DNA from: a virus
Virus record (IMG/VR): IMGVR_UViG_3300044846_000714
Coordinates: 1-46,651 of that record
Length of the DNA stretch: 46,651 nucleotides
Strand: one strand, 5' to 3'
The notes below the pieces were generated by a model. It was not told the DNA's origin, ran no database searches, and was given only the letters and a program-made list of their open reading frames with translations. Below, one piece after another: positions 1-46,651 of this stretch (within the stretch, counting starts at the first letter, position 1; each line of letters starts with the position of its first letter). The translations under genes were made by a program, and so were the position numbers.

Positions 1-3000
1 CATCATACTTAGCATTTACTTTAGAAATTGTATCTTCTATAAAATCTTTACTAAGAGGTTTTTGTCGTCTACCATCTTCTCGTTTTACAAAAACATCAAA
101 TTCTGCTAACTCTTCTTGTCTTCTTTTTTCTATGTCAGCTTTAGCATCTGTAGGTTGAGTAGTAACTACAGGAGTAGGATTAGTAAACTGCTGATAGGTT
201 TGAATAACAGCTTCCTGAGGATTAGCAAGATCTATAGTAGCCATTATTCTTGGGGTACCATAAGTCTTTCCAAAAGGAACATTAGGATCAACAAGAATAA
301 CTGTAACAGGTTTTTCTCTACCTTCTACGTTGACTCTGCCTAAGAAATGTGAGGCGTAAACAGCATCAGGATCGTTAGGATCGTATTTCCTTCTCTCAAT
401 ACTAACAGAAGGTACTCCTGGTTCTCTTACCAACTTAAAATAGTAGATATCAGTAAGCTTAGTAGGATCAGCTAAAACAGTGTTTAGTGCTATGTTATAG
501 AACTCTTCTCCTACTTTTTGCATAGGATCAACTAAGTAGTCAGCACCTGGACTTTTCTGTGCCGCAGATAATGCTCTATCAAAGGGAAGTATAGAAAGGT
601 TCTTAACTTTATTCTGTACTCCTGCTACTACCATACTAGGTTTAGGCGCAGTAGGGGGAGGCGTAGGAGTCTTGGGTACCTCAGGAGCTTTAGGAGCTGT
701 TCCTGTAATTTCAGGAAACTGCTTTTCTAAAGATTCTGGGGCTAAGTAGATTACCTTGTTTACTGGCATAGCTACTTGACCGTCTTGAATTGGGAAGTTA
801 TGAGTGTCTTTTATATACTGTGCATAAGATTGAGTAACCATGCCAGAGGGTTTAAATCTCATAATAGGTTCTCCACTTCTCATTAGAGCTAAACTTGCTT
901 TGTAGTAATGATTCTTTAATTCCTTAGCAAATTCTTCTTTTGTTAGCACTTCATTCTTAAAGCCTGTAGCAGTACCTGTAGATTTTACAATGATTACAGG
1001 GAACTGACCTGGACCAGGATACTCCTCATTCACAAAGAAGTGCAAACGATCTTTCTTATTTACTTGGTTAATCAAGTTAAACAAATATTCTTCTGCCTCT
1101 TTAGGACTACTGAAGTATGGATTCTCCTCTGAGAAATACAAGTCAGCAAGAGCATCTGCTTCTTGGGGATCTATCTTGTTGTTTGTTAACAAGGTAGGAT
1201 TACCGTTGTTATTAAAATAAACACGACCTTTACGGAAAGAATAGTTTTTACCAAATATAGGTTCCCTAGGATCTTCTGCAATTTTAAATTCTGCGATACC
1301 TGCTTTCTGTACATTATCTACCTCTACTTCACTACCAACCTTGTAGCTAGTTATAGGAGCCTCAAGCATTACACCAGAAGATACACTGTGATCGAAGTCT
1401 ATACTAGGTAAAGTATCAGCAAAAGAGTTTGCATCTTTAATGAGTTTAGTCATAGCCAACATTCTTTCATAGTTAGCTTGGTTTTTACTTCTTAGGTTTT
1501 CTTTGTCACCACCCAACTCTTCGTAATCATTTTCTACTCTTTCACTAATTCTAAAACCTTGTGCTTCTATTCTAGGAAAGTTTAATTCAAGCGGTAATCC
1601 ATCTTTCAATATAGTATTTCCATCTTCGTCTACTGCTGTGATAATGACTTGAGGATCGACAAACAAACCTGTACCTACTGGATATACTTTACCTCCTTTA
1701 AACTTTGCATCTACAGAAGTAAAGAAGAATCTTAAGTTGCCTTTGTCAAAGAAATTTTTACCTAGAATGAGATCTAATGGAGCTAACAACAAGTCTAGAT
1801 CTTCATCAGATAAACTATTCCAAGTATCTAAAGACATCTGGTTTTCTGAGATATGATTGGTAATCTTATTAAACTCAACTAATGCTTCTGCTTCTGTAGT
1901 AATAGCTTCGTTGTTTTCTACAATATGATTAAGCAGGAACAACTTTCTATTCATTACCCTCATCCTTACACCTGGAGTAGTAGCTATATATTCTATTAAA
2001 GCTACATTACGTAGTGTAGCAGGATCTGTTGACTTCTGATTAGCTGCATTATATTCTACTGCAACTGTTCTCAGTGGAGAAGCCAAAGATTCTAGTTGGG
2101 TAAGTCTTGCTTGTACTTGTTGAGTTACTTCGTTGTTTAGTTTATCTACCTTGGTTCCTTGCTTAGGAGTAGGAGCATTTTTACTAGTTGTTGCCTTAGC
2201 AGGACTAGGAGTAACTGGAGTAGGGGTTGGAGTGATAGGTGCAGTGGGAGTAGTTCTACTACTTACTCTATCTGCAGGCATGTCGTTAAGGAAATACCTG
2301 TCTGCAATAAACTTAAGGAATATAACTGCATTCTGTTTATTCTCGTTTCCTTTGTTCTCTCTCCAAACATTTAAGTAAATATTTCTAAATTCTTCTGGAG
2401 TAATCTTTTTATCTAAGAGATCATCTAATGCATTAATTAAAGTATTGTAGTCTTTAGTATTTTGAGTAAACACTGAAGACAACCTGTTCTTAACTGCCGA
2501 CTCAAATGCCTTAGCAAATCCTAGAGGACTAGCCTTTGCTCTGTCAATCATACGATTATAACCAGCAAGATACATTTCGTCTCTATTAGACTCTCCTGAC
2601 TCACTCACTACTTCAGGAGTACTTGCAACTTGATTAGCAATATTACTAAATTCCGCTTGTTCTTCTTTCTCTGTCTCTCCTCCTTCTACTACTTGTGTAT
2701 CTAGTATCTGTTGAGATTTCTTTTGAGCCCTTCTCTGTATAAGCGCTTCTCTTGCCTGATCTAACTCCTCCTGGGTATATTCTACTAATGGAAATATTTT
2801 GTTTACTAGATCAACGTTATATGCGTAATTAGTCTTAAAAGCTACTGCCTTGTCTAAGAAGTTTGTAAGTACTTCAGTACGTACTTCAGGTTCTGCTATA
2901 GCGATGGCTTCTTGTGCTCTTTTGTTACTGTCAGCAAGATTCTCAGTTACAGTAGTGTAGAGGTCTGAGTTTATATGATCTTTGTTTGCTTTAGCATACT

Positions 3001-5944
3001 CATAAGCTTCCTGTATACCAAAGAGATCGCCTGCTTGTTCTAGGGTATTAGCATCAAAGTTACTTACTTTTTGTTCTACTTTATTCTGACCAAACTCATC
3101 TCTCTCGTTAACAAGATCGTTCATTTGTTTTCCATAAGCATCAAGTAGTCTTTCTTTATGTTCTACTTGGCCAGGAACTTCTTCCTCTCCTTTTAATCTA
3201 AGATAGTCTAAATCTTTTTGAAGATTAATTCTAGACTCTACTAGGTCAGCAGCACTGTCTACTTTAAGTACAGCTTCGATCTTTTCATCGTATACCTTTC
3301 TAATAATTTCGTTCTTTTCGGAATTAGTTAGATTAGCATAGCGATCAATTCTCTTTTGTGTCTTAAGGATTGACTTGTTAATAGAGTCAATTTCTTTGTC
3401 TATGTCTTCCTGTGAAACTTGAAGATCTCTATCTGTTAGTAGACCAGCTTCGTAGAAATACTTTTTATCTTCTTCTGAGATACTTCCTTTATTTATATAT
3501 TGGATATCTCCTCTTTTTAATTTAGCGTAGAGTTCGGTAAGTCTTTCTCGTTCTTTCTGTTCTTCCTTTGTGGGTTCAGGGTTACGATCAAACTCAGCTA
3601 ATTGTTTTCTTATAAGTCTCTGTCTCTTTCTAGACTCCTCAGCAAGTACGTTGCCAGCTTTGTAGTTAGCAAATGCTTGCTTCTCTGTATCAGACATTGA
3701 GTCAAGATCTATTTCTAGAAGTTCATTACGTCTTAGTACATTTGTAAACAAAGCAAACTGCTCGTCCTTGTCTAGGTTAAGAGTTTTTAGATCTCTAATA
3801 TTATCAAAACCTACTAATGACTTCATAGTTCCTTCTAGGGTACGAACCTTAGCCATTCCTTGTACAAAGTCTTGATCAGATATTTTACCTTTATCTTTTA
3901 GGTCTTGTAGTTTAGCAATAAACAATTCTGGATTGTTTGCTGCTTCCCAGTTAGATTGTCTTTGTAAGTTTTCAGGTCTAGTGTAAGCATATCCTCCTGC
4001 ACCTACAGTACCGAAGCTATAAATAAGTCCTGCTGCAAAAGACTCAACCAAGGTATCAGTAAGACTTTTAGCTGTTACTTGTTCTCTATCTCGGAGTGCG
4101 TACTCTTCTGGCATAATGCCATTCTGTACAATTGCATTACCTAACAAAGAAATTTCTTCTTCTAATGCTTCTACGGCATTCTGTTTAGCTCCTAGCTTAG
4201 CAAATTGATAAGTGTTATTTAGGTAAGAACCTAGGCGTTGTCCAAAGTTAAGTTCTAACTTAGCTGCTCTCATAGCAGAAGAAGCTAACGTAGTAGTTAC
4301 AGGACGCATCTTAAGAGCCCCTACGTCAGGGAATCCAATTGCTTCAGCTGTTGCTTCTACTATACCTCCTGCAAGACCTCTTTTTACATAGTCTCCTCCC
4401 CATCTTTTTTCTTGTTCTACAAAATGAGGAATAGTATTAGCTGCTACAGAAGCAAAGGTTGCAGCTCTGTCTGCTAGTTTAAGTTCGTTACCTAAGGCAG
4501 ATACTTTATTTAAAGCATCATATGCACGAGAGATGCCAGCAGCACCACTAGAGATAGCTCCTAACTCTGCTGCAGCTACTCCACTAACTACCCCCTCAAC
4601 TAAGGCACCTCCTGCAATAATTGGAATCATCTGAGCTACCATAGCTCCACCTGCTTCAGGAATAGATCCCCAGTTAAATGCTCTAGAGCCATCAGCTTTA
4701 GTGTACATAAACTGATTAGACATAACAGGTCTATTGTCCTTATCGTAAGTAATTATATCAGGCTTGTAAAATGCCTCACTAAATACAGCTTGTGAGAAGT
4801 CACTGGCATTAAACAGTTTATCCTGTATAAGTTTACCTGGAAGAGTATCTCCAAAAGCTTTTATAACACTTCTTCTTGCAGAACTACCTTCACCAAATAA
4901 AGTCTTTTCTGCATCAGAAGCGTACTTGTCTACTTTATAAACTTGATCAAGAGAGTTTAATCTTTGATCTACAATAGATAAAGAATTTCTAAGATACTTG
5001 ATATTGTCTGGATTGTAATCTACAGCATCTCTAGGTTTCAACAATTCTGTCTGTAAGTCTCCCATAATAGCAGACTTAACTGAAGATAGAGACTCTTTTT
5101 CTAGATCATGTTTAAAGTTTGCAGCTGTTTGATCTTTAGTAGGATCAGCAAAAGCTCTTCTTGCTTCTTGTTGAAACTGAGGTGCCTCTTCTCCTTCTCT
5201 GTATAAGTAATGTCCTTTAGTAGCAAAAGCATCCTCAAGTCTTGGCTTAACAAAGTCATCAAAGTTATTATAAGCACCCTTAGTACCCATTCTTGCTTTA
5301 CTTAAAGCATCGTATAGACCTTTAGGACTTCCAAATTGATTTATAGTTTGTTTACCGTAGTTAGTAAACTCTGCTTCTTTAATAGCTGAAATACCTTGAC
5401 TAAATAGATCCTGAGGAAGAATTGATCCAGAAATATCTGTTAAGTCTGCATTAGCTTGGGTAAGAGTTTTTTTCTTTTGGTCTATCAAAGATTCTTTACC
5501 TCTAAAGAAACTTTCTCCAAAAGAAGACAGACCTTGAGCTAGACCTACAACAGTCTCTAAACCATCAAACAAAAAAGAATTGTCCTGAGCCTTTTCTCTT
5601 ATGCTTTCAATCTCAGAGTAGATATCATTTAGTTCTTGTTTAGAACCAGCATTTTCTATTCTATCAAAAACAGAAGACGCAGCTCTATCAGCAAACTGAG
5701 GATTAGGCATAGCTTGCCTATATAAACTCTTAAGAGAATTTAATTTTAGATTTCTTTGTTCTTGTAGTCCTTTTTGTTGATCTAGTCTGTCTTGTTCTAA
5801 GACAGATAACTCAGCTTTCTGTTGGAAAGAGTTCTGAACATCTAAAGGAATAAGAGTATTAAATCTTTCTCTCATATCCCCAGGTGCAGCACCTGCTAGG
5901 GACTTTGAAAGGGGACCTAAGTTTGCTTGGTATTTATTAGGCAT
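1..5944 (-). CDS. Giant internal (ejected) virion protein, partial
   Basis: Open frame of 1981 codons from the ATG at 5944 to the left edge, with no stop; the C-terminus is outside the window. The N-terminal third is mostly helical and charged. Hydrophobic Gly/Ala-rich segments lie at about residues 421-470 (MVAQMIPIIAGGALVEGVV) and 630-650 (ESFAAGLIYSFGTVGAGG), with a conserved-looking EALEEEISLLG stretch between them. Long coiled-coil-like regions follow, then Pro/Thr-rich linkers near 1225-1263, 1750-1768 and 1918. Giant proteins with such Gly/Ala segments, encoded after the muzzle and other internal proteins, are typical ejected cargo proteins of podovirus-like phages. No DxDxD-type RNA polymerase motif is visible in the part present. 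The start lies 1 base after the stop of the upstream gene. A tape-measure role is the main alternative. Confidence 0.75.
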   Translation of the reverse strand, partial: MPNKYQANLGPLSKSLAGAAPGDMRERFNTLIPLDVQNSFQQKAELSVLEQDRLDQQKGLQEQRNLKLNSLKSLYRQAMPNPQFADRAASSVFDRIENAGSKQELNDIYSEIESIREKAQDNSFLFDGLETVVGLAQGLSSFGESFFRGKESLIDQKKKTLTQANADLTDISGSILPQDLFSQGISAIKEAEFTNYGKQTINQFGSPKGLYDALSKARMGTKGAYNNFDDFVKPRLEDAFATKGHYLYREGEEAPQFQQEARRAFADPTKDQTAANFKHDLEKESLSSVKSAIMGDLQTELLKPRDAVDYNPDNIKYLRNSLSIVDQRLNSLDQVYKVDKYASDAEKTLFGEGSSARRSVIKAFGDTLPGKLIQDKLFNASDFSQAVFSEAFYKPDIITYDKDNRPVMSNQFMYTKADGSRAFNWGSIPEAGGAMVAQMIPIIAGGALVEGVVSGVAAAELGAISSGAAGISRAYDALNKVSALGNELKLADRAATFASVAANTIPHFVEQEKRWGGDYVKRGLAGGIVEATAEAIGFPDVGALKMRPVTTTLASSAMRAAKLELNFGQRLGSYLNNTYQFAKLGAKQNAVEALEEEISLLGNAIVQNGIMPEEYALRDREQVTAKSLTDTLVESFAAGLIYSFGTVGAGGYAYTRPENLQRQSNWEAANNPELFIAKLQDLKDKGKISDQDFVQGMAKVRTLEGTMKSLVGFDNIRDLKTLNLDKDEQFALFTNVLRRNELLEIDLDSMSDTEKQAFANYKAGNVLAEESRKRQRLIRKQLAEFDRNPEPTKEEQKERERLTELYAKLKRGDIQYINKGSISEEDKKYFYEAGLLTDRDLQVSQEDIDKEIDSINKSILKTQKRIDRYANLTNSEKNEIIRKVYDEKIEAVLKVDSAADLVESRINLQKDLDYLRLKGEEEVPGQVEHKERLLDAYGKQMNDLVNERDEFGQNKVEQKVSNFDANTLEQAGDLFGIQEAYEYAKANKDHINSDLYTTVTENLADSNKRAQEAIAIAEPEVRTEVLTNFLDKAVAFKTNYAYNVDLVNKIFPLVEYTQEELDQAREALIQRRAQKKSQQILDTQVVEGGETEKEEQAEFSNIANQVASTPEVVSESGESNRDEMYLAGYNRMIDRAKASPLGFAKAFESAVKNRLSSVFTQNTKDYNTLINALDDLLDKKITPEEFRNIYLNVWRENKGNENKQNAVIFLKFIADRYFLNDMPADRVSSRTTPTAPITPTPTPVTPSPAKATTSKNAPTPKQGTKVDKLNNEVTQQVQARLTQLESLASPLRTVAVEYNAANQKSTDPATLRNVALIEYIATTPGVRMRVMNRKLFLLNHIVENNEAITTEAEALVEFNKITNHISENQMSLDTWNSLSDEDLDLLLAPLDLILGKNFFDKGNLRFFFTSVDAKFKGGKVYPVGTGLFVDPQVIITAVDEDGNTILKDGLPLELNFPRIEAQGFRISERVENDYEELGGDKENLRSKNQANYERMLAMTKLIKDANSFADTLPSIDFDHSVSSGVMLEAPITSYKVGSEVEVDNVQKAGIAEFKIAEDPREPIFGKNYSFRKGRVYFNNNGNPTLLTNNKIDPQEADALADLYFSEENPYFSSPKEAEEYLFNLINQVNKKDRLHFFVNEEYPGPGQFPVIIVKSTGTATGFKNEVLTKEEFAKELKNHYYKASLALMRSGEPIMRFKPSGMVTQSYAQYIKDTHNFPIQDGQVAMPVNKVIYLAPESLEKQFPEITGTAPKAPEVPKTPTPPPTAPKPSMVVAGVQNKVKNLSILPFDRALSAAQKSPGADYLVDPMQKVGEEFYNIALNTVLADPTKLTDIYYFKLVREPGVPSVSIERRKYDPNDPDAVYASHFLGRVNVEGREKPVTVILVDPNVPFGKTYGTPRIMATIDLANPQEAVIQTYQQFTNPTPVVTTQPTDAKADIEKRRQEELAEFDVFVKREDGRRQKPLSKDFIEDTISKVNAKYD

Positions 5945-5945
5945 T

Positions 5946-7664
5946 TTATTGTGGTTTCTCTGGTTTAATTCTTCTGATATCTTGTAGGTTAAATAAAGTC
6001 ATTGCGTCTAGATTTTCTAACTCGCCTAACTCGTATTTAAATCCAAACCCACCAGCATCAGTAACAAAGTATTCTTCTGCTTTTGAAGCTTCTTTAGGTA
6101 CTAAGGTATAACCTGATCCCATGTTAGCGTCTCTTGCATTCAACTGACTTATATCTACAATATTACCATTTCTGTCTTGTATGTCATACAGACTAGTAGC
6201 AATACTCTTCAAGTTTTTAAGGGTCTTTTCGTATTTAGCGTTGTCTCCAAAAGTAGCCTTAATTACTTTAGCATCTTGTTCATTCCAAGTACCACTCAAT
6301 ACTGATCTAAGCAATGCGTCTTTGACAGTAATAGGAATGTCTTTACCTGACTGATCTACTCCTCTAGACAATAACTTCTTAAGAGCTACCATAAGTTGCG
6401 CTTGCTTCTGAGTATCATTAGTTCCTACTCCAGCCAACAGATCGTTCTTCAAGGTCATAGTCTTTCCTTCCCCTGTTACGCTTTCAGTATCACCCATAAA
6501 AGAACCATCTACCTCAAAGCTTCCAGGAGGCAAAGGAACCTTACCTTCTTTTGCTTTAGTACTTAGCCCTAGTCTATCAAGAGTTGCCTCTTCTTGGACC
6601 CTCAAGTTAGACTCATAGGCTTTAAGAGCATACTGATCTACATCTAGATCTTTCTCTACTTGCTGGTAAGCGTAAGCATTACTTGCATCAAAGATAGTTT
6701 GGTCCTGCATAAAGTTGATAACTTCATTGTCTGGGACTTCACCTAAACCTCTTGATGCTCTTTGACTTAGAACGTCTCTTTGCATGTAAGCTTTAGAAAG
6801 ACTTCTATCAATGTCAAGCATTCTTGGATCATCAGAAGGAATATTTTTTTGTTTAGCAATTGCTTTCTTTCCCTCTAAGTCTTCGATCTGTGCTTGACTA
6901 AGTTGTAGTGTTTCATTTATGTGACCTAGATACTGTTGCTTAGCTGCATCTTGGTTAGAATTCATATACTTGTAGGTAGCATCCATCTGCAACTGTTCAA
7001 GTTCTGCAGGTGTTAACGAGGACATGTAAGCGTCTCTAATACGACCTTGATCCACACTACTTATCACAGTTTTTTGTATACGTCTTCCATCTGGTGTAAA
7101 CTCAAAACGAGTTTCAATATTAGGTTTAATCTTAGTAAGAACTTCTCCATACTTTTTACCTGTGCCCTCTTGATATGGCTTGTAGGCTTGATAGCTAAGT
7201 TTACTATTGATGTCCCCGTTATTTTTCCAAGCAGCTATATCTTTAAAATAAAAATAATCATTAACTGGACTCTTGTACTTAGGATCTAGTTTTTTATACT
7301 CTTCCATCATACTATTGTAGGTCTTTGCAGAGTCTACTGCTGTAAGAAGAGTGGAGTCATTTTCTAGGGGTCTTCCTATATTAAGTACTGCGTCTACATT
7401 CCCTTTAATAGAAAAGTCTAGTCCTGCATTTTGGTTAATTGCTTTGACCATGTTATTCATGTTTTTGTCAAAGTATTCTTTGTCTACGTCTCTAACCAAA
7501 GAGTTTCTAATCTTACCGTAAGCGTCAATGCTTTGTTGTACTTTAGATCTACCCTCGTCAAACATCTCCTGTTTCTTAACAGCTAACTTGATTAAGTCAT
7601 CTGCTGGTAAAGGATCAATGTAGTCTGGATAAACGAATTTGGTATGTTGTGCTGAAATTGGCAT
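5946..7664 (-). CDS. Internal virion protein, cargo type
   Basis: 572 residues, soluble and helical, with no signal peptide or membrane segment. The first 90 residues follow a pattern I recognise from structural genes of Bacteroidota phages: a short N-terminus with YIDPLPADDLIKLAVKKQ, then an amphipathic helix, then DVDKEYFDKNMNNMV and a 'GLDFS' turn. Those proteins are described as structural or internal virion proteins. It sits between two other predicted internal proteins with 3-base and 1-base gaps, so it is translated as part of the operon that starts at the promoter near 10203. It is probably packaged in the capsid and ejected with the DNA. No catalytic motif is visible. The family is recognised by pattern only; the role is inferred from position. 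Confidence 0.65.
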   Translation of the reverse strand: MPISAQHTKFVYPDYIDPLPADDLIKLAVKKQEMFDEGRSKVQQSIDAYGKIRNSLVRDVDKEYFDKNMNNMVKAINQNAGLDFSIKGNVDAVLNIGRPLENDSTLLTAVDSAKTYNSMMEEYKKLDPKYKSPVNDYFYFKDIAAWKNNGDINSKLSYQAYKPYQEGTGKKYGEVLTKIKPNIETRFEFTPDGRRIQKTVISSVDQGRIRDAYMSSLTPAELEQLQMDATYKYMNSNQDAAKQQYLGHINETLQLSQAQIEDLEGKKAIAKQKNIPSDDPRMLDIDRSLSKAYMQRDVLSQRASRGLGEVPDNEVINFMQDQTIFDASNAYAYQQVEKDLDVDQYALKAYESNLRVQEEATLDRLGLSTKAKEGKVPLPPGSFEVDGSFMGDTESVTGEGKTMTLKNDLLAGVGTNDTQKQAQLMVALKKLLSRGVDQSGKDIPITVKDALLRSVLSGTWNEQDAKVIKATFGDNAKYEKTLKNLKSIATSLYDIQDRNGNIVDISQLNARDANMGSGYTLVPKEASKAEEYFVTDAGGFGFKYELGELENLDAMTLFNLQDIRRIKPEKPQ

Positions 7665-7667
7665 GGT

Positions 7668-10139
7668 TTAATATTTAGGTTTTTTATACATTCCCTTTTT
7701 AGCTGTTTTCTTTTTAGTGTCTTCAGCATCTATGTAGTTGTTGAAAGCATTAAAATAAAATGGCAACTGTTCTTCTGTTACATCCATCTGACCTTTTGAG
7801 GTAGTATTAAATGAAGGAACAAGGTTATTAATAAATGCAGCTTTTCTAGATTCACTCTGATCAAACAAACCTTTCTTAGTTATCATATTTGCAATAGATG
7901 CTTGTTTTTCTGCAGACTGAGCGTCTCTTGCTTGACCTACTAGGTTATTGTATACACGATCAAATGCTTGAGCATTGAACTGATCTGCACTAAAGGAAGC
8001 CTGTGCATTTGCTATATCTGCTCTAGACCTACCTTCTGCATCATAGTTTTGTTTAGTCTGGAAAGCCTTTTGTTTAGCATCAATTCCTGCAATATAAACA
8101 TCTAAAGGATCTGCACCACTTCTCATAGCTGCTGTACCCATGTTATCTATGTTCTGTAACTCGCTTTGAATGTTCAAAGTTTGAGGACGAAGATAAGGAG
8201 CATCTATCTCAGGGATAGCATAAGGATAAATTTGTTGTGATTGTGCTAGTCCCATAGCTTCAGGAATAGCCTGATACAAAGGAAACTTTCCGGGAGTGTA
8301 AGTTCCTCTTGGTGCAGTTCCTGGCTGATTAAACTCAATATCTTTTGTCTCTAGTGGAACATCTTCATAAGTATAGTCCTGGGCATCAGTTCTACTCTTT
8401 GCTCTCACTGCTTGTCCTATAGTAGTGTTACCAAAAATTGCATCTGCTTTTGAAATTGGTTTTCCTAGATACACGTCATCTGCCATTCCTGTAGGAGTCA
8501 GATCAAAGTCAGACAGAGTTTCTTTAAATTCAGGATTATTCTGGAGATCTGCAAGATCCAAGTAAGACTGTTGAAACATTTTTGTTTGATCTTCAGTCAA
8601 CGGAGTAAAACCTAACTGCTTTGCAATTTGATTATAAACCTTATTCTTCATACCACCAGCAGTTCTGTCTAAGTCTTCAGTCTTAATATCAAGATTTGGA
8701 TTATTCTTAGCAGCTTCCCTAATAGTGTAGATCTGCTTTTGAGCATCCATAAAGTTTTTAATAAATTGGTCTTTGGATACAGTAGTACTAGGATTCTTTT
8801 CTTTGTACTTAGTATACATAGCATCCTTAACTTTGTCAAACTCAGGTCTACTTAACGTAGAAGACAAATCATCATAGCCTTTATTGTATTCTCCTAAAGT
8901 AGTCTTCTTGTTTGCAGCAGTGACTTTCTGGACTTTATTGTTAGCGCCCATAACGTAATCACCTACCTGAATCGAAGGATCACCTGCTTGCTTAACTGTT
9001 ACTCCCTGTGGAATTTTATACTTACCTCCATCTGCCATGTTAGCTGTAATCTTAGCTTGTACATAACCTGGAAGAGCTTTAAATCCTGGGTTGTTAATAC
9101 TAGCTCCTCTCTTTGCTTCTAGTTCTCCATTAGAGTTACCATTCATTAACTGTTGATCTTCAAACAAATCATCCAGAATTTTCTGATTTCTCTTCATCAT
9201 CAAACTTGCAGTATCCTTATCTACTTGTTTAGCAAAAGGATTATCTAAAGTTTTCTTATATGAAGTTACATCGTAGTTCTTAGCAATCTGAGCAAAGGTT
9301 TTCTTAGATCCTTCTGGCTTTAGATTGTTAGAGTATACACGAGTTTGATCAGGAAGGTTTGTAGGGATACCTCCGTTACTATGAGAAGGGCCTTCTGCCA
9401 TCTCAGTATCTAAGTTAGGAAGTTGGATGAATTCTCCACCTTCAATCTCTACATCGTTCATGCCTTCACTAGCATAACGCTTGTTTATTTTTGCACCCAT
9501 TTCTGCTTTTATTGTAGGTTGATCCTCTGTGCCTCCACTTGTAGTACGACCATACATAAAGTTGTAGTCGTATACTGGCTTAGAGTTTCTTTGTTGTATT
9601 GATTCGTTAAAGTTACGTCGATTCTTTAGATCTTCATTATATCCTGCTAATGAATCTACGCCTAGTAAACCTAAGGTAGCTAACGCAGAACTGTTTTGTT
9701 GCCAGAAGCTAGGTTGTTCTTTTGGAGTAGAAGTAATAGGAGAGGTTTGAATACCCCTCATCGTAGCCTCTTCTTCAGACAAAGGACCTTGTTCTACTCC
9801 AGGAGTTTTTTGATTTACGTCAAAAGGATTAAGCGGAGATAGCATAGAAGTAAAAGTAGGCAAGCTACCTTCATCTTTAAATGTACCTGGCTTATATGAT
9901 TTTGTTTGATCAGTTACCGTACCTTCAGGAGAGTCTGAGGTCTTAAATCCTGTTAGAGATAAGTTAGGAATTTGAAAAGCGTCTTGATAAGAACCTGTAT
10001 TGCTAAATACCTGATTGTTAGACAGGTACTCTTCCATGGTAGGTATAGGAGCAGTAATTCCTTTTGGTTGGATTTTTTCAACCTCAGGATCTACTCCACC
10101 CCCGTTTACAAATTTCTTATACAGTGAGTATCTTAACAT
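7668..10139 (-). CDS. Internal virion protein with GGE-FIQLP/GPSHSNGGI motif
   Basis: 823 residues and first gene of the leftmost operon. Residues about 229-290 contain VEIEGGEFIQLPN, then MAEGPSHSNGGIPTNLP and a TRVYSNNLK ... TFAQIAKNY tail. This signature recurs in very large structural proteins of crAss-like and other Bacteroidota phages; its biochemical role is not known to me. A short hydrophobic helix lies near 150-165. The rest is polar, with a helical Gln/Ala-rich region around 690-760 and a strongly basic C-terminus (KKKTAKKGMYKKPKY). A promoter lies about 60-90 bases upstream, and the leader is A/T-rich without a Shine-Dalgarno site. It is probably packaged inside the head or tail lumen together with the two following gene products. 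Confidence 0.7.
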   Translation of the reverse strand: MLRYSLYKKFVNGGGVDPEVEKIQPKGITAPIPTMEEYLSNNQVFSNTGSYQDAFQIPNLSLTGFKTSDSPEGTVTDQTKSYKPGTFKDEGSLPTFTSMLSPLNPFDVNQKTPGVEQGPLSEEEATMRGIQTSPITSTPKEQPSFWQQNSSALATLGLLGVDSLAGYNEDLKNRRNFNESIQQRNSKPVYDYNFMYGRTTSGGTEDQPTIKAEMGAKINKRYASEGMNDVEIEGGEFIQLPNLDTEMAEGPSHSNGGIPTNLPDQTRVYSNNLKPEGSKKTFAQIAKNYDVTSYKKTLDNPFAKQVDKDTASLMMKRNQKILDDLFEDQQLMNGNSNGELEAKRGASINNPGFKALPGYVQAKITANMADGGKYKIPQGVTVKQAGDPSIQVGDYVMGANNKVQKVTAANKKTTLGEYNKGYDDLSSTLSRPEFDKVKDAMYTKYKEKNPSTTVSKDQFIKNFMDAQKQIYTIREAAKNNPNLDIKTEDLDRTAGGMKNKVYNQIAKQLGFTPLTEDQTKMFQQSYLDLADLQNNPEFKETLSDFDLTPTGMADDVYLGKPISKADAIFGNTTIGQAVRAKSRTDAQDYTYEDVPLETKDIEFNQPGTAPRGTYTPGKFPLYQAIPEAMGLAQSQQIYPYAIPEIDAPYLRPQTLNIQSELQNIDNMGTAAMRSGADPLDVYIAGIDAKQKAFQTKQNYDAEGRSRADIANAQASFSADQFNAQAFDRVYNNLVGQARDAQSAEKQASIANMITKKGLFDQSESRKAAFINNLVPSFNTTSKGQMDVTEEQLPFYFNAFNNYIDAEDTKKKTAKKGMYKKPKY

Positions 10140-10202
10140 GTTTTAATTATTAATGTTATTAACATAGAAAGTTAATAACTGCTTGAGTTTAAGCTAGTTA
10201 TA

Positions 10203-10232
10203 CAAATATACGAGATTAATAAAAAAAAGCAA
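10203..10232 (-). promoter_or_regulatory. Bacteroidota-type promoter of the internal-protein operon
   Basis: On the minus strand a TTG at 10232-10230 is followed by a 19-base spacer and TATATTTG at 10210-10203. This matches the -33 TTG / -7 TAnnTTTG promoter of Bacteroidota. It lies upstream of the 823-residue gene at the only sizeable gap in this part of the window. Its -33 element is embedded in the T-tract of the terminator for the preceding gene. Confidence 0.75.
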
Positions 10233-10250
10233 GGGGTAATTGCTTACCCC
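10221..10250 (-). terminator. Rho-independent terminator after the GIY-YIG gene
   Basis: The minus strand has a perfect 7-bp stem (GGGGTAA / TTACCCC) closed by a GCAA tetraloop and followed by TTGCTTTTTTTT. The stem includes the TAA stop codon of the GIY-YIG gene, and the T-tract overlaps the next promoter. Confidence 0.85.
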
Positions 10251-10963
10251 TCATTTAGTGCAATGTAATTAGACTCGGCAGGAACATAAGTCCAACCACA
10301 CTTAGTAATTCGAAGTCTTTCATGTTTTAAGTGATTGAATGTGCCTACGGATAATCCCGTAAATTCACTCATATCTGTTGAAGACGCTTCCACCAATGTT
10401 TTTGTTTTAAAATTGTACCAAGTACAGGAGTATTTCTTTCGTCTAGTTTTGCTCATCTTTTCCCTAGACTCCTGGGGTCTTGTGAATCCTGTTTTGTACT
10501 TAAACCCATTTTGAGTTTTAGTATTTGCTGCTTTTTTGCCCCACTCACTTCTCTGTTCTGTGCTAGCATTAGCTAGCGTACTATTAAGCCAGACTTCAGG
10601 ATTGTTTTTATGATAATCTTTTACAGAATTAGAGATCTTAATCTTAACATCTTCTGAAAGTATTCCCCCTTCTCCTCCCAAAGTCATATTATAACCCAAA
10701 GGAACAACGCAGTTATACTCTGATATAAAGTGTTTTTCTTTTTCACAAGCTTCTTCTTTTGTACTACAAGTTACTAACTCTTCCCAAAGAAAACACTCCT
10801 TACCATACTTCCTTAAAGCCAACTTAAAAGCTTGAGTATGGTGTTTCTGAGTAAGACAGTTTGCTTTCCTTAAATGAGCCTTAATCCTTTGATCAAGTGT
10901 TTTAGTAGTATATCCAATATATACCTTGCCATTTACTAAGTTAGTAACTTTGTATACAATCAT
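10244..10963 (-). CDS. GIY-YIG homing endonuclease
   Basis: 239 residues. The GIY-YIG nuclease domain occupies about residues 1-95: VYKVTN (3-8), VYIGYT (14-19) standing for the GIY...YIG pair, the catalytic Arg in DQRIKAH (R26), the Glu region in EEACEKEKHFI (70-80) and the Asn in GYNMTLGGEG (90-99). Residues around 163-177 (RPQESREKMSKTRRKK) look like a NUMOD3-type DNA-binding repeat, and the C-terminus resembles a modular helix-turn-helix that reads the target site. Such enzymes make site-specific DNA breaks and spread their own gene. It is free-standing: both neighbours are intact and no intron is visible. Its ATG overlaps the stop of the preceding 53-residue gene (ATGA), and it ends inside its own terminator. 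It is probably a selfish insertion in the structural operon. Confidence 0.92.
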   Translation of the reverse strand: MIVYKVTNLVNGKVYIGYTTKTLDQRIKAHLRKANCLTQKHHTQAFKLALRKYGKECFLWEELVTCSTKEEACEKEKHFISEYNCVVPLGYNMTLGGEGGILSEDVKIKISNSVKDYHKNNPEVWLNSTLANASTEQRSEWGKKAANTKTQNGFKYKTGFTRPQESREKMSKTRRKKYSCTWYNFKTKTLVEASSTDMSEFTGLSVGTFNHLKHERLRITKCGWTYVPAESNYIALNEG

Positions 10964-11121
10964 TTTCTACCCTGTGATTTGTACTTTTTAATGTAGTTTT
11001 TGCTAGACTTTAACTTTGAAGCTTTAGTCTTTGCTACAACTCCCTTTCTTCTAATCTTAGGTTTAACTTTGAACTTAGAAGCTGTAGAGGTTGATTTAGT
11101 TTTAGATGCTTTAGTTGCCAT
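10960..11121 (-). CDS. Small lysine-rich basic protein, 53 aa
   Basis: A 53-codon frame starting ATG GCA ACT AAA at 11121 and ending TGA at 10960, overlapping the next gene by ATGA. The protein is almost entirely Lys, Ser, Thr and Arg: it begins MATKASKTKSTSTASKFKVK and has KIRRK and a C-terminal YIKKYKSQGRK. There is no membrane segment. The A-rich leader (repeated ACTAAA) matches other genes here. It belongs to the run of small basic proteins between the ferritin-like gene and the internal virion genes, so a packaged, DNA-neutralising virion protein is plausible but not demonstrated. It does fill what would otherwise be an unexplained gap between two genes. Confidence 0.7.
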   Translation of the reverse strand: MATKASKTKSTSTASKFKVKPKIRRKGVVAKTKASKLKSSKNYIKKYKSQGRK

Positions 11122-11142
11122 TTATTTAGTTTTAGTTTTAGT

Positions 11143-11706
11143 TTAACACTTCCAACGCCTACGTGCTTGTCTGATTCTGCTATTAGGATCATTCTGTGTA
11201 GCCTGTGAAGATCTACGCAATTGACCTAATGAACGAGCACAGTAGGACTTTCTACGACCAGCTGCTTTGCTACCTGGCTTTACCTTACCTGTAACAGCAG
11301 TACTTAACTTAGAACCTGGGTTAGCTCTACGATAAGCCATAACTCCTTTCTGAGTCATACCAGCACCTTGCTTGGTAGGACGATAGTTAGCTCCTGGTCC
11401 TTTAGTAGTCTTAGCAATGGTTCCACCCTTAGCCATATAAGCTGCTTTAAGTCTACCACCAGCCATAAACTTGTATCCGTATTTAGAAGCATCTTGTCTA
11501 GCCTCGGATACATTTCCTTTGTTAGCTGCTACAAATCTAGCCTTAGCAACACTGGTAGGCATCTTACCGCCTTCGGCCATATTACGTTTAATCTTACGTT
11601 CTTGCTTAAGCATCTCTGGAGTAGGTTTCTTTCCAGAACCTCTCTTGGCACGGATGTTATTCCATAAAGAATTTTCTACACCCAGTTTATTTAATTTCTT
11701 TTTCAT
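11143..11706 (-). CDS. Small basic virion-associated protein (DUF6321-like C-terminus)
   Basis: 187 residues, very basic. The N-terminus (NSLWNNIRAKRGSGKKPTPE) and the C-terminus (RANPGSKLSTAVTGKVK, GSKAAGRRKSYCARS, DPNSRIRQARRRWKC) match a small-protein family I know from marine phages and large DNA viruses, where the C-terminal part is classed as a domain of unknown function (I believe DUF6321). Between them are MAEGGKMP, FMAGGRLK and MAKGGT stretches, a glycine-lysine style shared with the next two genes. The C-terminus has two Cys, one the last residue. The ATG overlaps the end of the upstream gene by 4 bases. Function is unknown; a DNA-associated virion component is an inference from charge and position. 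Confidence 0.7.
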   Translation of the reverse strand: MKKKLNKLGVENSLWNNIRAKRGSGKKPTPEMLKQERKIKRNMAEGGKMPTSVAKARFVAANKGNVSEARQDASKYGYKFMAGGRLKAAYMAKGGTIAKTTKGPGANYRPTKQGAGMTQKGVMAYRRANPGSKLSTAVTGKVKPGSKAAGRRKSYCARSLGQLRRSSQATQNDPNSRIRQARRRWKC

Positions 11707-12329
11707 TTTTTTACTTTAGATTTTTTTAAGAAAGAAGCTAAATCGTACTTTACCTTTTCTCTGTTAAATTGTTTTGATAATTGATTAGCTAACTTTAATC
11801 TGTTTTGTTTGTCTTCTACTCTACGAAGAATACTTGCTACTCCATCAACCATCTGTTTATCATTGGATGCTTTCCCTCCGTTTTTAAGTTGGCTTGCTTG
11901 AAACCTAATCGGATTTTCTAGCATATTGTACTTAGCGGTTCTTAGTCTAGATGCATAATCAGCCTCTTGTGGGGTATTAAACTTACCCATGTTTAAGCCT
12001 GTTTTATAGTAGCGATTTATTGCTTCATCTTCGGTAAGTTGTTTACCACCTACAACTGTAGGAAGTAAAGTTTCTTTTCCATCAATGTTTACTCCTATCT
12101 TATACTCAGTCCTTCTAGCTCCCTCAGAGTCTATGTAGCCAGGACGATTGATATCAGGTAATAGGTAGTTCCCCTTCTTAGGAGCAGTAGTTACATCGTA
12201 GTCTCCCATAGATAATACGGAACCTCCATTAGGCATCTTACGCTTTTTGGAATTTTTATATGCACCCTTAAGTCTTGAACCTGAGGGTGCACTAGGAATT
12301 ACAGAACCATTTACTCCTGGAACAAACAT
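11703..12329 (-). CDS. Virion protein with phage 'IGVNIDGKETLLPTVVGG' domain
   Basis: 208 residues. Residues about 65-135 form a domain I recognise from many large phage virion proteins: NINRPG-like entry, KIGVNIDGKETLLPTVVGGK, an acidic turn with EDEAINRYYKTG, then FNTPQEADYASRL. It usually lies beside lytic or internal domains; its function is not known to me. Upstream is a basic, Gly/Ser-rich N-terminus with PNGGSVLSMG. The C-terminal 60 residues are helical and basic and end KKSKVKK. It overlaps the next gene by 4 bases and follows the previous one after 2 bases, so the three small proteins are translationally linked. Probably a minor virion protein. Confidence 0.65.
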   Translation of the reverse strand: MFVPGVNGSVIPSAPSGSRLKGAYKNSKKRKMPNGGSVLSMGDYDVTTAPKKGNYLLPDINRPGYIDSEGARRTEYKIGVNIDGKETLLPTVVGGKQLTEDEAINRYYKTGLNMGKFNTPQEADYASRLRTAKYNMLENPIRFQASQLKNGGKASNDKQMVDGVASILRRVEDKQNRLKLANQLSKQFNREKVKYDLASFLKKSKVKK

Positions 12330-12331
12330 AA

Positions 12332-13276
12332 TTAATCTCCGTATATAGACTTGCCAGAATTCATTTTAGCAACCTTTCTACGTATGAGTGCTTCTGCAGA
12401 ACTTACTTTACTCTTAGCCTTTTTGAGTTTGCTCACATTATTCACAGCTTGAGTAACCTGAATAGGTTCTGGAGTCTTAAGAACTTCTTTAGTGTTAATA
12501 GGAGTCTTCTTCATGTTGTCTGCTGTAGCCATTACACTATTAACAGCTGGTCTTGCTTTATTCTCTGCCATAGACTTATCCCATTGCTCTGGAGTGTAGT
12601 TCCAAGTCTGTGAAGAAGAGGTACTAGTAGTCTTATTTGCTGGAGGATTAGTAACAGCTGCAGTTTTAGATTTAATGTAAGACTCATAAGCCTGTTGTGT
12701 CTTGGGACCCCAAGCACCATCAGCTGCAATGTCATAACCTTTACTACGAAGCATTTCTTGATATGCTCTTACTTTTTCAGAACCACCTCTAGCAAGAGGG
12801 CCTTTAGTACTAGGATTAGAAGAAGATACAGCAGTGTTAACTGCAGGACGAGCAGCATTCTCTGCTTGCGCAGTATCCCAAGTAGATTCGTTGTACCAGT
12901 TTGCAGGACTTTCAATAGGAGTAGGAGTAGTGAGATTTACAGAGTTAGTAGTTATTCCTTTAGGCTCAATAGCCATCACATCTTTTCTTGCTTCTTTAAC
13001 CTCTTTCTTAGATACTTTCATACCATCTTCTCCCTTACGCATTTTAGAAAGAGTCTTAGCCAAGTTAGCTCTCTTTACAGTAGTAGCAGAGTAAGCGCTT
13101 TTGTTGCTTAGTACTTTATTACGGAAAGCAGGTACAGACATTCCAGCCTTTTTAGCTTGTGCTGTGAAAGAACCTGGATTTTTAGAGACTGCTTTTTGGA
13201 TCCATTTACCTCCTGATTTCATTTTCTTACCTCCGCAACTCATGCAGGTAGAGTAAGAATTCTTTAGACGATTCAT
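12332..13276 (-). CDS. Basic virion protein with peptidoglycan-binding-like domain
   Basis: 314 residues. The N-terminus has a Cys pair (CMSCGGKKMKSGGKWIQKA) followed by PGSFTAQAKKAGMSVPAF and ATTVKRANLAKTLSKMRKG, a well-populated small phage-protein motif of unknown role. Residues about 165-202 (VRAYQEMLRSKGYDIAADGA, then WGPKTQQAYESYIKSK) match the three-helix PG_binding_1 fold, which binds peptidoglycan. The flanks are Thr/Ser/Pro-rich linkers containing two similar blocks, W(D)TAQAENAARPAVNT and WDKSMAENKARPAVNS, suggesting an internal duplication. A virion protein that contacts the cell wall during DNA entry fits these domains. Leader A/T-rich, no Shine-Dalgarno site. Confidence 0.7.
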   Translation of the reverse strand: MNRLKNSYSTCMSCGGKKMKSGGKWIQKAVSKNPGSFTAQAKKAGMSVPAFRNKVLSNKSAYSATTVKRANLAKTLSKMRKGEDGMKVSKKEVKEARKDVMAIEPKGITTNSVNLTTPTPIESPANWYNESTWDTAQAENAARPAVNTAVSSSNPSTKGPLARGGSEKVRAYQEMLRSKGYDIAADGAWGPKTQQAYESYIKSKTAAVTNPPANKTTSTSSSQTWNYTPEQWDKSMAENKARPAVNSVMATADNMKKTPINTKEVLKTPEPIQVTQAVNNVSKLKKAKSKVSSAEALIRRKVAKMNSGKSIYGD

Positions 13277-13294
13277 AATTATATTTTATTTAGT

Positions 13295-13675
13295 TTAAGT
13301 TAAAGTAAGTTGATACAAGGTACTAGTTATCAAACTAAGTACTTCATCAATTGAGTTTTGTAGGTGAGTGTTCTCCATACCGAATACTCCACGATGTTTC
13401 ATTATGTAGTCTTTCATGTAGATTAAGTGAGTCTTTGCATTCATATACTCAGATGCAGGAATCTTAAAGTTAAGTCTTTTACCTATTGTTCCGAAGTAAG
13501 ACTCTATGATATCATCAATTAGGTCAATAATTTCAGTGTAGTAACCGTCTAGTGCTTTGTGCTCACTAAAAGAAGTTGTCTGTAAGTGTGCAATGTGAAT
13601 GATGTCACGAGACTGGAACAGTTGTCCTATTACTATCTCTGGCTTCACTGTGGTGAAAAGTTCTTTTTCTTTCAT
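13295..13675 (-). CDS. Ferritin-like (DUF5856-type) small helical protein
   Basis: 126 residues, all helical. LFQSRDIIHIAHLQTTSFSE then HKALDGYYTEIIDLIDDIIE resembles the first helices of a ferritin/Dps-like family common in phages (I recognise the pattern as DUF5856). Histidines at HIAHLQ and HKAL and acidic residues in helix 2 could line a metal site, but a complete di-iron set cannot be asserted. The gene sits between the muzzle-type gene and the small basic proteins, 5 bases downstream of the former. The leader before the ATG contains CCATAATACC, like other starts in this window. The role in the phage is unknown; the family assignment is by pattern. Confidence 0.7.
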   Translation of the reverse strand: MKEKELFTTVKPEIVIGQLFQSRDIIHIAHLQTTSFSEHKALDGYYTEIIDLIDDIIESYFGTIGKRLNFKIPASEYMNAKTHLIYMKDYIMKHRGVFGMENTHLQNSIDEVLSLITSTLYQLTLT

Positions 13676-13679
13676 GGTA

Positions 13680-16600
13680 TTATGGATTGGTTTGTGTTAT
13701 TTGGATTGTGTTAATAAACTTAAATCTAGAATACTGATCCTGAATCAATCTTACTTTAGCAAAGTCTGATTTAATCTTAGCTTTTTGATAAGACACAGAT
13801 ACAGGTCTTACACTCTTGGTGTTTGGTATTTTATCTATTGGGTACTGAGTCACTAAGTCACTCCATTGAGTTGACCAAAGAGGTTGACCATTTCCTTGCG
13901 CTGCAACGTTCCAAAATCCGTTAAAGGTATACAACTGTTCTCTGCGAGAGATAAGCGCTTCTATGCCCGTTGTAGTCATTCTAGGATAGGTTATCTTCTG
14001 TCTTGTGTTACCGAACTCCTCAGGAATCAACTTAATGATACCAGATGACTGTTCTTTGTTGTAAATAATTGCCTTAGTAAAGTTTGCTAAGTTCTTCTTA
14101 TTTGCAGTAGACAAAGAATAGTATTCGTAATCAGAATAATACTCTTGAATATCCTGCATCAAAGTAACAGAGTTAATAGTAGATACTTGTGGGAATGAGT
14201 TTACGTTATATTCTAGGATATAAGGATAGAGTTTATTGTAGTAAGTCTGGTAAGTAAAGATAGAAAGGTTATGATTCCAAGTAGATGCTCCTGTAGAAGT
14301 ATTAATAACTGTTTGGAAATTACCTAACAAGGGAACATAAAAGTTTGGAAGGAATGAGTAGAAAGAGATAAAGTTCTTAAGTTTTGGTGAGTAAGCAACT
14401 GTCCAAGACTTATTCTCAAAGAATGCTGGATCACCGAAAGTAATCTCTACCTGAGTACTTCCACTCTCTAGTACATACTTTCTATAGTTAGTATCAGAAG
14501 TATCTGTAATGTACTTAACTACTGAAGGACTGCCTATCCTGTATTCAGGTTTAACTCTGTAGTCAAGTTTAGTAATAAATACTCTCTCATATCTTTCATC
14601 CCATCCCATAGCAATGCCTAAGCCAATTGGTAGATTGTCTACGTCTGCATTTGGAATGTCTTTAAGGATTTGGAAAGGAAGATTCTGTTTAAACCAGTTA
14701 AAGTTATTTTCTGTTTTAATCTCGTTGAATCCGTCTCCTGTGATTTGATAGATGTGACCACGTTTAGCGTCTACCCAGAATGTTCCGTACTCACACTTAA
14801 CATAAGCTTTGTGTTGAGTTCCTATGTAACCTAGATCTGTCTTAGAAAGATCTACAGGTTTTTGTTTGAACATTTCTGCATTACCAATCTCTAACTGATA
14901 AGGAGAAGTAGTACTAAGAGTAATACGAGAGTTGTATACTTTAGTTGTATTCTCGAATCTAGCATATACTCTTTCGTTCTCTCCTGCGTTTAGATCAATT
15001 AAGCGACCACCTTGCTTAGGAAAGTCATAGAAGTTTCCTGGACGGAAAATACGCCAAGCATCAGAAAGGTAATTAGAAGAGTTTGCAGGATCTGAATAGA
15101 TAACTCTATTGTTGTGAATAGACAAACACTCTAGTGAAGGATACTTTAATCTGTAAGGAAGGTTAGGACTTAAGTTCTGTGCAGAGTAAGTAGCATTGTA
15201 ACTATAGAAGTTGTCAAATTTAATAGGTACGTTAACCTCATGCAACCACTCATCTGGAATACCATCTCCTACATTGGGGTAGAAGTTCTCTTCTAGATCG
15301 TTTCTTCCATGACGTAAGTCTACGTTAATGTCAGACTCTACATAGAAAACAGGAATACCGTAAGAAGCTGTATAAAAGAATCCTTTCTGATAAAAGAAAG
15401 AACTAGGGGTAACAATGTCAGGCTCTCCTGGAATAGGATTAGGTAAATTAAATGTAGGAGAAACATCTAAGTTATTCTTTTTAACAAATAAACTATAAAT
15501 ACTAGCTAATGCTCCAGAAATAGCAGCGTTAAGAGTCACTCCTGTAGCTGCTCCGCCCGCAGCTAGAACAGGAGTTGTTAAAATTGTTGCTAAGGTTGCT
15601 GCTGCTCCTGCTAATATACTACTAGCAAATGCATTGTTTATATCTTCAGGAGACTCCCCTATGTAATAGGTAGGGTATCCTAAGTTTGGAAACAACCAAT
15701 AATCAAAAGGAACATTATCTACTTTAGCAGGAAGATTAGCTAGGTTACGAGTAAAGAAAGAATGTTTACGTTTAAGGGCAAACTTGTTGATATAGGTGTC
15801 TCCTCCGAATCCAGGATAGTACTTAGTTTTAATTTTAGCTGTACCTGAAAGATCTGTGTAGACACCACAAGCGTAGCCCATAGAAACGTATTTAATATTT
15901 TCTATCTGTCCATACTGATTAGGAAAACTACGTTTAATAGAGGAGTAGTATGCTCTTGTGTCTGATTCTGTAACCTTTTCTGGAGTATCTCCTAATCCTG
16001 CTTGGTCTAAAGTATAACGAGAAGTATCTATAATACTTCCATGCTCTGTAGAAAAAGAACCATTAGTTTTTAAATAAACAGAAGTTTCTCTTAATCTATT
16101 ATGTAATGGACGGTCATCGTTTAACTCTACGATCTTATCGTTAGCATAAAGTCCAATATCTAAGAATCTTCTTCTATTACCTATAGTCGTTATAGGAAGG
16201 AATTTTTTGTATTCGCCAACAGAGTTAAACTGATAAGCAAAATTATTATTAGGAACAAGCTTTTCTATCAAATCAAGTAACACTTGATTGTTAGTTAGAA
16301 TAGAAATTCCATCTGTCTGAATAATAGTCCCGGGATCAGTAGCGGTTGTTTTAGTATCAAATGCTAAAGCCAGTGCATTAGAAATAACTGCAGATAAAGC
16401 ATAATCAGCCTTAGTCAAAAATTTATATTGAGGGTGGTCTAATACAGGCATAAATTTACCTTGTACTTTACCGTACTCTACAGTTTCTAGTTTAAGTTCT
16501 GTTCCAATCTTAGGAAACTGAAAGTGTGTATCAGGTGAGTGGAATGTGTAACGAGATCCAATAGTATTGAAACCTTCATGGATACGTAAACCAGAAGCAG

Positions 16601-19600
16601 GATCAGAACTAGAATCTTCTATTCCTCTATCTGCTTTATCGTACCAGTCTGGAGTAGACTTAATAAAGGCATCAGGTCTTAAATCATTATAAGGATAGTT
16701 AGGATAGTAAAATTTCTTACCAGATTTAACATCCTCAAATGATCCTACATCATAAAGAAGTCCTTTAGCAACAACTGATTTGTTGTTTACACGATTACCT
16801 CTTACTAATTCAAAGCCACAAATAAGTTCCTTAACAGGAATCTGATGATTACCGTAAGTATTTAAAGGATCGTATACAGTAAATTTATCTAGTACCCTAT
16901 TAGCAAAATCATTTTCTAGAATACGTACTCCTATAGGATAGATAAAGTCATCTCCATCTGCGTGAATATGTACTTTAGAGTTTTCAGGAAATTTGTGGTG
17001 ACGAATAGGTTGACCTGCTAAGGCTCCCCATACATCTTCGTAACAAGGATAGGTTTCAGTAGATTCCCAGTAAGCAAATTCTCCTGCTGCTTCTACTGTA
17101 ATTTTACAAGAGTACTGAGCTTCTTGTAGAGAGGGAGGATTGTTAGGAGGAGTAAGACCTGTTGTAGCTGTATTATATACTTTCCATCTAGGTTGACTAT
17201 CTTGTACAATACAGTCATTCTCTACTGCAAATACATCAGGATTAGTTCCTACAGTTAATAGATCTTTTTCGTTAGAATTAATAAAGATCTCTCTGCCTGG
17301 AATATGAAATACGTCTGTGTATTTACCGTTCTTTAGTTTAAATTTAATACCGAAAGGATAAACCTCATCTCGTTGGTATGTGCGAAAGAAATAAGCAATT
17401 TCTGGATTAGAGAAATCAAACTTATTATCTACAGGCATTTTAACTGTTTCCCAACGAAGTTTAATCTCGTTAGCAATTAACTGAAAGTTATACTTAGGGG
17501 TTTCTACTAGATCAGCCAACATCAAAATGTCATTCTGTTTCTCAATAATTCCTGCTGTCTCGTAGTGAGGGCTACGAATCAAGGGAACGATAGAAGAGAA
17601 AGTAGAAGAGTAGTCTCCTGTGTAAACTAAGGAGTCTCTATAGGTAGATTGATTTACTCTGTAAGTACCTACCAGTTGGTATGTAGTTACTTCATTTATG
17701 TTTTCAGCTACTACTAGATTAAAGTAATCAAAGATTGTAGTACTGTGATCTATTGATACTCTAATAGATTTAGATGTTTCGTATTCTGTTTGTTCAGTAA
17801 TAGCCCTTTCAAAGATTGGAATAGGATTACTAAAATCTACGTAGTCTGTAAGTTCTTTCCCGTTCTCATCTGCATACGCAATAGAGAAAGAGTATACACC
17901 TCCCTTAAGTCTTCCTCCTGAGTCTATAGCTGTAGGATAGATATCAGGTTGACAGAAGTCAGGGAATAGTTTTAAGCGTTCACAAGCGTCTGTAAGACAG
18001 TCAATGGCATCTCCACATTGATCTCTACCCAAAGGTTCCTCTAATGAGAAATAACGAGGTTGTATGTTACGAGCAATAAAGTAAACTTTAGTCTCACAGT
18101 TGTCTATACGATATTCTGCGTATACAGGAAAGTCGGGAGATAAACCTAAACAACACTTAGAGGTTTTAGGATTACATTCTCCTTGAGATACAAATATAGA
18201 GTCAAGTATCTCTACGTTTACTGGAAGAGTGTATTTGTTTCTCTTTGCAGTAAATGTTCCTATACCTGAAGGGAATGTCTCTGTTACTTCTACTCCTGCA
18301 CAGTTTATATAAGTAATACTATAAGGTTGATTGTTTGTAGCTTGAGCAGAGTATCTGTAACAGTCTGTACAGTCACAACAATTATCTACAACTAGAGGAG
18401 TGAATACACAACAATTTACAGAAGTTGTTGGAAAAATTTCACTTTTTTGATCTAACTTCTGACAAGAAGCTACACAATTTTCGTTTACATATAAAGTATA
18501 ACCTACAGGACATGCTTGAGAAAGTTCAATAAAATTTTCTTGTACTGAAGCAGCTACTACGGTAACGGTTACATTAAGAGCACTTCCCGCAGAAATAATA
18601 AGAGTATCTCCAGTTTTGTAACCTTTACCTGAGTATTCAAGTATTAGAGAAGTAATAACTCCCGCATTAACAACTATTTTAAATACTGCATCAGTTCCTG
18701 TTCCAGAAGTACTACTTTGTACTGCACTTCCGATTGTAAAAGTTCCAGTAGCAGTTCCAGTATAACTCATCTGTAGTATACGACCTGGAGCTTTTATTTC
18801 AGAAGTAATAGGTTTACCATTACTTAAAACTCGACTATTTTGTAAAATAACTCTAGTTAAGTTTGGATCTGTCAACTGTGCTAAAGAGATGTCATACAGT
18901 TCATAGGCAAACATCCCTCTATTTCCTGGATCACCAGTAGGTTTATTTTTATATTCAAATTTTAAAAGATGACTGCCTTTGCTTATATTAACAGGAAATA
19001 GATTATATCTTCCCCATAAGTCTGTAAGTGTTGCAAAGCTTTTAGCAGGATCTAAAGCGTCAAAATCAAAAACTACATTCCCATCAATAGACACTCTTAA
19101 AGAATCATCTGCAGCTAATCCTAAGTAGTATTGTTTAGTATCACTAATACAAATCGTTTCAGTAAACCCTAAAAAATCAAGACTTTCATGAGTTCCGCAT
19201 GGATTATTAGTATTATCAATATCTGCTTGAATACCAATTTGTTTAATATAAGAAAAACCACCCCCTGGAAACCAAAAAGATTGAGTTAAGTTAGATTCTA
19301 CTACAGTATGATATGTAGGAGGAGTTTGAGTAACCCAAGTATCTTTGTATATTCTAGTAAGTGTAGTTCCATGGTCAGCATCTCTGCACGAAGAAATAAC
19401 AGATTTTTTTGTGACAGTTTCCTGTATAGGAGTACTAATTAATTTCTCACAAAAACCCGATGTACTATTAAAGGTATATCCTGTAGGGCATTCTCCAGTT
19501 CCAGCTATTGAAATTAAACTACTTACTACTGTACTACCTAATACAGTACCTGATATGCAACCACAATCTGTTTCACTCTCTACCAGACTAGTACAGTCTT

Positions 19601-19892
19601 TATTTAAATTAGTAATCTCTCCAATCAAAGAACGTCCATCAGGATGTGCTAAAAATACAATTAACTTAGATTGTTCGGTAATACTTAAAACATTAAGTAT
19701 TTTAAACCCAGGATAAGTTGAACTAAAATCATAACAGATCTGATTAGAAGGCTCGTTAGTATAGGTAGTTGAGTTACCATCGTGAGACTGAATGTTTGCG
19801 TTTAAAGCAAACGTAATCATGTTCTCCTTTATTTGGTAGTTAACTGAGTCTAGATTAAGCCCAGCAGTGTTCTGATTGATTTTGTTCTCCAT
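13680..19892 (-). CDS. Muzzle/stabilisation-type tail protein, crAss-like, with inserted modules
   Basis: 2070 residues, the longest complete gene here. The N-terminus (GLNLDSVNYQIKEN, FALNANIQSHDG, then NEPSN and EQSKLIVFL ... LIGEI) and residues from about 588 (YAEYRIDNCETKVYF, RYFSLEEP) follow the crAss-like family annotated as stabilisation or muzzle protein, which caps the short tail. Between them about 480 residues look inserted: Cys-rich CPTGYTF and CPVGYTL turns, a PA14-like beta domain (about 250-335: YYLGLAADDSLRVSIDG ... LFPVNISKGSHLLKFEY), a GTG-type beta repeat (about 372-450) and a CCDCTDC cluster. A hydrophobic Ala/Gly stretch lies near 1430-1460. It starts 5 bases after the upstream gene. 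The family call is moderate to strong; the sugar- or receptor-binding role of the insert is inference. Confidence 0.75.
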   Translation of the reverse strand: MENKINQNTAGLNLDSVNYQIKENMITFALNANIQSHDGNSTTYTNEPSNQICYDFSSTYPGFKILNVLSITEQSKLIVFLAHPDGRSLIGEITNLNKDCTSLVESETDCGCISGTVLGSTVVSSLISIAGTGECPTGYTFNSTSGFCEKLISTPIQETVTKKSVISSCRDADHGTTLTRIYKDTWVTQTPPTYHTVVESNLTQSFWFPGGGFSYIKQIGIQADIDNTNNPCGTHESLDFLGFTETICISDTKQYYLGLAADDSLRVSIDGNVVFDFDALDPAKSFATLTDLWGRYNLFPVNISKGSHLLKFEYKNKPTGDPGNRGMFAYELYDISLAQLTDPNLTRVILQNSRVLSNGKPITSEIKAPGRILQMSYTGTATGTFTIGSAVQSSTSGTGTDAVFKIVVNAGVITSLILEYSGKGYKTGDTLIISAGSALNVTVTVVAASVQENFIELSQACPVGYTLYVNENCVASCQKLDQKSEIFPTTSVNCCVFTPLVVDNCCDCTDCYRYSAQATNNQPYSITYINCAGVEVTETFPSGIGTFTAKRNKYTLPVNVEILDSIFVSQGECNPKTSKCCLGLSPDFPVYAEYRIDNCETKVYFIARNIQPRYFSLEEPLGRDQCGDAIDCLTDACERLKLFPDFCQPDIYPTAIDSGGRLKGGVYSFSIAYADENGKELTDYVDFSNPIPIFERAITEQTEYETSKSIRVSIDHSTTIFDYFNLVVAENINEVTTYQLVGTYRVNQSTYRDSLVYTGDYSSTFSSIVPLIRSPHYETAGIIEKQNDILMLADLVETPKYNFQLIANEIKLRWETVKMPVDNKFDFSNPEIAYFFRTYQRDEVYPFGIKFKLKNGKYTDVFHIPGREIFINSNEKDLLTVGTNPDVFAVENDCIVQDSQPRWKVYNTATTGLTPPNNPPSLQEAQYSCKITVEAAGEFAYWESTETYPCYEDVWGALAGQPIRHHKFPENSKVHIHADGDDFIYPIGVRILENDFANRVLDKFTVYDPLNTYGNHQIPVKELICGFELVRGNRVNNKSVVAKGLLYDVGSFEDVKSGKKFYYPNYPYNDLRPDAFIKSTPDWYDKADRGIEDSSSDPASGLRIHEGFNTIGSRYTFHSPDTHFQFPKIGTELKLETVEYGKVQGKFMPVLDHPQYKFLTKADYALSAVISNALALAFDTKTTATDPGTIIQTDGISILTNNQVLLDLIEKLVPNNNFAYQFNSVGEYKKFLPITTIGNRRRFLDIGLYANDKIVELNDDRPLHNRLRETSVYLKTNGSFSTEHGSIIDTSRYTLDQAGLGDTPEKVTESDTRAYYSSIKRSFPNQYGQIENIKYVSMGYACGVYTDLSGTAKIKTKYYPGFGGDTYINKFALKRKHSFFTRNLANLPAKVDNVPFDYWLFPNLGYPTYYIGESPEDINNAFASSILAGAAATLATILTTPVLAAGGAATGVTLNAAISGALASIYSLFVKKNNLDVSPTFNLPNPIPGEPDIVTPSSFFYQKGFFYTASYGIPVFYVESDINVDLRHGRNDLEENFYPNVGDGIPDEWLHEVNVPIKFDNFYSYNATYSAQNLSPNLPYRLKYPSLECLSIHNNRVIYSDPANSSNYLSDAWRIFRPGNFYDFPKQGGRLIDLNAGENERVYARFENTTKVYNSRITLSTTSPYQLEIGNAEMFKQKPVDLSKTDLGYIGTQHKAYVKCEYGTFWVDAKRGHIYQITGDGFNEIKTENNFNWFKQNLPFQILKDIPNADVDNLPIGLGIAMGWDERYERVFITKLDYRVKPEYRIGSPSVVKYITDTSDTNYRKYVLESGSTQVEITFGDPAFFENKSWTVAYSPKLKNFISFYSFLPNFYVPLLGNFQTVINTSTGASTWNHNLSIFTYQTYYNKLYPYILEYNVNSFPQVSTINSVTLMQDIQEYYSDYEYYSLSTANKKNLANFTKAIIYNKEQSSGIIKLIPEEFGNTRQKITYPRMTTTGIEALISRREQLYTFNGFWNVAAQGNGQPLWSTQWSDLVTQYPIDKIPNTKSVRPVSVSYQKAKIKSDFAKVRLIQDQYSRFKFINTIQITQTNP

Positions 19893-19897
19893 TTAAA

Positions 19898-20734
19898 TTA
19901 TTGGATGTGGTATTTGATAAAACGGTTACGCATCTTAGCTACGTTATCCGCCATTTGTTGTTTGGTGTAAGTAAGCAAGTAGCCGTTTGCTGCTTGTAAC
20001 TTATTAAATTGATCCTGTCTGTAGTATTGGAACTTAGCCTCAACCTGACGTTGACTCTCGTCTACTACAGAATGCCAGAGTTGTTCAAAAAACTTAAACT
20101 TAAGATAAGCTTTAATATACTCTTCAACCTCAAGAACTTCAGGCACCATAGGTAAGTTATCATCGTCCATTGGACGTGAGAAATATCTAACGTATATGCA
20201 ACCAGTTTCAAACGTAGCCGTAACAGATTTATTTGGATGAATTTGAATAACATCATTTGAGGACGTATTTAGATTAGGGCAGTCCTCAACACATAGTGCC
20301 TTAGATCCGTAGTACACCTTAATCCAAGTAGGTTGCTTCATTGTAATCTTGAAGCCAGGAGTAGAGACAGATACTGTCTCGTACATTTCTTCTTTAAGCC
20401 CACAGTCTGTACAACCTTCTGTACACTGGATAGACTTATACCAAGAACCCTTTACAGAGTTAACTCCTTGAGACCAAAAAATCTCTGAGTCATAGTAGAT
20501 GGCATAATCCATCAAAGCAAAGTCACAAGGAAGTTCTGATTTGTAGTCATGAAACGACAACACCAACTCTTCAGGTTTAAGAACCATTACTCTAAGCTTG
20601 CGAAGTGCTTGGTCTACATAAGTAGGAATCATTACTTCACTTATTGCACCTGCTTCAAAGTATGATTTTAATTCCTGCTTTACTTCAGCAATTAATGGTT
20701 CAGATGAAATAAAGTTAGTATTAGCGTAATTCAT
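19898..20734 (-). CDS. Head-tail connector (ring-type) protein
   Basis: 278 residues. The N-terminal helices (LIAEVKQELKSYFEAGAISE, then YVDQALRKLRV) and the pattern 'KxELPCDFALMDYAIYY' resemble the connector/ring proteins of crAss-like and other Bacteroidota phages, in which an N-terminal helical bundle precedes a beta domain. The middle has a CTEGCTDCGL cluster; the C-terminus is helical (VEEYIKAYLKFKFFEQLWHS). It lies between an HU-like gene and the muzzle gene, with a 5-base gap to the latter, which agrees with a tail-ring position. Start ATG at 20734 with leader ACTAAAAAA. The exact ring number cannot be given from sequence alone. Confidence 0.6.
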   Translation of the reverse strand: MNYANTNFISSEPLIAEVKQELKSYFEAGAISEVMIPTYVDQALRKLRVMVLKPEELVLSFHDYKSELPCDFALMDYAIYYDSEIFWSQGVNSVKGSWYKSIQCTEGCTDCGLKEEMYETVSVSTPGFKITMKQPTWIKVYYGSKALCVEDCPNLNTSSNDVIQIHPNKSVTATFETGCIYVRYFSRPMDDDNLPMVPEVLEVEEYIKAYLKFKFFEQLWHSVVDESQRQVEAKFQYYRQDQFNKLQAANGYLLTYTKQQMADNVAKMRNRFIKYHIQ

Positions 20735-20745
20735 TTTTTTAGTAT

Positions 20746-21237
20746 TTAAGACTGTCTGTCTATTTTGTTTTCTCTTATCGACTTAGCTAGTGAAGCTTTG
20801 TGGTTATTTGACATTCTCAAGTCATAGAACCCAAACTGTACTACTCTCTTATAATATGGATACAAGTGAAACTTATAGACGGCACCATTGGTGTGTGTAT
20901 TTCTATAAGGCACTTTGACACCAGTCTCATTGTAGAGTTTCCAATTGATAATTGTATGTTTACCTTTGGGAAGGGCATTTTCTGTTTTTACAATTTTAAT
21001 TGAACCTAGGTTAGGGAATCTAATAGCATATCTTCCCCTTAACAACCTCTCCATGAGTTTTAGATGTATCCTTTTAGGGATATTACAAAACTCTTTGTAG
21101 GTGATGTCTTTACGTTTAGTTTCTTTTAAGAACAACTTGTAGGCATTAGCAGAGAGGTAATTCGTATCTGACGTAGTATCTCTTTCCTTCTGTCTAACTT
21201 TAGTGGGTTTGTTTGGTTTTATAAAGTCTTTCGACAT
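20746..21237 (-). CDS. Small HU/IHF-like conserved protein of crAss-like phages
   Basis: 163 residues, strongly basic. Helical residues 30-70 are followed by IRFPNLGSIKIVK (72-84), which has the beta-turn-beta look of an HU/IHF arm entry, and then by INWKLYNETG and HTNGAVYKFHLY (about 98-126), a pattern I know from a small conserved protein in crAss-like structural blocks. HU/IHF proteins bend and package DNA; a virion or head-tail role is also possible from position. The start follows CCAAACTAACC, the CA-rich leader seen at several genes. It begins 2 bases after the stop of the previous gene. The family is recognised; the function is uncertain. Confidence 0.55.
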   Translation of the reverse strand: MSKDFIKPNKPTKVRQKERDTTSDTNYLSANAYKLFLKETKRKDITYKEFCNIPKRIHLKLMERLLRGRYAIRFPNLGSIKIVKTENALPKGKHTIINWKLYNETGVKVPYRNTHTNGAVYKFHLYPYYKRVVQFGFYDLRMSNNHKASLAKSIRENKIDRQS

Positions 21238-21239
21238 GG

Positions 21240-21881
21240 TTAGTTTGGTTCATCTCTGTTGTTATCTTCTAGATCTTGAGGAATTCTTTGGTAGTTCATC
21301 AAGGATTGAGTACACATTTCAATCAATGTATCTGTTAGATAACCTGGAAACTTAAATTGCTTATCATACATACTGATGCATTCTGTACCATCTAGGTCTT
21401 CAATAGACTCAGTAAAGTAAGCGTACATGTTTACACATTCTACATCGGGATCTAGAACATACAAATAACCATTACGAATGGTGTAGTATTTCTTAGGGGT
21501 CTTAAACCTTAAGCGAGTATGATTAATAAAATCCCTGATACTTGTAGGGAACAATTCTTCTGAGTTAGAAGTGTTGAATACACCCTGAATAAAGTAAGAG
21601 TATAATCCTTCATCAATGTTAGGCAACTTATGTTTTGTTCTACGTATAGGACAGTTCAAGTCGCACTCTGATCCCTTAGCTTCAATCAAGTGTACACACT
21701 CGTAGGATTGGTAGACGTTATCAGAGGTAAGCAATCTTCTGAGATTGATTTCTCTTCTCAGTAATGTAGCTGCTTTAGTCTTTAATAAACCATAAATATA
21801 ACGATCACTAATCAAGTCATCGTCACTAACAAACTTGTTAGCACTCTTAACTCTACCGATTAATTCTGAATTTGTGTACAT
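21240..21881 (-). CDS. Structural protein, probable connector
   Basis: 213 residues; first gene of the operon behind the promoter at 21919-21949. The pattern DRYIYGLLKTKAATLLRRE, then a Cys-containing beta segment (ECDLNCPIRRTKHKLPNI) and FPGYLTDTLIEMCTQSLMNY, matches a structural gene widely found in Bacteroidota phages next to connector genes. No membrane segment or enzyme motif is visible. The acidic, Asn-rich tail (PQDLEDNNRDEPN) is probably disordered. It precedes the HU-like gene by 2 bases. A head-tail joining or tail-hub role is inferred from position. Confidence 0.55.
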   Translation of the reverse strand: MYTNSELIGRVKSANKFVSDDDLISDRYIYGLLKTKAATLLRREINLRRLLTSDNVYQSYECVHLIEAKGSECDLNCPIRRTKHKLPNIDEGLYSYFIQGVFNTSNSEELFPTSIRDFINHTRLRFKTPKKYYTIRNGYLYVLDPDVECVNMYAYFTESIEDLDGTECISMYDKQFKFPGYLTDTLIEMCTQSLMNYQRIPQDLEDNNRDEPN

Positions 21882-21918
21882 CTCAGGATATAGTTTGGGT
21901 TAATTTAAGGTTCATTAC

Positions 21919-21949
21919 AAATATAATTTAATTTTAAAGTTAAGTCAAG
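21919..21949 (-). promoter_or_regulatory. Bacteroidota-type promoter of the tail operon
   Basis: On the minus strand TTG at 21949-21947, a 20-base spacer and TATATTTG at 21926-21919, about 40-70 bases upstream of the 213-residue gene. The match to the -33/-7 consensus is complete. Confidence 0.78.
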
Positions 21950-21969
21950 AGTTTATTTTAAAACTAGAA

Positions 21970-22031
21970 GAGCCCACTTTCGCAGGCTCCTACTAGCAAG
22001 ATGACAGGAAAACCAACCAAAAAATCCTGTC
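21970..22031 (-). terminator. Tandem hairpins after the large fibre gene
   Basis: Two inverted repeats follow the stop of the 627-residue gene on the minus strand. The first (22031-22003) pairs GACAGGA with TCCTGTC across a T/G-rich loop. The second (21989-21970) pairs GAGCC with GGCTC around a GAAA-containing loop and is followed by TTCTAGTTTTAAAA. The second is a likely terminator with a weak T-tract. The promoter at 21919 starts just after it. Confidence 0.6.
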
Positions 22032-22040
22032 AATGTCGTA

Positions 22041-23924
22041 TTATACTGTTGCGTAAGAATTACCTCCGATAAAGATCTCTAAAGATTCTGTACCTGATAA
22101 TGTCAAAGAGGCTGCAGGGTTATTTAATTCAATATAAATATCACTTCCGTTAACTACACATACACCTTGATAAACTACAGTAGACGAAGTTCCTGAAGTA
22201 GTTGCATATTTAAGAATTAAAACATTGAATACTTGATTATAAAAAGGATAGTAGCCTACAGGGAGAGTGCCGAATAGAAGTTGTTGACCATGTGCCCAAG
22301 TAAATGAACCTGTAGCATTTACTCCAAAACTTCCAATAATAGTAATAACCTTACCAAACTTTTGGAGTTTAGGAAGACTTCCGATAGGAAATCTTGCTGA
22401 AGAAACAATTACTGCGTTAACTAATACACCAGCAGTAACTACACCAAATGTAGAAGAAGTTCCTCCACCCGTAGATTCTAGATTTACAGTAATATCATTA
22501 GGATTATCTGTACGAGTAACTGTTACTGTACCTCCTGTTGAAGTAAAGATAAGTTCTTTGTTAATCCACTCAGATCCACTCCAGAACAAACCATCGAAGG
22601 TAGCAGGGGCAGTAGTAGTTACGTCAGACAAAGAAGAGATAGAACAAGAGTTTAACTGAGAACAAGTGAATCTTACTCCTGAAGCCAATGATACGTTCAA
22701 ACCATCTGCATCACTTGTAGCTACAAAGTCAGAAGCATTAAGCTTCATTTTCATTCTACCCAAAGTAGCTACAACACGATCTAATTGAATCTGTAAAGTA
22801 GTTGCAGTATTAGTATAGTTGAAAGTATAACCATAGTAAGGAGTACTTCCAAAGTTAGTAGCCCAGGTTAAAGAGTAGTTTGCACTTGGAATAGAAGCTA
22901 AAGAAGCATTGATAGCACAAATCTGACTTGTAAACAAAATAGCAGCTGCACTTAAGGTACTAGTAGCAGAACCTCCAGGAATACAAGAAGTATTAATAGA
23001 AGCAGGTACTGCACTTACTCCTGAAATATAAGTCTTTAAACTATCAACAGTTGTTCCCAAAGTAACTAGATTTCCCGAAAGAATAGTGTACATACCACAC
23101 ATGTTAGTTGTAATCCAGTTAAAGTAATCTGAAACTACAGTGCTAGTAGGCTTGATAGAGAAAGCATAAGAAATACATGGATTAGAAAGAACCCCTGTCA
23201 TATCTACGTTAGTGTTGATTGTACACATTCTTGATCCATAAGCAGTCAAGATTTGGCTTAAGGTAGATACACCTGAAGTCAAAGTAACACAAGAAGGTAC
23301 TGTAAATGTAGGAGTTTCTAAAGCAAGAGTACGAGAATTCAAAGAACATAAAGCAACCGCAGTAGCTTCCGTGAATTGTTGTGCACTTGTAATAGCTGAT
23401 CCTACACCTGTTAAAGCTCCACCTACACGCAAGCAAGAGTAGTTAAATCCTGAGTAGTTAAGACCTACGGATGTAAGTGTGCAAAGTCTTTGGTGTAAGT
23501 TAGTAATAGCTTGATCTAAGGTACTATTAGTAGAGATTAAAGCTGCTAAAGATGTAATAGTTAAAACTAAATCATTTCCAGGAGAAACTCCACCTAAAGA
23601 TGTACCTAAGATTGTGATAGTATCATTTACTGTGTAAGAAGATCCAACAGATACAATAGTAACAGTATAAGCAGTAGATCCAACAGTTCTAGTTACTTTA
23701 ACCTGTAAACCAGAACCTGTTCCTCCTGTTGGAGTTAAGGTTACTTCAGTTGTAGTTAGAGGAGGTACTGCTGTACCTGTAAAAGTAAGTGTACCTACTC
23801 CTCCTGTAGCGCAATACAAAGGAGAACCAGAGTAAGTAATACACTTACCGTAGTTAGTTGAAAGACATCCTACTTCAGCGCAGGGTGTATATATGGTTCC
23901 AGTGCAATCAATACAAGTAGACAT
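22041..23924 (-). CDS. Cys-rich tail fibre / receptor-binding protein
   Basis: 627 residues rich in Thr, Ser, Gly and Val. Residues 1-40 carry seven Cys. Residues about 42-127 form a beta repeat (GTGSGLQVKVTRT ... SVGSSYTVNDTITI) related to one in the muzzle protein. Residues about 130-340 hold four to five helical repeats of roughly 42 residues, most with 'LC.(L/I)N' and a second Cys about 16-20 residues later (C148/C164, C193/C212, C234/C250, C276/C314, C336). A linker near 435-465 (SISSLSDVTTTAPATFDGLF) then leads to a C-terminal beta-rich head from about 500 (TFGVVTAGVLVNAVI ... YYPFYNQVFNVLIL), typical of fibre tips. It is the last gene of the fibre operon. Receptor binding is inferred from architecture. 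Confidence 0.7.
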   Translation of the reverse strand: MSTCIDCTGTIYTPCAEVGCLSTNYGKCITYSGSPLYCATGGVGTLTFTGTAVPPLTTTEVTLTPTGGTGSGLQVKVTRTVGSTAYTVTIVSVGSSYTVNDTITILGTSLGGVSPGNDLVLTITSLAALISTNSTLDQAITNLHQRLCTLTSVGLNYSGFNYSCLRVGGALTGVGSAITSAQQFTEATAVALCSLNSRTLALETPTFTVPSCVTLTSGVSTLSQILTAYGSRMCTINTNVDMTGVLSNPCISYAFSIKPTSTVVSDYFNWITTNMCGMYTILSGNLVTLGTTVDSLKTYISGVSAVPASINTSCIPGGSATSTLSAAAILFTSQICAINASLASIPSANYSLTWATNFGSTPYYGYTFNYTNTATTLQIQLDRVVATLGRMKMKLNASDFVATSDADGLNVSLASGVRFTCSQLNSCSISSLSDVTTTAPATFDGLFWSGSEWINKELIFTSTGGTVTVTRTDNPNDITVNLESTGGGTSSTFGVVTAGVLVNAVIVSSARFPIGSLPKLQKFGKVITIIGSFGVNATGSFTWAHGQQLLFGTLPVGYYPFYNQVFNVLILKYATTSGTSSTVVYQGVCVVNGSDIYIELNNPAASLTLSGTESLEIFIGGNSYATV

Positions 23925-23927
23925 AGT

Positions 23928-24455
23928 TTATGGGCAGCAGGTACAAAGTTTAGTAATAATAGTTCTAAGCAATCCACCAAGATCAACAGGTAAACCTGTA
24001 CCACAAGGATCATCACCTAAACATTTAGTTCTCAAGAAAGCAATCAAATCAGGACTCAAAGGAAGATTCTCCCAGTGTAGGTTTCCATTATTAGTATTAA
24101 TATTCTCTGCAGAAAAGTAATTCATGCGAGAACGTAGGTCACAAATAACTCCTACCAACTTAATAACTACTTCTGCAGAGTAATACTTGTCATCCTTTAC
24201 TGTTAAGCCAGTAGTAGAGATAACAGGGGTAGTACCACAAGCAGTGTTAGCTGCATCAAAAGTAGACTTGTTTAATCCTACCCGTGCATCTAATAAGGTT
24301 ACGTTGTCATCCAATAACTTAAGCAAGTCATTCAGGTAGGGATCACAAGAGTCAAAAGAATCAATCAGACCTCCTGTAGTAGGAGTACCTGTATACTTTA
24401 CGCACCCAGAAGGTACGATTTCTACGCAGTTGTTATTAGGGCAGCAGTTAGTCAT
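23928..24455 (-). CDS. Cys-rich fibre-associated protein
   Basis: 175 residues with 13 Cys, including MTNCCPNNNC at the start and KLCTCCP at the end. The central part has a helix of the same style as the repeats in the following fibre gene (KLLDDNVTLLDARVGLNKST, then VVIKLVGVICDLRSRM). The next gene begins 3 bases after its stop, and both proteins open with a Cys-rich N-terminus followed by 'CI..tG/CV.YTG'. It may be a short paralogue of the fibre or a fibre adaptor. No secretion signal is present, so the Cys could bind metal or form disulphides only after lysis. Function not recognised. Confidence 0.55.
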   Translation of the reverse strand: MTNCCPNNNCVEIVPSGCVKYTGTPTTGGLIDSFDSCDPYLNDLLKLLDDNVTLLDARVGLNKSTFDAANTACGTTPVISTTGLTVKDDKYYSAEVVIKLVGVICDLRSRMNYFSAENINTNNGNLHWENLPLSPDLIAFLRTKCLGDDPCGTGLPVDLGGLLRTIITKLCTCCP

Positions 24456-24456
24456 T

Positions 24457-24645
24457 TTACAGTTTTATTTTAAGTGTTTGTGTAGTATCACATTCTAAAC
24501 AGTGAGCATACTTAAGCAATCTTGCTAATGCTCTTGATTTCTTGTAATACGGTTTAGTTAAGTATTTAATATGCTGAAGCTCTTTGTAAGCAGTTGTAGC
24601 AAGTTTTTTCTTAACAGTCAAGCTCAAGTCTTCTGAGTAGGTCAT
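24457..24645 (-). CDS. Small basic helical protein, 62 aa
   Basis: I choose the ATG at 24645 (MTYSEDLSLTVKKKLATTAY) in place of the upstream in-frame ATG at 24708, because the shorter form overlaps the previous gene by only 35 bases. The protein is basic and helical and ends YAHCLECDTTQTLKIKL, with a CxxC pair like its neighbours. Small proteins of this size commonly follow the 168-residue gene type in Bacteroidota phages. Function unknown; it could be a chaperone or a small fibre adaptor. Confidence 0.5.
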   Translation of the reverse strand: MTYSEDLSLTVKKKLATTAYKELQHIKYLTKPYYKKSRALARLLKYAHCLECDTTQTLKIKL

Positions 24646-25117
24646 CGGCTTTTTTATATAGTTCGGTAGCTTTTGCAGGGTTGCATAAGTCAGCATGTGC
24701 TTCTGCACCCTTTAACAAAAACTCAATTTTGTCAAGATAGTAAAGAGTCTTCTCATCATCACAGCAGTCTACATACTTAGCCCATTGTGTAGCAAGACGA
24801 CAATCAATCTTACAAGTCCTTAAGTGATGCCTAGAATTAACTCCAGTATCAGGACAAGTTGTTACAACTAATGAATATACACCATCTGGCAATTCTGTAA
24901 ATCCAGAAGTAGCTGAGGTAGTAAAGCCAAAAGAATAAGAGTTATAAGTATTGGTTTCTCCTAACAAGAAAGCAAACTCATAAGCTGAATCATAACCAGG
25001 AACTCCAATAAAGATACTTGCACTTGTAGGAGCTACAGGATATACAGATGTGTCAATGATTGTTAAGTAAGAACAATCTTTAGCTTTTAGGACTTCGAGA
25101 TTAAGTTGTACATTCAT
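24611..25117 (-). CDS. Structural protein, fibre-associated, with Cys-rich helical tail
   Basis: 168 residues. The first 100 residues are a beta domain (LNLEVLKAKDCSYLTIIDTS ... FTELPDGVYSLVVTT) of the type found in tail or baseplate adaptors. The last 60 are helical and Cys-rich (CKIDCRLATQWAKYVDCCDD ... LRRLELDC), suitable for oligomerisation. It lies 15 bases after the trimeric fibre gene and before a small basic protein whose start lies inside its last 35 bases. The pattern resembles a conserved gene in Bacteroidota phage tail operons, but I cannot name it. Probably an adaptor linking fibres to the virion. Confidence 0.6.
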   Translation of the reverse strand: MNVQLNLEVLKAKDCSYLTIIDTSVYPVAPTSASIFIGVPGYDSAYEFAFLLGETNTYNSYSFGFTTSATSGFTELPDGVYSLVVTTCPDTGVNSRHHLRTCKIDCRLATQWAKYVDCCDDEKTLYYLDKIEFLLKGAEAHADLCNPAKATELYKKADDLLRRLELDC

Positions 25118-25132
25118 CGGTATTTAATTTAA

Positions 25133-26107
25133 TTAGGGCGTAGAAGTAATGGTTTGCCAACCAGTAGAAGTTCTAATACAAAGTTTATCTAAAGTAGTAT
25201 CAAAAATTAAAAGACCTGCAGCTGGACTAGGGATAGCATTCTTCTGAGAAGTTGTCATTCTTGGAAGAAGTAGACCTTTGTCCGTACTTTGTACCTCCAT
25301 AACAGCAGAAGAGTGAACAGCTCCAGTACTTACATTTACTCCTAGAGTAGTCTTAACATTAAACATTCCTGTACTGCGAGTGATAAGAACTACTGGACCA
25401 ATTACATATCCAGGATCATCACAGTAATTTAAAAGTAAGTCTGATCCTTGGTTACTACCCCAAGCACCTTCTGCATTTTGAATATTTAACTCAAATCTAG
25501 GCCTATTATTGCTTCTAAGAGATAAAGTTGATTTGTTAGCAAGAAGTTTATCTATAGTAACTACAGTATCTGCAGTAGGAGACTTGATATGAAATAAGGT
25601 TTCTGGATAATCTATGCCTAAACCAACATTACCATGTCCTGTAAAAGACATAGCGTGTGATAAAGTCAAACCGTTTCTAGTAGTTCTAATCCCTCCTACA
25701 AGAGTAGTAATATCTGTAGGATTACTGTCAAAGTCTAAGTTTACTTGCTCGTCAGTGGTAAGCCTTCTAATACTAAATCTATCGTCTCCTGAATCGTCTT
25801 TAATATTAAAATAAGTAGGAACATCTGTTTTAATAGATAGTAGACCTAGTGACCTTGTCTCATTACTGGATAACTGAAGAATAGAAGGGTTATTAGAAGG
25901 ATCTACTACTGTAGTTAGTGTAGATGTCATGTTAACATCACCAGCTAACTTTAAGAAGCCACTTCCTCCCCCTGAAATCTTAGGACAACAAGTAGGGTTA
26001 TTGATTACACTAACAACAAAATTTTCCAAAGATAGTCCTGCTATCTCTGAGCCTGTAGTAGTAGATTTAGGAATATAAGTTCCAGGTTTTAAATATATGT
26101 CTTTCAT
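25133..26107 (-). CDS. Trimeric tail/head fibre with 'GLLLPRMT' C-terminal motif
   Basis: 324 residues. Residues 1-40 (MKDIYLKPGTYIPKS, SLENFVVSVINNPTCC) are nearly the same as in the gene just upstream and probably anchor both fibres to the same site. Then follow a short Gly-rich hinge (GGGSGFLKLAGDV), repetitive beta segments (LGLLSIKTDVPTYF, GNVGLGIDYPETLFHIKSPT) and a C-terminal segment GLLLPRMTTSQKNAIPSP with LLIFDTTLDKL and a final GWQTI. This C-terminal motif is standard in trimeric phage fibres of Bacteroidota. It is the first gene after the promoter at 26119-26148. Host recognition is the likely role. Confidence 0.75.
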   Translation of the reverse strand: MKDIYLKPGTYIPKSTTTGSEIAGLSLENFVVSVINNPTCCPKISGGGSGFLKLAGDVNMTSTLTTVVDPSNNPSILQLSSNETRSLGLLSIKTDVPTYFNIKDDSGDDRFSIRRLTTDEQVNLDFDSNPTDITTLVGGIRTTRNGLTLSHAMSFTGHGNVGLGIDYPETLFHIKSPTADTVVTIDKLLANKSTLSLRSNNRPRFELNIQNAEGAWGSNQGSDLLLNYCDDPGYVIGPVVLITRSTGMFNVKTTLGVNVSTGAVHSSAVMEVQSTDKGLLLPRMTTSQKNAIPSPAAGLLIFDTTLDKLCIRTSTGWQTITSTP

Positions 26108-26118
26108 TTAGTATAATA

Positions 26119-26148
26119 CAAAAATAGTCTATTTAAAAATTAACACAA
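26119..26148 (-). promoter_or_regulatory. Bacteroidota-type promoter of the fibre operon
   Basis: Minus strand: TTG at 26148-26146, 19-base spacer, TATTTTTG at 26126-26119. The spacer begins TGTTAATTTTT, identical to the promoter at 32543-32572, so the two probably share regulation. Confidence 0.75.
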
Positions 26149-26164
26149 GAGACTAATAAATTAA

Positions 26165-26184
26165 AGGGGAGTGTTACCTCCCCT
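26165..26184 (-). terminator. Terminator after the head-fibre-like gene
   Basis: Minus strand AGGGGAG-GTAACA-CTCCCCT, a perfect 7-bp stem, followed by TTAAT. It lies 14 bases beyond the stop of the 145-residue gene and just before the fibre-operon promoter. The T-tract is short, so some readthrough is likely. Confidence 0.65.
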
Positions 26185-26198
26185 ATTTATTTTAGAGA

Positions 26199-26636
26199 TT
26201 AAAGAATTACGTACTGAATTTTAATTGCAGTTGTAATTGCCGCTGCACCTGCATTGTATACACGTACAGCAAAAGAACCTGCGGCAATACTTTCAACAGT
26301 TAAAATTACTGCATGATTTGAAGCAGCAGTTAATGCTACAATTGAATCCGCTTTTGAATAAGAGTTAGTTACTGTAAACACAGCACTAGCTGCAGATGCA
26401 AGTGACGTAACATCACTTGTAATAACTCCAGCAGGAGCATTCAAAGTAACAGGAGTAGCACGAGAAGTAATCTGAGTAACAGTTCCTTTAGTCAAAGAAA
26501 CGTTTTTTACACAGCAAGTAGGGTTAGCCAATACACTTAGTACAAAGTTCTCCAAAGATTCTCCAGGGATAGAATTTGTATGTGATGTCTTAGTCTCCTT
26601 AAGGTATGTACCTGATTTTAGAATAATATCTTTCAT
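26199..26636 (-). CDS. Head-fibre/decoration-like protein
   Basis: 145 residues in two parts. The first 40 (MKDIILKSGTYLKETKTS, GESLENFVLSVLANPTCC) are a paralogue of the N-terminus of the downstream 324-residue fibre. The remainder is a compact beta domain (PVTLNAPAGVITSD, ASAVFTVTNSY, SFAVRVYNAGAAAITTAIKI) of a kind frequent in small phage fibre or capsid-decoration proteins. It lies between two hairpin terminators in the capsid region. Anchor and head appear to be exchangeable modules. Location on the virion, at the capsid or the tail, is not determinable here. Confidence 0.65.
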   Translation of the reverse strand: MKDIILKSGTYLKETKTSHTNSIPGESLENFVLSVLANPTCCVKNVSLTKGTVTQITSRATPVTLNAPAGVITSDVTSLASAASAVFTVTNSYSKADSIVALTAASNHAVILTVESIAAGSFAVRVYNAGAAAITTAIKIQYVIL

Positions 26637-26658
26637 TTTTTTAGTTTAGATTAAAGTT

Positions 26659-26685
26659 AAAAAGGGGGAGAGTAATTTCTCCCCC
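26659..26685 (-). terminator. Strong terminator after the abundant structural gene
   Basis: Minus strand GGGGGAGA-AATTAC-TCTCCCCC, a perfect 8-bp GC-rich stem, followed by TTTTTAACTTT. No promoter of the TAnnTTTG type separates it from the next gene, so that gene must depend on readthrough. Confidence 0.8.
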
Positions 26686-26693
26686 TAATTAGA

Positions 26694-28046
26694 TTAAAGA
26701 GTTACGTCAGCAAAAGCTTCCAAGAACAATTCCAATTCTGAAGCCAAGGTAGTCAAAGTAGCGTCTACCAAGAACAATACAGAATGAGTGTTTTCTGACT
26801 TCTTTTCAAATCCGATAGGAGAATTTTCCAAGTAAGTTACCTCATAAGCAATGTAGGTTTTAGCGCTACTTACATACAAGAAACCGTTAGAATCTTCGTT
26901 GTAAATAGGGTTCCAGTAACGACGAGCATCAGCAGTAGCAGGCAAGTTGTTAGTGAAGTAGTGACGCTCCATTTCTGCCATAGCAACACCTACACCCAAA
27001 GGATACTTAATATCTTGAGTAGTGGTTACAGGGATAGCAGCACAGAAGTTTTCGATATCGAAATCTTGAGTGTTGTAAGGACCTTCATGAACGTTCACCC
27101 TAAAACGTACCAAGTTGAATACGTAAGGAACTGCATCAGGAACACAAGCGTTTCCGAATTCATCCAATACTTTACCTTCAATCTTAACACCACAAGCGGT
27201 TACTGAACCAGCAGATACCAATACTTTTTCCCAAGCAACTCCGTTAAAGTTAGGCAAGCTAGTTACAGAAGCCAAAGGAGTCAACTCGTACATGGTGTTA
27301 CCCAATGAATCTGCATCAGAATCACCATCTGTATCAGCAGTGATAACGATATCAGTAGAAGGGGTAGTTACGTAAGAAGCGTAAACTGAACGCAAGGTAG
27401 TCAATACAGCAGTTTCTGCAGTAGAGTCACCTGGATCTTTGTAAGTCAAAGTCCACTTGTAAGTAGGCAAAGAACCTTTGTAAACATAGGTTGCAGTTAC
27501 ATATTTACCCAACAAAGGAGAAGCGTTGATCTTGTCAGCAACTTCACTCATGTAAGTAGAGCAACCCAAAGAGTCACATCCACCTGAACAATCAGCGCAG
27601 CAAGCAGTTTTAACACGAACTGACTCTTGGATCATAGGTTGGAAAACACCTTTGCTCCAGTACTCGTCAATCTTCAAAGTAACAACGTACTCTTCATCGC
27701 AAGCGAAAGAAGGAGTTTTGCCATCATTTACTTCGTCAAAACCGATGTAGGTGATTTGTTGTTTAACACTAGTGTCAGGGCTAGTTTTAGTAACTGCCAA
27801 CACGTTCTTCTTGTCAATTACACTAGTCTTGAAAGAACCATACTTGGTGCTTCCACTACCAATTGCAAAAATAAAAGAGTCAGAACTATTACCAGCAGTA
27901 GTGTAACCAGCACCAGTACCAGTAGCTACAGTTACAGGAGCGAAACTTGGCAAATATGCGTGAAGTTTCTGAGAGGTCAATACGTCAGTAGTGGGGCTAC
28001 CAGTAAAAGACGTAGGCACGAAAATTTGTGTGATTTTGTGATTCAT
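26694..28046 (-). CDS. Abundant structural protein, unrecognised fold
   Basis: 450 residues, mostly beta, starting MNHKITQIFVPTSF. A Cys cluster lies at about 149-164 (KTACCADCSGGCDSLGCST), and the C-terminal half has EMERHYFTNNLP and GFLYVSSAKTYIAYEVTYLE. Codon choice differs from most of the window: AAC, AAG, TTC and GCT dominate, as in the major capsid gene, which suggests high expression. It is followed by the strongest hairpin in the window. Position after the capsid and connector genes and the expression signs fit a major virion protein such as an auxiliary capsid or tail-tube protein. The lack of a recognised sheath or tape measure here argues against a long tail, but the family is not identified. 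Confidence 0.6.
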   Translation of the reverse strand: MNHKITQIFVPTSFTGSPTTDVLTSQKLHAYLPSFAPVTVATGTGAGYTTAGNSSDSFIFAIGSGSTKYGSFKTSVIDKKNVLAVTKTSPDTSVKQQITYIGFDEVNDGKTPSFACDEEYVVTLKIDEYWSKGVFQPMIQESVRVKTACCADCSGGCDSLGCSTYMSEVADKINASPLLGKYVTATYVYKGSLPTYKWTLTYKDPGDSTAETAVLTTLRSVYASYVTTPSTDIVITADTDGDSDADSLGNTMYELTPLASVTSLPNFNGVAWEKVLVSAGSVTACGVKIEGKVLDEFGNACVPDAVPYVFNLVRFRVNVHEGPYNTQDFDIENFCAAIPVTTTQDIKYPLGVGVAMAEMERHYFTNNLPATADARRYWNPIYNEDSNGFLYVSSAKTYIAYEVTYLENSPIGFEKKSENTHSVLFLVDATLTTLASELELFLEAFADVTL

Positions 28047-28057
28047 AATTTTATTTT

Positions 28058-28774
28058 TTATTCAGAGTTTTTAGTTAAGCGATCTTCAGCAAACACTGCT
28101 TGTGCTTGGTTGTCATTTGATTGTGCAGCAAATTTTACAGCTAGGTCGACAATGTCTGGCTTAGCGTATTCAGGGAGTTCACAGTCTTGATTAACAGAGT
28201 TACTTCCATCAAACTTTACGTAACCCTGGACATCAATGCTAAGGGGATAACGCAAGTATGTAATGTATACCTGTTCAATTGTAAAATTACCATCAGTATA
28301 GACTGTCAAATTATCACTCCCCAGTGTGGCTATTGTAGTTCTCCACTTAAACGAAGGGTTGTAATTATCATCTAGATACTTAGTAGTAAGTTCTCCATGT
28401 CTAATTAAGTCTACACTTATTGGCTCAGAGCACTTCTGCTGCTTAGCCATGGCATAAGACGAAACATAGAACATATAGTTTACTGCATCTTTCAAAGGGC
28501 AATCATAGCCAAGGTGAAAGAGATCGTTTGTTTTGTTTGGCTTTAAAAGAACGTTAGATTGTTTTAAGACTTGTAGGTCATCAATCCGTTTTCTGATAGA
28601 ATCGTACCCTACTCTGTAAACATTGTTTGGATTAATTTTAGTTTTAACCCAACTAATCTGAGCCTTGTTAAGGTAAACCATAATGTCTTCAATCGGGATA
28701 TCTACGTTATCCTGACGGTTGACTTTATTTAGGGTTAGTTTAAACTCATAGATGAGTTCCTCAACTGGGATCAT
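28058..28774 (-). CDS. Head-tail connector-like structural protein
   Basis: 238 residues. The N-terminus EELIYEFKLTLNKVNRQDNV then IEDIMVYLNKAQISWVKTK is characteristic of a connector-type structural protein frequent in Bacteroidota phages: a DNA-end-proximal helical domain followed by a beta domain with VTIEQVYITYLRYPLSID. The C-terminus (YAKPDIVDLAVKFAAQSND) is helical. It lies two genes downstream of the capsid gene, 12 bases after the 312-residue gene. It probably forms a ring below the portal. The family is recognised by pattern; the precise ring is not known. Confidence 0.6.
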   Translation of the reverse strand: MIPVEELIYEFKLTLNKVNRQDNVDIPIEDIMVYLNKAQISWVKTKINPNNVYRVGYDSIRKRIDDLQVLKQSNVLLKPNKTNDLFHLGYDCPLKDAVNYMFYVSSYAMAKQQKCSEPISVDLIRHGELTTKYLDDNYNPSFKWRTTIATLGSDNLTVYTDGNFTIEQVYITYLRYPLSIDVQGYVKFDGSNSVNQDCELPEYAKPDIVDLAVKFAAQSNDNQAQAVFAEDRLTKNSE

Positions 28775-28786
28775 ATTTTGTTTTTA

Positions 28787-29725
28787 TTAGAGAGCGTCAA
28801 TTCTTGCTTTATTCTTTAACTTGTCTTTAAAGGCATCATACTCTTCGGTGTTCTTAGGATCTGTCAAGAAAAGTTCAAACTCTTCGATTGACTTAGACCA
28901 CACATGCTCACCTTCGTATACAATAGAACCTTTAATTCTAACTATGTTTTTATCTACTAGATCTTTAACAAGAGCCTTAACATCCAACAAATCATCACTA
29001 TAAGAAGTGATCTTTGTAAATTGTTCAATAGGATCTCTGTCCATTGCACTAGCAGGTGTACGTAAGAACTCGTCTATAGCATTATAAACTTCTTCTTCTG
29101 TACTATCCATTGGCAAACCTAAGCCGATAAGCTTTTGGATTTTTTTACGCTTAACTGCAGTCATCTTATCAAGAGATGCAATAGCGCTATTAATCTTCTT
29201 CTTACGCTCGAAGGTTGTCTTGGTTTCCACTTCTCCATTGTAAACATAAAACTTTACAATTGAGGTGTCTACTTTTCCGCTTTCGATATCATCTAATGAA
29301 TTGGCTACCATATCGGTTTCCATAATCCAATAGAAGTTTACAGCTTCACGAGGATTCTCCATGTTAAAGATGTTTTCACCATCTTCTAGAGTATACCCGT
29401 TTTCTTTCATTTCGTCATAGAACGTGCTATTAGGTTCCAGAGACTCATCCAAGATTGCTTCGTAGTAGTCCTTCAATTGCTTGATTCTTTGTACTTCAGC
29501 TTCTTTGACTTTAGGATCGAAAATCGCTCTAATCTTTGGAGAGTTTTCGTCTAGTCCTGTTCTAATAACTCCACGTGAATCTACACGAGGATAAAACTTT
29601 CTTGTTGTTCCTGGAATGAATGCATATCCATTCTGGTACAATGATCCTTCTAACGTGCGTAAGTTAGCAGGTTCTCTTTTGTAAGGGCGAATAATGCGCA
29701 CACCCTTTGTGTTATTTTTACTCAT
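28787..29725 (-). CDS. Conserved structural protein downstream of capsid gene
   Basis: 312 residues, charged and helical. The N-terminus (NTKGVRIIRPYKREPANL) is basic; the middle has NIFNMENPREAVNFYWIMET and KKKINSAIASLDKMTAVKRK, then LGLPMDSTEEEVYNAIDEFL, and the C-terminus IVYEGEHVWSKSIEEFELFL. Proteins of this type sit directly after the major capsid gene in many Bacteroidota phages, but I do not know a biochemical role. The start is preceded by CCAAACCAAC, the CA-rich leader. A hairpin between the capsid gene and this one probably lowers its expression relative to capsid. A minor capsid or assembly function is an inference. Confidence 0.6.
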   Translation of the reverse strand: MSKNNTKGVRIIRPYKREPANLRTLEGSLYQNGYAFIPGTTRKFYPRVDSRGVIRTGLDENSPKIRAIFDPKVKEAEVQRIKQLKDYYEAILDESLEPNSTFYDEMKENGYTLEDGENIFNMENPREAVNFYWIMETDMVANSLDDIESGKVDTSIVKFYVYNGEVETKTTFERKKKINSAIASLDKMTAVKRKKIQKLIGLGLPMDSTEEEVYNAIDEFLRTPASAMDRDPIEQFTKITSYSDDLLDVKALVKDLVDKNIVRIKGSIVYEGEHVWSKSIEEFELFLTDPKNTEEYDAFKDKLKNKARIDAL

Positions 29726-29766
29726 GTTGGTTTGGTTTTTGGTTTTTTTCTAATCTTATCTATTTA

Positions 29767-29790
29767 GGAGGGGCTTTTACACCCCTCCTT
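29767..29790 (-). terminator. Hairpin between capsid gene and next gene
   Basis: Minus strand AGGAGGGG-TGTAAAAG-CCCCTCCT, a perfect 8-bp stem, but no T-run follows (AAATAGATAAG). It may act as a partial terminator or as a 3' stabiliser of the capsid message and not as a full stop, since no promoter precedes the next gene. Confidence 0.55.
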
Positions 29791-29804
29791 TATAGATCCG
29801 CTAA

Positions 29805-31334
29805 TTAGATACGGGGGAATTCTTTAATGATTACAGTCTTGGTAGGATCTTCCAAGAAGATACCAGCGAAGTCTTTCATCATATAGGTTGAATAAGGATC
29901 TTTGCTAGCAACAACAGTTTGTTGAGAACCGAATCCTACTGAACCAGGGATATACTGATAGTACATGTTAGGACGAGTAGCCAATTTCACTTCACGGATT
30001 CCAGCGTCATCTTGACCACTGATATCCAAAATGATGAAGATCGGAGGAGTCTTCTTGTTAGGACCCAACTCCAAGAAAGTAGCATGCTCATTCAATTGCT
30101 CCAATTCTACGAATTCAACTGGACCAGTTTCAGTAGTCATGAAGTGATCGAATTGGAAAGCATAACCTTGCTTCAAGCGATCTTTACCATCCATGAACTT
30201 ACCTGCGTCTACCATGAAGTTCTGACCGTTGAAGTCTTTACGAATAGCAGTAGAAGCCAATTCCATACCAGAACGGTTAGTGTAGATTTTAACGCTACGA
30301 TCTTTGATCAACACACGGTTGTAGAACAAGTCTCCAACAGCAGCACGAATCAAGTTCAAAGAGAACTGACCACGATCATAGTAGATAACGTTACCCAAGT
30401 GAAGTTGTTGCCACAAACCTTGCTTAGCACGAGTTGGACGACCTTTTTCATCTTTAGCGTTACCTTGACGACCCCACATCAAAGTGTTGGCCTTCATACG
30501 CATCATTTCCATACGCAACAAACGAGATACTGTAGGCTCCCAACCAACAATCTTGGTCTTTTCGCCCATAGCCATAGGATCAGTTACAGAGTAGTAAGTG
30601 ATGTCCAAAGGATTACCTGAAGCGTCAGTTTGCATACCCAATTTGGTTGCATCAGCCCAGTCAGTGATAGTGTGTTCAACACCATACTGTTGCAATACAT
30701 CAGCCATAACTTCCAAGTTACCATCGAACAATCCCAAGCTAGAGAATGAAGTGGTGTACTCACCCAAGATGTTACCAATCTTGAAGTACTCAGTACCTAC
30801 TTGCAAGAAACGTTGGTTAACGAAATCAGAGCTAGAAGCACCAATTGCACGAGCACGGTACTTAAATCCGTTCTGATACTTTTCACCTTCAGCTACAACT
30901 TGGATCTGAGTTTCTTGCTCATAACGATGTGCAGTGATAATGTCGTTTACAACGAATACGTTTTTGTCAAACACGATTTCGAACTCTTGACCATCAATAC
31001 CAGGTTTAGCAATTGCAGAAGCCAAGTTAACAATAACCTTAGGCAATTCAGCACGCTTCTTGATTTTGTAGGTGAAAACACCGTTAGGATCGTTAACCAT
31101 GAAAGGCTTACCGCTCTTCATAACTAGGTCGATCAAATCGTTAGAGTACAATTTAGTGTCAGTGAAAAGACGGATCATCATTTTGTCATACTGGTCAGGC
31201 TTAGTGCGCAACATAGTTTCAACAAAATTCTTGTCTGTCAATTTACCCAAACCATTCTTAGAATAGAATGAGCTGGTCATGTGGGCGTTAGCTATAACTC
31301 TCCCGTTAACCCTTGGAATACTTTGATTAGGCAT
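29805..31334 (-). CDS. Major capsid protein
   Basis: 509 residues. The assignment rests on position (portal, acidic scaffold-like protein, then this gene), on size and on an HK97-like sequence texture: an N-terminal helix region with FVETMLRTKPDQYDKMMIRL, a central GKMTKIVGWEPTVSRLLRMEMM stretch (about 255-275), then VGDLFYNRVLIKDRSVKIYT and TTETGPVEFVELEQLNEHAT. Codon usage is markedly biased to AAC, AAG, TTC and CGT compared with neighbouring genes, as expected for the most abundant virion protein. It starts 29 bases after the scaffold-like gene, behind an A-rich leader (repeated ACAAAAC), and is followed by a hairpin. The capsid role is inferred with high confidence; the exact family is crAss-like by context. 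Confidence 0.82.
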   Translation of the reverse strand: MPNQSIPRVNGRVIANAHMTSSFYSKNGLGKLTDKNFVETMLRTKPDQYDKMMIRLFTDTKLYSNDLIDLVMKSGKPFMVNDPNGVFTYKIKKRAELPKVIVNLASAIAKPGIDGQEFEIVFDKNVFVVNDIITAHRYEQETQIQVVAEGEKYQNGFKYRARAIGASSSDFVNQRFLQVGTEYFKIGNILGEYTTSFSSLGLFDGNLEVMADVLQQYGVEHTITDWADATKLGMQTDASGNPLDITYYSVTDPMAMGEKTKIVGWEPTVSRLLRMEMMRMKANTLMWGRQGNAKDEKGRPTRAKQGLWQQLHLGNVIYYDRGQFSLNLIRAAVGDLFYNRVLIKDRSVKIYTNRSGMELASTAIRKDFNGQNFMVDAGKFMDGKDRLKQGYAFQFDHFMTTETGPVEFVELEQLNEHATFLELGPNKKTPPIFIILDISGQDDAGIREVKLATRPNMYYQYIPGSVGFGSQQTVVASKDPYSTYMMKDFAGIFLEDPTKTVIIKEFPRI

Positions 31335-31363
31335 AGTAGTAATTTATTTTTGTTTTGTTTTGT

Positions 31364-32521
31364 TTATTTAAAGTACTTTGAGAATACATCTTCGTTCGAC
31401 TTGTTAGAAGGTGAAGACTTCTTGCTCTTAGTTTTCAGATTGTTAAACAGAGAATTAGTTTCTTCTGTTACAGCTTTTCTTTTTACAGGAGTCAAGTCCA
31501 AATCGCTTTGAACTAGTTTTGCTACAGCTAAGAACTTACTAGGATCTTCTTGACGCATTTTAGCTAGTTTGTATTCAAAGTCACTAATACGTTGGCCGTT
31601 AGGAAGAACGTGTGGCTTAGAAAGAACAAAGTCAAAAAGTTCACTTGCAGATTGTTCATTGATTGGGTATCCTTCGATAGCACCTGAAGCAATTGCTCCA
31701 TCAAGTACGTCTGCATATAACTGTTCTCTTTCTTCTTCTTTCTGTCTCATCGCCTGTACTCGTGCTTCACTCTCTTGTGCGAGTGTTGCTCTTTCCTGTT
31801 GCATCTTCTCTACCAGTTTACCGTGGTATTTCTGAGAGTATGCTTCTAAGCGATCATTGTCTCTAGCGTAGTTAAGTTGATCTTGGATTTCATCTTCGTC
31901 CATTCCTGTCTTAGCTAGATACAAACGGAAAACTCTTTCTTGGTTTGCTTCTACACTCAAGTCTACATTCTCTACAATCTGCTCGTTTGAAAACATCTGT
32001 AGGTATTCTTGAACAGGGACTTTGTTGATGAAGATATCTTCAATCATCTGTACTCCTGCTTCTCCGTAGGTCTCAGTTGCTAGTTGCTCTAGTTGATTCC
32101 AAGCTTTGTCTTCGATGGTTTCATTCATCTTAGCTAAGAAGGTTTGTTCATTCCATTCGATATCTTCGTCATCTTCTACGTTAAGCATTCCTGCTTTAAC
32201 AAGACCTTTACCGAAAATCTCAAAATAGTTTTCATCCCCTTCTTCTTCATCGTCTTCTAGATTAACCTCTTCCTCTTCTTCTTCCTCTTCTATAGGAGCG
32301 GGAGCTTTCTTTTTAGGGTTAGGCAAATCATCAACATCTTCTAATGGGTCTTCAGAACCAGCAGGTTCTTCATTATCATCAGCTAGGGGATCGTAATCTT
32401 CCCCATTTAAGATGTCAGGTTTGACGTTGGCATTGGGATCTTCTGGTGCATCCTCAAAAGGATCATCCACGGAAAAACTGTCAAAGAACTCTAAGTTCTC
32501 TAATGAACTGTCAATAGGCAT
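31364..32521 (-). CDS. Acidic scaffold-like capsid assembly protein
   Basis: 385 residues. The first 100 residues are extremely acidic (a run of Glu around 78-85, then VNLEDDEEEGDENYFEIFGK). Helical coiled-coil stretches follow at about 230-280 (LVEKMQQERATLAQESEARV, MRQKEEEREQLYADVLDGA), and the C-terminus is basic (TKSKKSSPSNKSNEDVFSKY). An acidic N-terminus, coiled coil and basic tail directly before the major capsid gene are the classic layout of a scaffold, which guides capsid assembly through its tail and leaves before packaging. It is the first gene of the capsid operon behind the promoter at 32543-32572. Leader CCAAACTAACC. No protease motif is visible. Confidence 0.75.
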   Translation of the reverse strand: MPIDSSLENLEFFDSFSVDDPFEDAPEDPNANVKPDILNGEDYDPLADDNEEPAGSEDPLEDVDDLPNPKKKAPAPIEEEEEEEEVNLEDDEEEGDENYFEIFGKGLVKAGMLNVEDDEDIEWNEQTFLAKMNETIEDKAWNQLEQLATETYGEAGVQMIEDIFINKVPVQEYLQMFSNEQIVENVDLSVEANQERVFRLYLAKTGMDEDEIQDQLNYARDNDRLEAYSQKYHGKLVEKMQQERATLAQESEARVQAMRQKEEEREQLYADVLDGAIASGAIEGYPINEQSASELFDFVLSKPHVLPNGQRISDFEYKLAKMRQEDPSKFLAVAKLVQSDLDLTPVKRKAVTEETNSLFNNLKTKSKKSSPSNKSNEDVFSKYFK

Positions 32522-32542
32522 AATGGTTAGTTTGGTTTAATT

Positions 32543-32572
32543 CAAAAGTAATATTTTAAAAAATTAACACAA
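32543..32572 (-). promoter_or_regulatory. Bacteroidota-type promoter of the capsid operon
   Basis: Minus strand: TTG at 32572-32570, 19-base spacer, TACTTTTG at 32550-32543, about 22 bases upstream of the scaffold-like gene. It shares CTCTTGTGTTAATTTTT with the fibre-operon promoter, which points to common timing. Confidence 0.75.
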
Positions 32573-32610
32573 GAGATTAATTATTTATGATACGGTATAT
32601 ACAAAGTGTT

Positions 32611-32649
32611 AAAATAGGGGGGCTTTGGGCTCAAAAACCCCCCATTTTA
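32611..32649 (-). terminator. Terminator after the portal gene
   Basis: Minus strand AAAATGGGGGG / CCCCCCTATTTT with a T/G loop, followed by TAACACTTTG. A GC-rich stem flanked by A and T tracts, 9 bases beyond the portal stop. The A/T symmetry means it could also work in the opposite direction. The rest of the 136-base gap holds only the capsid-operon promoter. Confidence 0.8.
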
Positions 32650-32657
32650 GGCTCATT

Positions 32658-35111
32658 TTATTTCTTTTTTGAGCTTGAATCGTATTTGTTTTTGTTTGTT
32701 TGAGCTATTTTTAGTTTAGTGTCGATGTCTTTCTCCTTGAGTGCTAGCTCTTTTTCCTTCAAACTAAACTCTTTATTCTTAGATACTTTCTCGAAAGTTT
32801 GCTTAGAAATATCTTGAGCTATTTTAGTTTGTTCAATTAAAAGACCTGTAGTATCTACGTCAGGACTATAAGAACCTTCGTTAGCAATACCTTGAAGCTG
32901 TACCACCTGAAGTCTGTTCTCACGATCAAGCTGCTTGTTCATATCTTCTCTGCGTGCATCTTCTGCTTTCTGGGCTGCTTCCATCTCCATCTTCTGTTGG
33001 AACTGTGCTTGTTGCTGTTCCAATTGTTGTTGTTGAAGAGCTTGCTCTTGTTGGCGAATAGCTTCTTTACGTTTCTGAACATCACCCAAAGTCTTACGAA
33101 GACTTCTCTCAGAGTTAGCAGTAAACAAATCTACCATCTCAGAAAGCTCTGCTCCATTCTGCATAGCAGGTTGAGCCAATTGCTTCAACTGTTCTAGGGT
33201 TACTTTGTCTTCTGCGTAAGAAGAAACAAACACAAATAGTTCGTGAAGTAGTTCGTTCTTACTTACTCTTAGGAATACGTTCTCTAACTCAGAGTTCAAA
33301 TAGTTAAGCGTAGAAGTAGGTTTCTGCAATTCAATGTACTGAGACATGTCTAGGATAGTCTGATATACTTTCTGAAGTACGTTGTCATGCCAAGCAAACC
33401 AAGTCTCTGTCTGAGCAAAGGATTGAATCAAAGCATTGTTAGCAGCTGTTGCTGTATCTGATGCTTGAGAGTTACCTAGACGTTGACGAGTAAGACCTAC
33501 CAACTCATAAGCTTCTAGACGAAGTTGTTGAGCTAATTGGATACGTGCTTGAATTTCTTGAGAACGTGTAAGATCCAAACGAGAGAATTGGTTGAACTGT
33601 ACAGCTCCTCCTGTATTTTCGATTGAGGTGTCAATCAAAAGAGTACCTCTGTTTTTAGCATTCCACAACATTGTTTCGATAGGATCTTGAGAGTCTTTCT
33701 TAGGGACAACCTTAAGGTCACCCAAGAACACTACACCAATTTCTTTTTCTAGCAATTCCCACAACTGGTTCATACAAATGTTGTAAAGAACTTGGTAAGG
33801 CTTAAGAAGATCTAAAAGAGATTTACCTTGAGTATTACGAGAAGTGTTGATAATTCCTACTAGGGGACAATCTTGTATAAATTCTAAAGGCTCGATGTTT
33901 ACGTAGATGTTAGCACCAATCTTGATACCTCTCCACCACTCGTTAATCCAAAGTTCCTCTACAGAGATATCTCCTAGAGTTTTGTCCATCTTGTATTCTT
34001 CAGATACAAACATTTCTTGTTGGTATCCTTCTTCATCTAGGTAAGTTCTTTTGAAGATCTTTTTCTTAGACTGCCAGTAAGCGGTTACTACCGTGTAAGC
34101 GTGCTGAGAGTTAAACGAGAATACGTTATGGTCAATACCTCCGTTAGCGAAGTCACCTACGTTCTCAAATGTCAACTGCCACAAAGGATCGTTAGGATCT
34201 GGAAGTGCAGGAGCCATAGGAGAGTACTCATTGTTTCTTAAGTTCTGCAAAGAACGATCTTTCAAATGTTCTACTTCTTCTCCTGTAAGATTATAGCGTT
34301 CTACGATTTCAGTCATAGAAAGAACCTCAATAAGTCCTAGTGCCCAACAGTCAGAAGTGTACTGAGCATTACGATTGGCCAAGTACCATACGTTAGATGG
34401 ATTCTCTACTTTATAATTAAAGCCTATTCTAGAGTTATCAGGGTAGAAGTGGTGAAACTCTTTACCTGTAACCAAGAAATCTAAAAAAGACTGTTGAGAC
34501 TTTTCTCTAAAGTTAAAGTGGTACTTAAGAGCGTTAAGAGTTTTGTTACCCCACTCTTCAGCAACAGAAGTGTAATCCAAGATTTTATTTTGAATATCTT
34601 GTTGCATTTGAGCTTCTTGTTCAGGATCAATCTCCTGACCTTCCATCTGTGCTTGTAACTTCTGTAAGAAATGTTCCTTAATCAACTCAGTTCTGAAGTC
34701 AATAGTTTCATTGATAGCCTCATCATCTACAGCTTTTACCTTGTATTTGTGAGGACGGTTAATCAATTCACCTTTCAACTGGTTGATAGGTGGGTTAACT
34801 ATTGGATAGTGCTTCAAGTGCTGGGGTACATCAGGATCTTGGTTAGGCACATCTTCCAAGTAACTGATTAGTTCTTGATAATCAGCTACGTTTGTGTAGT
34901 CAGCAAAGTTAAATTCACCGTTAAGCAAACGATAGTTCTTTCTGTACTCTACGTTCTGTTTATATTGTGCAAATGCAATATTTGCAAAATAGTCCATAGT
35001 AGACTTGATCCACTTTTCAGACTCCTTCTCTTTTAAGCTTACAAATTGCTCTGGGTAGAAGTAGGCATGATTGACAGGGTCAGTATGCTCTTTAAATGCT
35101 TCAATAATCAT
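32658..35111 (-). CDS. Portal protein
   Basis: 817 residues. The texture is that of crAss-like portals: an N-terminal helical region (WIKSTMDYFANIAFAQYKQN), HYPIVNPPINQLKGELINRP at about 105-124, then FLVTGKEFHHFYPDNSRIGF and a stem region (LLDLLKPYQVLYNICMNQLW, SRLDLTRSQEIQARIQLAQQ) followed by RQRLGNSQASDTATAANNAL. The last 120 residues are a long Gln/Glu/Lys coiled coil (EQALQQQQLEQQQAQFQQKM). The portal forms the dodecameric DNA gate at the capsid vertex, and its neighbours, large terminase upstream and scaffold and capsid downstream, are as expected. It starts 25 bases after the terminase and ends at a strong terminator. Typical length for this group. Confidence 0.9.
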   Translation of the reverse strand: MIIEAFKEHTDPVNHAYFYPEQFVSLKEKESEKWIKSTMDYFANIAFAQYKQNVEYRKNYRLLNGEFNFADYTNVADYQELISYLEDVPNQDPDVPQHLKHYPIVNPPINQLKGELINRPHKYKVKAVDDEAINETIDFRTELIKEHFLQKLQAQMEGQEIDPEQEAQMQQDIQNKILDYTSVAEEWGNKTLNALKYHFNFREKSQQSFLDFLVTGKEFHHFYPDNSRIGFNYKVENPSNVWYLANRNAQYTSDCWALGLIEVLSMTEIVERYNLTGEEVEHLKDRSLQNLRNNEYSPMAPALPDPNDPLWQLTFENVGDFANGGIDHNVFSFNSQHAYTVVTAYWQSKKKIFKRTYLDEEGYQQEMFVSEEYKMDKTLGDISVEELWINEWWRGIKIGANIYVNIEPLEFIQDCPLVGIINTSRNTQGKSLLDLLKPYQVLYNICMNQLWELLEKEIGVVFLGDLKVVPKKDSQDPIETMLWNAKNRGTLLIDTSIENTGGAVQFNQFSRLDLTRSQEIQARIQLAQQLRLEAYELVGLTRQRLGNSQASDTATAANNALIQSFAQTETWFAWHDNVLQKVYQTILDMSQYIELQKPTSTLNYLNSELENVFLRVSKNELLHELFVFVSSYAEDKVTLEQLKQLAQPAMQNGAELSEMVDLFTANSERSLRKTLGDVQKRKEAIRQQEQALQQQQLEQQQAQFQQKMEMEAAQKAEDARREDMNKQLDRENRLQVVQLQGIANEGSYSPDVDTTGLLIEQTKIAQDISKQTFEKVSKNKEFSLKEKELALKEKDIDTKLKIAQTNKNKYDSSSKKK

Positions 35112-35136
35112 TTTAGTATATTTGTTTTAGTTTTAG

Positions 35137-37146
35137 TTAATAACGGAAGGGAGAAGAGGATGTACGAAATAGTGAGTTTCCTTTTCTTTCCCTAAAGTAA
35201 GCTTGGATTCTATTGTCATCACTAGCGTTAGAGATTACAACTTGAGTAGTAAGACTCTTAGCCATAGCTAGAGTTAGTCCAAAAGATATAACTCGGTCAA
35301 CGTTTAATTTAGGTGTGAACTTGATTAACTCTTTAATTAAAATAGGATCTAGGATTCTAGTAACTCCTAAGCGTTCTTTTACAATAGTTCCTTCCTCATC
35401 TCTTTCTACGTCTACGACTTCTGTAATGTATTCGATGATAAGAGACATCAGATAGTTTTTAATGTCTTTGGTCATGTGAATACCATAGTCACGATTAACC
35501 GTAGAGTTAGGGTGGATATCGTTTAGGAACTTAGGTGTCTTCTCTAGAACTTTAGGAGACTCGTTCTTATCTACACAGTGCTGGATAAAACCGTAGTCCA
35601 TGTTTTCACAAAGACTCTTAGCATTGTAATACTTAAGAAGCATCTTAGTATTTTCATACCAAGTCTCAATCTTCTTAGGACGACCTGTATAACAAGCAAC
35701 AACCATATTCTGCCACCCTTCTCCTGATAGATTGTGAACCCTCTTATAAATGTAAGTAGATCCCAAAGAAGTTGAGTAGTGAGCTTGTGATTGTTTGTAT
35801 GGATCCGTTCCTGCTGTATAAAGTCCATAGGGGGCTTCTGAGATAGGATATTCCCAAATCTGTATACAACCCTCAATTGGATCAGATGGTTTAACAGGAA
35901 AGTTAGAAACAGGCTTTTTGTCTGTAAACTTATGTCGAATCTTTCCTTCAGCATTAGTGTAGAGTTCTACGTTGTCTGCTTGGATTTCTTGAGCGGTTAG
36001 TTTTTGTAGTTGTTCTTGAAGTAAGTCTACTGGGAAAATGTTCTGAGACAATTCTAAGAAACACTCTTCGTGGTTCAAAGGATAGTACATTACTTCTTTT
36101 AAGTAAGCCTCTAATCCATTTGATTTCTTAGTCTGTTCTCTAGATTTTAGAATAAGTTCTTTTCCTTTCTCTTCGTCTGCTACCCAGATTTTAATTAGAT
36201 CTAACTCAGAAGGTTCTTCCTTACCTAAGAAAAGTCCTAAGGGAGTTTCTTCCTTGGGTACTTTCAAAGAACGTGTGCCTGGGATAAAGAGTCCGTAAGA
36301 CTTTCCTGTCTCGTTAGATTCTACAGGAAGGAAATTATAGGCTTCAGGGTTATTGAATAATTCTTCTAGGTCAGCTGCCTTAGTCATATCTCCAGATGTT
36401 CCAATTACAAAAGGAGAACAACGCCATCCATAAGGACTATCGAAACATGGAGTAGTTGCCGCTAAGCAAGAAAGGATCTTTCCTTTTCCTCCTTCTTCTA
36501 AAAGAAACGAAGACAGAGTAAGACCTGCCGCTGCTTCTGTATTGTTACCTTCATCAAAGTTTCGTACGTGGAACTTAGACCACTCATTACGAGCGTTAGT
36601 TCTTTTATCTTTAAATCCTAAAGTTACCTGCCTCTTCCAGTCATCCTCAATACGAGGAAATCTAAAATAGTCAGGAAGGTTTCTAAGACCTAAGTCTACG
36701 TAGTCTGTGATTACTTTTAAGTCAGGTTGGTTAAGCGCAGATATCAAGTTATCAGAACCCTTCTGTGTGATGGCTTTGTGAGCCATGTAAGAAGAAGTAA
36801 GAACTGACTTAGAGATACGTCGAGATCCTACCATTACAACACCTTTCTTTCCGTCCTCGTGATTTTCAGCTTTGTGAATAGTTTCATCTACTGCTAAGTA
36901 GGTATCCCACAATTGAGGCTTATCTAGTTTACGAACTTGACGCTTACCTATCATAGTGTCTACATAAATAGACCAGTAGTTTAAGTGCCAGTAAATAAAA
37001 GGGGAGAAATAGAATCCATTGATAGTAACACCTTCAGTAATCTTTTTGTCCTCGTTTTCCCAAAATGCATCATACTCCTCTGAACCTATGTCAGGGAGGT
37101 TGTGTACATTGATTAGGAATTCAGGACTGTCTAGATTAGGATACAT
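35137..37146 (-). CDS. terL: Terminase large subunit
   Basis: 669 residues. ATPase domain: Walker A-like GSRRISKS at 107-114, Walker B-like LSSFLLEEGG at 211-220 (Glu pair in place of the usual Asp) and coupling motif VIGTSGD at 247-253. Nuclease domain (RNase H-like): AGTDPY with D448, LCENMDYG with E514, and NVDRVISFGL with D617 as the probable third acidic residue. The enzyme pumps DNA through the portal and cuts concatemers. It follows two small genes of the packaging cluster with a 1-base gap and precedes the portal by 25 bases. The deviating Walker motifs resemble those of other terminases of this phage type, so I do not read them as inactivation. Very high confidence. Confidence 0.95.
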   Translation of the reverse strand: MYPNLDSPEFLINVHNLPDIGSEEYDAFWENEDKKITEGVTINGFYFSPFIYWHLNYWSIYVDTMIGKRQVRKLDKPQLWDTYLAVDETIHKAENHEDGKKGVVMVGSRRISKSVLTSSYMAHKAITQKGSDNLISALNQPDLKVITDYVDLGLRNLPDYFRFPRIEDDWKRQVTLGFKDKRTNARNEWSKFHVRNFDEGNNTEAAAGLTLSSFLLEEGGKGKILSCLAATTPCFDSPYGWRCSPFVIGTSGDMTKAADLEELFNNPEAYNFLPVESNETGKSYGLFIPGTRSLKVPKEETPLGLFLGKEEPSELDLIKIWVADEEKGKELILKSREQTKKSNGLEAYLKEVMYYPLNHEECFLELSQNIFPVDLLQEQLQKLTAQEIQADNVELYTNAEGKIRHKFTDKKPVSNFPVKPSDPIEGCIQIWEYPISEAPYGLYTAGTDPYKQSQAHYSTSLGSTYIYKRVHNLSGEGWQNMVVACYTGRPKKIETWYENTKMLLKYYNAKSLCENMDYGFIQHCVDKNESPKVLEKTPKFLNDIHPNSTVNRDYGIHMTKDIKNYLMSLIIEYITEVVDVERDEEGTIVKERLGVTRILDPILIKELIKFTPKLNVDRVISFGLTLAMAKSLTTQVVISNASDDNRIQAYFRERKGNSLFRTSSSPFRY

Positions 37147-37147
37147 A

Positions 37148-37465
37148 TCAATTGAATTGTTTCATCTTACCGTTGATCTCTTGAGAACCTCTAGCTTCTG
37201 CTTTCTGTTCTTCTTTCTCTCTCAGCTTATCTATTACCTCAATAATTTGAGCGTAATCTTTTAACGCTTGAGTAAGGGACTTTATCTGTGCTTCAATAGT
37301 TGCTACTACCAAAGGCATCTGTCCACCATTAGCGGTAGATTTCCAAGCAAGTCTGTCGACTAACTCGTGAAAAGGATTATTGTCTACATACGTTTTTAGT
37401 TGGTCTGCTTTTTCTTGCAACCATTCTAACTCGAAGTCTACATAACTATTCTTCTTAACGGCCAT
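37148..37465 (-). CDS. Small coiled-coil protein preceding terminase (possible small subunit)
   Basis: 105 residues, all helical: FELEWLQEKADQLKTYVDNN, then PLVVATIEAQIKSLTQALKD and IDKLREKEEQKAEARGSQEI. I recognise this pattern from genes immediately upstream of large terminases in marine and Bacteroidota phages. It ends 1 base before terL and overlaps the preceding gene by 11 bases. A terminase small-subunit role (DNA recognition, oligomeric coiled coil) is likely from position, but no helix-turn-helix is evident. Confidence 0.6.
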   Translation of the reverse strand: MAVKKNSYVDFELEWLQEKADQLKTYVDNNPFHELVDRLAWKSTANGGQMPLVVATIEAQIKSLTQALKDYAQIIEVIDKLREKEEQKAEARGSQEINGKMKQFN

Positions 37466-37661
37466 CTGAGTATTTTTTTAGGAATTCATCTTGAGGTAAA
37501 TTCATAATATCTTCTAGCACACGTGCGTAGAAGTCTTCGTCTCTACCTGTTTTACTGTAAGAGAACCCTGCTTTCCAAAATATCTTAAACGTCTCGAATA
37601 AGTTATCTTGCAAAGTAAAGTTCACATAAGGTTGACTGGTATTTGGTTGGTTGTCTGTCAT
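37455..37661 (-). CDS. Small conserved operon protein, 68 aa
   Basis: 68 residues: a disordered N-terminus (MTDNQPNTSQPYVNFTLQDN) and a helical C-terminal half (FETFKIFWKAGFSYSKTG, DFYARVLEDIMNLPQDEFLK). Its frame overlaps the next gene by 11 bases and begins 1 base after the 45-residue gene upstream. The tight packing within the packaging operon supports it as a real gene. Family not recognised; a packaging accessory is possible. Confidence 0.55.
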   Translation of the reverse strand: MTDNQPNTSQPYVNFTLQDNLFETFKIFWKAGFSYSKTGRDEDFYARVLEDIMNLPQDEFLKKYSDGR

Positions 37662-37662
37662 C

Positions 37663-37800
37663 TTATTTTGCTTTAGAGGAAACCTGTGTTAGAGGTTTGT
37701 CGGCTGGCAAGAAGTAGATCTGAACTCCACACTTGCTGCCTGGTCTTTTGTCGCAACCATTCTTGATAGTTGAATTAGTTACTTTTCTGTGCTTTTCCAT
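37663..37800 (-). CDS. Very small protein, 45 aa
   Basis: A 45-codon frame, ATG GAA AAG CAC at 37800 to TAA at 37663. It begins MEKHRKVTNSTIKNGCDKRP and continues GSKCGVQIYFLPADK, with two Cys. The start lies inside the last 22 bases of the upstream Cys-ribbon gene, and the stop is 1 base before the ATG of the following gene, so it exactly fills the space between two genes in the operon. That fit is the main support. Function unknown. Confidence 0.5.
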   Translation of the reverse strand: MEKHRKVTNSTIKNGCDKRPGSKCGVQIYFLPADKPLTQVSSKAK

Positions 37801-38156
37801 TTTAATTCTATTTTATGTAAAGGATGTTCTGCATTCCAAGTCTCTACTCCACAATTCGAAGATAGAGATGCTGTTTTGTAGGTACAGACGCAGCCACAAA
37901 ACGAACAGTGAAGTTCGTCTCTACTAGTCTCGTAGTGCTTGCCCGTGAGTTGTACATATTCGGGAGAAGTGATTGCGTTTGCTGAATTGTAGGGACAAGC
38001 GATACAAATGTCCATTCGCTCTGCGATAATGTTCTGTTTTTCATCACTCAGTAGTTTGAATTGGTTGGCTGTCTTCGTCGCTACTCCCTCCAATACTTTG
38101 TTCAAATTCTTTAGCCCCTTCAGGCTCAGGGCCATGTACTCTTTGTAAGGATTCAT
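37779..38156 (-). CDS. Zinc-ribbon protein
   Basis: 125 residues. A four-to-six Cys ribbon is clear: ERMDICIACPYN, then LHCSFCGCVCTYKTAS and NCGVETWN. This pattern is common in small phage proteins in which CxxC pairs hold zinc; the final W-N follows the last Cys as in relatives. The first 47 residues are helical and lie in a 113-base overlap with the end of the upstream HU-like gene; a start at the internal ATG at 38015 would remove the overlap but would cut the helix that leads into the ribbon. It probably binds nucleic acid or protein. Exact role unknown. Confidence 0.65.
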   Translation of the reverse strand: MNPYKEYMALSLKGLKNLNKVLEGVATKTANQFKLLSDEKQNIIAERMDICIACPYNSANAITSPEYVQLTGKHYETSRDELHCSFCGCVCTYKTASLSSNCGVETWNAEHPLHKIELKWKSTEK

Positions 38157-38598
38157 ATAATTTCTGGTGGTTTATTACTTGGGATTCATAGGTTCTGTCC
38201 ATGTAGGTTACTAGTACATCGTTGTACAATTTTTTGGACTTTGCTCTTTCGTATCTTGCTTTAAATAGTTCAAGCCAGTTCTCAAGCATGTAGTAGTTAG
38301 CATAACCTCTCATTGCTGTTAGGTCTTCTCTAGGTTCCAAAGTCAGAAGGTATTCAGACTTAAGTTTCTTAGAGATTAACTTCATAGCTCTTCTAGGACT
38401 AAATACTAAAACACCTAAGCCAGACAATCGTACTTTTACGGTAGGCAATTCTACTATGTCTTCAATGGTCTTTTTTAGATACCACTCATAGACAGTACTT
38501 ACCTTGTCGATAGTAAGATCCATTTCTTTAGCTACGTCTGAGTAGGCAGCAAAAGTCTTTATCTCGATGGTTTCGTATGTATCTTTTCTTGCTCTCAT
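38044..38598 (-). CDS. HU/IHF-like DNA-binding protein
   Basis: 184 residues. Residues about 15-50 form two helices (YSDVAKEMDLTIDKVSTVYE), then comes the beta arm entry VKVRLSGLGVLVFSPRRAMK (55-74), which parallels the 'LPGFGTF' turn of HU/IHF. A helical extension to about 150 and an acidic disordered tail (EFEQSIGGSSDEDSQPIQTT) follow. IHF-like subunits are a regular feature near the packaging genes of crAss-like phages; they bend DNA and may help packaging or regulation. It overlaps the preceding gene by 4 bases (ATGA) and the next by 113. The family call is moderate to good. Confidence 0.7.
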   Translation of the reverse strand: MRARKDTYETIEIKTFAAYSDVAKEMDLTIDKVSTVYEWYLKKTIEDIVELPTVKVRLSGLGVLVFSPRRAMKLISKKLKSEYLLTLEPREDLTAMRGYANYYMLENWLELFKARYERAKSKKLYNDVLVTYMDRTYESQVINHQKLYESLQRVHGPEPEGAKEFEQSIGGSSDEDSQPIQTTE

Positions 38599-38933
38599 GC
38601 AGGAACTGCTACTTCTAGTTTATTTGTAGAAAGAACTAAAGTGAGTGTGACACCTTGCTTGCTAGTAGGACACAGTCTTGGATTGACTGAGTTTTTTTCT
38701 AAGATGCCCATCTTTCTTAATTTAGTTATTCCGTTAGAGATAACTTGGATTGATGTGTCAAACTCACTTGCAATTCTTTCTTTTACTCCTTTGTCTAATG
38801 TGCCGTAAAATGAACTATGGGCTAAGATACTAGTGTATAGGTCTGATAACCTATACCCTGCAAGCCTAAGTAATACATCAATATAAGCTTGATGCAACTT
38901 GACTCCTTCCTCGTATTTACGTGCTACTTTCAT
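38595..38933 (-). CDS. Winged-helix DNA-binding protein
   Basis: 112 residues; first gene of the packaging operon. VKERIASEFDTSIQVISNG then ITKLRKMGILEKNSVNPRLC is a clear helix-turn-helix and wing of the kind found in small phage regulators and small-terminase-like proteins near terL. The N-terminal helix YEEGVKLHQAYIDVLLRLAG precedes it. The start follows CCAAACCA, the CA-rich leader, 24 bases below a full promoter. It probably binds DNA as a regulator of the packaging/structural genes or as a packaging recognition protein. Confidence 0.7.
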   Translation of the reverse strand: MKVARKYEEGVKLHQAYIDVLLRLAGYRLSDLYTSILAHSSFYGTLDKGVKERIASEFDTSIQVISNGITKLRKMGILEKNSVNPRLCPTSKQGVTLTLVLSTNKLEVAVPA

Positions 38934-38957
38934 TGGTTTGGTTTATTTTTGGATAAA

Positions 38958-38987
38958 CAAATATACGATTGTAACAAAAAAAGTCAA
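38958..38987 (-). promoter_or_regulatory. Bacteroidota-type promoter of the packaging operon
   Basis: Minus strand: TTG at 38987-38985, 19-base spacer with a T-run, TATATTTG at 38965-38958. Strong match; it drives genes from the winged-helix protein to the portal, about 6.3 kb, up to the terminator at 32611. Confidence 0.8.
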
Positions 38988-39118
38988 GTCTAATGTTAAG
39001 TCTAGAGGGCTTTCTAATATCAAATGTTAGCCATGTTAATCTAATTTCTAACTTAGATAATTATTTTATGTTCGGATTGGATTTAGACGAACACTATAGA
39101 CAAAACTAGATTTAAGAG

Positions 39119-39126
39119 TATATTTG
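39119..39126 (+). promoter_or_regulatory. Possible -7 element of the plus-strand gene
   Basis: TATATTTG lies 18 bases before the plus-strand ATG. No TTG is found at the expected -33 position, so this would be a weak or activator-dependent promoter. It is divergent to the promoter at 38958-38987; the 130 bases between them could hold operators. Confidence 0.45.
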
Positions 39127-39144
39127 TATTAAACAGATACTGCT

Positions 39145-39417
39145 ATGTCAATGGAAAAAGTTAAAAAACCGACCTCGGAAGAAGTGTTTGAGTTCTTCCT
39201 TTTAGCCTTGCAGGATGAAGAGGTCAAGATAGCAGGAGATATAGGAGGATTTAAAGATGCTTTGTACCAAGGCTTCAAAGACTTTACCTATAGAAAGAAG
39301 TACACAGAAGAGATGTTGTTTGATTACATCGACTATGCTCTAGAGTCTATTCTAGGAGATGATCAACCTATGCAACAAACAGATTACATGCATGCTCAGA
39401 ATGTAGCTGGACTTTAA
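39145..39417 (+). CDS. Small acidic protein, the only plus-strand gene
   Basis: 90 residues, acidic and helical: KPTSEEVFEFFLLALQDEEV, then FKDALYQGFKDFTYRKKYTE, LFDYIDYALESILGDD. No known motif. Support comes from its -7-like promoter element, an ATG at the head of a coherent frame, amino-acid composition typical of a folded helical protein, and the absence of any minus-strand gene here. Being transcribed against all neighbours and next to the start of the packaging operon, it could be a regulator or an early gene. The A-rich bases before the ATG (ACAGATACTGCT) are ordinary. Function unknown. Confidence 0.6.
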   Translation: MSMEKVKKPTSEEVFEFFLLALQDEEVKIAGDIGGFKDALYQGFKDFTYRKKYTEEMLFDYIDYALESILGDDQPMQQTDYMHAQNVAGL

Positions 39418-39783
39418 GTTAAGCAAGAATTCTTTCACAAATTTTCAACATGCATGTCTACTTACCAGTAAGTCACTTTATATTTGTTACCCCGACACCA
39501 TTTCTTAATGTTCGCAGACGAGGATTAAAAAGTAATCTGCTAGAAGTTGGATTGTGAGAGTAGCCCTCAGAGGTGAAATTGGTTTTCTCCGATAGTGTCA
39601 AAATGTTCTAACGAAGTTTGCAGTGCTCTGACCTACAAGTAATAGACCGTAGGCAATAAGTGGACAGAACAGAGACTTAGCTCAGAGGGATTCTCCGAGA
39701 GCTATTTGGTTAAAAACTGCTGCAATATAAGTTAGAATAGAAAGTCAAAATAGACTACTTCTCAGAATGAGAAGGAACAAAAA
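39418..39783. other. 366-base gene-free region with repeats and inverted repeats; possible non-coding RNA
   Basis: No frame of useful length exists on either strand. A TATATTTG at 39479-39486 on the plus strand could start a transcript. Downstream the region is less AT-rich than usual intergenic DNA and contains several inverted repeats: GATTA/TAATC near 39523-39538, CCTAC/GTAGG at about 39633-39655, AGCTC...GAGCT with an inner GAG/CTC at 39679-39702, and CTTCTCA/TGAGAAG near 39758-39774. The pair CTCAGAGG...TTCTCCGA occurs twice (39566-39592 and 39681-39698). The last hairpin may end the minus-strand surface operon. A structured RNA or a DNA site such as a packaging or replication signal would both fit. 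Confidence 0.45.
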
Positions 39784-40230
39784 CTATTTCAAATTTTCAA
39801 ATCCATTCTTAAAAGACTTCTCTAATGCCTTAGAATAAGCTTTTCTGTTATGAGGAATTCCTTCTACAGAAACAAACATAGCATTAACATAGACAGTCTT
39901 TTTAGCCTCTCCAAGAACAATTACTCCATTTAGATTTATCTCAGTAACTACAATATAGTCTCTCTTGAGAAATTGTAACCCTACGATATTTAAGAGTTCT
40001 TCAGGCATAGCAATGGATTTGATTGTTCCTGAAATAGGACTGCCCTCATTACATAGTTGGTACTTTGAAGAAGCGATTTCTTCTAGAGTTGTTTGTGCTC
40101 CAAAGATTATAGGTCTTCCTCCTATCTCTGTTACAGAAGCAATTGATGTTACAGTGTCAACTTTATAGCATTGAGCACTCAGAGAAGTCATCATAGTGAC
40201 TAGAAACGAAAGTATAAATAGTTTTTTCAT
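39784..40230 (-). CDS. Secreted small protein of unknown function
   Basis: 148 residues. A clear signal peptide (MKKLFILSFLVTMMTSLSAQ) with cleavage before Gln21. The mature part has a central beta region (MPEELLNIVGLQFLKRDYIV, VTEINLNGVIVLGEAKKTVY) and a helical end (NRKAYSKALEKSFKNGFENL). No known enzyme motif. It is the last gene of the surface cassette, 2 bases after the lectin gene, and its leader peptide is typical of Bacteroidota exported proteins ('SAQ' cleavage). A periplasmic or surface partner of the CsgG-like lipoprotein is a guess from co-occurrence only. Confidence 0.65.
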   Translation of the reverse strand: MKKLFILSFLVTMMTSLSAQCYKVDTVTSIASVTEIGGRPIIFGAQTTLEEIASSKYQLCNEGSPISGTIKSIAMPEELLNIVGLQFLKRDYIVVTEINLNGVIVLGEAKKTVYVNAMFVSVEGIPHNRKAYSKALEKSFKNGFENLK

Positions 40231-40232
40231 GA

Positions 40233-41216
40233 TTAATAAGTTACTGCTCCAGCATAGCCAGGAGCTATCAAATATAGATTTAAAGTTCCTCCTGTAGTTA
40301 GAGTAGTTGTAGTGTAAGTAGAAACTCCAGGATAAGTTACACGTGTGTTCACTTTAGAGGACACTATAGCATTGTATTGAGCTGTAGTAAAGATTCTTAC
40401 GTCAGGTGCTATTCTCCACCTAGAAAACCTACCAGCTTTCCTTGCAGCTACATAATACTTGTCTGCTATGTTTATTCTTCCATCATCGTTTAGATCAAAT
40501 CTGTGATAGGAAAGTCCGTTGATTGTAGTTTTTCCTAAGATGATGTTAGAGACTGCTTGGATGTCTGTGTTAGTGTAAGCCTGAACTCTAGTAGGTGCTA
40601 CTATCTCAATGTAGTATTCCTTAGAAGGATCATAAGTTTCAGAAATAGAATAGTAACCCGAAGAGTTAGTATAGATAGTTTTGTAGAGTGCCCAAGAAGA
40701 AGTTGTAACTACATAGTTAAATTCTAGCACGTAAGGTAATGAAACATTGTTGGGTAAGTCATTCCACCTACCATTAGATACAAACTGTACATAGTCTTCG
40801 TTACCTGCGTTATTAGGTTCTCCAGAGTTCCAGTTTTTATAAGAGTAAGTTTCTCCTGTCACCCATCTCCAAGTACCCTCAGTCACTTCATCTGTTAATC
40901 CTATCCATCCAGAAGGCCAAATATTAAATATAAAACTTTGTTCTGCTGCAGTAGTAATAGTTACTAAATAACCACCCATAGCTGCGCAATTAGATCTAGC
41001 AGTAGTCCATGTAGCAGTTCCTGTAGAACGATAGTAAGAGTGTCCGTTATAGTTTTGTTGATTGGTAAAACCTGATATAGTGGAGTTTGTTCTTCTATAA
41101 AGCCTTACAGCCACATTAGAGGCACCAGAACCATTTGCGTTATACAAGTACCCAGAATAAGTAAATTGTGCACTCAGTGCGTTCACAAAGAAGAATAGAA
41201 CAATAACCCACCTCAT
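40233..41216 (-). CDS. Secreted C-type lectin-like protein with dockerin-like module
   Basis: 327 residues. Signal peptide 1-16 (ending NALSA). A CTLD spans about 57-168: GHSYYRS, WTTARSNCAAMGGYLVTI, WIGLTDEVTEGTWRWVTG, then EPN at 133-135, NEDYVQF, and WND at 151-153. EPN plus WND are the calcium and mannose-type sugar ligands of C-type lectins. The CTLD seems inserted in a beta sandwich (GSGASNVAVRLYRRTN before, ALYKTIYTNSSGYYSISETY after). Residues about 208-327 contain a dockerin-like EF-hand DLNDDGRINIAD (241-252) and a tail shared with the type IX substrate upstream. No type IX tail of its own. Probably a surface or periplasmic sugar-binding protein. Its ATG overlaps the preceding stop (ATGA). 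Confidence 0.85.
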   Translation of the reverse strand: MRWVIVLFFFVNALSAQFTYSGYLYNANGSGASNVAVRLYRRTNSTISGFTNQQNYNGHSYYRSTGTATWTTARSNCAAMGGYLVTITTAAEQSFIFNIWPSGWIGLTDEVTEGTWRWVTGETYSYKNWNSGEPNNAGNEDYVQFVSNGRWNDLPNNVSLPYVLEFNYVVTTSSWALYKTIYTNSSGYYSISETYDPSKEYYIEIVAPTRVQAYTNTDIQAVSNIILGKTTINGLSYHRFDLNDDGRINIADKYYVAARKAGRFSRWRIAPDVRIFTTAQYNAIVSSKVNTRVTYPGVSTYTTTTLTTGGTLNLYLIAPGYAGAVTY

Positions 41217-42700
41217 ATCAATAGCTTTGCTCCCATTAAAAGTTGAAAGTTTAATATGTCTTGTCCTGCTACGTAAGTTCCTCCTCCAGTGATGCCTAAG
41301 CCAAAAGTCTTGGTCATCTTGTAGGTAAAATTAAAGAAAGGAATCACAATAGGCTTAGCTTCGAATATAGATTCTGTGTAATACTTAGAGTACGGAGAAT
41401 AGATACCAGCCATAATAACTGTAGCGTCTATGTGTTTGGTAAGTTTACCTTTGTACATAAATCCTCCTATGGCAATGGTTGAAATCATTTCTTCCCCGAA
41501 TAACTTACCATAGGTTCCTGCTGCTCCGTAGAGTGCTGTGAAGTTTTTAACTGAATTAACTCTTACAAATAGAAGAGTGTTTGACATTGACTTAGGCATT
41601 ACGCTAAGTCCATCAGATATAACACTTATGTGTTTGTTTCCTTTTTTGTTTGCTCCTATCCAGGAGCGTACGCAAGAGATATTTCCTATCCTAGCGTTAA
41701 CCATGTAGTCAGCTGAAAACCCAAGAGAAGAAGTACCATCTCCTTTCACTCTAGTAAAGGAGGCAGTACCTCTTGCATCTTGTGCTCCATCAGACTTAGT
41801 CTGAATACCAACTAAATCACCAGTTACTAAGATCGCAGGTTTAGCAACTTCGGCTTTAGCTTTATTTGCTGCTTTCGCAGTACTAGAAGACTGAGTCTTT
41901 TGTTGCTCAGTTTTAGTTTCTTCTACTTTTTGTTCTGAGGGTTTCTCGGTTTGTACTTCCGTTTTTTCTTCGGTTTTACCACCGCTTCCTCCACCACCTT
42001 CGGAGCTTCCACTACTACTTCCACTACTTCCACTACCACTGGAGTTTCCTCCACTACTACTGGAGCTGGAGCTGGAGCCACTGCTTCCTCCATTACCATC
42101 TCCGCTGCCTTCTCCACTGGAACTTCCGTTGGAGTTGGAGTTGGATGAAGACCCACTTTGATTTTCTGATGAGTTTCCTCCATCATTTGATTTTCCATTT
42201 TCTCCTGACGATTGGCCAGAAGAATTAGAACCACTAGAGCTACTGCTAGTACGATTCCGAGAGCTAGTTCGATTGTCATTGTTATTGTTGGTTTTTGTTG
42301 TTCCTATGTTTGTGCCTGAAGAGGTGCTAGATCCAACATCTATGTTAACACTACCTACATTTGAAATAGCCCCTAGGTTCATAACATTGCTTACAATGTT
42401 TAGGGTGGTATTTGTTGTGGTAGTTGTTGTAGTTGTTACTCCAACTCCTTGACAGGGTGATGTACTTTGATACTTCAAATATACACTATTTATCCAATTA
42501 TCAAAAGTTCCATCCTGTAACTCTGTATAGGAGAAAGTCTTAACTTGTCCGTAGTAAGCGATTACTATAGGACTAGACATGTCTGCGTTAATAAACTTTA
42601 ACTCCTGTGTACACGGGTCCTTAAATGAGTAAATAAAGCTCTGCCCCCGAAGAGACAGAGCTATCATAAATAGAATTAGTATTTTAGTTTTTAAATACAC
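41213..42700 (-). CDS. Predicted outer-membrane beta-barrel protein with Ser/Gly linker
   Basis: 495 residues. A signal peptide (ILILFMIALSLRGQ) is followed by a small N-terminal domain (21-86), a Thr/Asn-rich stretch, a Ser/Gly/Asn-rich low-complexity linker (about 141-245), a charged Lys/Glu/Gln segment (245-290) and a C-terminal domain from about 295 made of alternating strands (TSSLGFSADYMVNARIGNIS, NTLLFVRVNSVKNFTALYGA, HIDATVIMAGIYSPY, FGLGITGGGTYVAGQ) that ends LLMGAKLLI, like an outer-membrane barrel. The gene lies between the CsgG-like lipoprotein and the lectin, overlapping the former by 17 bases. The linker coincides with a nested frame (41923-42279). The barrel call is from strand pattern, not a named family. 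Confidence 0.65.
   Translation of the reverse strand: MYLKTKILILFMIALSLRGQSFIYSFKDPCTQELKFINADMSSPIVIAYYGQVKTFSYTELQDGTFDNWINSVYLKYQSTSPCQGVGVTTTTTTTTNTTLNIVSNVMNLGAISNVGSVNIDVGSSTSSGTNIGTTKTNNNNDNRTSSRNRTSSSSSGSNSSGQSSGENGKSNDGGNSSENQSGSSSNSNSNGSSSGEGSGDGNGGSSGSSSSSSSSGGNSSGSGSSGSSSGSSEGGGGSGGKTEEKTEVQTEKPSEQKVEETKTEQQKTQSSSTAKAANKAKAEVAKPAILVTGDLVGIQTKSDGAQDARGTASFTRVKGDGTSSLGFSADYMVNARIGNISCVRSWIGANKKGNKHISVISDGLSVMPKSMSNTLLFVRVNSVKNFTALYGAAGTYGKLFGEEMISTIAIGGFMYKGKLTKHIDATVIMAGIYSPYSKYYTESIFEAKPIVIPFFNFTYKMTKTFGLGITGGGTYVAGQDILNFQLLMGAKLLI
41923..42279 (-). CDS. Nested ORF: single-pass membrane protein with Pro/Val/Glu stalk
   Basis: A 118-codon frame on the same strand as the 495-residue gene, in another frame and wholly inside it. 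It reads MTIELALGIVLAVALVVLIL then LANRQEKMENQMMEETHQK, a Pro/Thr stretch (HPTPTPTEVPVEK), a Val/Glu/Pro-rich stalk and a basic end KPKKKRKYKPRNPQNKK. A 20-residue membrane segment next to charged helix, stalk and basic tail is what a membrane-anchored phage protein such as a spanin or regulator of lysis looks like. The codons in this frame often end in G, unlike the surrounding genes, so the outer frame could be the real one. The leader is A-rich (AACCAACAATAACA). Reported as a probable but unproven overprinted gene. Confidence 0.45.
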   Translation of the reverse strand: MTIELALGIVLAVALVVLILLANRQEKMENQMMEETHQKIKVGLHPTPTPTEVPVEKAAEMVMEEAVAPAPAPVVVEETPVVVEVVEVVVEAPKVVEEAVVKPKKKRKYKPRNPQNKK

Positions 42701-43391
42701 CTGACTTAATGAGATTTTGAATCACATTAGTACAAGCGGTCTCCAAAGATTTACGAGTAGCTTTACCTACTGTGCTTTGAGAGAACTTCATATCATCTAA
42801 AGATTTTAAGAATGATTCACCAGTTTTAGTCGACTCTCCTTCGCCAGATCCAATATAGATCTGACCTGTCTTAGCATCCACAAAACGGACCTGTAAACGT
42901 ATGAAGGTAGTGACAACAACTTTTGACTTAAGGCCATCAACTTGCTCGTCTTCATCAACAGCAAAATCAGCCACAGTAACATACACAAAGTAATGAGCAG
43001 GCTTAATCTTACCTTTACCATCAATAGGCTCATCGAATACGCCTTTCTTTGATGCTTTGAATTGAGTGACCATTCTTTCTTTGATCTCTGATTTTTCTTC
43101 CGTAAATATAAATCTGTTTGTTTCATCCAAATAATCCAAAACAGATTCTGCAAAGCCAAGACCTACATTCTTTTCCTGAAGAGCAGGATAAAGAGCAAGT
43201 ACCTTGGTCATATCTACGCTTACCACTTGTACTGTTTTTTTAATAGAATCACTATAATTAGATACAGTGGAGATGTCTTTCACCTCCACTTTATCTTCTT
43301 CGGTAGTAGTCTTCATAGAACCACAACCTGCCAAGGTCAAGACTACAAGAGCCATGAACTTGTTAAACCACTTACCAGGGATCTTCCTCAT
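42684..43391 (-). CDS. CsgG-like outer-membrane lipoprotein
   Basis: 235 residues. Lipoprotein signal with lipobox LAGC (Cys23). The mature domain follows the CsgG/curli-secretion pattern: ALQEKNVGLGFAESVLDYLD, then a short strand with RFIFTEEKSEIKERM, VYVTVADFAVDED, VVVTTFIRLQVRFVDAKTGQ, IGSGEGESTK, and FSQSTVGKATRKSLETACTN, which matches 'G.A.R.AL..A' of the family. CsgG forms an oligomeric pore in the outer membrane for export. Length is a little shorter than canonical CsgG. It lies between a small membrane protein (20-base overlap) and the predicted outer-membrane protein. The family is recognised by pattern. Whether it forms a pore is unknown. Confidence 0.7.
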   Translation of the reverse strand: MRKIPGKWFNKFMALVVLTLAGCGSMKTTTEEDKVEVKDISTVSNYSDSIKKTVQVVSVDMTKVLALYPALQEKNVGLGFAESVLDYLDETNRFIFTEEKSEIKERMVTQFKASKKGVFDEPIDGKGKIKPAHYFVYVTVADFAVDEDEQVDGLKSKVVVTTFIRLQVRFVDAKTGQIYIGSGEGESTKTGESFLKSLDDMKFSQSTVGKATRKSLETACTNVIQNLIKSGVFKN

Positions 43392-43698
43392 CAGCTTGTG
43401 GTTTAGTTGCAGGAGCAGCAGGTTGAGCTGCAGGTTTCTCTACTGTTCTCTCTTTGATGATAGTAGTAGTTCCACCGCTAGATTGCTTCTGTTGGTTAGT
43501 GTTGTTGTTCTCTAGATTCAAGTTAATCACAGGTGCAGCAGCAGGTGCTTGCTCTGTTTTAGCTTCTTCTTTAGATTCTTCGCCTCCACCTAAGTGGGTA
43601 GCGAACCATGCACCTCCTGCAGTTACAGCAGTGGTGATTGCGCCAATGATAGCTTTCTTAGTAGCTGACATTACGCCTTCTTCTTGTTCTTCTGACAT
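43372..43698 (-). CDS. Small single-pass membrane protein
   Basis: 108 residues. A membrane helix at about 13-36 (KKAIIGAITTAVTAGGAWFA) is followed by an acidic, Pro/Ala-rich extracellular or periplasmic part with INLNLENNNTNQQ and a C-terminus QADEEDPW. It begins 12 bases after the holin-like gene and overlaps the CsgG-like gene by 20 bases. Similar layouts are found in inner-membrane spanins or antiholins, and the position next to the holin supports a lysis role, but no sequence family is recognised. Confidence 0.6.
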   Translation of the reverse strand: MSEEQEEGVMSATKKAIIGAITTAVTAGGAWFATHLGGGEESKEEAKTEQAPAAAPVINLNLENNNTNQQKQSSGGTTTIIKERTVEKPAAQPAAPATKPQADEEDPW

Positions 43699-43709
43699 GA
43701 TATTATGGA

Positions 43710-44078
43710 TTAGTTTTCTTCTTTTTTACTATACTTAGCTGCCAAAACTTCTGGGGTATCATCCTCTTCGTCTACTTTAGAAATTAGCATTTTGTCTCGG
43801 TCTTCAGAGTTGAACCAGTAGTCTACTACTTTGTTCAAGTTACCTACGAATGCACCCAAAAGGATAAGCAACATTTCTTTCCAGTCTTCACCAATAGCAG
43901 CTCCCATGAATACTGCTGCATTGATTCCAACGATAATTAAAGTAAACAAGCCTAATACGATAGCGGTAATCTTCCAACGATTAGCTTGCATTTGTTGTAG
44001 CATGTAATAGAACCTATTCTTAGGATCTACTGTTACTGGTTCTGCTTGGCTAAAACCAAGTGCTTTTTTTATGTTCAT
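43710..44078 (-). CDS. Holin-like membrane protein
   Basis: 122 residues. Two hydrophobic helices: about 35-62 (ITAIVLGLFTLIIVGINAAV) and about 67-81 (EMLLILLGAFVGNLNKVVDY), then YWFNSEDRDKML and an acidic tail. The 'LLGAFVGN..K..DYWFN' pattern recurs in holin-like proteins of marine phages. It lies in the lysis region with the endolysin a few genes upstream and overlaps the previous gene by 4 bases (ATGA). The tail is cytoplasmic if the N-terminus is cytoplasmic. The holin role (timed membrane lesions) is probable. Confidence 0.7.
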   Translation of the reverse strand: MNIKKALGFSQAEPVTVDPKNRFYYMLQQMQANRWKITAIVLGLFTLIIVGINAAVFMGAAIGEDWKEMLLILLGAFVGNLNKVVDYWFNSEDRDKMLISKVDEEDDTPEVLAAKYSKKEEN

Positions 44079-45973
44079 TTATTTACGATTATTTTAGAGT
44101 GTAAGATTTCTTTTTGAGTTGTTACAGAAAGCACATAGAAGCCATTAGGGAGACGATCTAGGTTTGTATTATACTTGTACTTACCTGCAGGCATTCTCTC
44201 GCTTAGAATCGTTTGTACACGTCTTCCAATCTCATCAGAGATAGCTACATCTACTTCGCTATCTTCTTTGATCTTAAATTGGATCTGGATAGGTCCATCT
44301 GTAGGGTTAGGAAAACTAATAATAGAATTCAACTCATCTAGAGAGATAACTCCTTTGTTGATTCTACGTACTTCAATTACTCCCATAGCAGGGGTGATGT
44401 TCATGTCTTTAGAGTTTTTGTCTCCTACGTATTTAGCACCTGTCCACAAAGCTGCAGTAGCCCAAGAGTCTTGAGGTTTTTTAGCAATAAACTGAAGAGT
44501 AAATACTTGCTCTCCGTCATTAAGCATGTTCTCGTTAGTCAAGTCAGCAGCTCCCCAAGAAATAGTTCCGTTAGAAGGATTCAAGTAAGAAGTCCACTTC
44601 ATCATCTTCTCAGTGTTTTCTACTTTCTTAAACTCTAAGTAAGCAGTATCATAACGCAAGTCTAATTGTAATGCACCTAAGTTCTTACCGTTAGTCAAAA
44701 CTTTAACTGGTACGTTAACCAAGTTACCTTCGTCTACGGTTACTTTAGGCATGTTGATTTCGATAGTTTCTGCAGGAAAATCGTATTCTACAGTCTCGTC
44801 AATGATGTAACGCTTAGCATTAGCTGGGTTAATAATCTTGATAGGAGTCAAACGAGCCATCTTAAATCCTGTAGAGTTAGCATCACCTTTAACAGCTACG
44901 TAGTAAGTAATAGAGTCTCTACCGTCAATTGTGTAGTTAAAGTTATTAATAGTAGAGTAAGTAGAAGTTAAGTTAGTAGCAGATCCGTTAATTGAATTGT
45001 ACTCAGCAACTGTGAAGAACATTACATCTTTCTTAGAGTTAGGCCAAGAAGTAAACCTACCTGCCAAACGTCCGTATACAGAGTAAACGTCTGCAATAGA
45101 AATAGTTCCATCAGTTCCGTTAACGTCCATAGTGTAGTAGTCAAAACCTGAAGCAACGTATTGACCTAGAATAGATTGATTAATCTTCTGTGCATCTGCA
45201 GTAGAGAATACGTTACCAGGGATCATAGTATCTCCCTTAACAACCATTCTTACATCCCAATAGGTAGTATCCAAGAATTTCTTAAATACAACAACACCAG
45301 TAGAGTTAGTTGCTTTAGCTTCTACTTGAGTCCAAGATCCTGAAGGAGCTTTCTTTTCCAAAGACACCCACAAGTTCTTAGCGTCAGAACCTGTTACGTT
45401 TTTAAACTTAGCAGCAAATCTCAAAACTTTCTGATTGAAGCGACCACCATAAGAGTAAACTACCAATGTAGTATCGTTACCCCAGCTAGTAGCGGCTTTG
45501 TTTGCGAATGATTTAACACCAGATACCTTAAGAGTCTTAATAGAATCCAATGTGTTCCACACAGCAGCTCCTGCGTGCGTGAAAGTAAGATCAAATGTAG
45601 CTCCGTTAGAATAGTTAAAAGTAGAACTAGATCCTGTGTAAGCCAATGTAACAGTCAAGAAACCCTGAGAGTTACTGTCTACGTACTGTAGGTATTGGTC
45701 AGAAGAAGAGATTTTTAAAGTAGGCACAACTCCTGTGAAAGCTGTGTTATCATAAAATACACGGAATTGCATACCTGTAATCTTTTCAGAAGTAGAGGTA
45801 TTGTAGAAGTGAAGAGGAGCTACAGTCTGTCCAACAGTGTGTGTAGCTACTTGATAACCTGAGTCGATTACAACCCAGTGACCTATACCTGGAGAGGTAG
45901 CAGAAGATTGTGCTGATACACTGCCAACCAACAATGTCAACACTCCGATGATTACTTTAAATAGTTTATTCAT
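44075..45973 (-). CDS. Secreted cohesin/dockerin-like protein with type IX secretion tail
   Basis: 632 residues. Signal peptide 1-21 (VSA cleavage). Two cohesin-like beta domains: about 45-175 (MQFRVFYDNTAFTGVV, FDLTFTHAG) and about 405-535 (MPKVTVDEGNLVNVPVKVLT, GALQLDLRYDTAYLEFKK, EQVFTLQFIAKK). Between them, near 250-380, is a dockerin-like module with MDVNGTDGTISIADVYSVYG (282-301), homologous to the lectin's. Residues about 553-632 are a textbook type IX sorting domain: SFPNPTDGPIQIQF, DEIGRRVQTIL, AGKYKYNTNL, LPNGFYVLSV and HSKIIVNK. This directs a protein through the outer membrane to the Bacteroidota cell surface. It lies between a secreted HExxH protein and the holin, overlapping both by 4 bases. 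Surface display is strongly indicated; the biological purpose is unknown. Confidence 0.88.
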   Translation of the reverse strand: MNKLFKVIIGVLTLLVGSVSAQSSATSPGIGHWVVIDSGYQVATHTVGQTVAPLHFYNTSTSEKITGMQFRVFYDNTAFTGVVPTLKISSSDQYLQYVDSNSQGFLTVTLAYTGSSSTFNYSNGATFDLTFTHAGAAVWNTLDSIKTLKVSGVKSFANKAATSWGNDTTLVVYSYGGRFNQKVLRFAAKFKNVTGSDAKNLWVSLEKKAPSGSWTQVEAKATNSTGVVVFKKFLDTTYWDVRMVVKGDTMIPGNVFSTADAQKINQSILGQYVASGFDYYTMDVNGTDGTISIADVYSVYGRLAGRFTSWPNSKKDVMFFTVAEYNSINGSATNLTSTYSTINNFNYTIDGRDSITYYVAVKGDANSTGFKMARLTPIKIINPANAKRYIIDETVEYDFPAETIEINMPKVTVDEGNLVNVPVKVLTNGKNLGALQLDLRYDTAYLEFKKVENTEKMMKWTSYLNPSNGTISWGAADLTNENMLNDGEQVFTLQFIAKKPQDSWATAALWTGAKYVGDKNSKDMNITPAMGVIEVRRINKGVISLDELNSIISFPNPTDGPIQIQFKIKEDSEVDVAISDEIGRRVQTILSERMPAGKYKYNTNLDRLPNGFYVLSVTTQKEILHSKIIVNK

Positions 45974-46440
45974 TTTGTTTTAGTTTTATTTAGTTTGTGT
46001 AATTGTTCAATTGCATTTGCCTGTAACCAAGGCTCTGGGGTTGGTAGTTTTTTTATAAAGTCTAGCTCGTAGATATAACACTTAAGTTCTTCTTCCTCCT
46101 GTGAGTGTTCTACTGGATGTAACAAGTAGTATAAGTGAAGACTTTCGTGTACAATAACACAAGCTAGGTTACTGATTGAGTTCATTTTTATGTCTCCTGT
46201 AGCGATGAAAATAGTTCCACCATCTTGGGAGATTGTATTAGAGGAATAGGGGCTAATCCAGAAGTCTATTACTTGGCAGACATCTATTACTCTAGTGTAA
46301 GCGTTGACATCTGTTTCAGCAATTAATGCTAAGGCTGAGTCTACCTTTAAATCCCAACCATCCCCTGCCTTCATCACATTAATTTGAGAAGAACAGGGGA
46401 TAGAAAGAATTAGAAAAAGACTTACTAGAAGTCCTTTCAT
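45970..46440 (-). CDS. Secreted HExxH metallopeptidase-like protein
   Basis: 156 residues. The signal peptide MKGLLVSLFLILSIPCSS is followed by a small mature protein with VIVHESLHLYYLLHPVEHSQ: HESLH at 98-102 is a zinc HExxH motif, and the Glu cluster at 115-118 or E125 in CYIYELDF could supply the third ligand, as in small gluzincin-type folds. It starts directly after the endolysin stop and overlaps the next gene by 4 bases. Export plus a protease motif among lysis genes suggests action on periplasmic or surface proteins. A non-enzymatic zinc protein is possible because the downstream ligand is not certain. Confidence 0.65.
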   Translation of the reverse strand: MKGLLVSLFLILSIPCSSQINVMKAGDGWDLKVDSALALIAETDVNAYTRVIDVCQVIDFWISPYSSNTISQDGGTIFIATGDIKMNSISNLACVIVHESLHLYYLLHPVEHSQEEEELKCYIYELDFIKKLPTPEPWLQANAIEQLHKLNKTKTK

Positions 46441-46650
46441 TTACTTGATATCTTTAGATTCAATAAGAGTATAAGTGAAAGAGTTACCACCCAATGCCGC
46501 AGCCTTCTTACAGATAACCATGAATGCATCAAAGTCAGCAGACTTCTTAAACACTTGGCAACCTTCGCTCCAGTTTTCAACGTAGGTAGAGTCTGCACCA
46601 GCTTTATGAATATTAATACCGAAGATGCCTTCTTGTATCTTGGACTCGTC
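46441..46650 (-). CDS. L,D-transpeptidase (YkuD)-like endolysin, C-terminal fragment
   Basis: The last 69 codons of a gene that enters from the right edge. INIHKAG followed by YVENWSEGCQVF reproduces the YkuD catalytic arrangement of His, then SxGC with the nucleophilic Cys. The same pattern is used by phage peptidoglycan hydrolases of marine Bacteroidota and other phages, which cleave rather than form cross-links. The C-terminus is NSFTYTLIESKDIK. Its stop is immediately followed by the ATG of the next gene. The endolysin role is inferred from motif plus holin-like and other lysis genes downstream. Confidence 0.75.
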   Translation of the reverse strand, partial: DESKIQEGIFGINIHKAGADSTYVENWSEGCQVFKKSADFDAFMVICKKAAALGGNSFTYTLIESKDIK

Positions 46651-46651
46651 A

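Follow-up and report, generated by a model that had tools for sequence, protein, structure and literature searches.

A phage-encoded cohesin scaffold with a type IX sorting domain in a candidate surface-display cassette

Does a virus encode cargo for the type IX secretion system (T9SS) of its host, and if so, what would such cargo do on the infected cell? The question arises from a gene for a 632-aa protein in a viral DNA stretch of 46,651 nucleotides (IMG/VR record IMGVR_UViG_3300044846_000714), here called the window, for which the original prediction proposed export by the host type IX machine. The coordinates proposed for the open reading frame, 44075..45973, hold, and its reading strand is minus, as for all cassette genes and the upstream neighbour given below.

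Results

The scaffold gene and its type IX sorting domain

The deduced protein, hereafter the scaffold, consists of cohesin 1, an X-like module, a dockerin-like module, cohesin 2 and a T9SS type A C-terminal sorting domain (CTD). Its gene is under purifying selection (dN/dS) and overlaps both neighbours by 4 bases (45970-45973 and 44075-44078), as had been described. The signal peptide claimed for it is borne out by sequence pattern, the sole basis of the call: a predicted Sec signal peptide covers residues 1-21 (45911..45973), with cleavage expected before Q22, which is invariant in 41/41 aligned relatives. Two genes, Coh-X-Doc and Coh-CTD, take the place of the single scaffold gene in immuto-type phages, named after the isolated Flavobacterium phage immuto. 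The Bacteroidetes Q-rule pattern occurred in 64/68 fused and 28/28 split scaffolds, in 67/83 dockerin-like proteins and 82/87 barrel-like proteins of the cassette, in 27/69 of its 148-aa proteins, and in 0/56 and 6/83 proteins of two membrane controls.

The CTD occupies residues 548-632 (44078..44332) and carries the type IX motifs where they had been placed, namely FPNP at 554-557, G583 in DEIGRR, LPNGFYVLSV at 608-617 and the terminal SKIIVNK. The sorting-family profile search gave TIGR04183 at 34.5 bits against a cut-off of 23 (E 1.5e-8), covering residues 554-631 and profile positions 2-72/72, and PF18962 matched at 38.2 bits (cut-off 27). TIGR04183 was found at E<=0.01 in 41/41 aligned scaffold relatives and, at E<=0.001, exactly once per record in 36/36 virus records searched whole (26 + 10); the match is therefore not due to chance. 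A tblastn search of the phage collection with the CTD alone (E<=1) returned nothing, immuto included, a result that is uninformative for a diverse domain of 85 aa.

Alignment of 36 dereplicated CTD rows (A6; 28 fused and 8 split proteins) revealed that P555, P557, G583, G597, G611, Y613 and K627 are conserved in every row, including rows that share no more than 25-28% identity with the window protein. One glycine in a loop and one lysine in the last strand of T9SS CTDs are singled out in the accessible text of PMC11285876, and through the predicted strands G583 and K627 may be equated with these residues (beta3-beta4 loop and beta7, respectively). The structural model shows, at the extreme C-terminus of the scaffold, an Ig-like sandwich whose seven strands lie between 552 and 630 (blocks from residue 551 onwards with pLDDT 87-96), a feature of type A cargo in the parts available of PMC11285876 and PMC12618676. 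The CTD model matched the PorU CTD (Z 10.2, 25% identity), chain D of the T9SS-NucA substrate complex (Z 9.4, 25% identity) and complement C3 (Z 9.4, 12% identity); because of the last match, the fold alone is not specific for a T9SS CTD. The domain does not score only as a generic beta sandwich, since it passed the curated T9SS models and matched the PorU CTD and the NucA-complex chain. Family, fold and conservation support the identification of the scaffold as a phage-encoded T9SS type A cargo, which would be exported by the host.

Cohesins, dockerin-like modules and exchangeable heads

The two cohesin-like domains previously noticed were recovered as two stretches of PF00963 Cohesin (57 bits, cut-off 24.1). 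Cohesin 1 (about residues 23-180; 45434..45907) corresponds to the second PF00963 stretch, to an N-terminal match in relatives and to a beta sandwich in the model, while cohesin 2 (residues 399-536; 44366..44779) matched solved cohesins with Z up to 14.1, the best being 6kgf_C. Between them lie an X-like Ig module (about residues 181-250; 45224..45433), partly common to the scaffold and the dockerin-like protein described below, and a dockerin-like module (about residues 251-330; 44984..45223), in which a single calcium loop was seen (D283, N285, D295), flanked in the model by helices 258-268 and 293-303. The Pfam search gave no dockerin family match for this module. Residues 28-372 of the model aligned with the C. 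thermocellum scaffoldin chain 4fl4_I, which we take to be Coh-X-Doc (Z 12.6, rmsd 10 A). An AlphaFold model based on the close-relative alignment A1 was discarded (mean pLDDT 46.9).

A separate gene (40233..41216) encodes the dockerin-like protein of 327 aa, in which an exchangeable C-type lectin middle (residues 68-163; 40728..41015; PF00059 65.7 bits, cut-off 22.6) is followed by Ig-like and dockerin-like modules, and which has no T9SS CTD. The tail of this lectin protein and the scaffold have a region in common (32% over 135 aa, E 9e-16). In its dockerin-type calcium loop region (residues 216-252; 40461..40571) PF00404 scored 17.1 bits, below the cut-off of 22.9, and the same family was found at E<=0.01 in 7/29 relatives; by family score the putative dockerin assignment is weak. 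The calcium-loop residues (D-x-N-...-D) were present in 27/27 sampled lectin-protein tails and in 27/28 fused scaffold rows, and in the split scaffolds N replaces the first D (NN-D in 6/6). A cohesin of the scaffold may pair with the dockerin-like module of the lectin protein, and the original suggestion that the scaffold holds partners at the surface thereby gains a nearby candidate partner.

The heads seen across relatives were C-type lectin, PA14, LamG, GEVED and one unnamed module. Different heads were found on scaffolds 98% identical, and at scaffold identities below 95% the head type was random relative to the scaffold. At loci L137 and L133 the scaffolds are 98.1% identical while the partner dockerin tails are only 35% alike, and recognition is therefore loose, confined to a few residues or nonexistent. 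No lectin domain was found in ten other window proteins scanned, a subset of the window ORFs, so no receptor common to the tail and the lectin protein is demonstrated.

A conserved cassette on different phage backbones

The core cassette comprises the scaffold and small membrane, CsgG-like, barrel-like, dockerin-like and small secreted proteins, and was complete in 41/41 testable loci. It occurs on very different phage backbones; in the complete isolate genome of immuto the cassette genes lie together, near nuclease, reductase and tRNA genes. The cassette viruses appear to infect Bacteroidota-type bacteria, a Flavobacterium host being named for immuto only. The window carries terminase, portal and major head genes, with the cassette near the terminase gene. 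Its TerL is ~30% like those of Cellulophaga phi4:1 and the uncultured gut phages cr50_1 and cr55_1, and CrAss_Ring_1 matched at 36.8 bits (cut-off 27); on terminase and ring protein the backbone qualifies as that of a putative crAss-like phage. A search of immuto and G014 with Pfam TerL_nuclease detected no terminase, and these two backbones were therefore judged solely by the missing match to the window terminase.

For the putative CsgG-like lipoprotein (235 aa; 42684..43391), a core member, profile comparison with CsgG gave E 1.5e-5 and a probability of 79%, with a control family at 0.25, in an alignment where one of its loops looks shortened. Single-profile searches for CsgG scored low (5.7-13.4 bits), PF03783 was found in 2/16 relatives (best E 1.9e-4) without a hit in the window copy, which gave LpoB at 19 bits, far under the cut-off of 110.55, and comparison of the profiles with solved structures gave no credible match (none at E<=1; best E 0.83 in a second search). 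The core 495-aa secreted protein (41213..42700) has an N-terminal domain, a Ser/Gly/Asn-rich linker and a C-terminal part whose sequence suggests an outer-membrane barrel; no relevant Pfam family was found in it or in 9 relatives. The 108-aa small membrane protein (43372..43698) and the 148-aa small secreted protein (39784..40230) complete the core, the former with a weak match to Rz-like spanins (E 0.049) and the latter with a faint virion structural PHROG match (E 0.085); profile comparison showed no relation of the 148-aa family to CsgG. The scaffold and the barrel-like protein had no PHROG match at E<=0.1, and Rfam gave no match at gathering score in 38000-46651.

The scaffold had also been placed in an operon with an endolysin and a holin-like gene. 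Two neighbours lie upstream of it. One encodes a secreted protein of 156 aa with a VHESLHLYYLLH motif (45970..46440), a frequent neighbour with no family above cut-off and no relative found in the immuto locus; the other is a cut gene that matches PHROG 3000, a family of unknown function. A full-length sister of the cut gene had no Pfam match, and a crAssphage homologue bears the annotation 'peptidoglycan-binding domain 1 protein'. The endolysin-like gene of the window lies ~31 kb away (12332-13276). The supposed holin, a 122-aa membrane protein (43710..44078) that is a usual, not universal, cassette member, has hydrophobic stretches but matched no holin family, nor any other above cut-off. 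The core observation of the original prediction is confirmed, and its interpretation is partly supported; these two context details and the lysis-region setting are unsupported.

Discussion

We favour, with a probability of about 0.6, the reading that the cassette encodes a T9SS-exported cohesin scaffold that would present interchangeable adhesins on the infected cell; export and binding, as well as the gain for the phage, are what we infer. The infected cell would probably be dressed in virus-chosen sticky proteins. The scaffold would leave the cytoplasm through the host Sec system, its signal peptide being cut before Q22, as the strong sequence pattern suggests, and the host type IX machine would read the type A CTD and move the scaffold outside the outer membrane, attached or released. 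One of the scaffold cohesins may bind the lectin protein at the dockerin-like module of the latter. The lectin protein carries a signal peptide of its own but no T9SS tag; it would therefore have to pass the outer membrane by piggybacking, or with the help of the CsgG-like and barrel-like proteins. The exchangeable head would then bind its target, probably glycans, and infected cells or debris could stick to neighbours or particles; alternatively, the head may mask the cell's own receptors against competing phages. Adhesion or capture is ranked slightly ahead of receptor masking.

Virions often carry lectin and Ig-like domains, and the scaffold and lectin protein might instead be head or tail fibres that aid attachment of the free phage, with folds that merely resemble surface proteins. 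The window cassette lies close to the terminase gene and the 148-aa protein has its faint structural match, but a T9SS CTD and the Q+1 signal peptides of most scaffold, dockerin-like and barrel-like proteins are unexpected in proteins assembled in the cytoplasm, the immuto cassette has nuclease, reductase and tRNA genes nearby, the phage backbones that carry the cassette differ widely, and neither the scaffold nor the barrel-like protein has a PHROG match at E<=0.1; we regard this explanation as unlikely. About as improbable is a lysis module, in which a CsgG-like pore, acting together with a spanin-like protein and secreted proteins, would breach the outer membrane, the scaffold being an accessory. 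Such a module would account for the CsgG-like protein, the weak spanin match of the 108-aa protein and the peptidoglycan-binding annotation upstream, and a lysis role of phage CsgG is proposed in the available text on Melnitz (PMC9004378). It leaves the T9SS-tagged cohesin scaffold and the exchangeable lectins unexplained, however; no endolysin or holin family was found above cut-off in the cassette or its upstream neighbour, the endolysin-like gene lies elsewhere in the window, and a loop of the CsgG-like protein looks shortened.

That the CTD is a nonworking leftover of a captured host gene, the protein staying periplasmic, would fit its being the fastest-evolving folded part of the scaffold (dN/dS 0.22 vs 0.06-0.13 elsewhere). 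This ratio is still far under 1, however, and seven residues are invariant among highly diverged rows of a domain that is present in all 41 aligned relatives and all 36 records searched and retained in fused and split scaffolds alike, which makes a leftover very unlikely. A scan of the genome collection with two peptide patterns returned a full-length relative, L083, and a CTD-only match, L084. The bin that contains the L083 contig is a bacterial MAG, as might be expected if host chromosome had been misassembled onto a phage contig, but this Sphingomonadaceae MAG has just that one T9SS CTD, and the contig is therefore most likely misbinned phage. In the same single scan no bacterial chromosome carried the cassette amid host genes. 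Phage genes flank the cassette in the window as well as in numerous further contigs, the cassette is complete at all testable loci, and its genes stand together in the isolate; a host-chromosome join is rejected, with a chance close to nil.

For the T9SS-exported display scaffold that we prefer, no phage-encoded shuttle is needed, since type A CTDs go through the shared PorV shuttle, which is tolerant of overproduced cargo according to the accessible part of PMC12618676; the same text has part of the type A cargo released and not anchored. T9SS CTDs may be incompatible across species (PMC11285876, in the portion available). Phage T9SS cargo has already been published for Cryophage, so that the original statement that no standard description exists is correct only in part. 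As far as the accessible text of PMC7468147 goes, Cryophage genes also carry type A sorting domains and vary among phage variants, one having a PA14 domain, and superinfection exclusion is suggested for them; they are single genes (endoglucanase, GH39, PA14), neither a cohesin-dockerin scaffold nor a conserved cassette of several genes is described, and the tag is on the variable genes, whereas here it is on the constant scaffold.

The curli (T8SS) modules of pelagiphages and methylophages likewise place a phage CsgG in a multi-gene module across phage families, with proposed roles in sibling capture, superinfection defence or lysis control; T9SS tags, cohesins and lectins do not appear in the available parts of PMC7029224, PMC9599517 and PMC9004378. 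The cassette proteins scanned here had no Pfam match to CsgF or CsgA/B, although remote homology may escape Pfam. RemA of Flavobacterium johnsoniae, an adhesin of the cell surface, combines a lectin domain with a type A CTD; in what is accessible of PMC12618676 it is encoded by a host gene for gliding and has both domains in one chain, whereas here they are on separate chains. Some cellulosome scaffoldins combine cohesin, X module and dockerin, and cohesin 2 of the phage scaffold resembles solved cellulosomal cohesins. The phage scaffold differs from these proteins in its origin and in its single, imperfect dockerin-like repeat; a T9SS CTD stands where they have a Gram-positive anchor, and lectins take the place of enzymes.

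Among the literature matches listed, with subscription papers and preprints outside the scope, none described a phage cohesin-dockerin scaffold or display cassette. That the locus represents a phage strategy of a categorically new kind, a mobile and modular display in which a constant T9SS-exported scaffold is the socket for plug-in heads, exchanged independently of scaffold and particle genes and reprogramming how the cell sticks or hides, is a tentative proposal whose odds we put somewhat short of even. If the reading is true, phages would re-dress infected cells through Bacteroidota-specific type IX export with a scaffold-and-plug design as in cellulosomes, a second surface-remodelling module distinct from phage curli. 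The cassette is present in many metagenomic phage contigs; it would be readily testable in the cultured phage immuto and would be a source of naturally exchanged cohesin-dockerin parts.

Scaffold gene and sorting domain

The scaffold gene lies at 44075-45973 on the minus strand and codes for 632 residues, which include all sequence motifs quoted in the original prediction. The type IX sorting domain proposed there was recovered at the C-terminus with TIGR04183 (34.5 bits, cut-off 23) and PF18962 (38.2 bits, cut-off 27), curated models that assign this C-terminal domain (CTD) to the type A T9SS sorting family. Both cohesin-like domains were found as two stretches matching PF00963 Cohesin (57 bits). 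An origin in host chromosome is contradicted by the terminase, portal and major head genes in the window itself, which is the whole virus record of 46,651 bases.

AlphaFold2 modelling with an alignment of 41 close relatives gave a mean pLDDT of only 46.9, and a second alignment of 69 rows, with distant fused scaffolds, split halves and lectin-protein tails added and three L002 rows left out, gave 81.7. In the predicted model cohesin 2 (residues 399-535) matched solved cohesins with Z up to 14.1, and residues 546-632 matched the PorU CTD at 25% identity (Z 10.2, rmsd 2.3 over 84). Residues 550-631 matched chain D of a T9SS complex that includes NucA as substrate, again at 25% identity (Z 9.4); from the entry title and length this chain is taken to be the NucA CTD. 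Complement C3 domains also matched the CTD model (Z 9.4, 12% identity), so the fold alone is generic; that the domain is merely a generic beta sandwich is countered by the sequence models and the conserved residues, which supply the specificity. The dereplicated alignment A6 has 36 CTD rows, 28 chosen from 151 scaffolds (fused or long partial) and eight from 23 split CTD proteins (nine picked, the L002 row left out). All 36 keep P555, P557, G583, G597, G611, Y613 and K627. As matched by the predicted strands, G583 and K627 correspond to the conserved loop glycine and last-strand lysine described for CTDs (PMC11285876).

Relatives of the scaffold and the split form

Scaffold relatives were found in 94 IMG/VR stretches, of which 80 were kept, and TIGR04183 was matched at E<=0.01 by 41/41 aligned members. 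In a whole-record search of 36 records (26 + 10) a T9SS CTD occurred exactly once per record (E<=0.001), and the lectin proteins are therefore without a recognisable tag. In a collection of 50,697 phage records, matches to the scaffold (29%) and to the CsgG-like (41%), lectin (~50%) and barrel-like (31%) proteins were confined to four records, every one of them from phage immuto of Flavobacterium sp. LMO8. The immuto scaffold is formed by two adjacent genes, coding for a cohesin-X-dockerin-like and a cohesin-CTD protein, and the GenBank labels on immuto genes are lectin C-type, hypothetical and cohesin domain proteins, T9SS being unmentioned. The split pair is kept at 20 IMG/VR loci, L150-L169, of which L150 is immuto. 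That the two halves are fused in one lineage and separate in the other suggests that they work jointly. Distant fused scaffolds (L170-L176, L179-L181) showed 30-47% identity.

The sole bacterial-genome contig found with a full scaffold in a scan with two peptide patterns, L083, belongs to a Sphingomonadaceae MAG without any other T9SS CTD and probably derives from a phage by misbinning. One phage contig (L063:1057-2724, shared with L128) has an interrupted scaffold gene, through either sequencing error or decay. Weak second cohesin matches beyond the cassette were seen in the records G006 and G018 (512-aa ORF; E 5.8e-4 and 9.3e-4).

Composition and movement of the cassette

The six core genes of the cassette code for the scaffold, the 108-aa membrane protein, the CsgG-like, barrel-like and dockerin-like proteins and the 148-aa protein. 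All six were present in 41/41 testable T9-seeded loci, those whose scaffold is complete and distinct in sequence and is followed by 7 kb or more, short-ended, incomplete and repeated loci being left out. Gene order, including the 122-aa protein, was identical in 36 of these and variable in the distant forms L172-L174 and L179-L181. At L012, L016, L023, L026 and L048 the 108-aa gene follows the 122-aa gene only after 1.6-2.2 kb, a gap that implies extra DNA within the cassette. A phrog_3000-type gene near the L170-L176 cassettes was 82-84% identical over the 69 residues held by the window, although the scaffolds are only 30-43% identical; Bacteroides phages and crAss-like phages have genes similar to it (47-50%).

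The window terminase was compared with 32 records: 20 showed 77-94% identity, three (G003, G004 and G016) 29%, and nine no match. Some of the nine may be fragments, but G014 and G019 measure 166 kb and 176 kb, and immuto bears an annotation as complete. The three records with 29% terminases carry scaffolds 83-89% identical to that of the window, whereas nine records with terminases 79-81% identical carry scaffolds of only 75-79%. Phage lineages therefore exchange the cassette. A GIY-YIG endonuclease gene (PF01541, 43.1 bits) lies at 10244-10963 on the minus strand.

For the window genes at 29805-31334 and 35137-37146 (minus strand) the nearest isolate was Leptolyngbya phage Lbo-JY46 (terminase 38.6%, major head protein 27%), in which the four cassette genes searched (scaffold, CsgG-like, lectin, barrel-like) had no match. 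Its stated host is a cyanobacterium; the true host of a crAss-like phage from a cyanobacterial culture may be a Bacteroidota companion.

Exchangeable heads and dockerin-like tails

The C-terminal ~160 residues of the dockerin-like proteins are homologous throughout, while the preceding part is not. Heads in 29 aligned members (E<=0.01) were C-type lectin (12), PA14 (5) and GEVED (2), and LamG heads were found in longer proteins. Among 65 distinct scaffold-plus-head combinations, taken only from loci where the fused scaffold is complete and a single complete dockerin-like gene is present, four head types occurred 28, 19, 10 and 8 times. The head type was the same in 84% of the 43 scaffold pairs at least 95% identical and in 32% of the 177 pairs 85-95% identical, against 30% (sd 4%) with shuffled labels. 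The scaffolds of L077 and L041 are 98.4% identical and bear a lectin and an unnamed head, respectively, while the window and L047 share 98% identical lectins on scaffolds 76% identical. Chimeric metagenome contigs may occur, but hardly often enough to explain head exchange.

The X-dockerin-like region of the scaffold is homologous to the tail of the window lectin protein (32%, E 9e-16), and calcium-loop positions were kept in 27/27 A6 tails, a dereplicated choice out of 150 dockerin-like proteins. The tails of L137 and L133 are just 35% alike on scaffolds 98.1% identical, which counts against simple scaffold-tail pairing. An immuto-like phage (L162:2549-4825, contig shared with L178) has two neighbouring dockerin-like proteins with differing middles.

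CsgG-like protein

The window copy matched no Pfam family of its own, LpoB reaching 19 bits, below threshold; PF03783 was matched by 2/16 relatives (best E 1.9e-4). When the CsgG-like profile was run against all frames of 14 bacterial loci the best eight were bacterial CsgG frames, with low scores (5.7-13.4 bits); the other six loci, two of which (L182, L187) are among the strongest PF03783 matches, gave about zero to 2.5 bits or no score. Profile comparison with CsgG gave E 1.5e-5 and a probability of 79% (control family, 0.25). Because of these mixed results the protein is named CsgG-like. A loop of CsgG forms a membrane hairpin; it appears shortened in the cassette protein by profile comparison, and pore formation is therefore not assured.

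Signal peptides, host and selection

N-termini were scored for the Q-rule pattern, in which a small residue and then glutamine come after a hydrophobic run, described for Bacteroidetes (PMC5837995) and noted earlier for Porphyromonas gingivalis phages (PMC10367356). It was present in 64/68 distinct fused scaffolds, 14/14 and 14/14 of the split pair, 67/83 dockerin-like, 82/87 barrel-like, 40/55 156-aa and 27/69 148-aa proteins, and in 0/56 and 6/83 of two membrane-protein controls. The CsgG-like set had it in 16/83 and a lipobox-like pattern in 46/83. Q22 was invariant in 41/41 scaffolds. The pattern speaks for a host from the Bacteroidota, where T9SS is reported to occur.

Pairwise dN/dS was computed among 52 scaffolds that share 74% identity or more with the window copy, after removal of pairs in which dS was saturated or very low. 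It was 0.13 overall, 0.06 for cohesin 1, 0.085 for the dockerin-like region, 0.11 for cohesin 2 and 0.22 for the CTD. The CTD is under constraint, yet it evolves fastest of the folded parts. This could reflect weaker constraint or adaptation to differing hosts, the latter considered since CTDs may be incompatible across species (PMC11285876).

Proposed export and role

In F. johnsoniae type A CTDs share the PorV shuttle, which copes even with overproduced cargo, and RemA is a type A lectin adhesin, part anchored and part released (PMC12618676). As the shuttle is shared, a phage adding one type A scaffold would need none of its own. The lectin protein may leave the cell bound to the scaffold, or cross aided by the CsgG-like and barrel-like proteins.

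No description of a phage cohesin-dockerin scaffold was found in the literature searched. Phage curli modules are already published, and Cryophage is reported to have three variable T9SS-tagged genes, termed there a unique occurrence (PMC7468147). The cassette might mask surface glycans against other phages, keep debris off progeny, or make infected cells adhere or aggregate, the 'sibling capture' put forward for phage curli (PMC7029224, PMC9599517). Since the named heads are binding modules, adhesion is ranked slightly ahead of the other roles.
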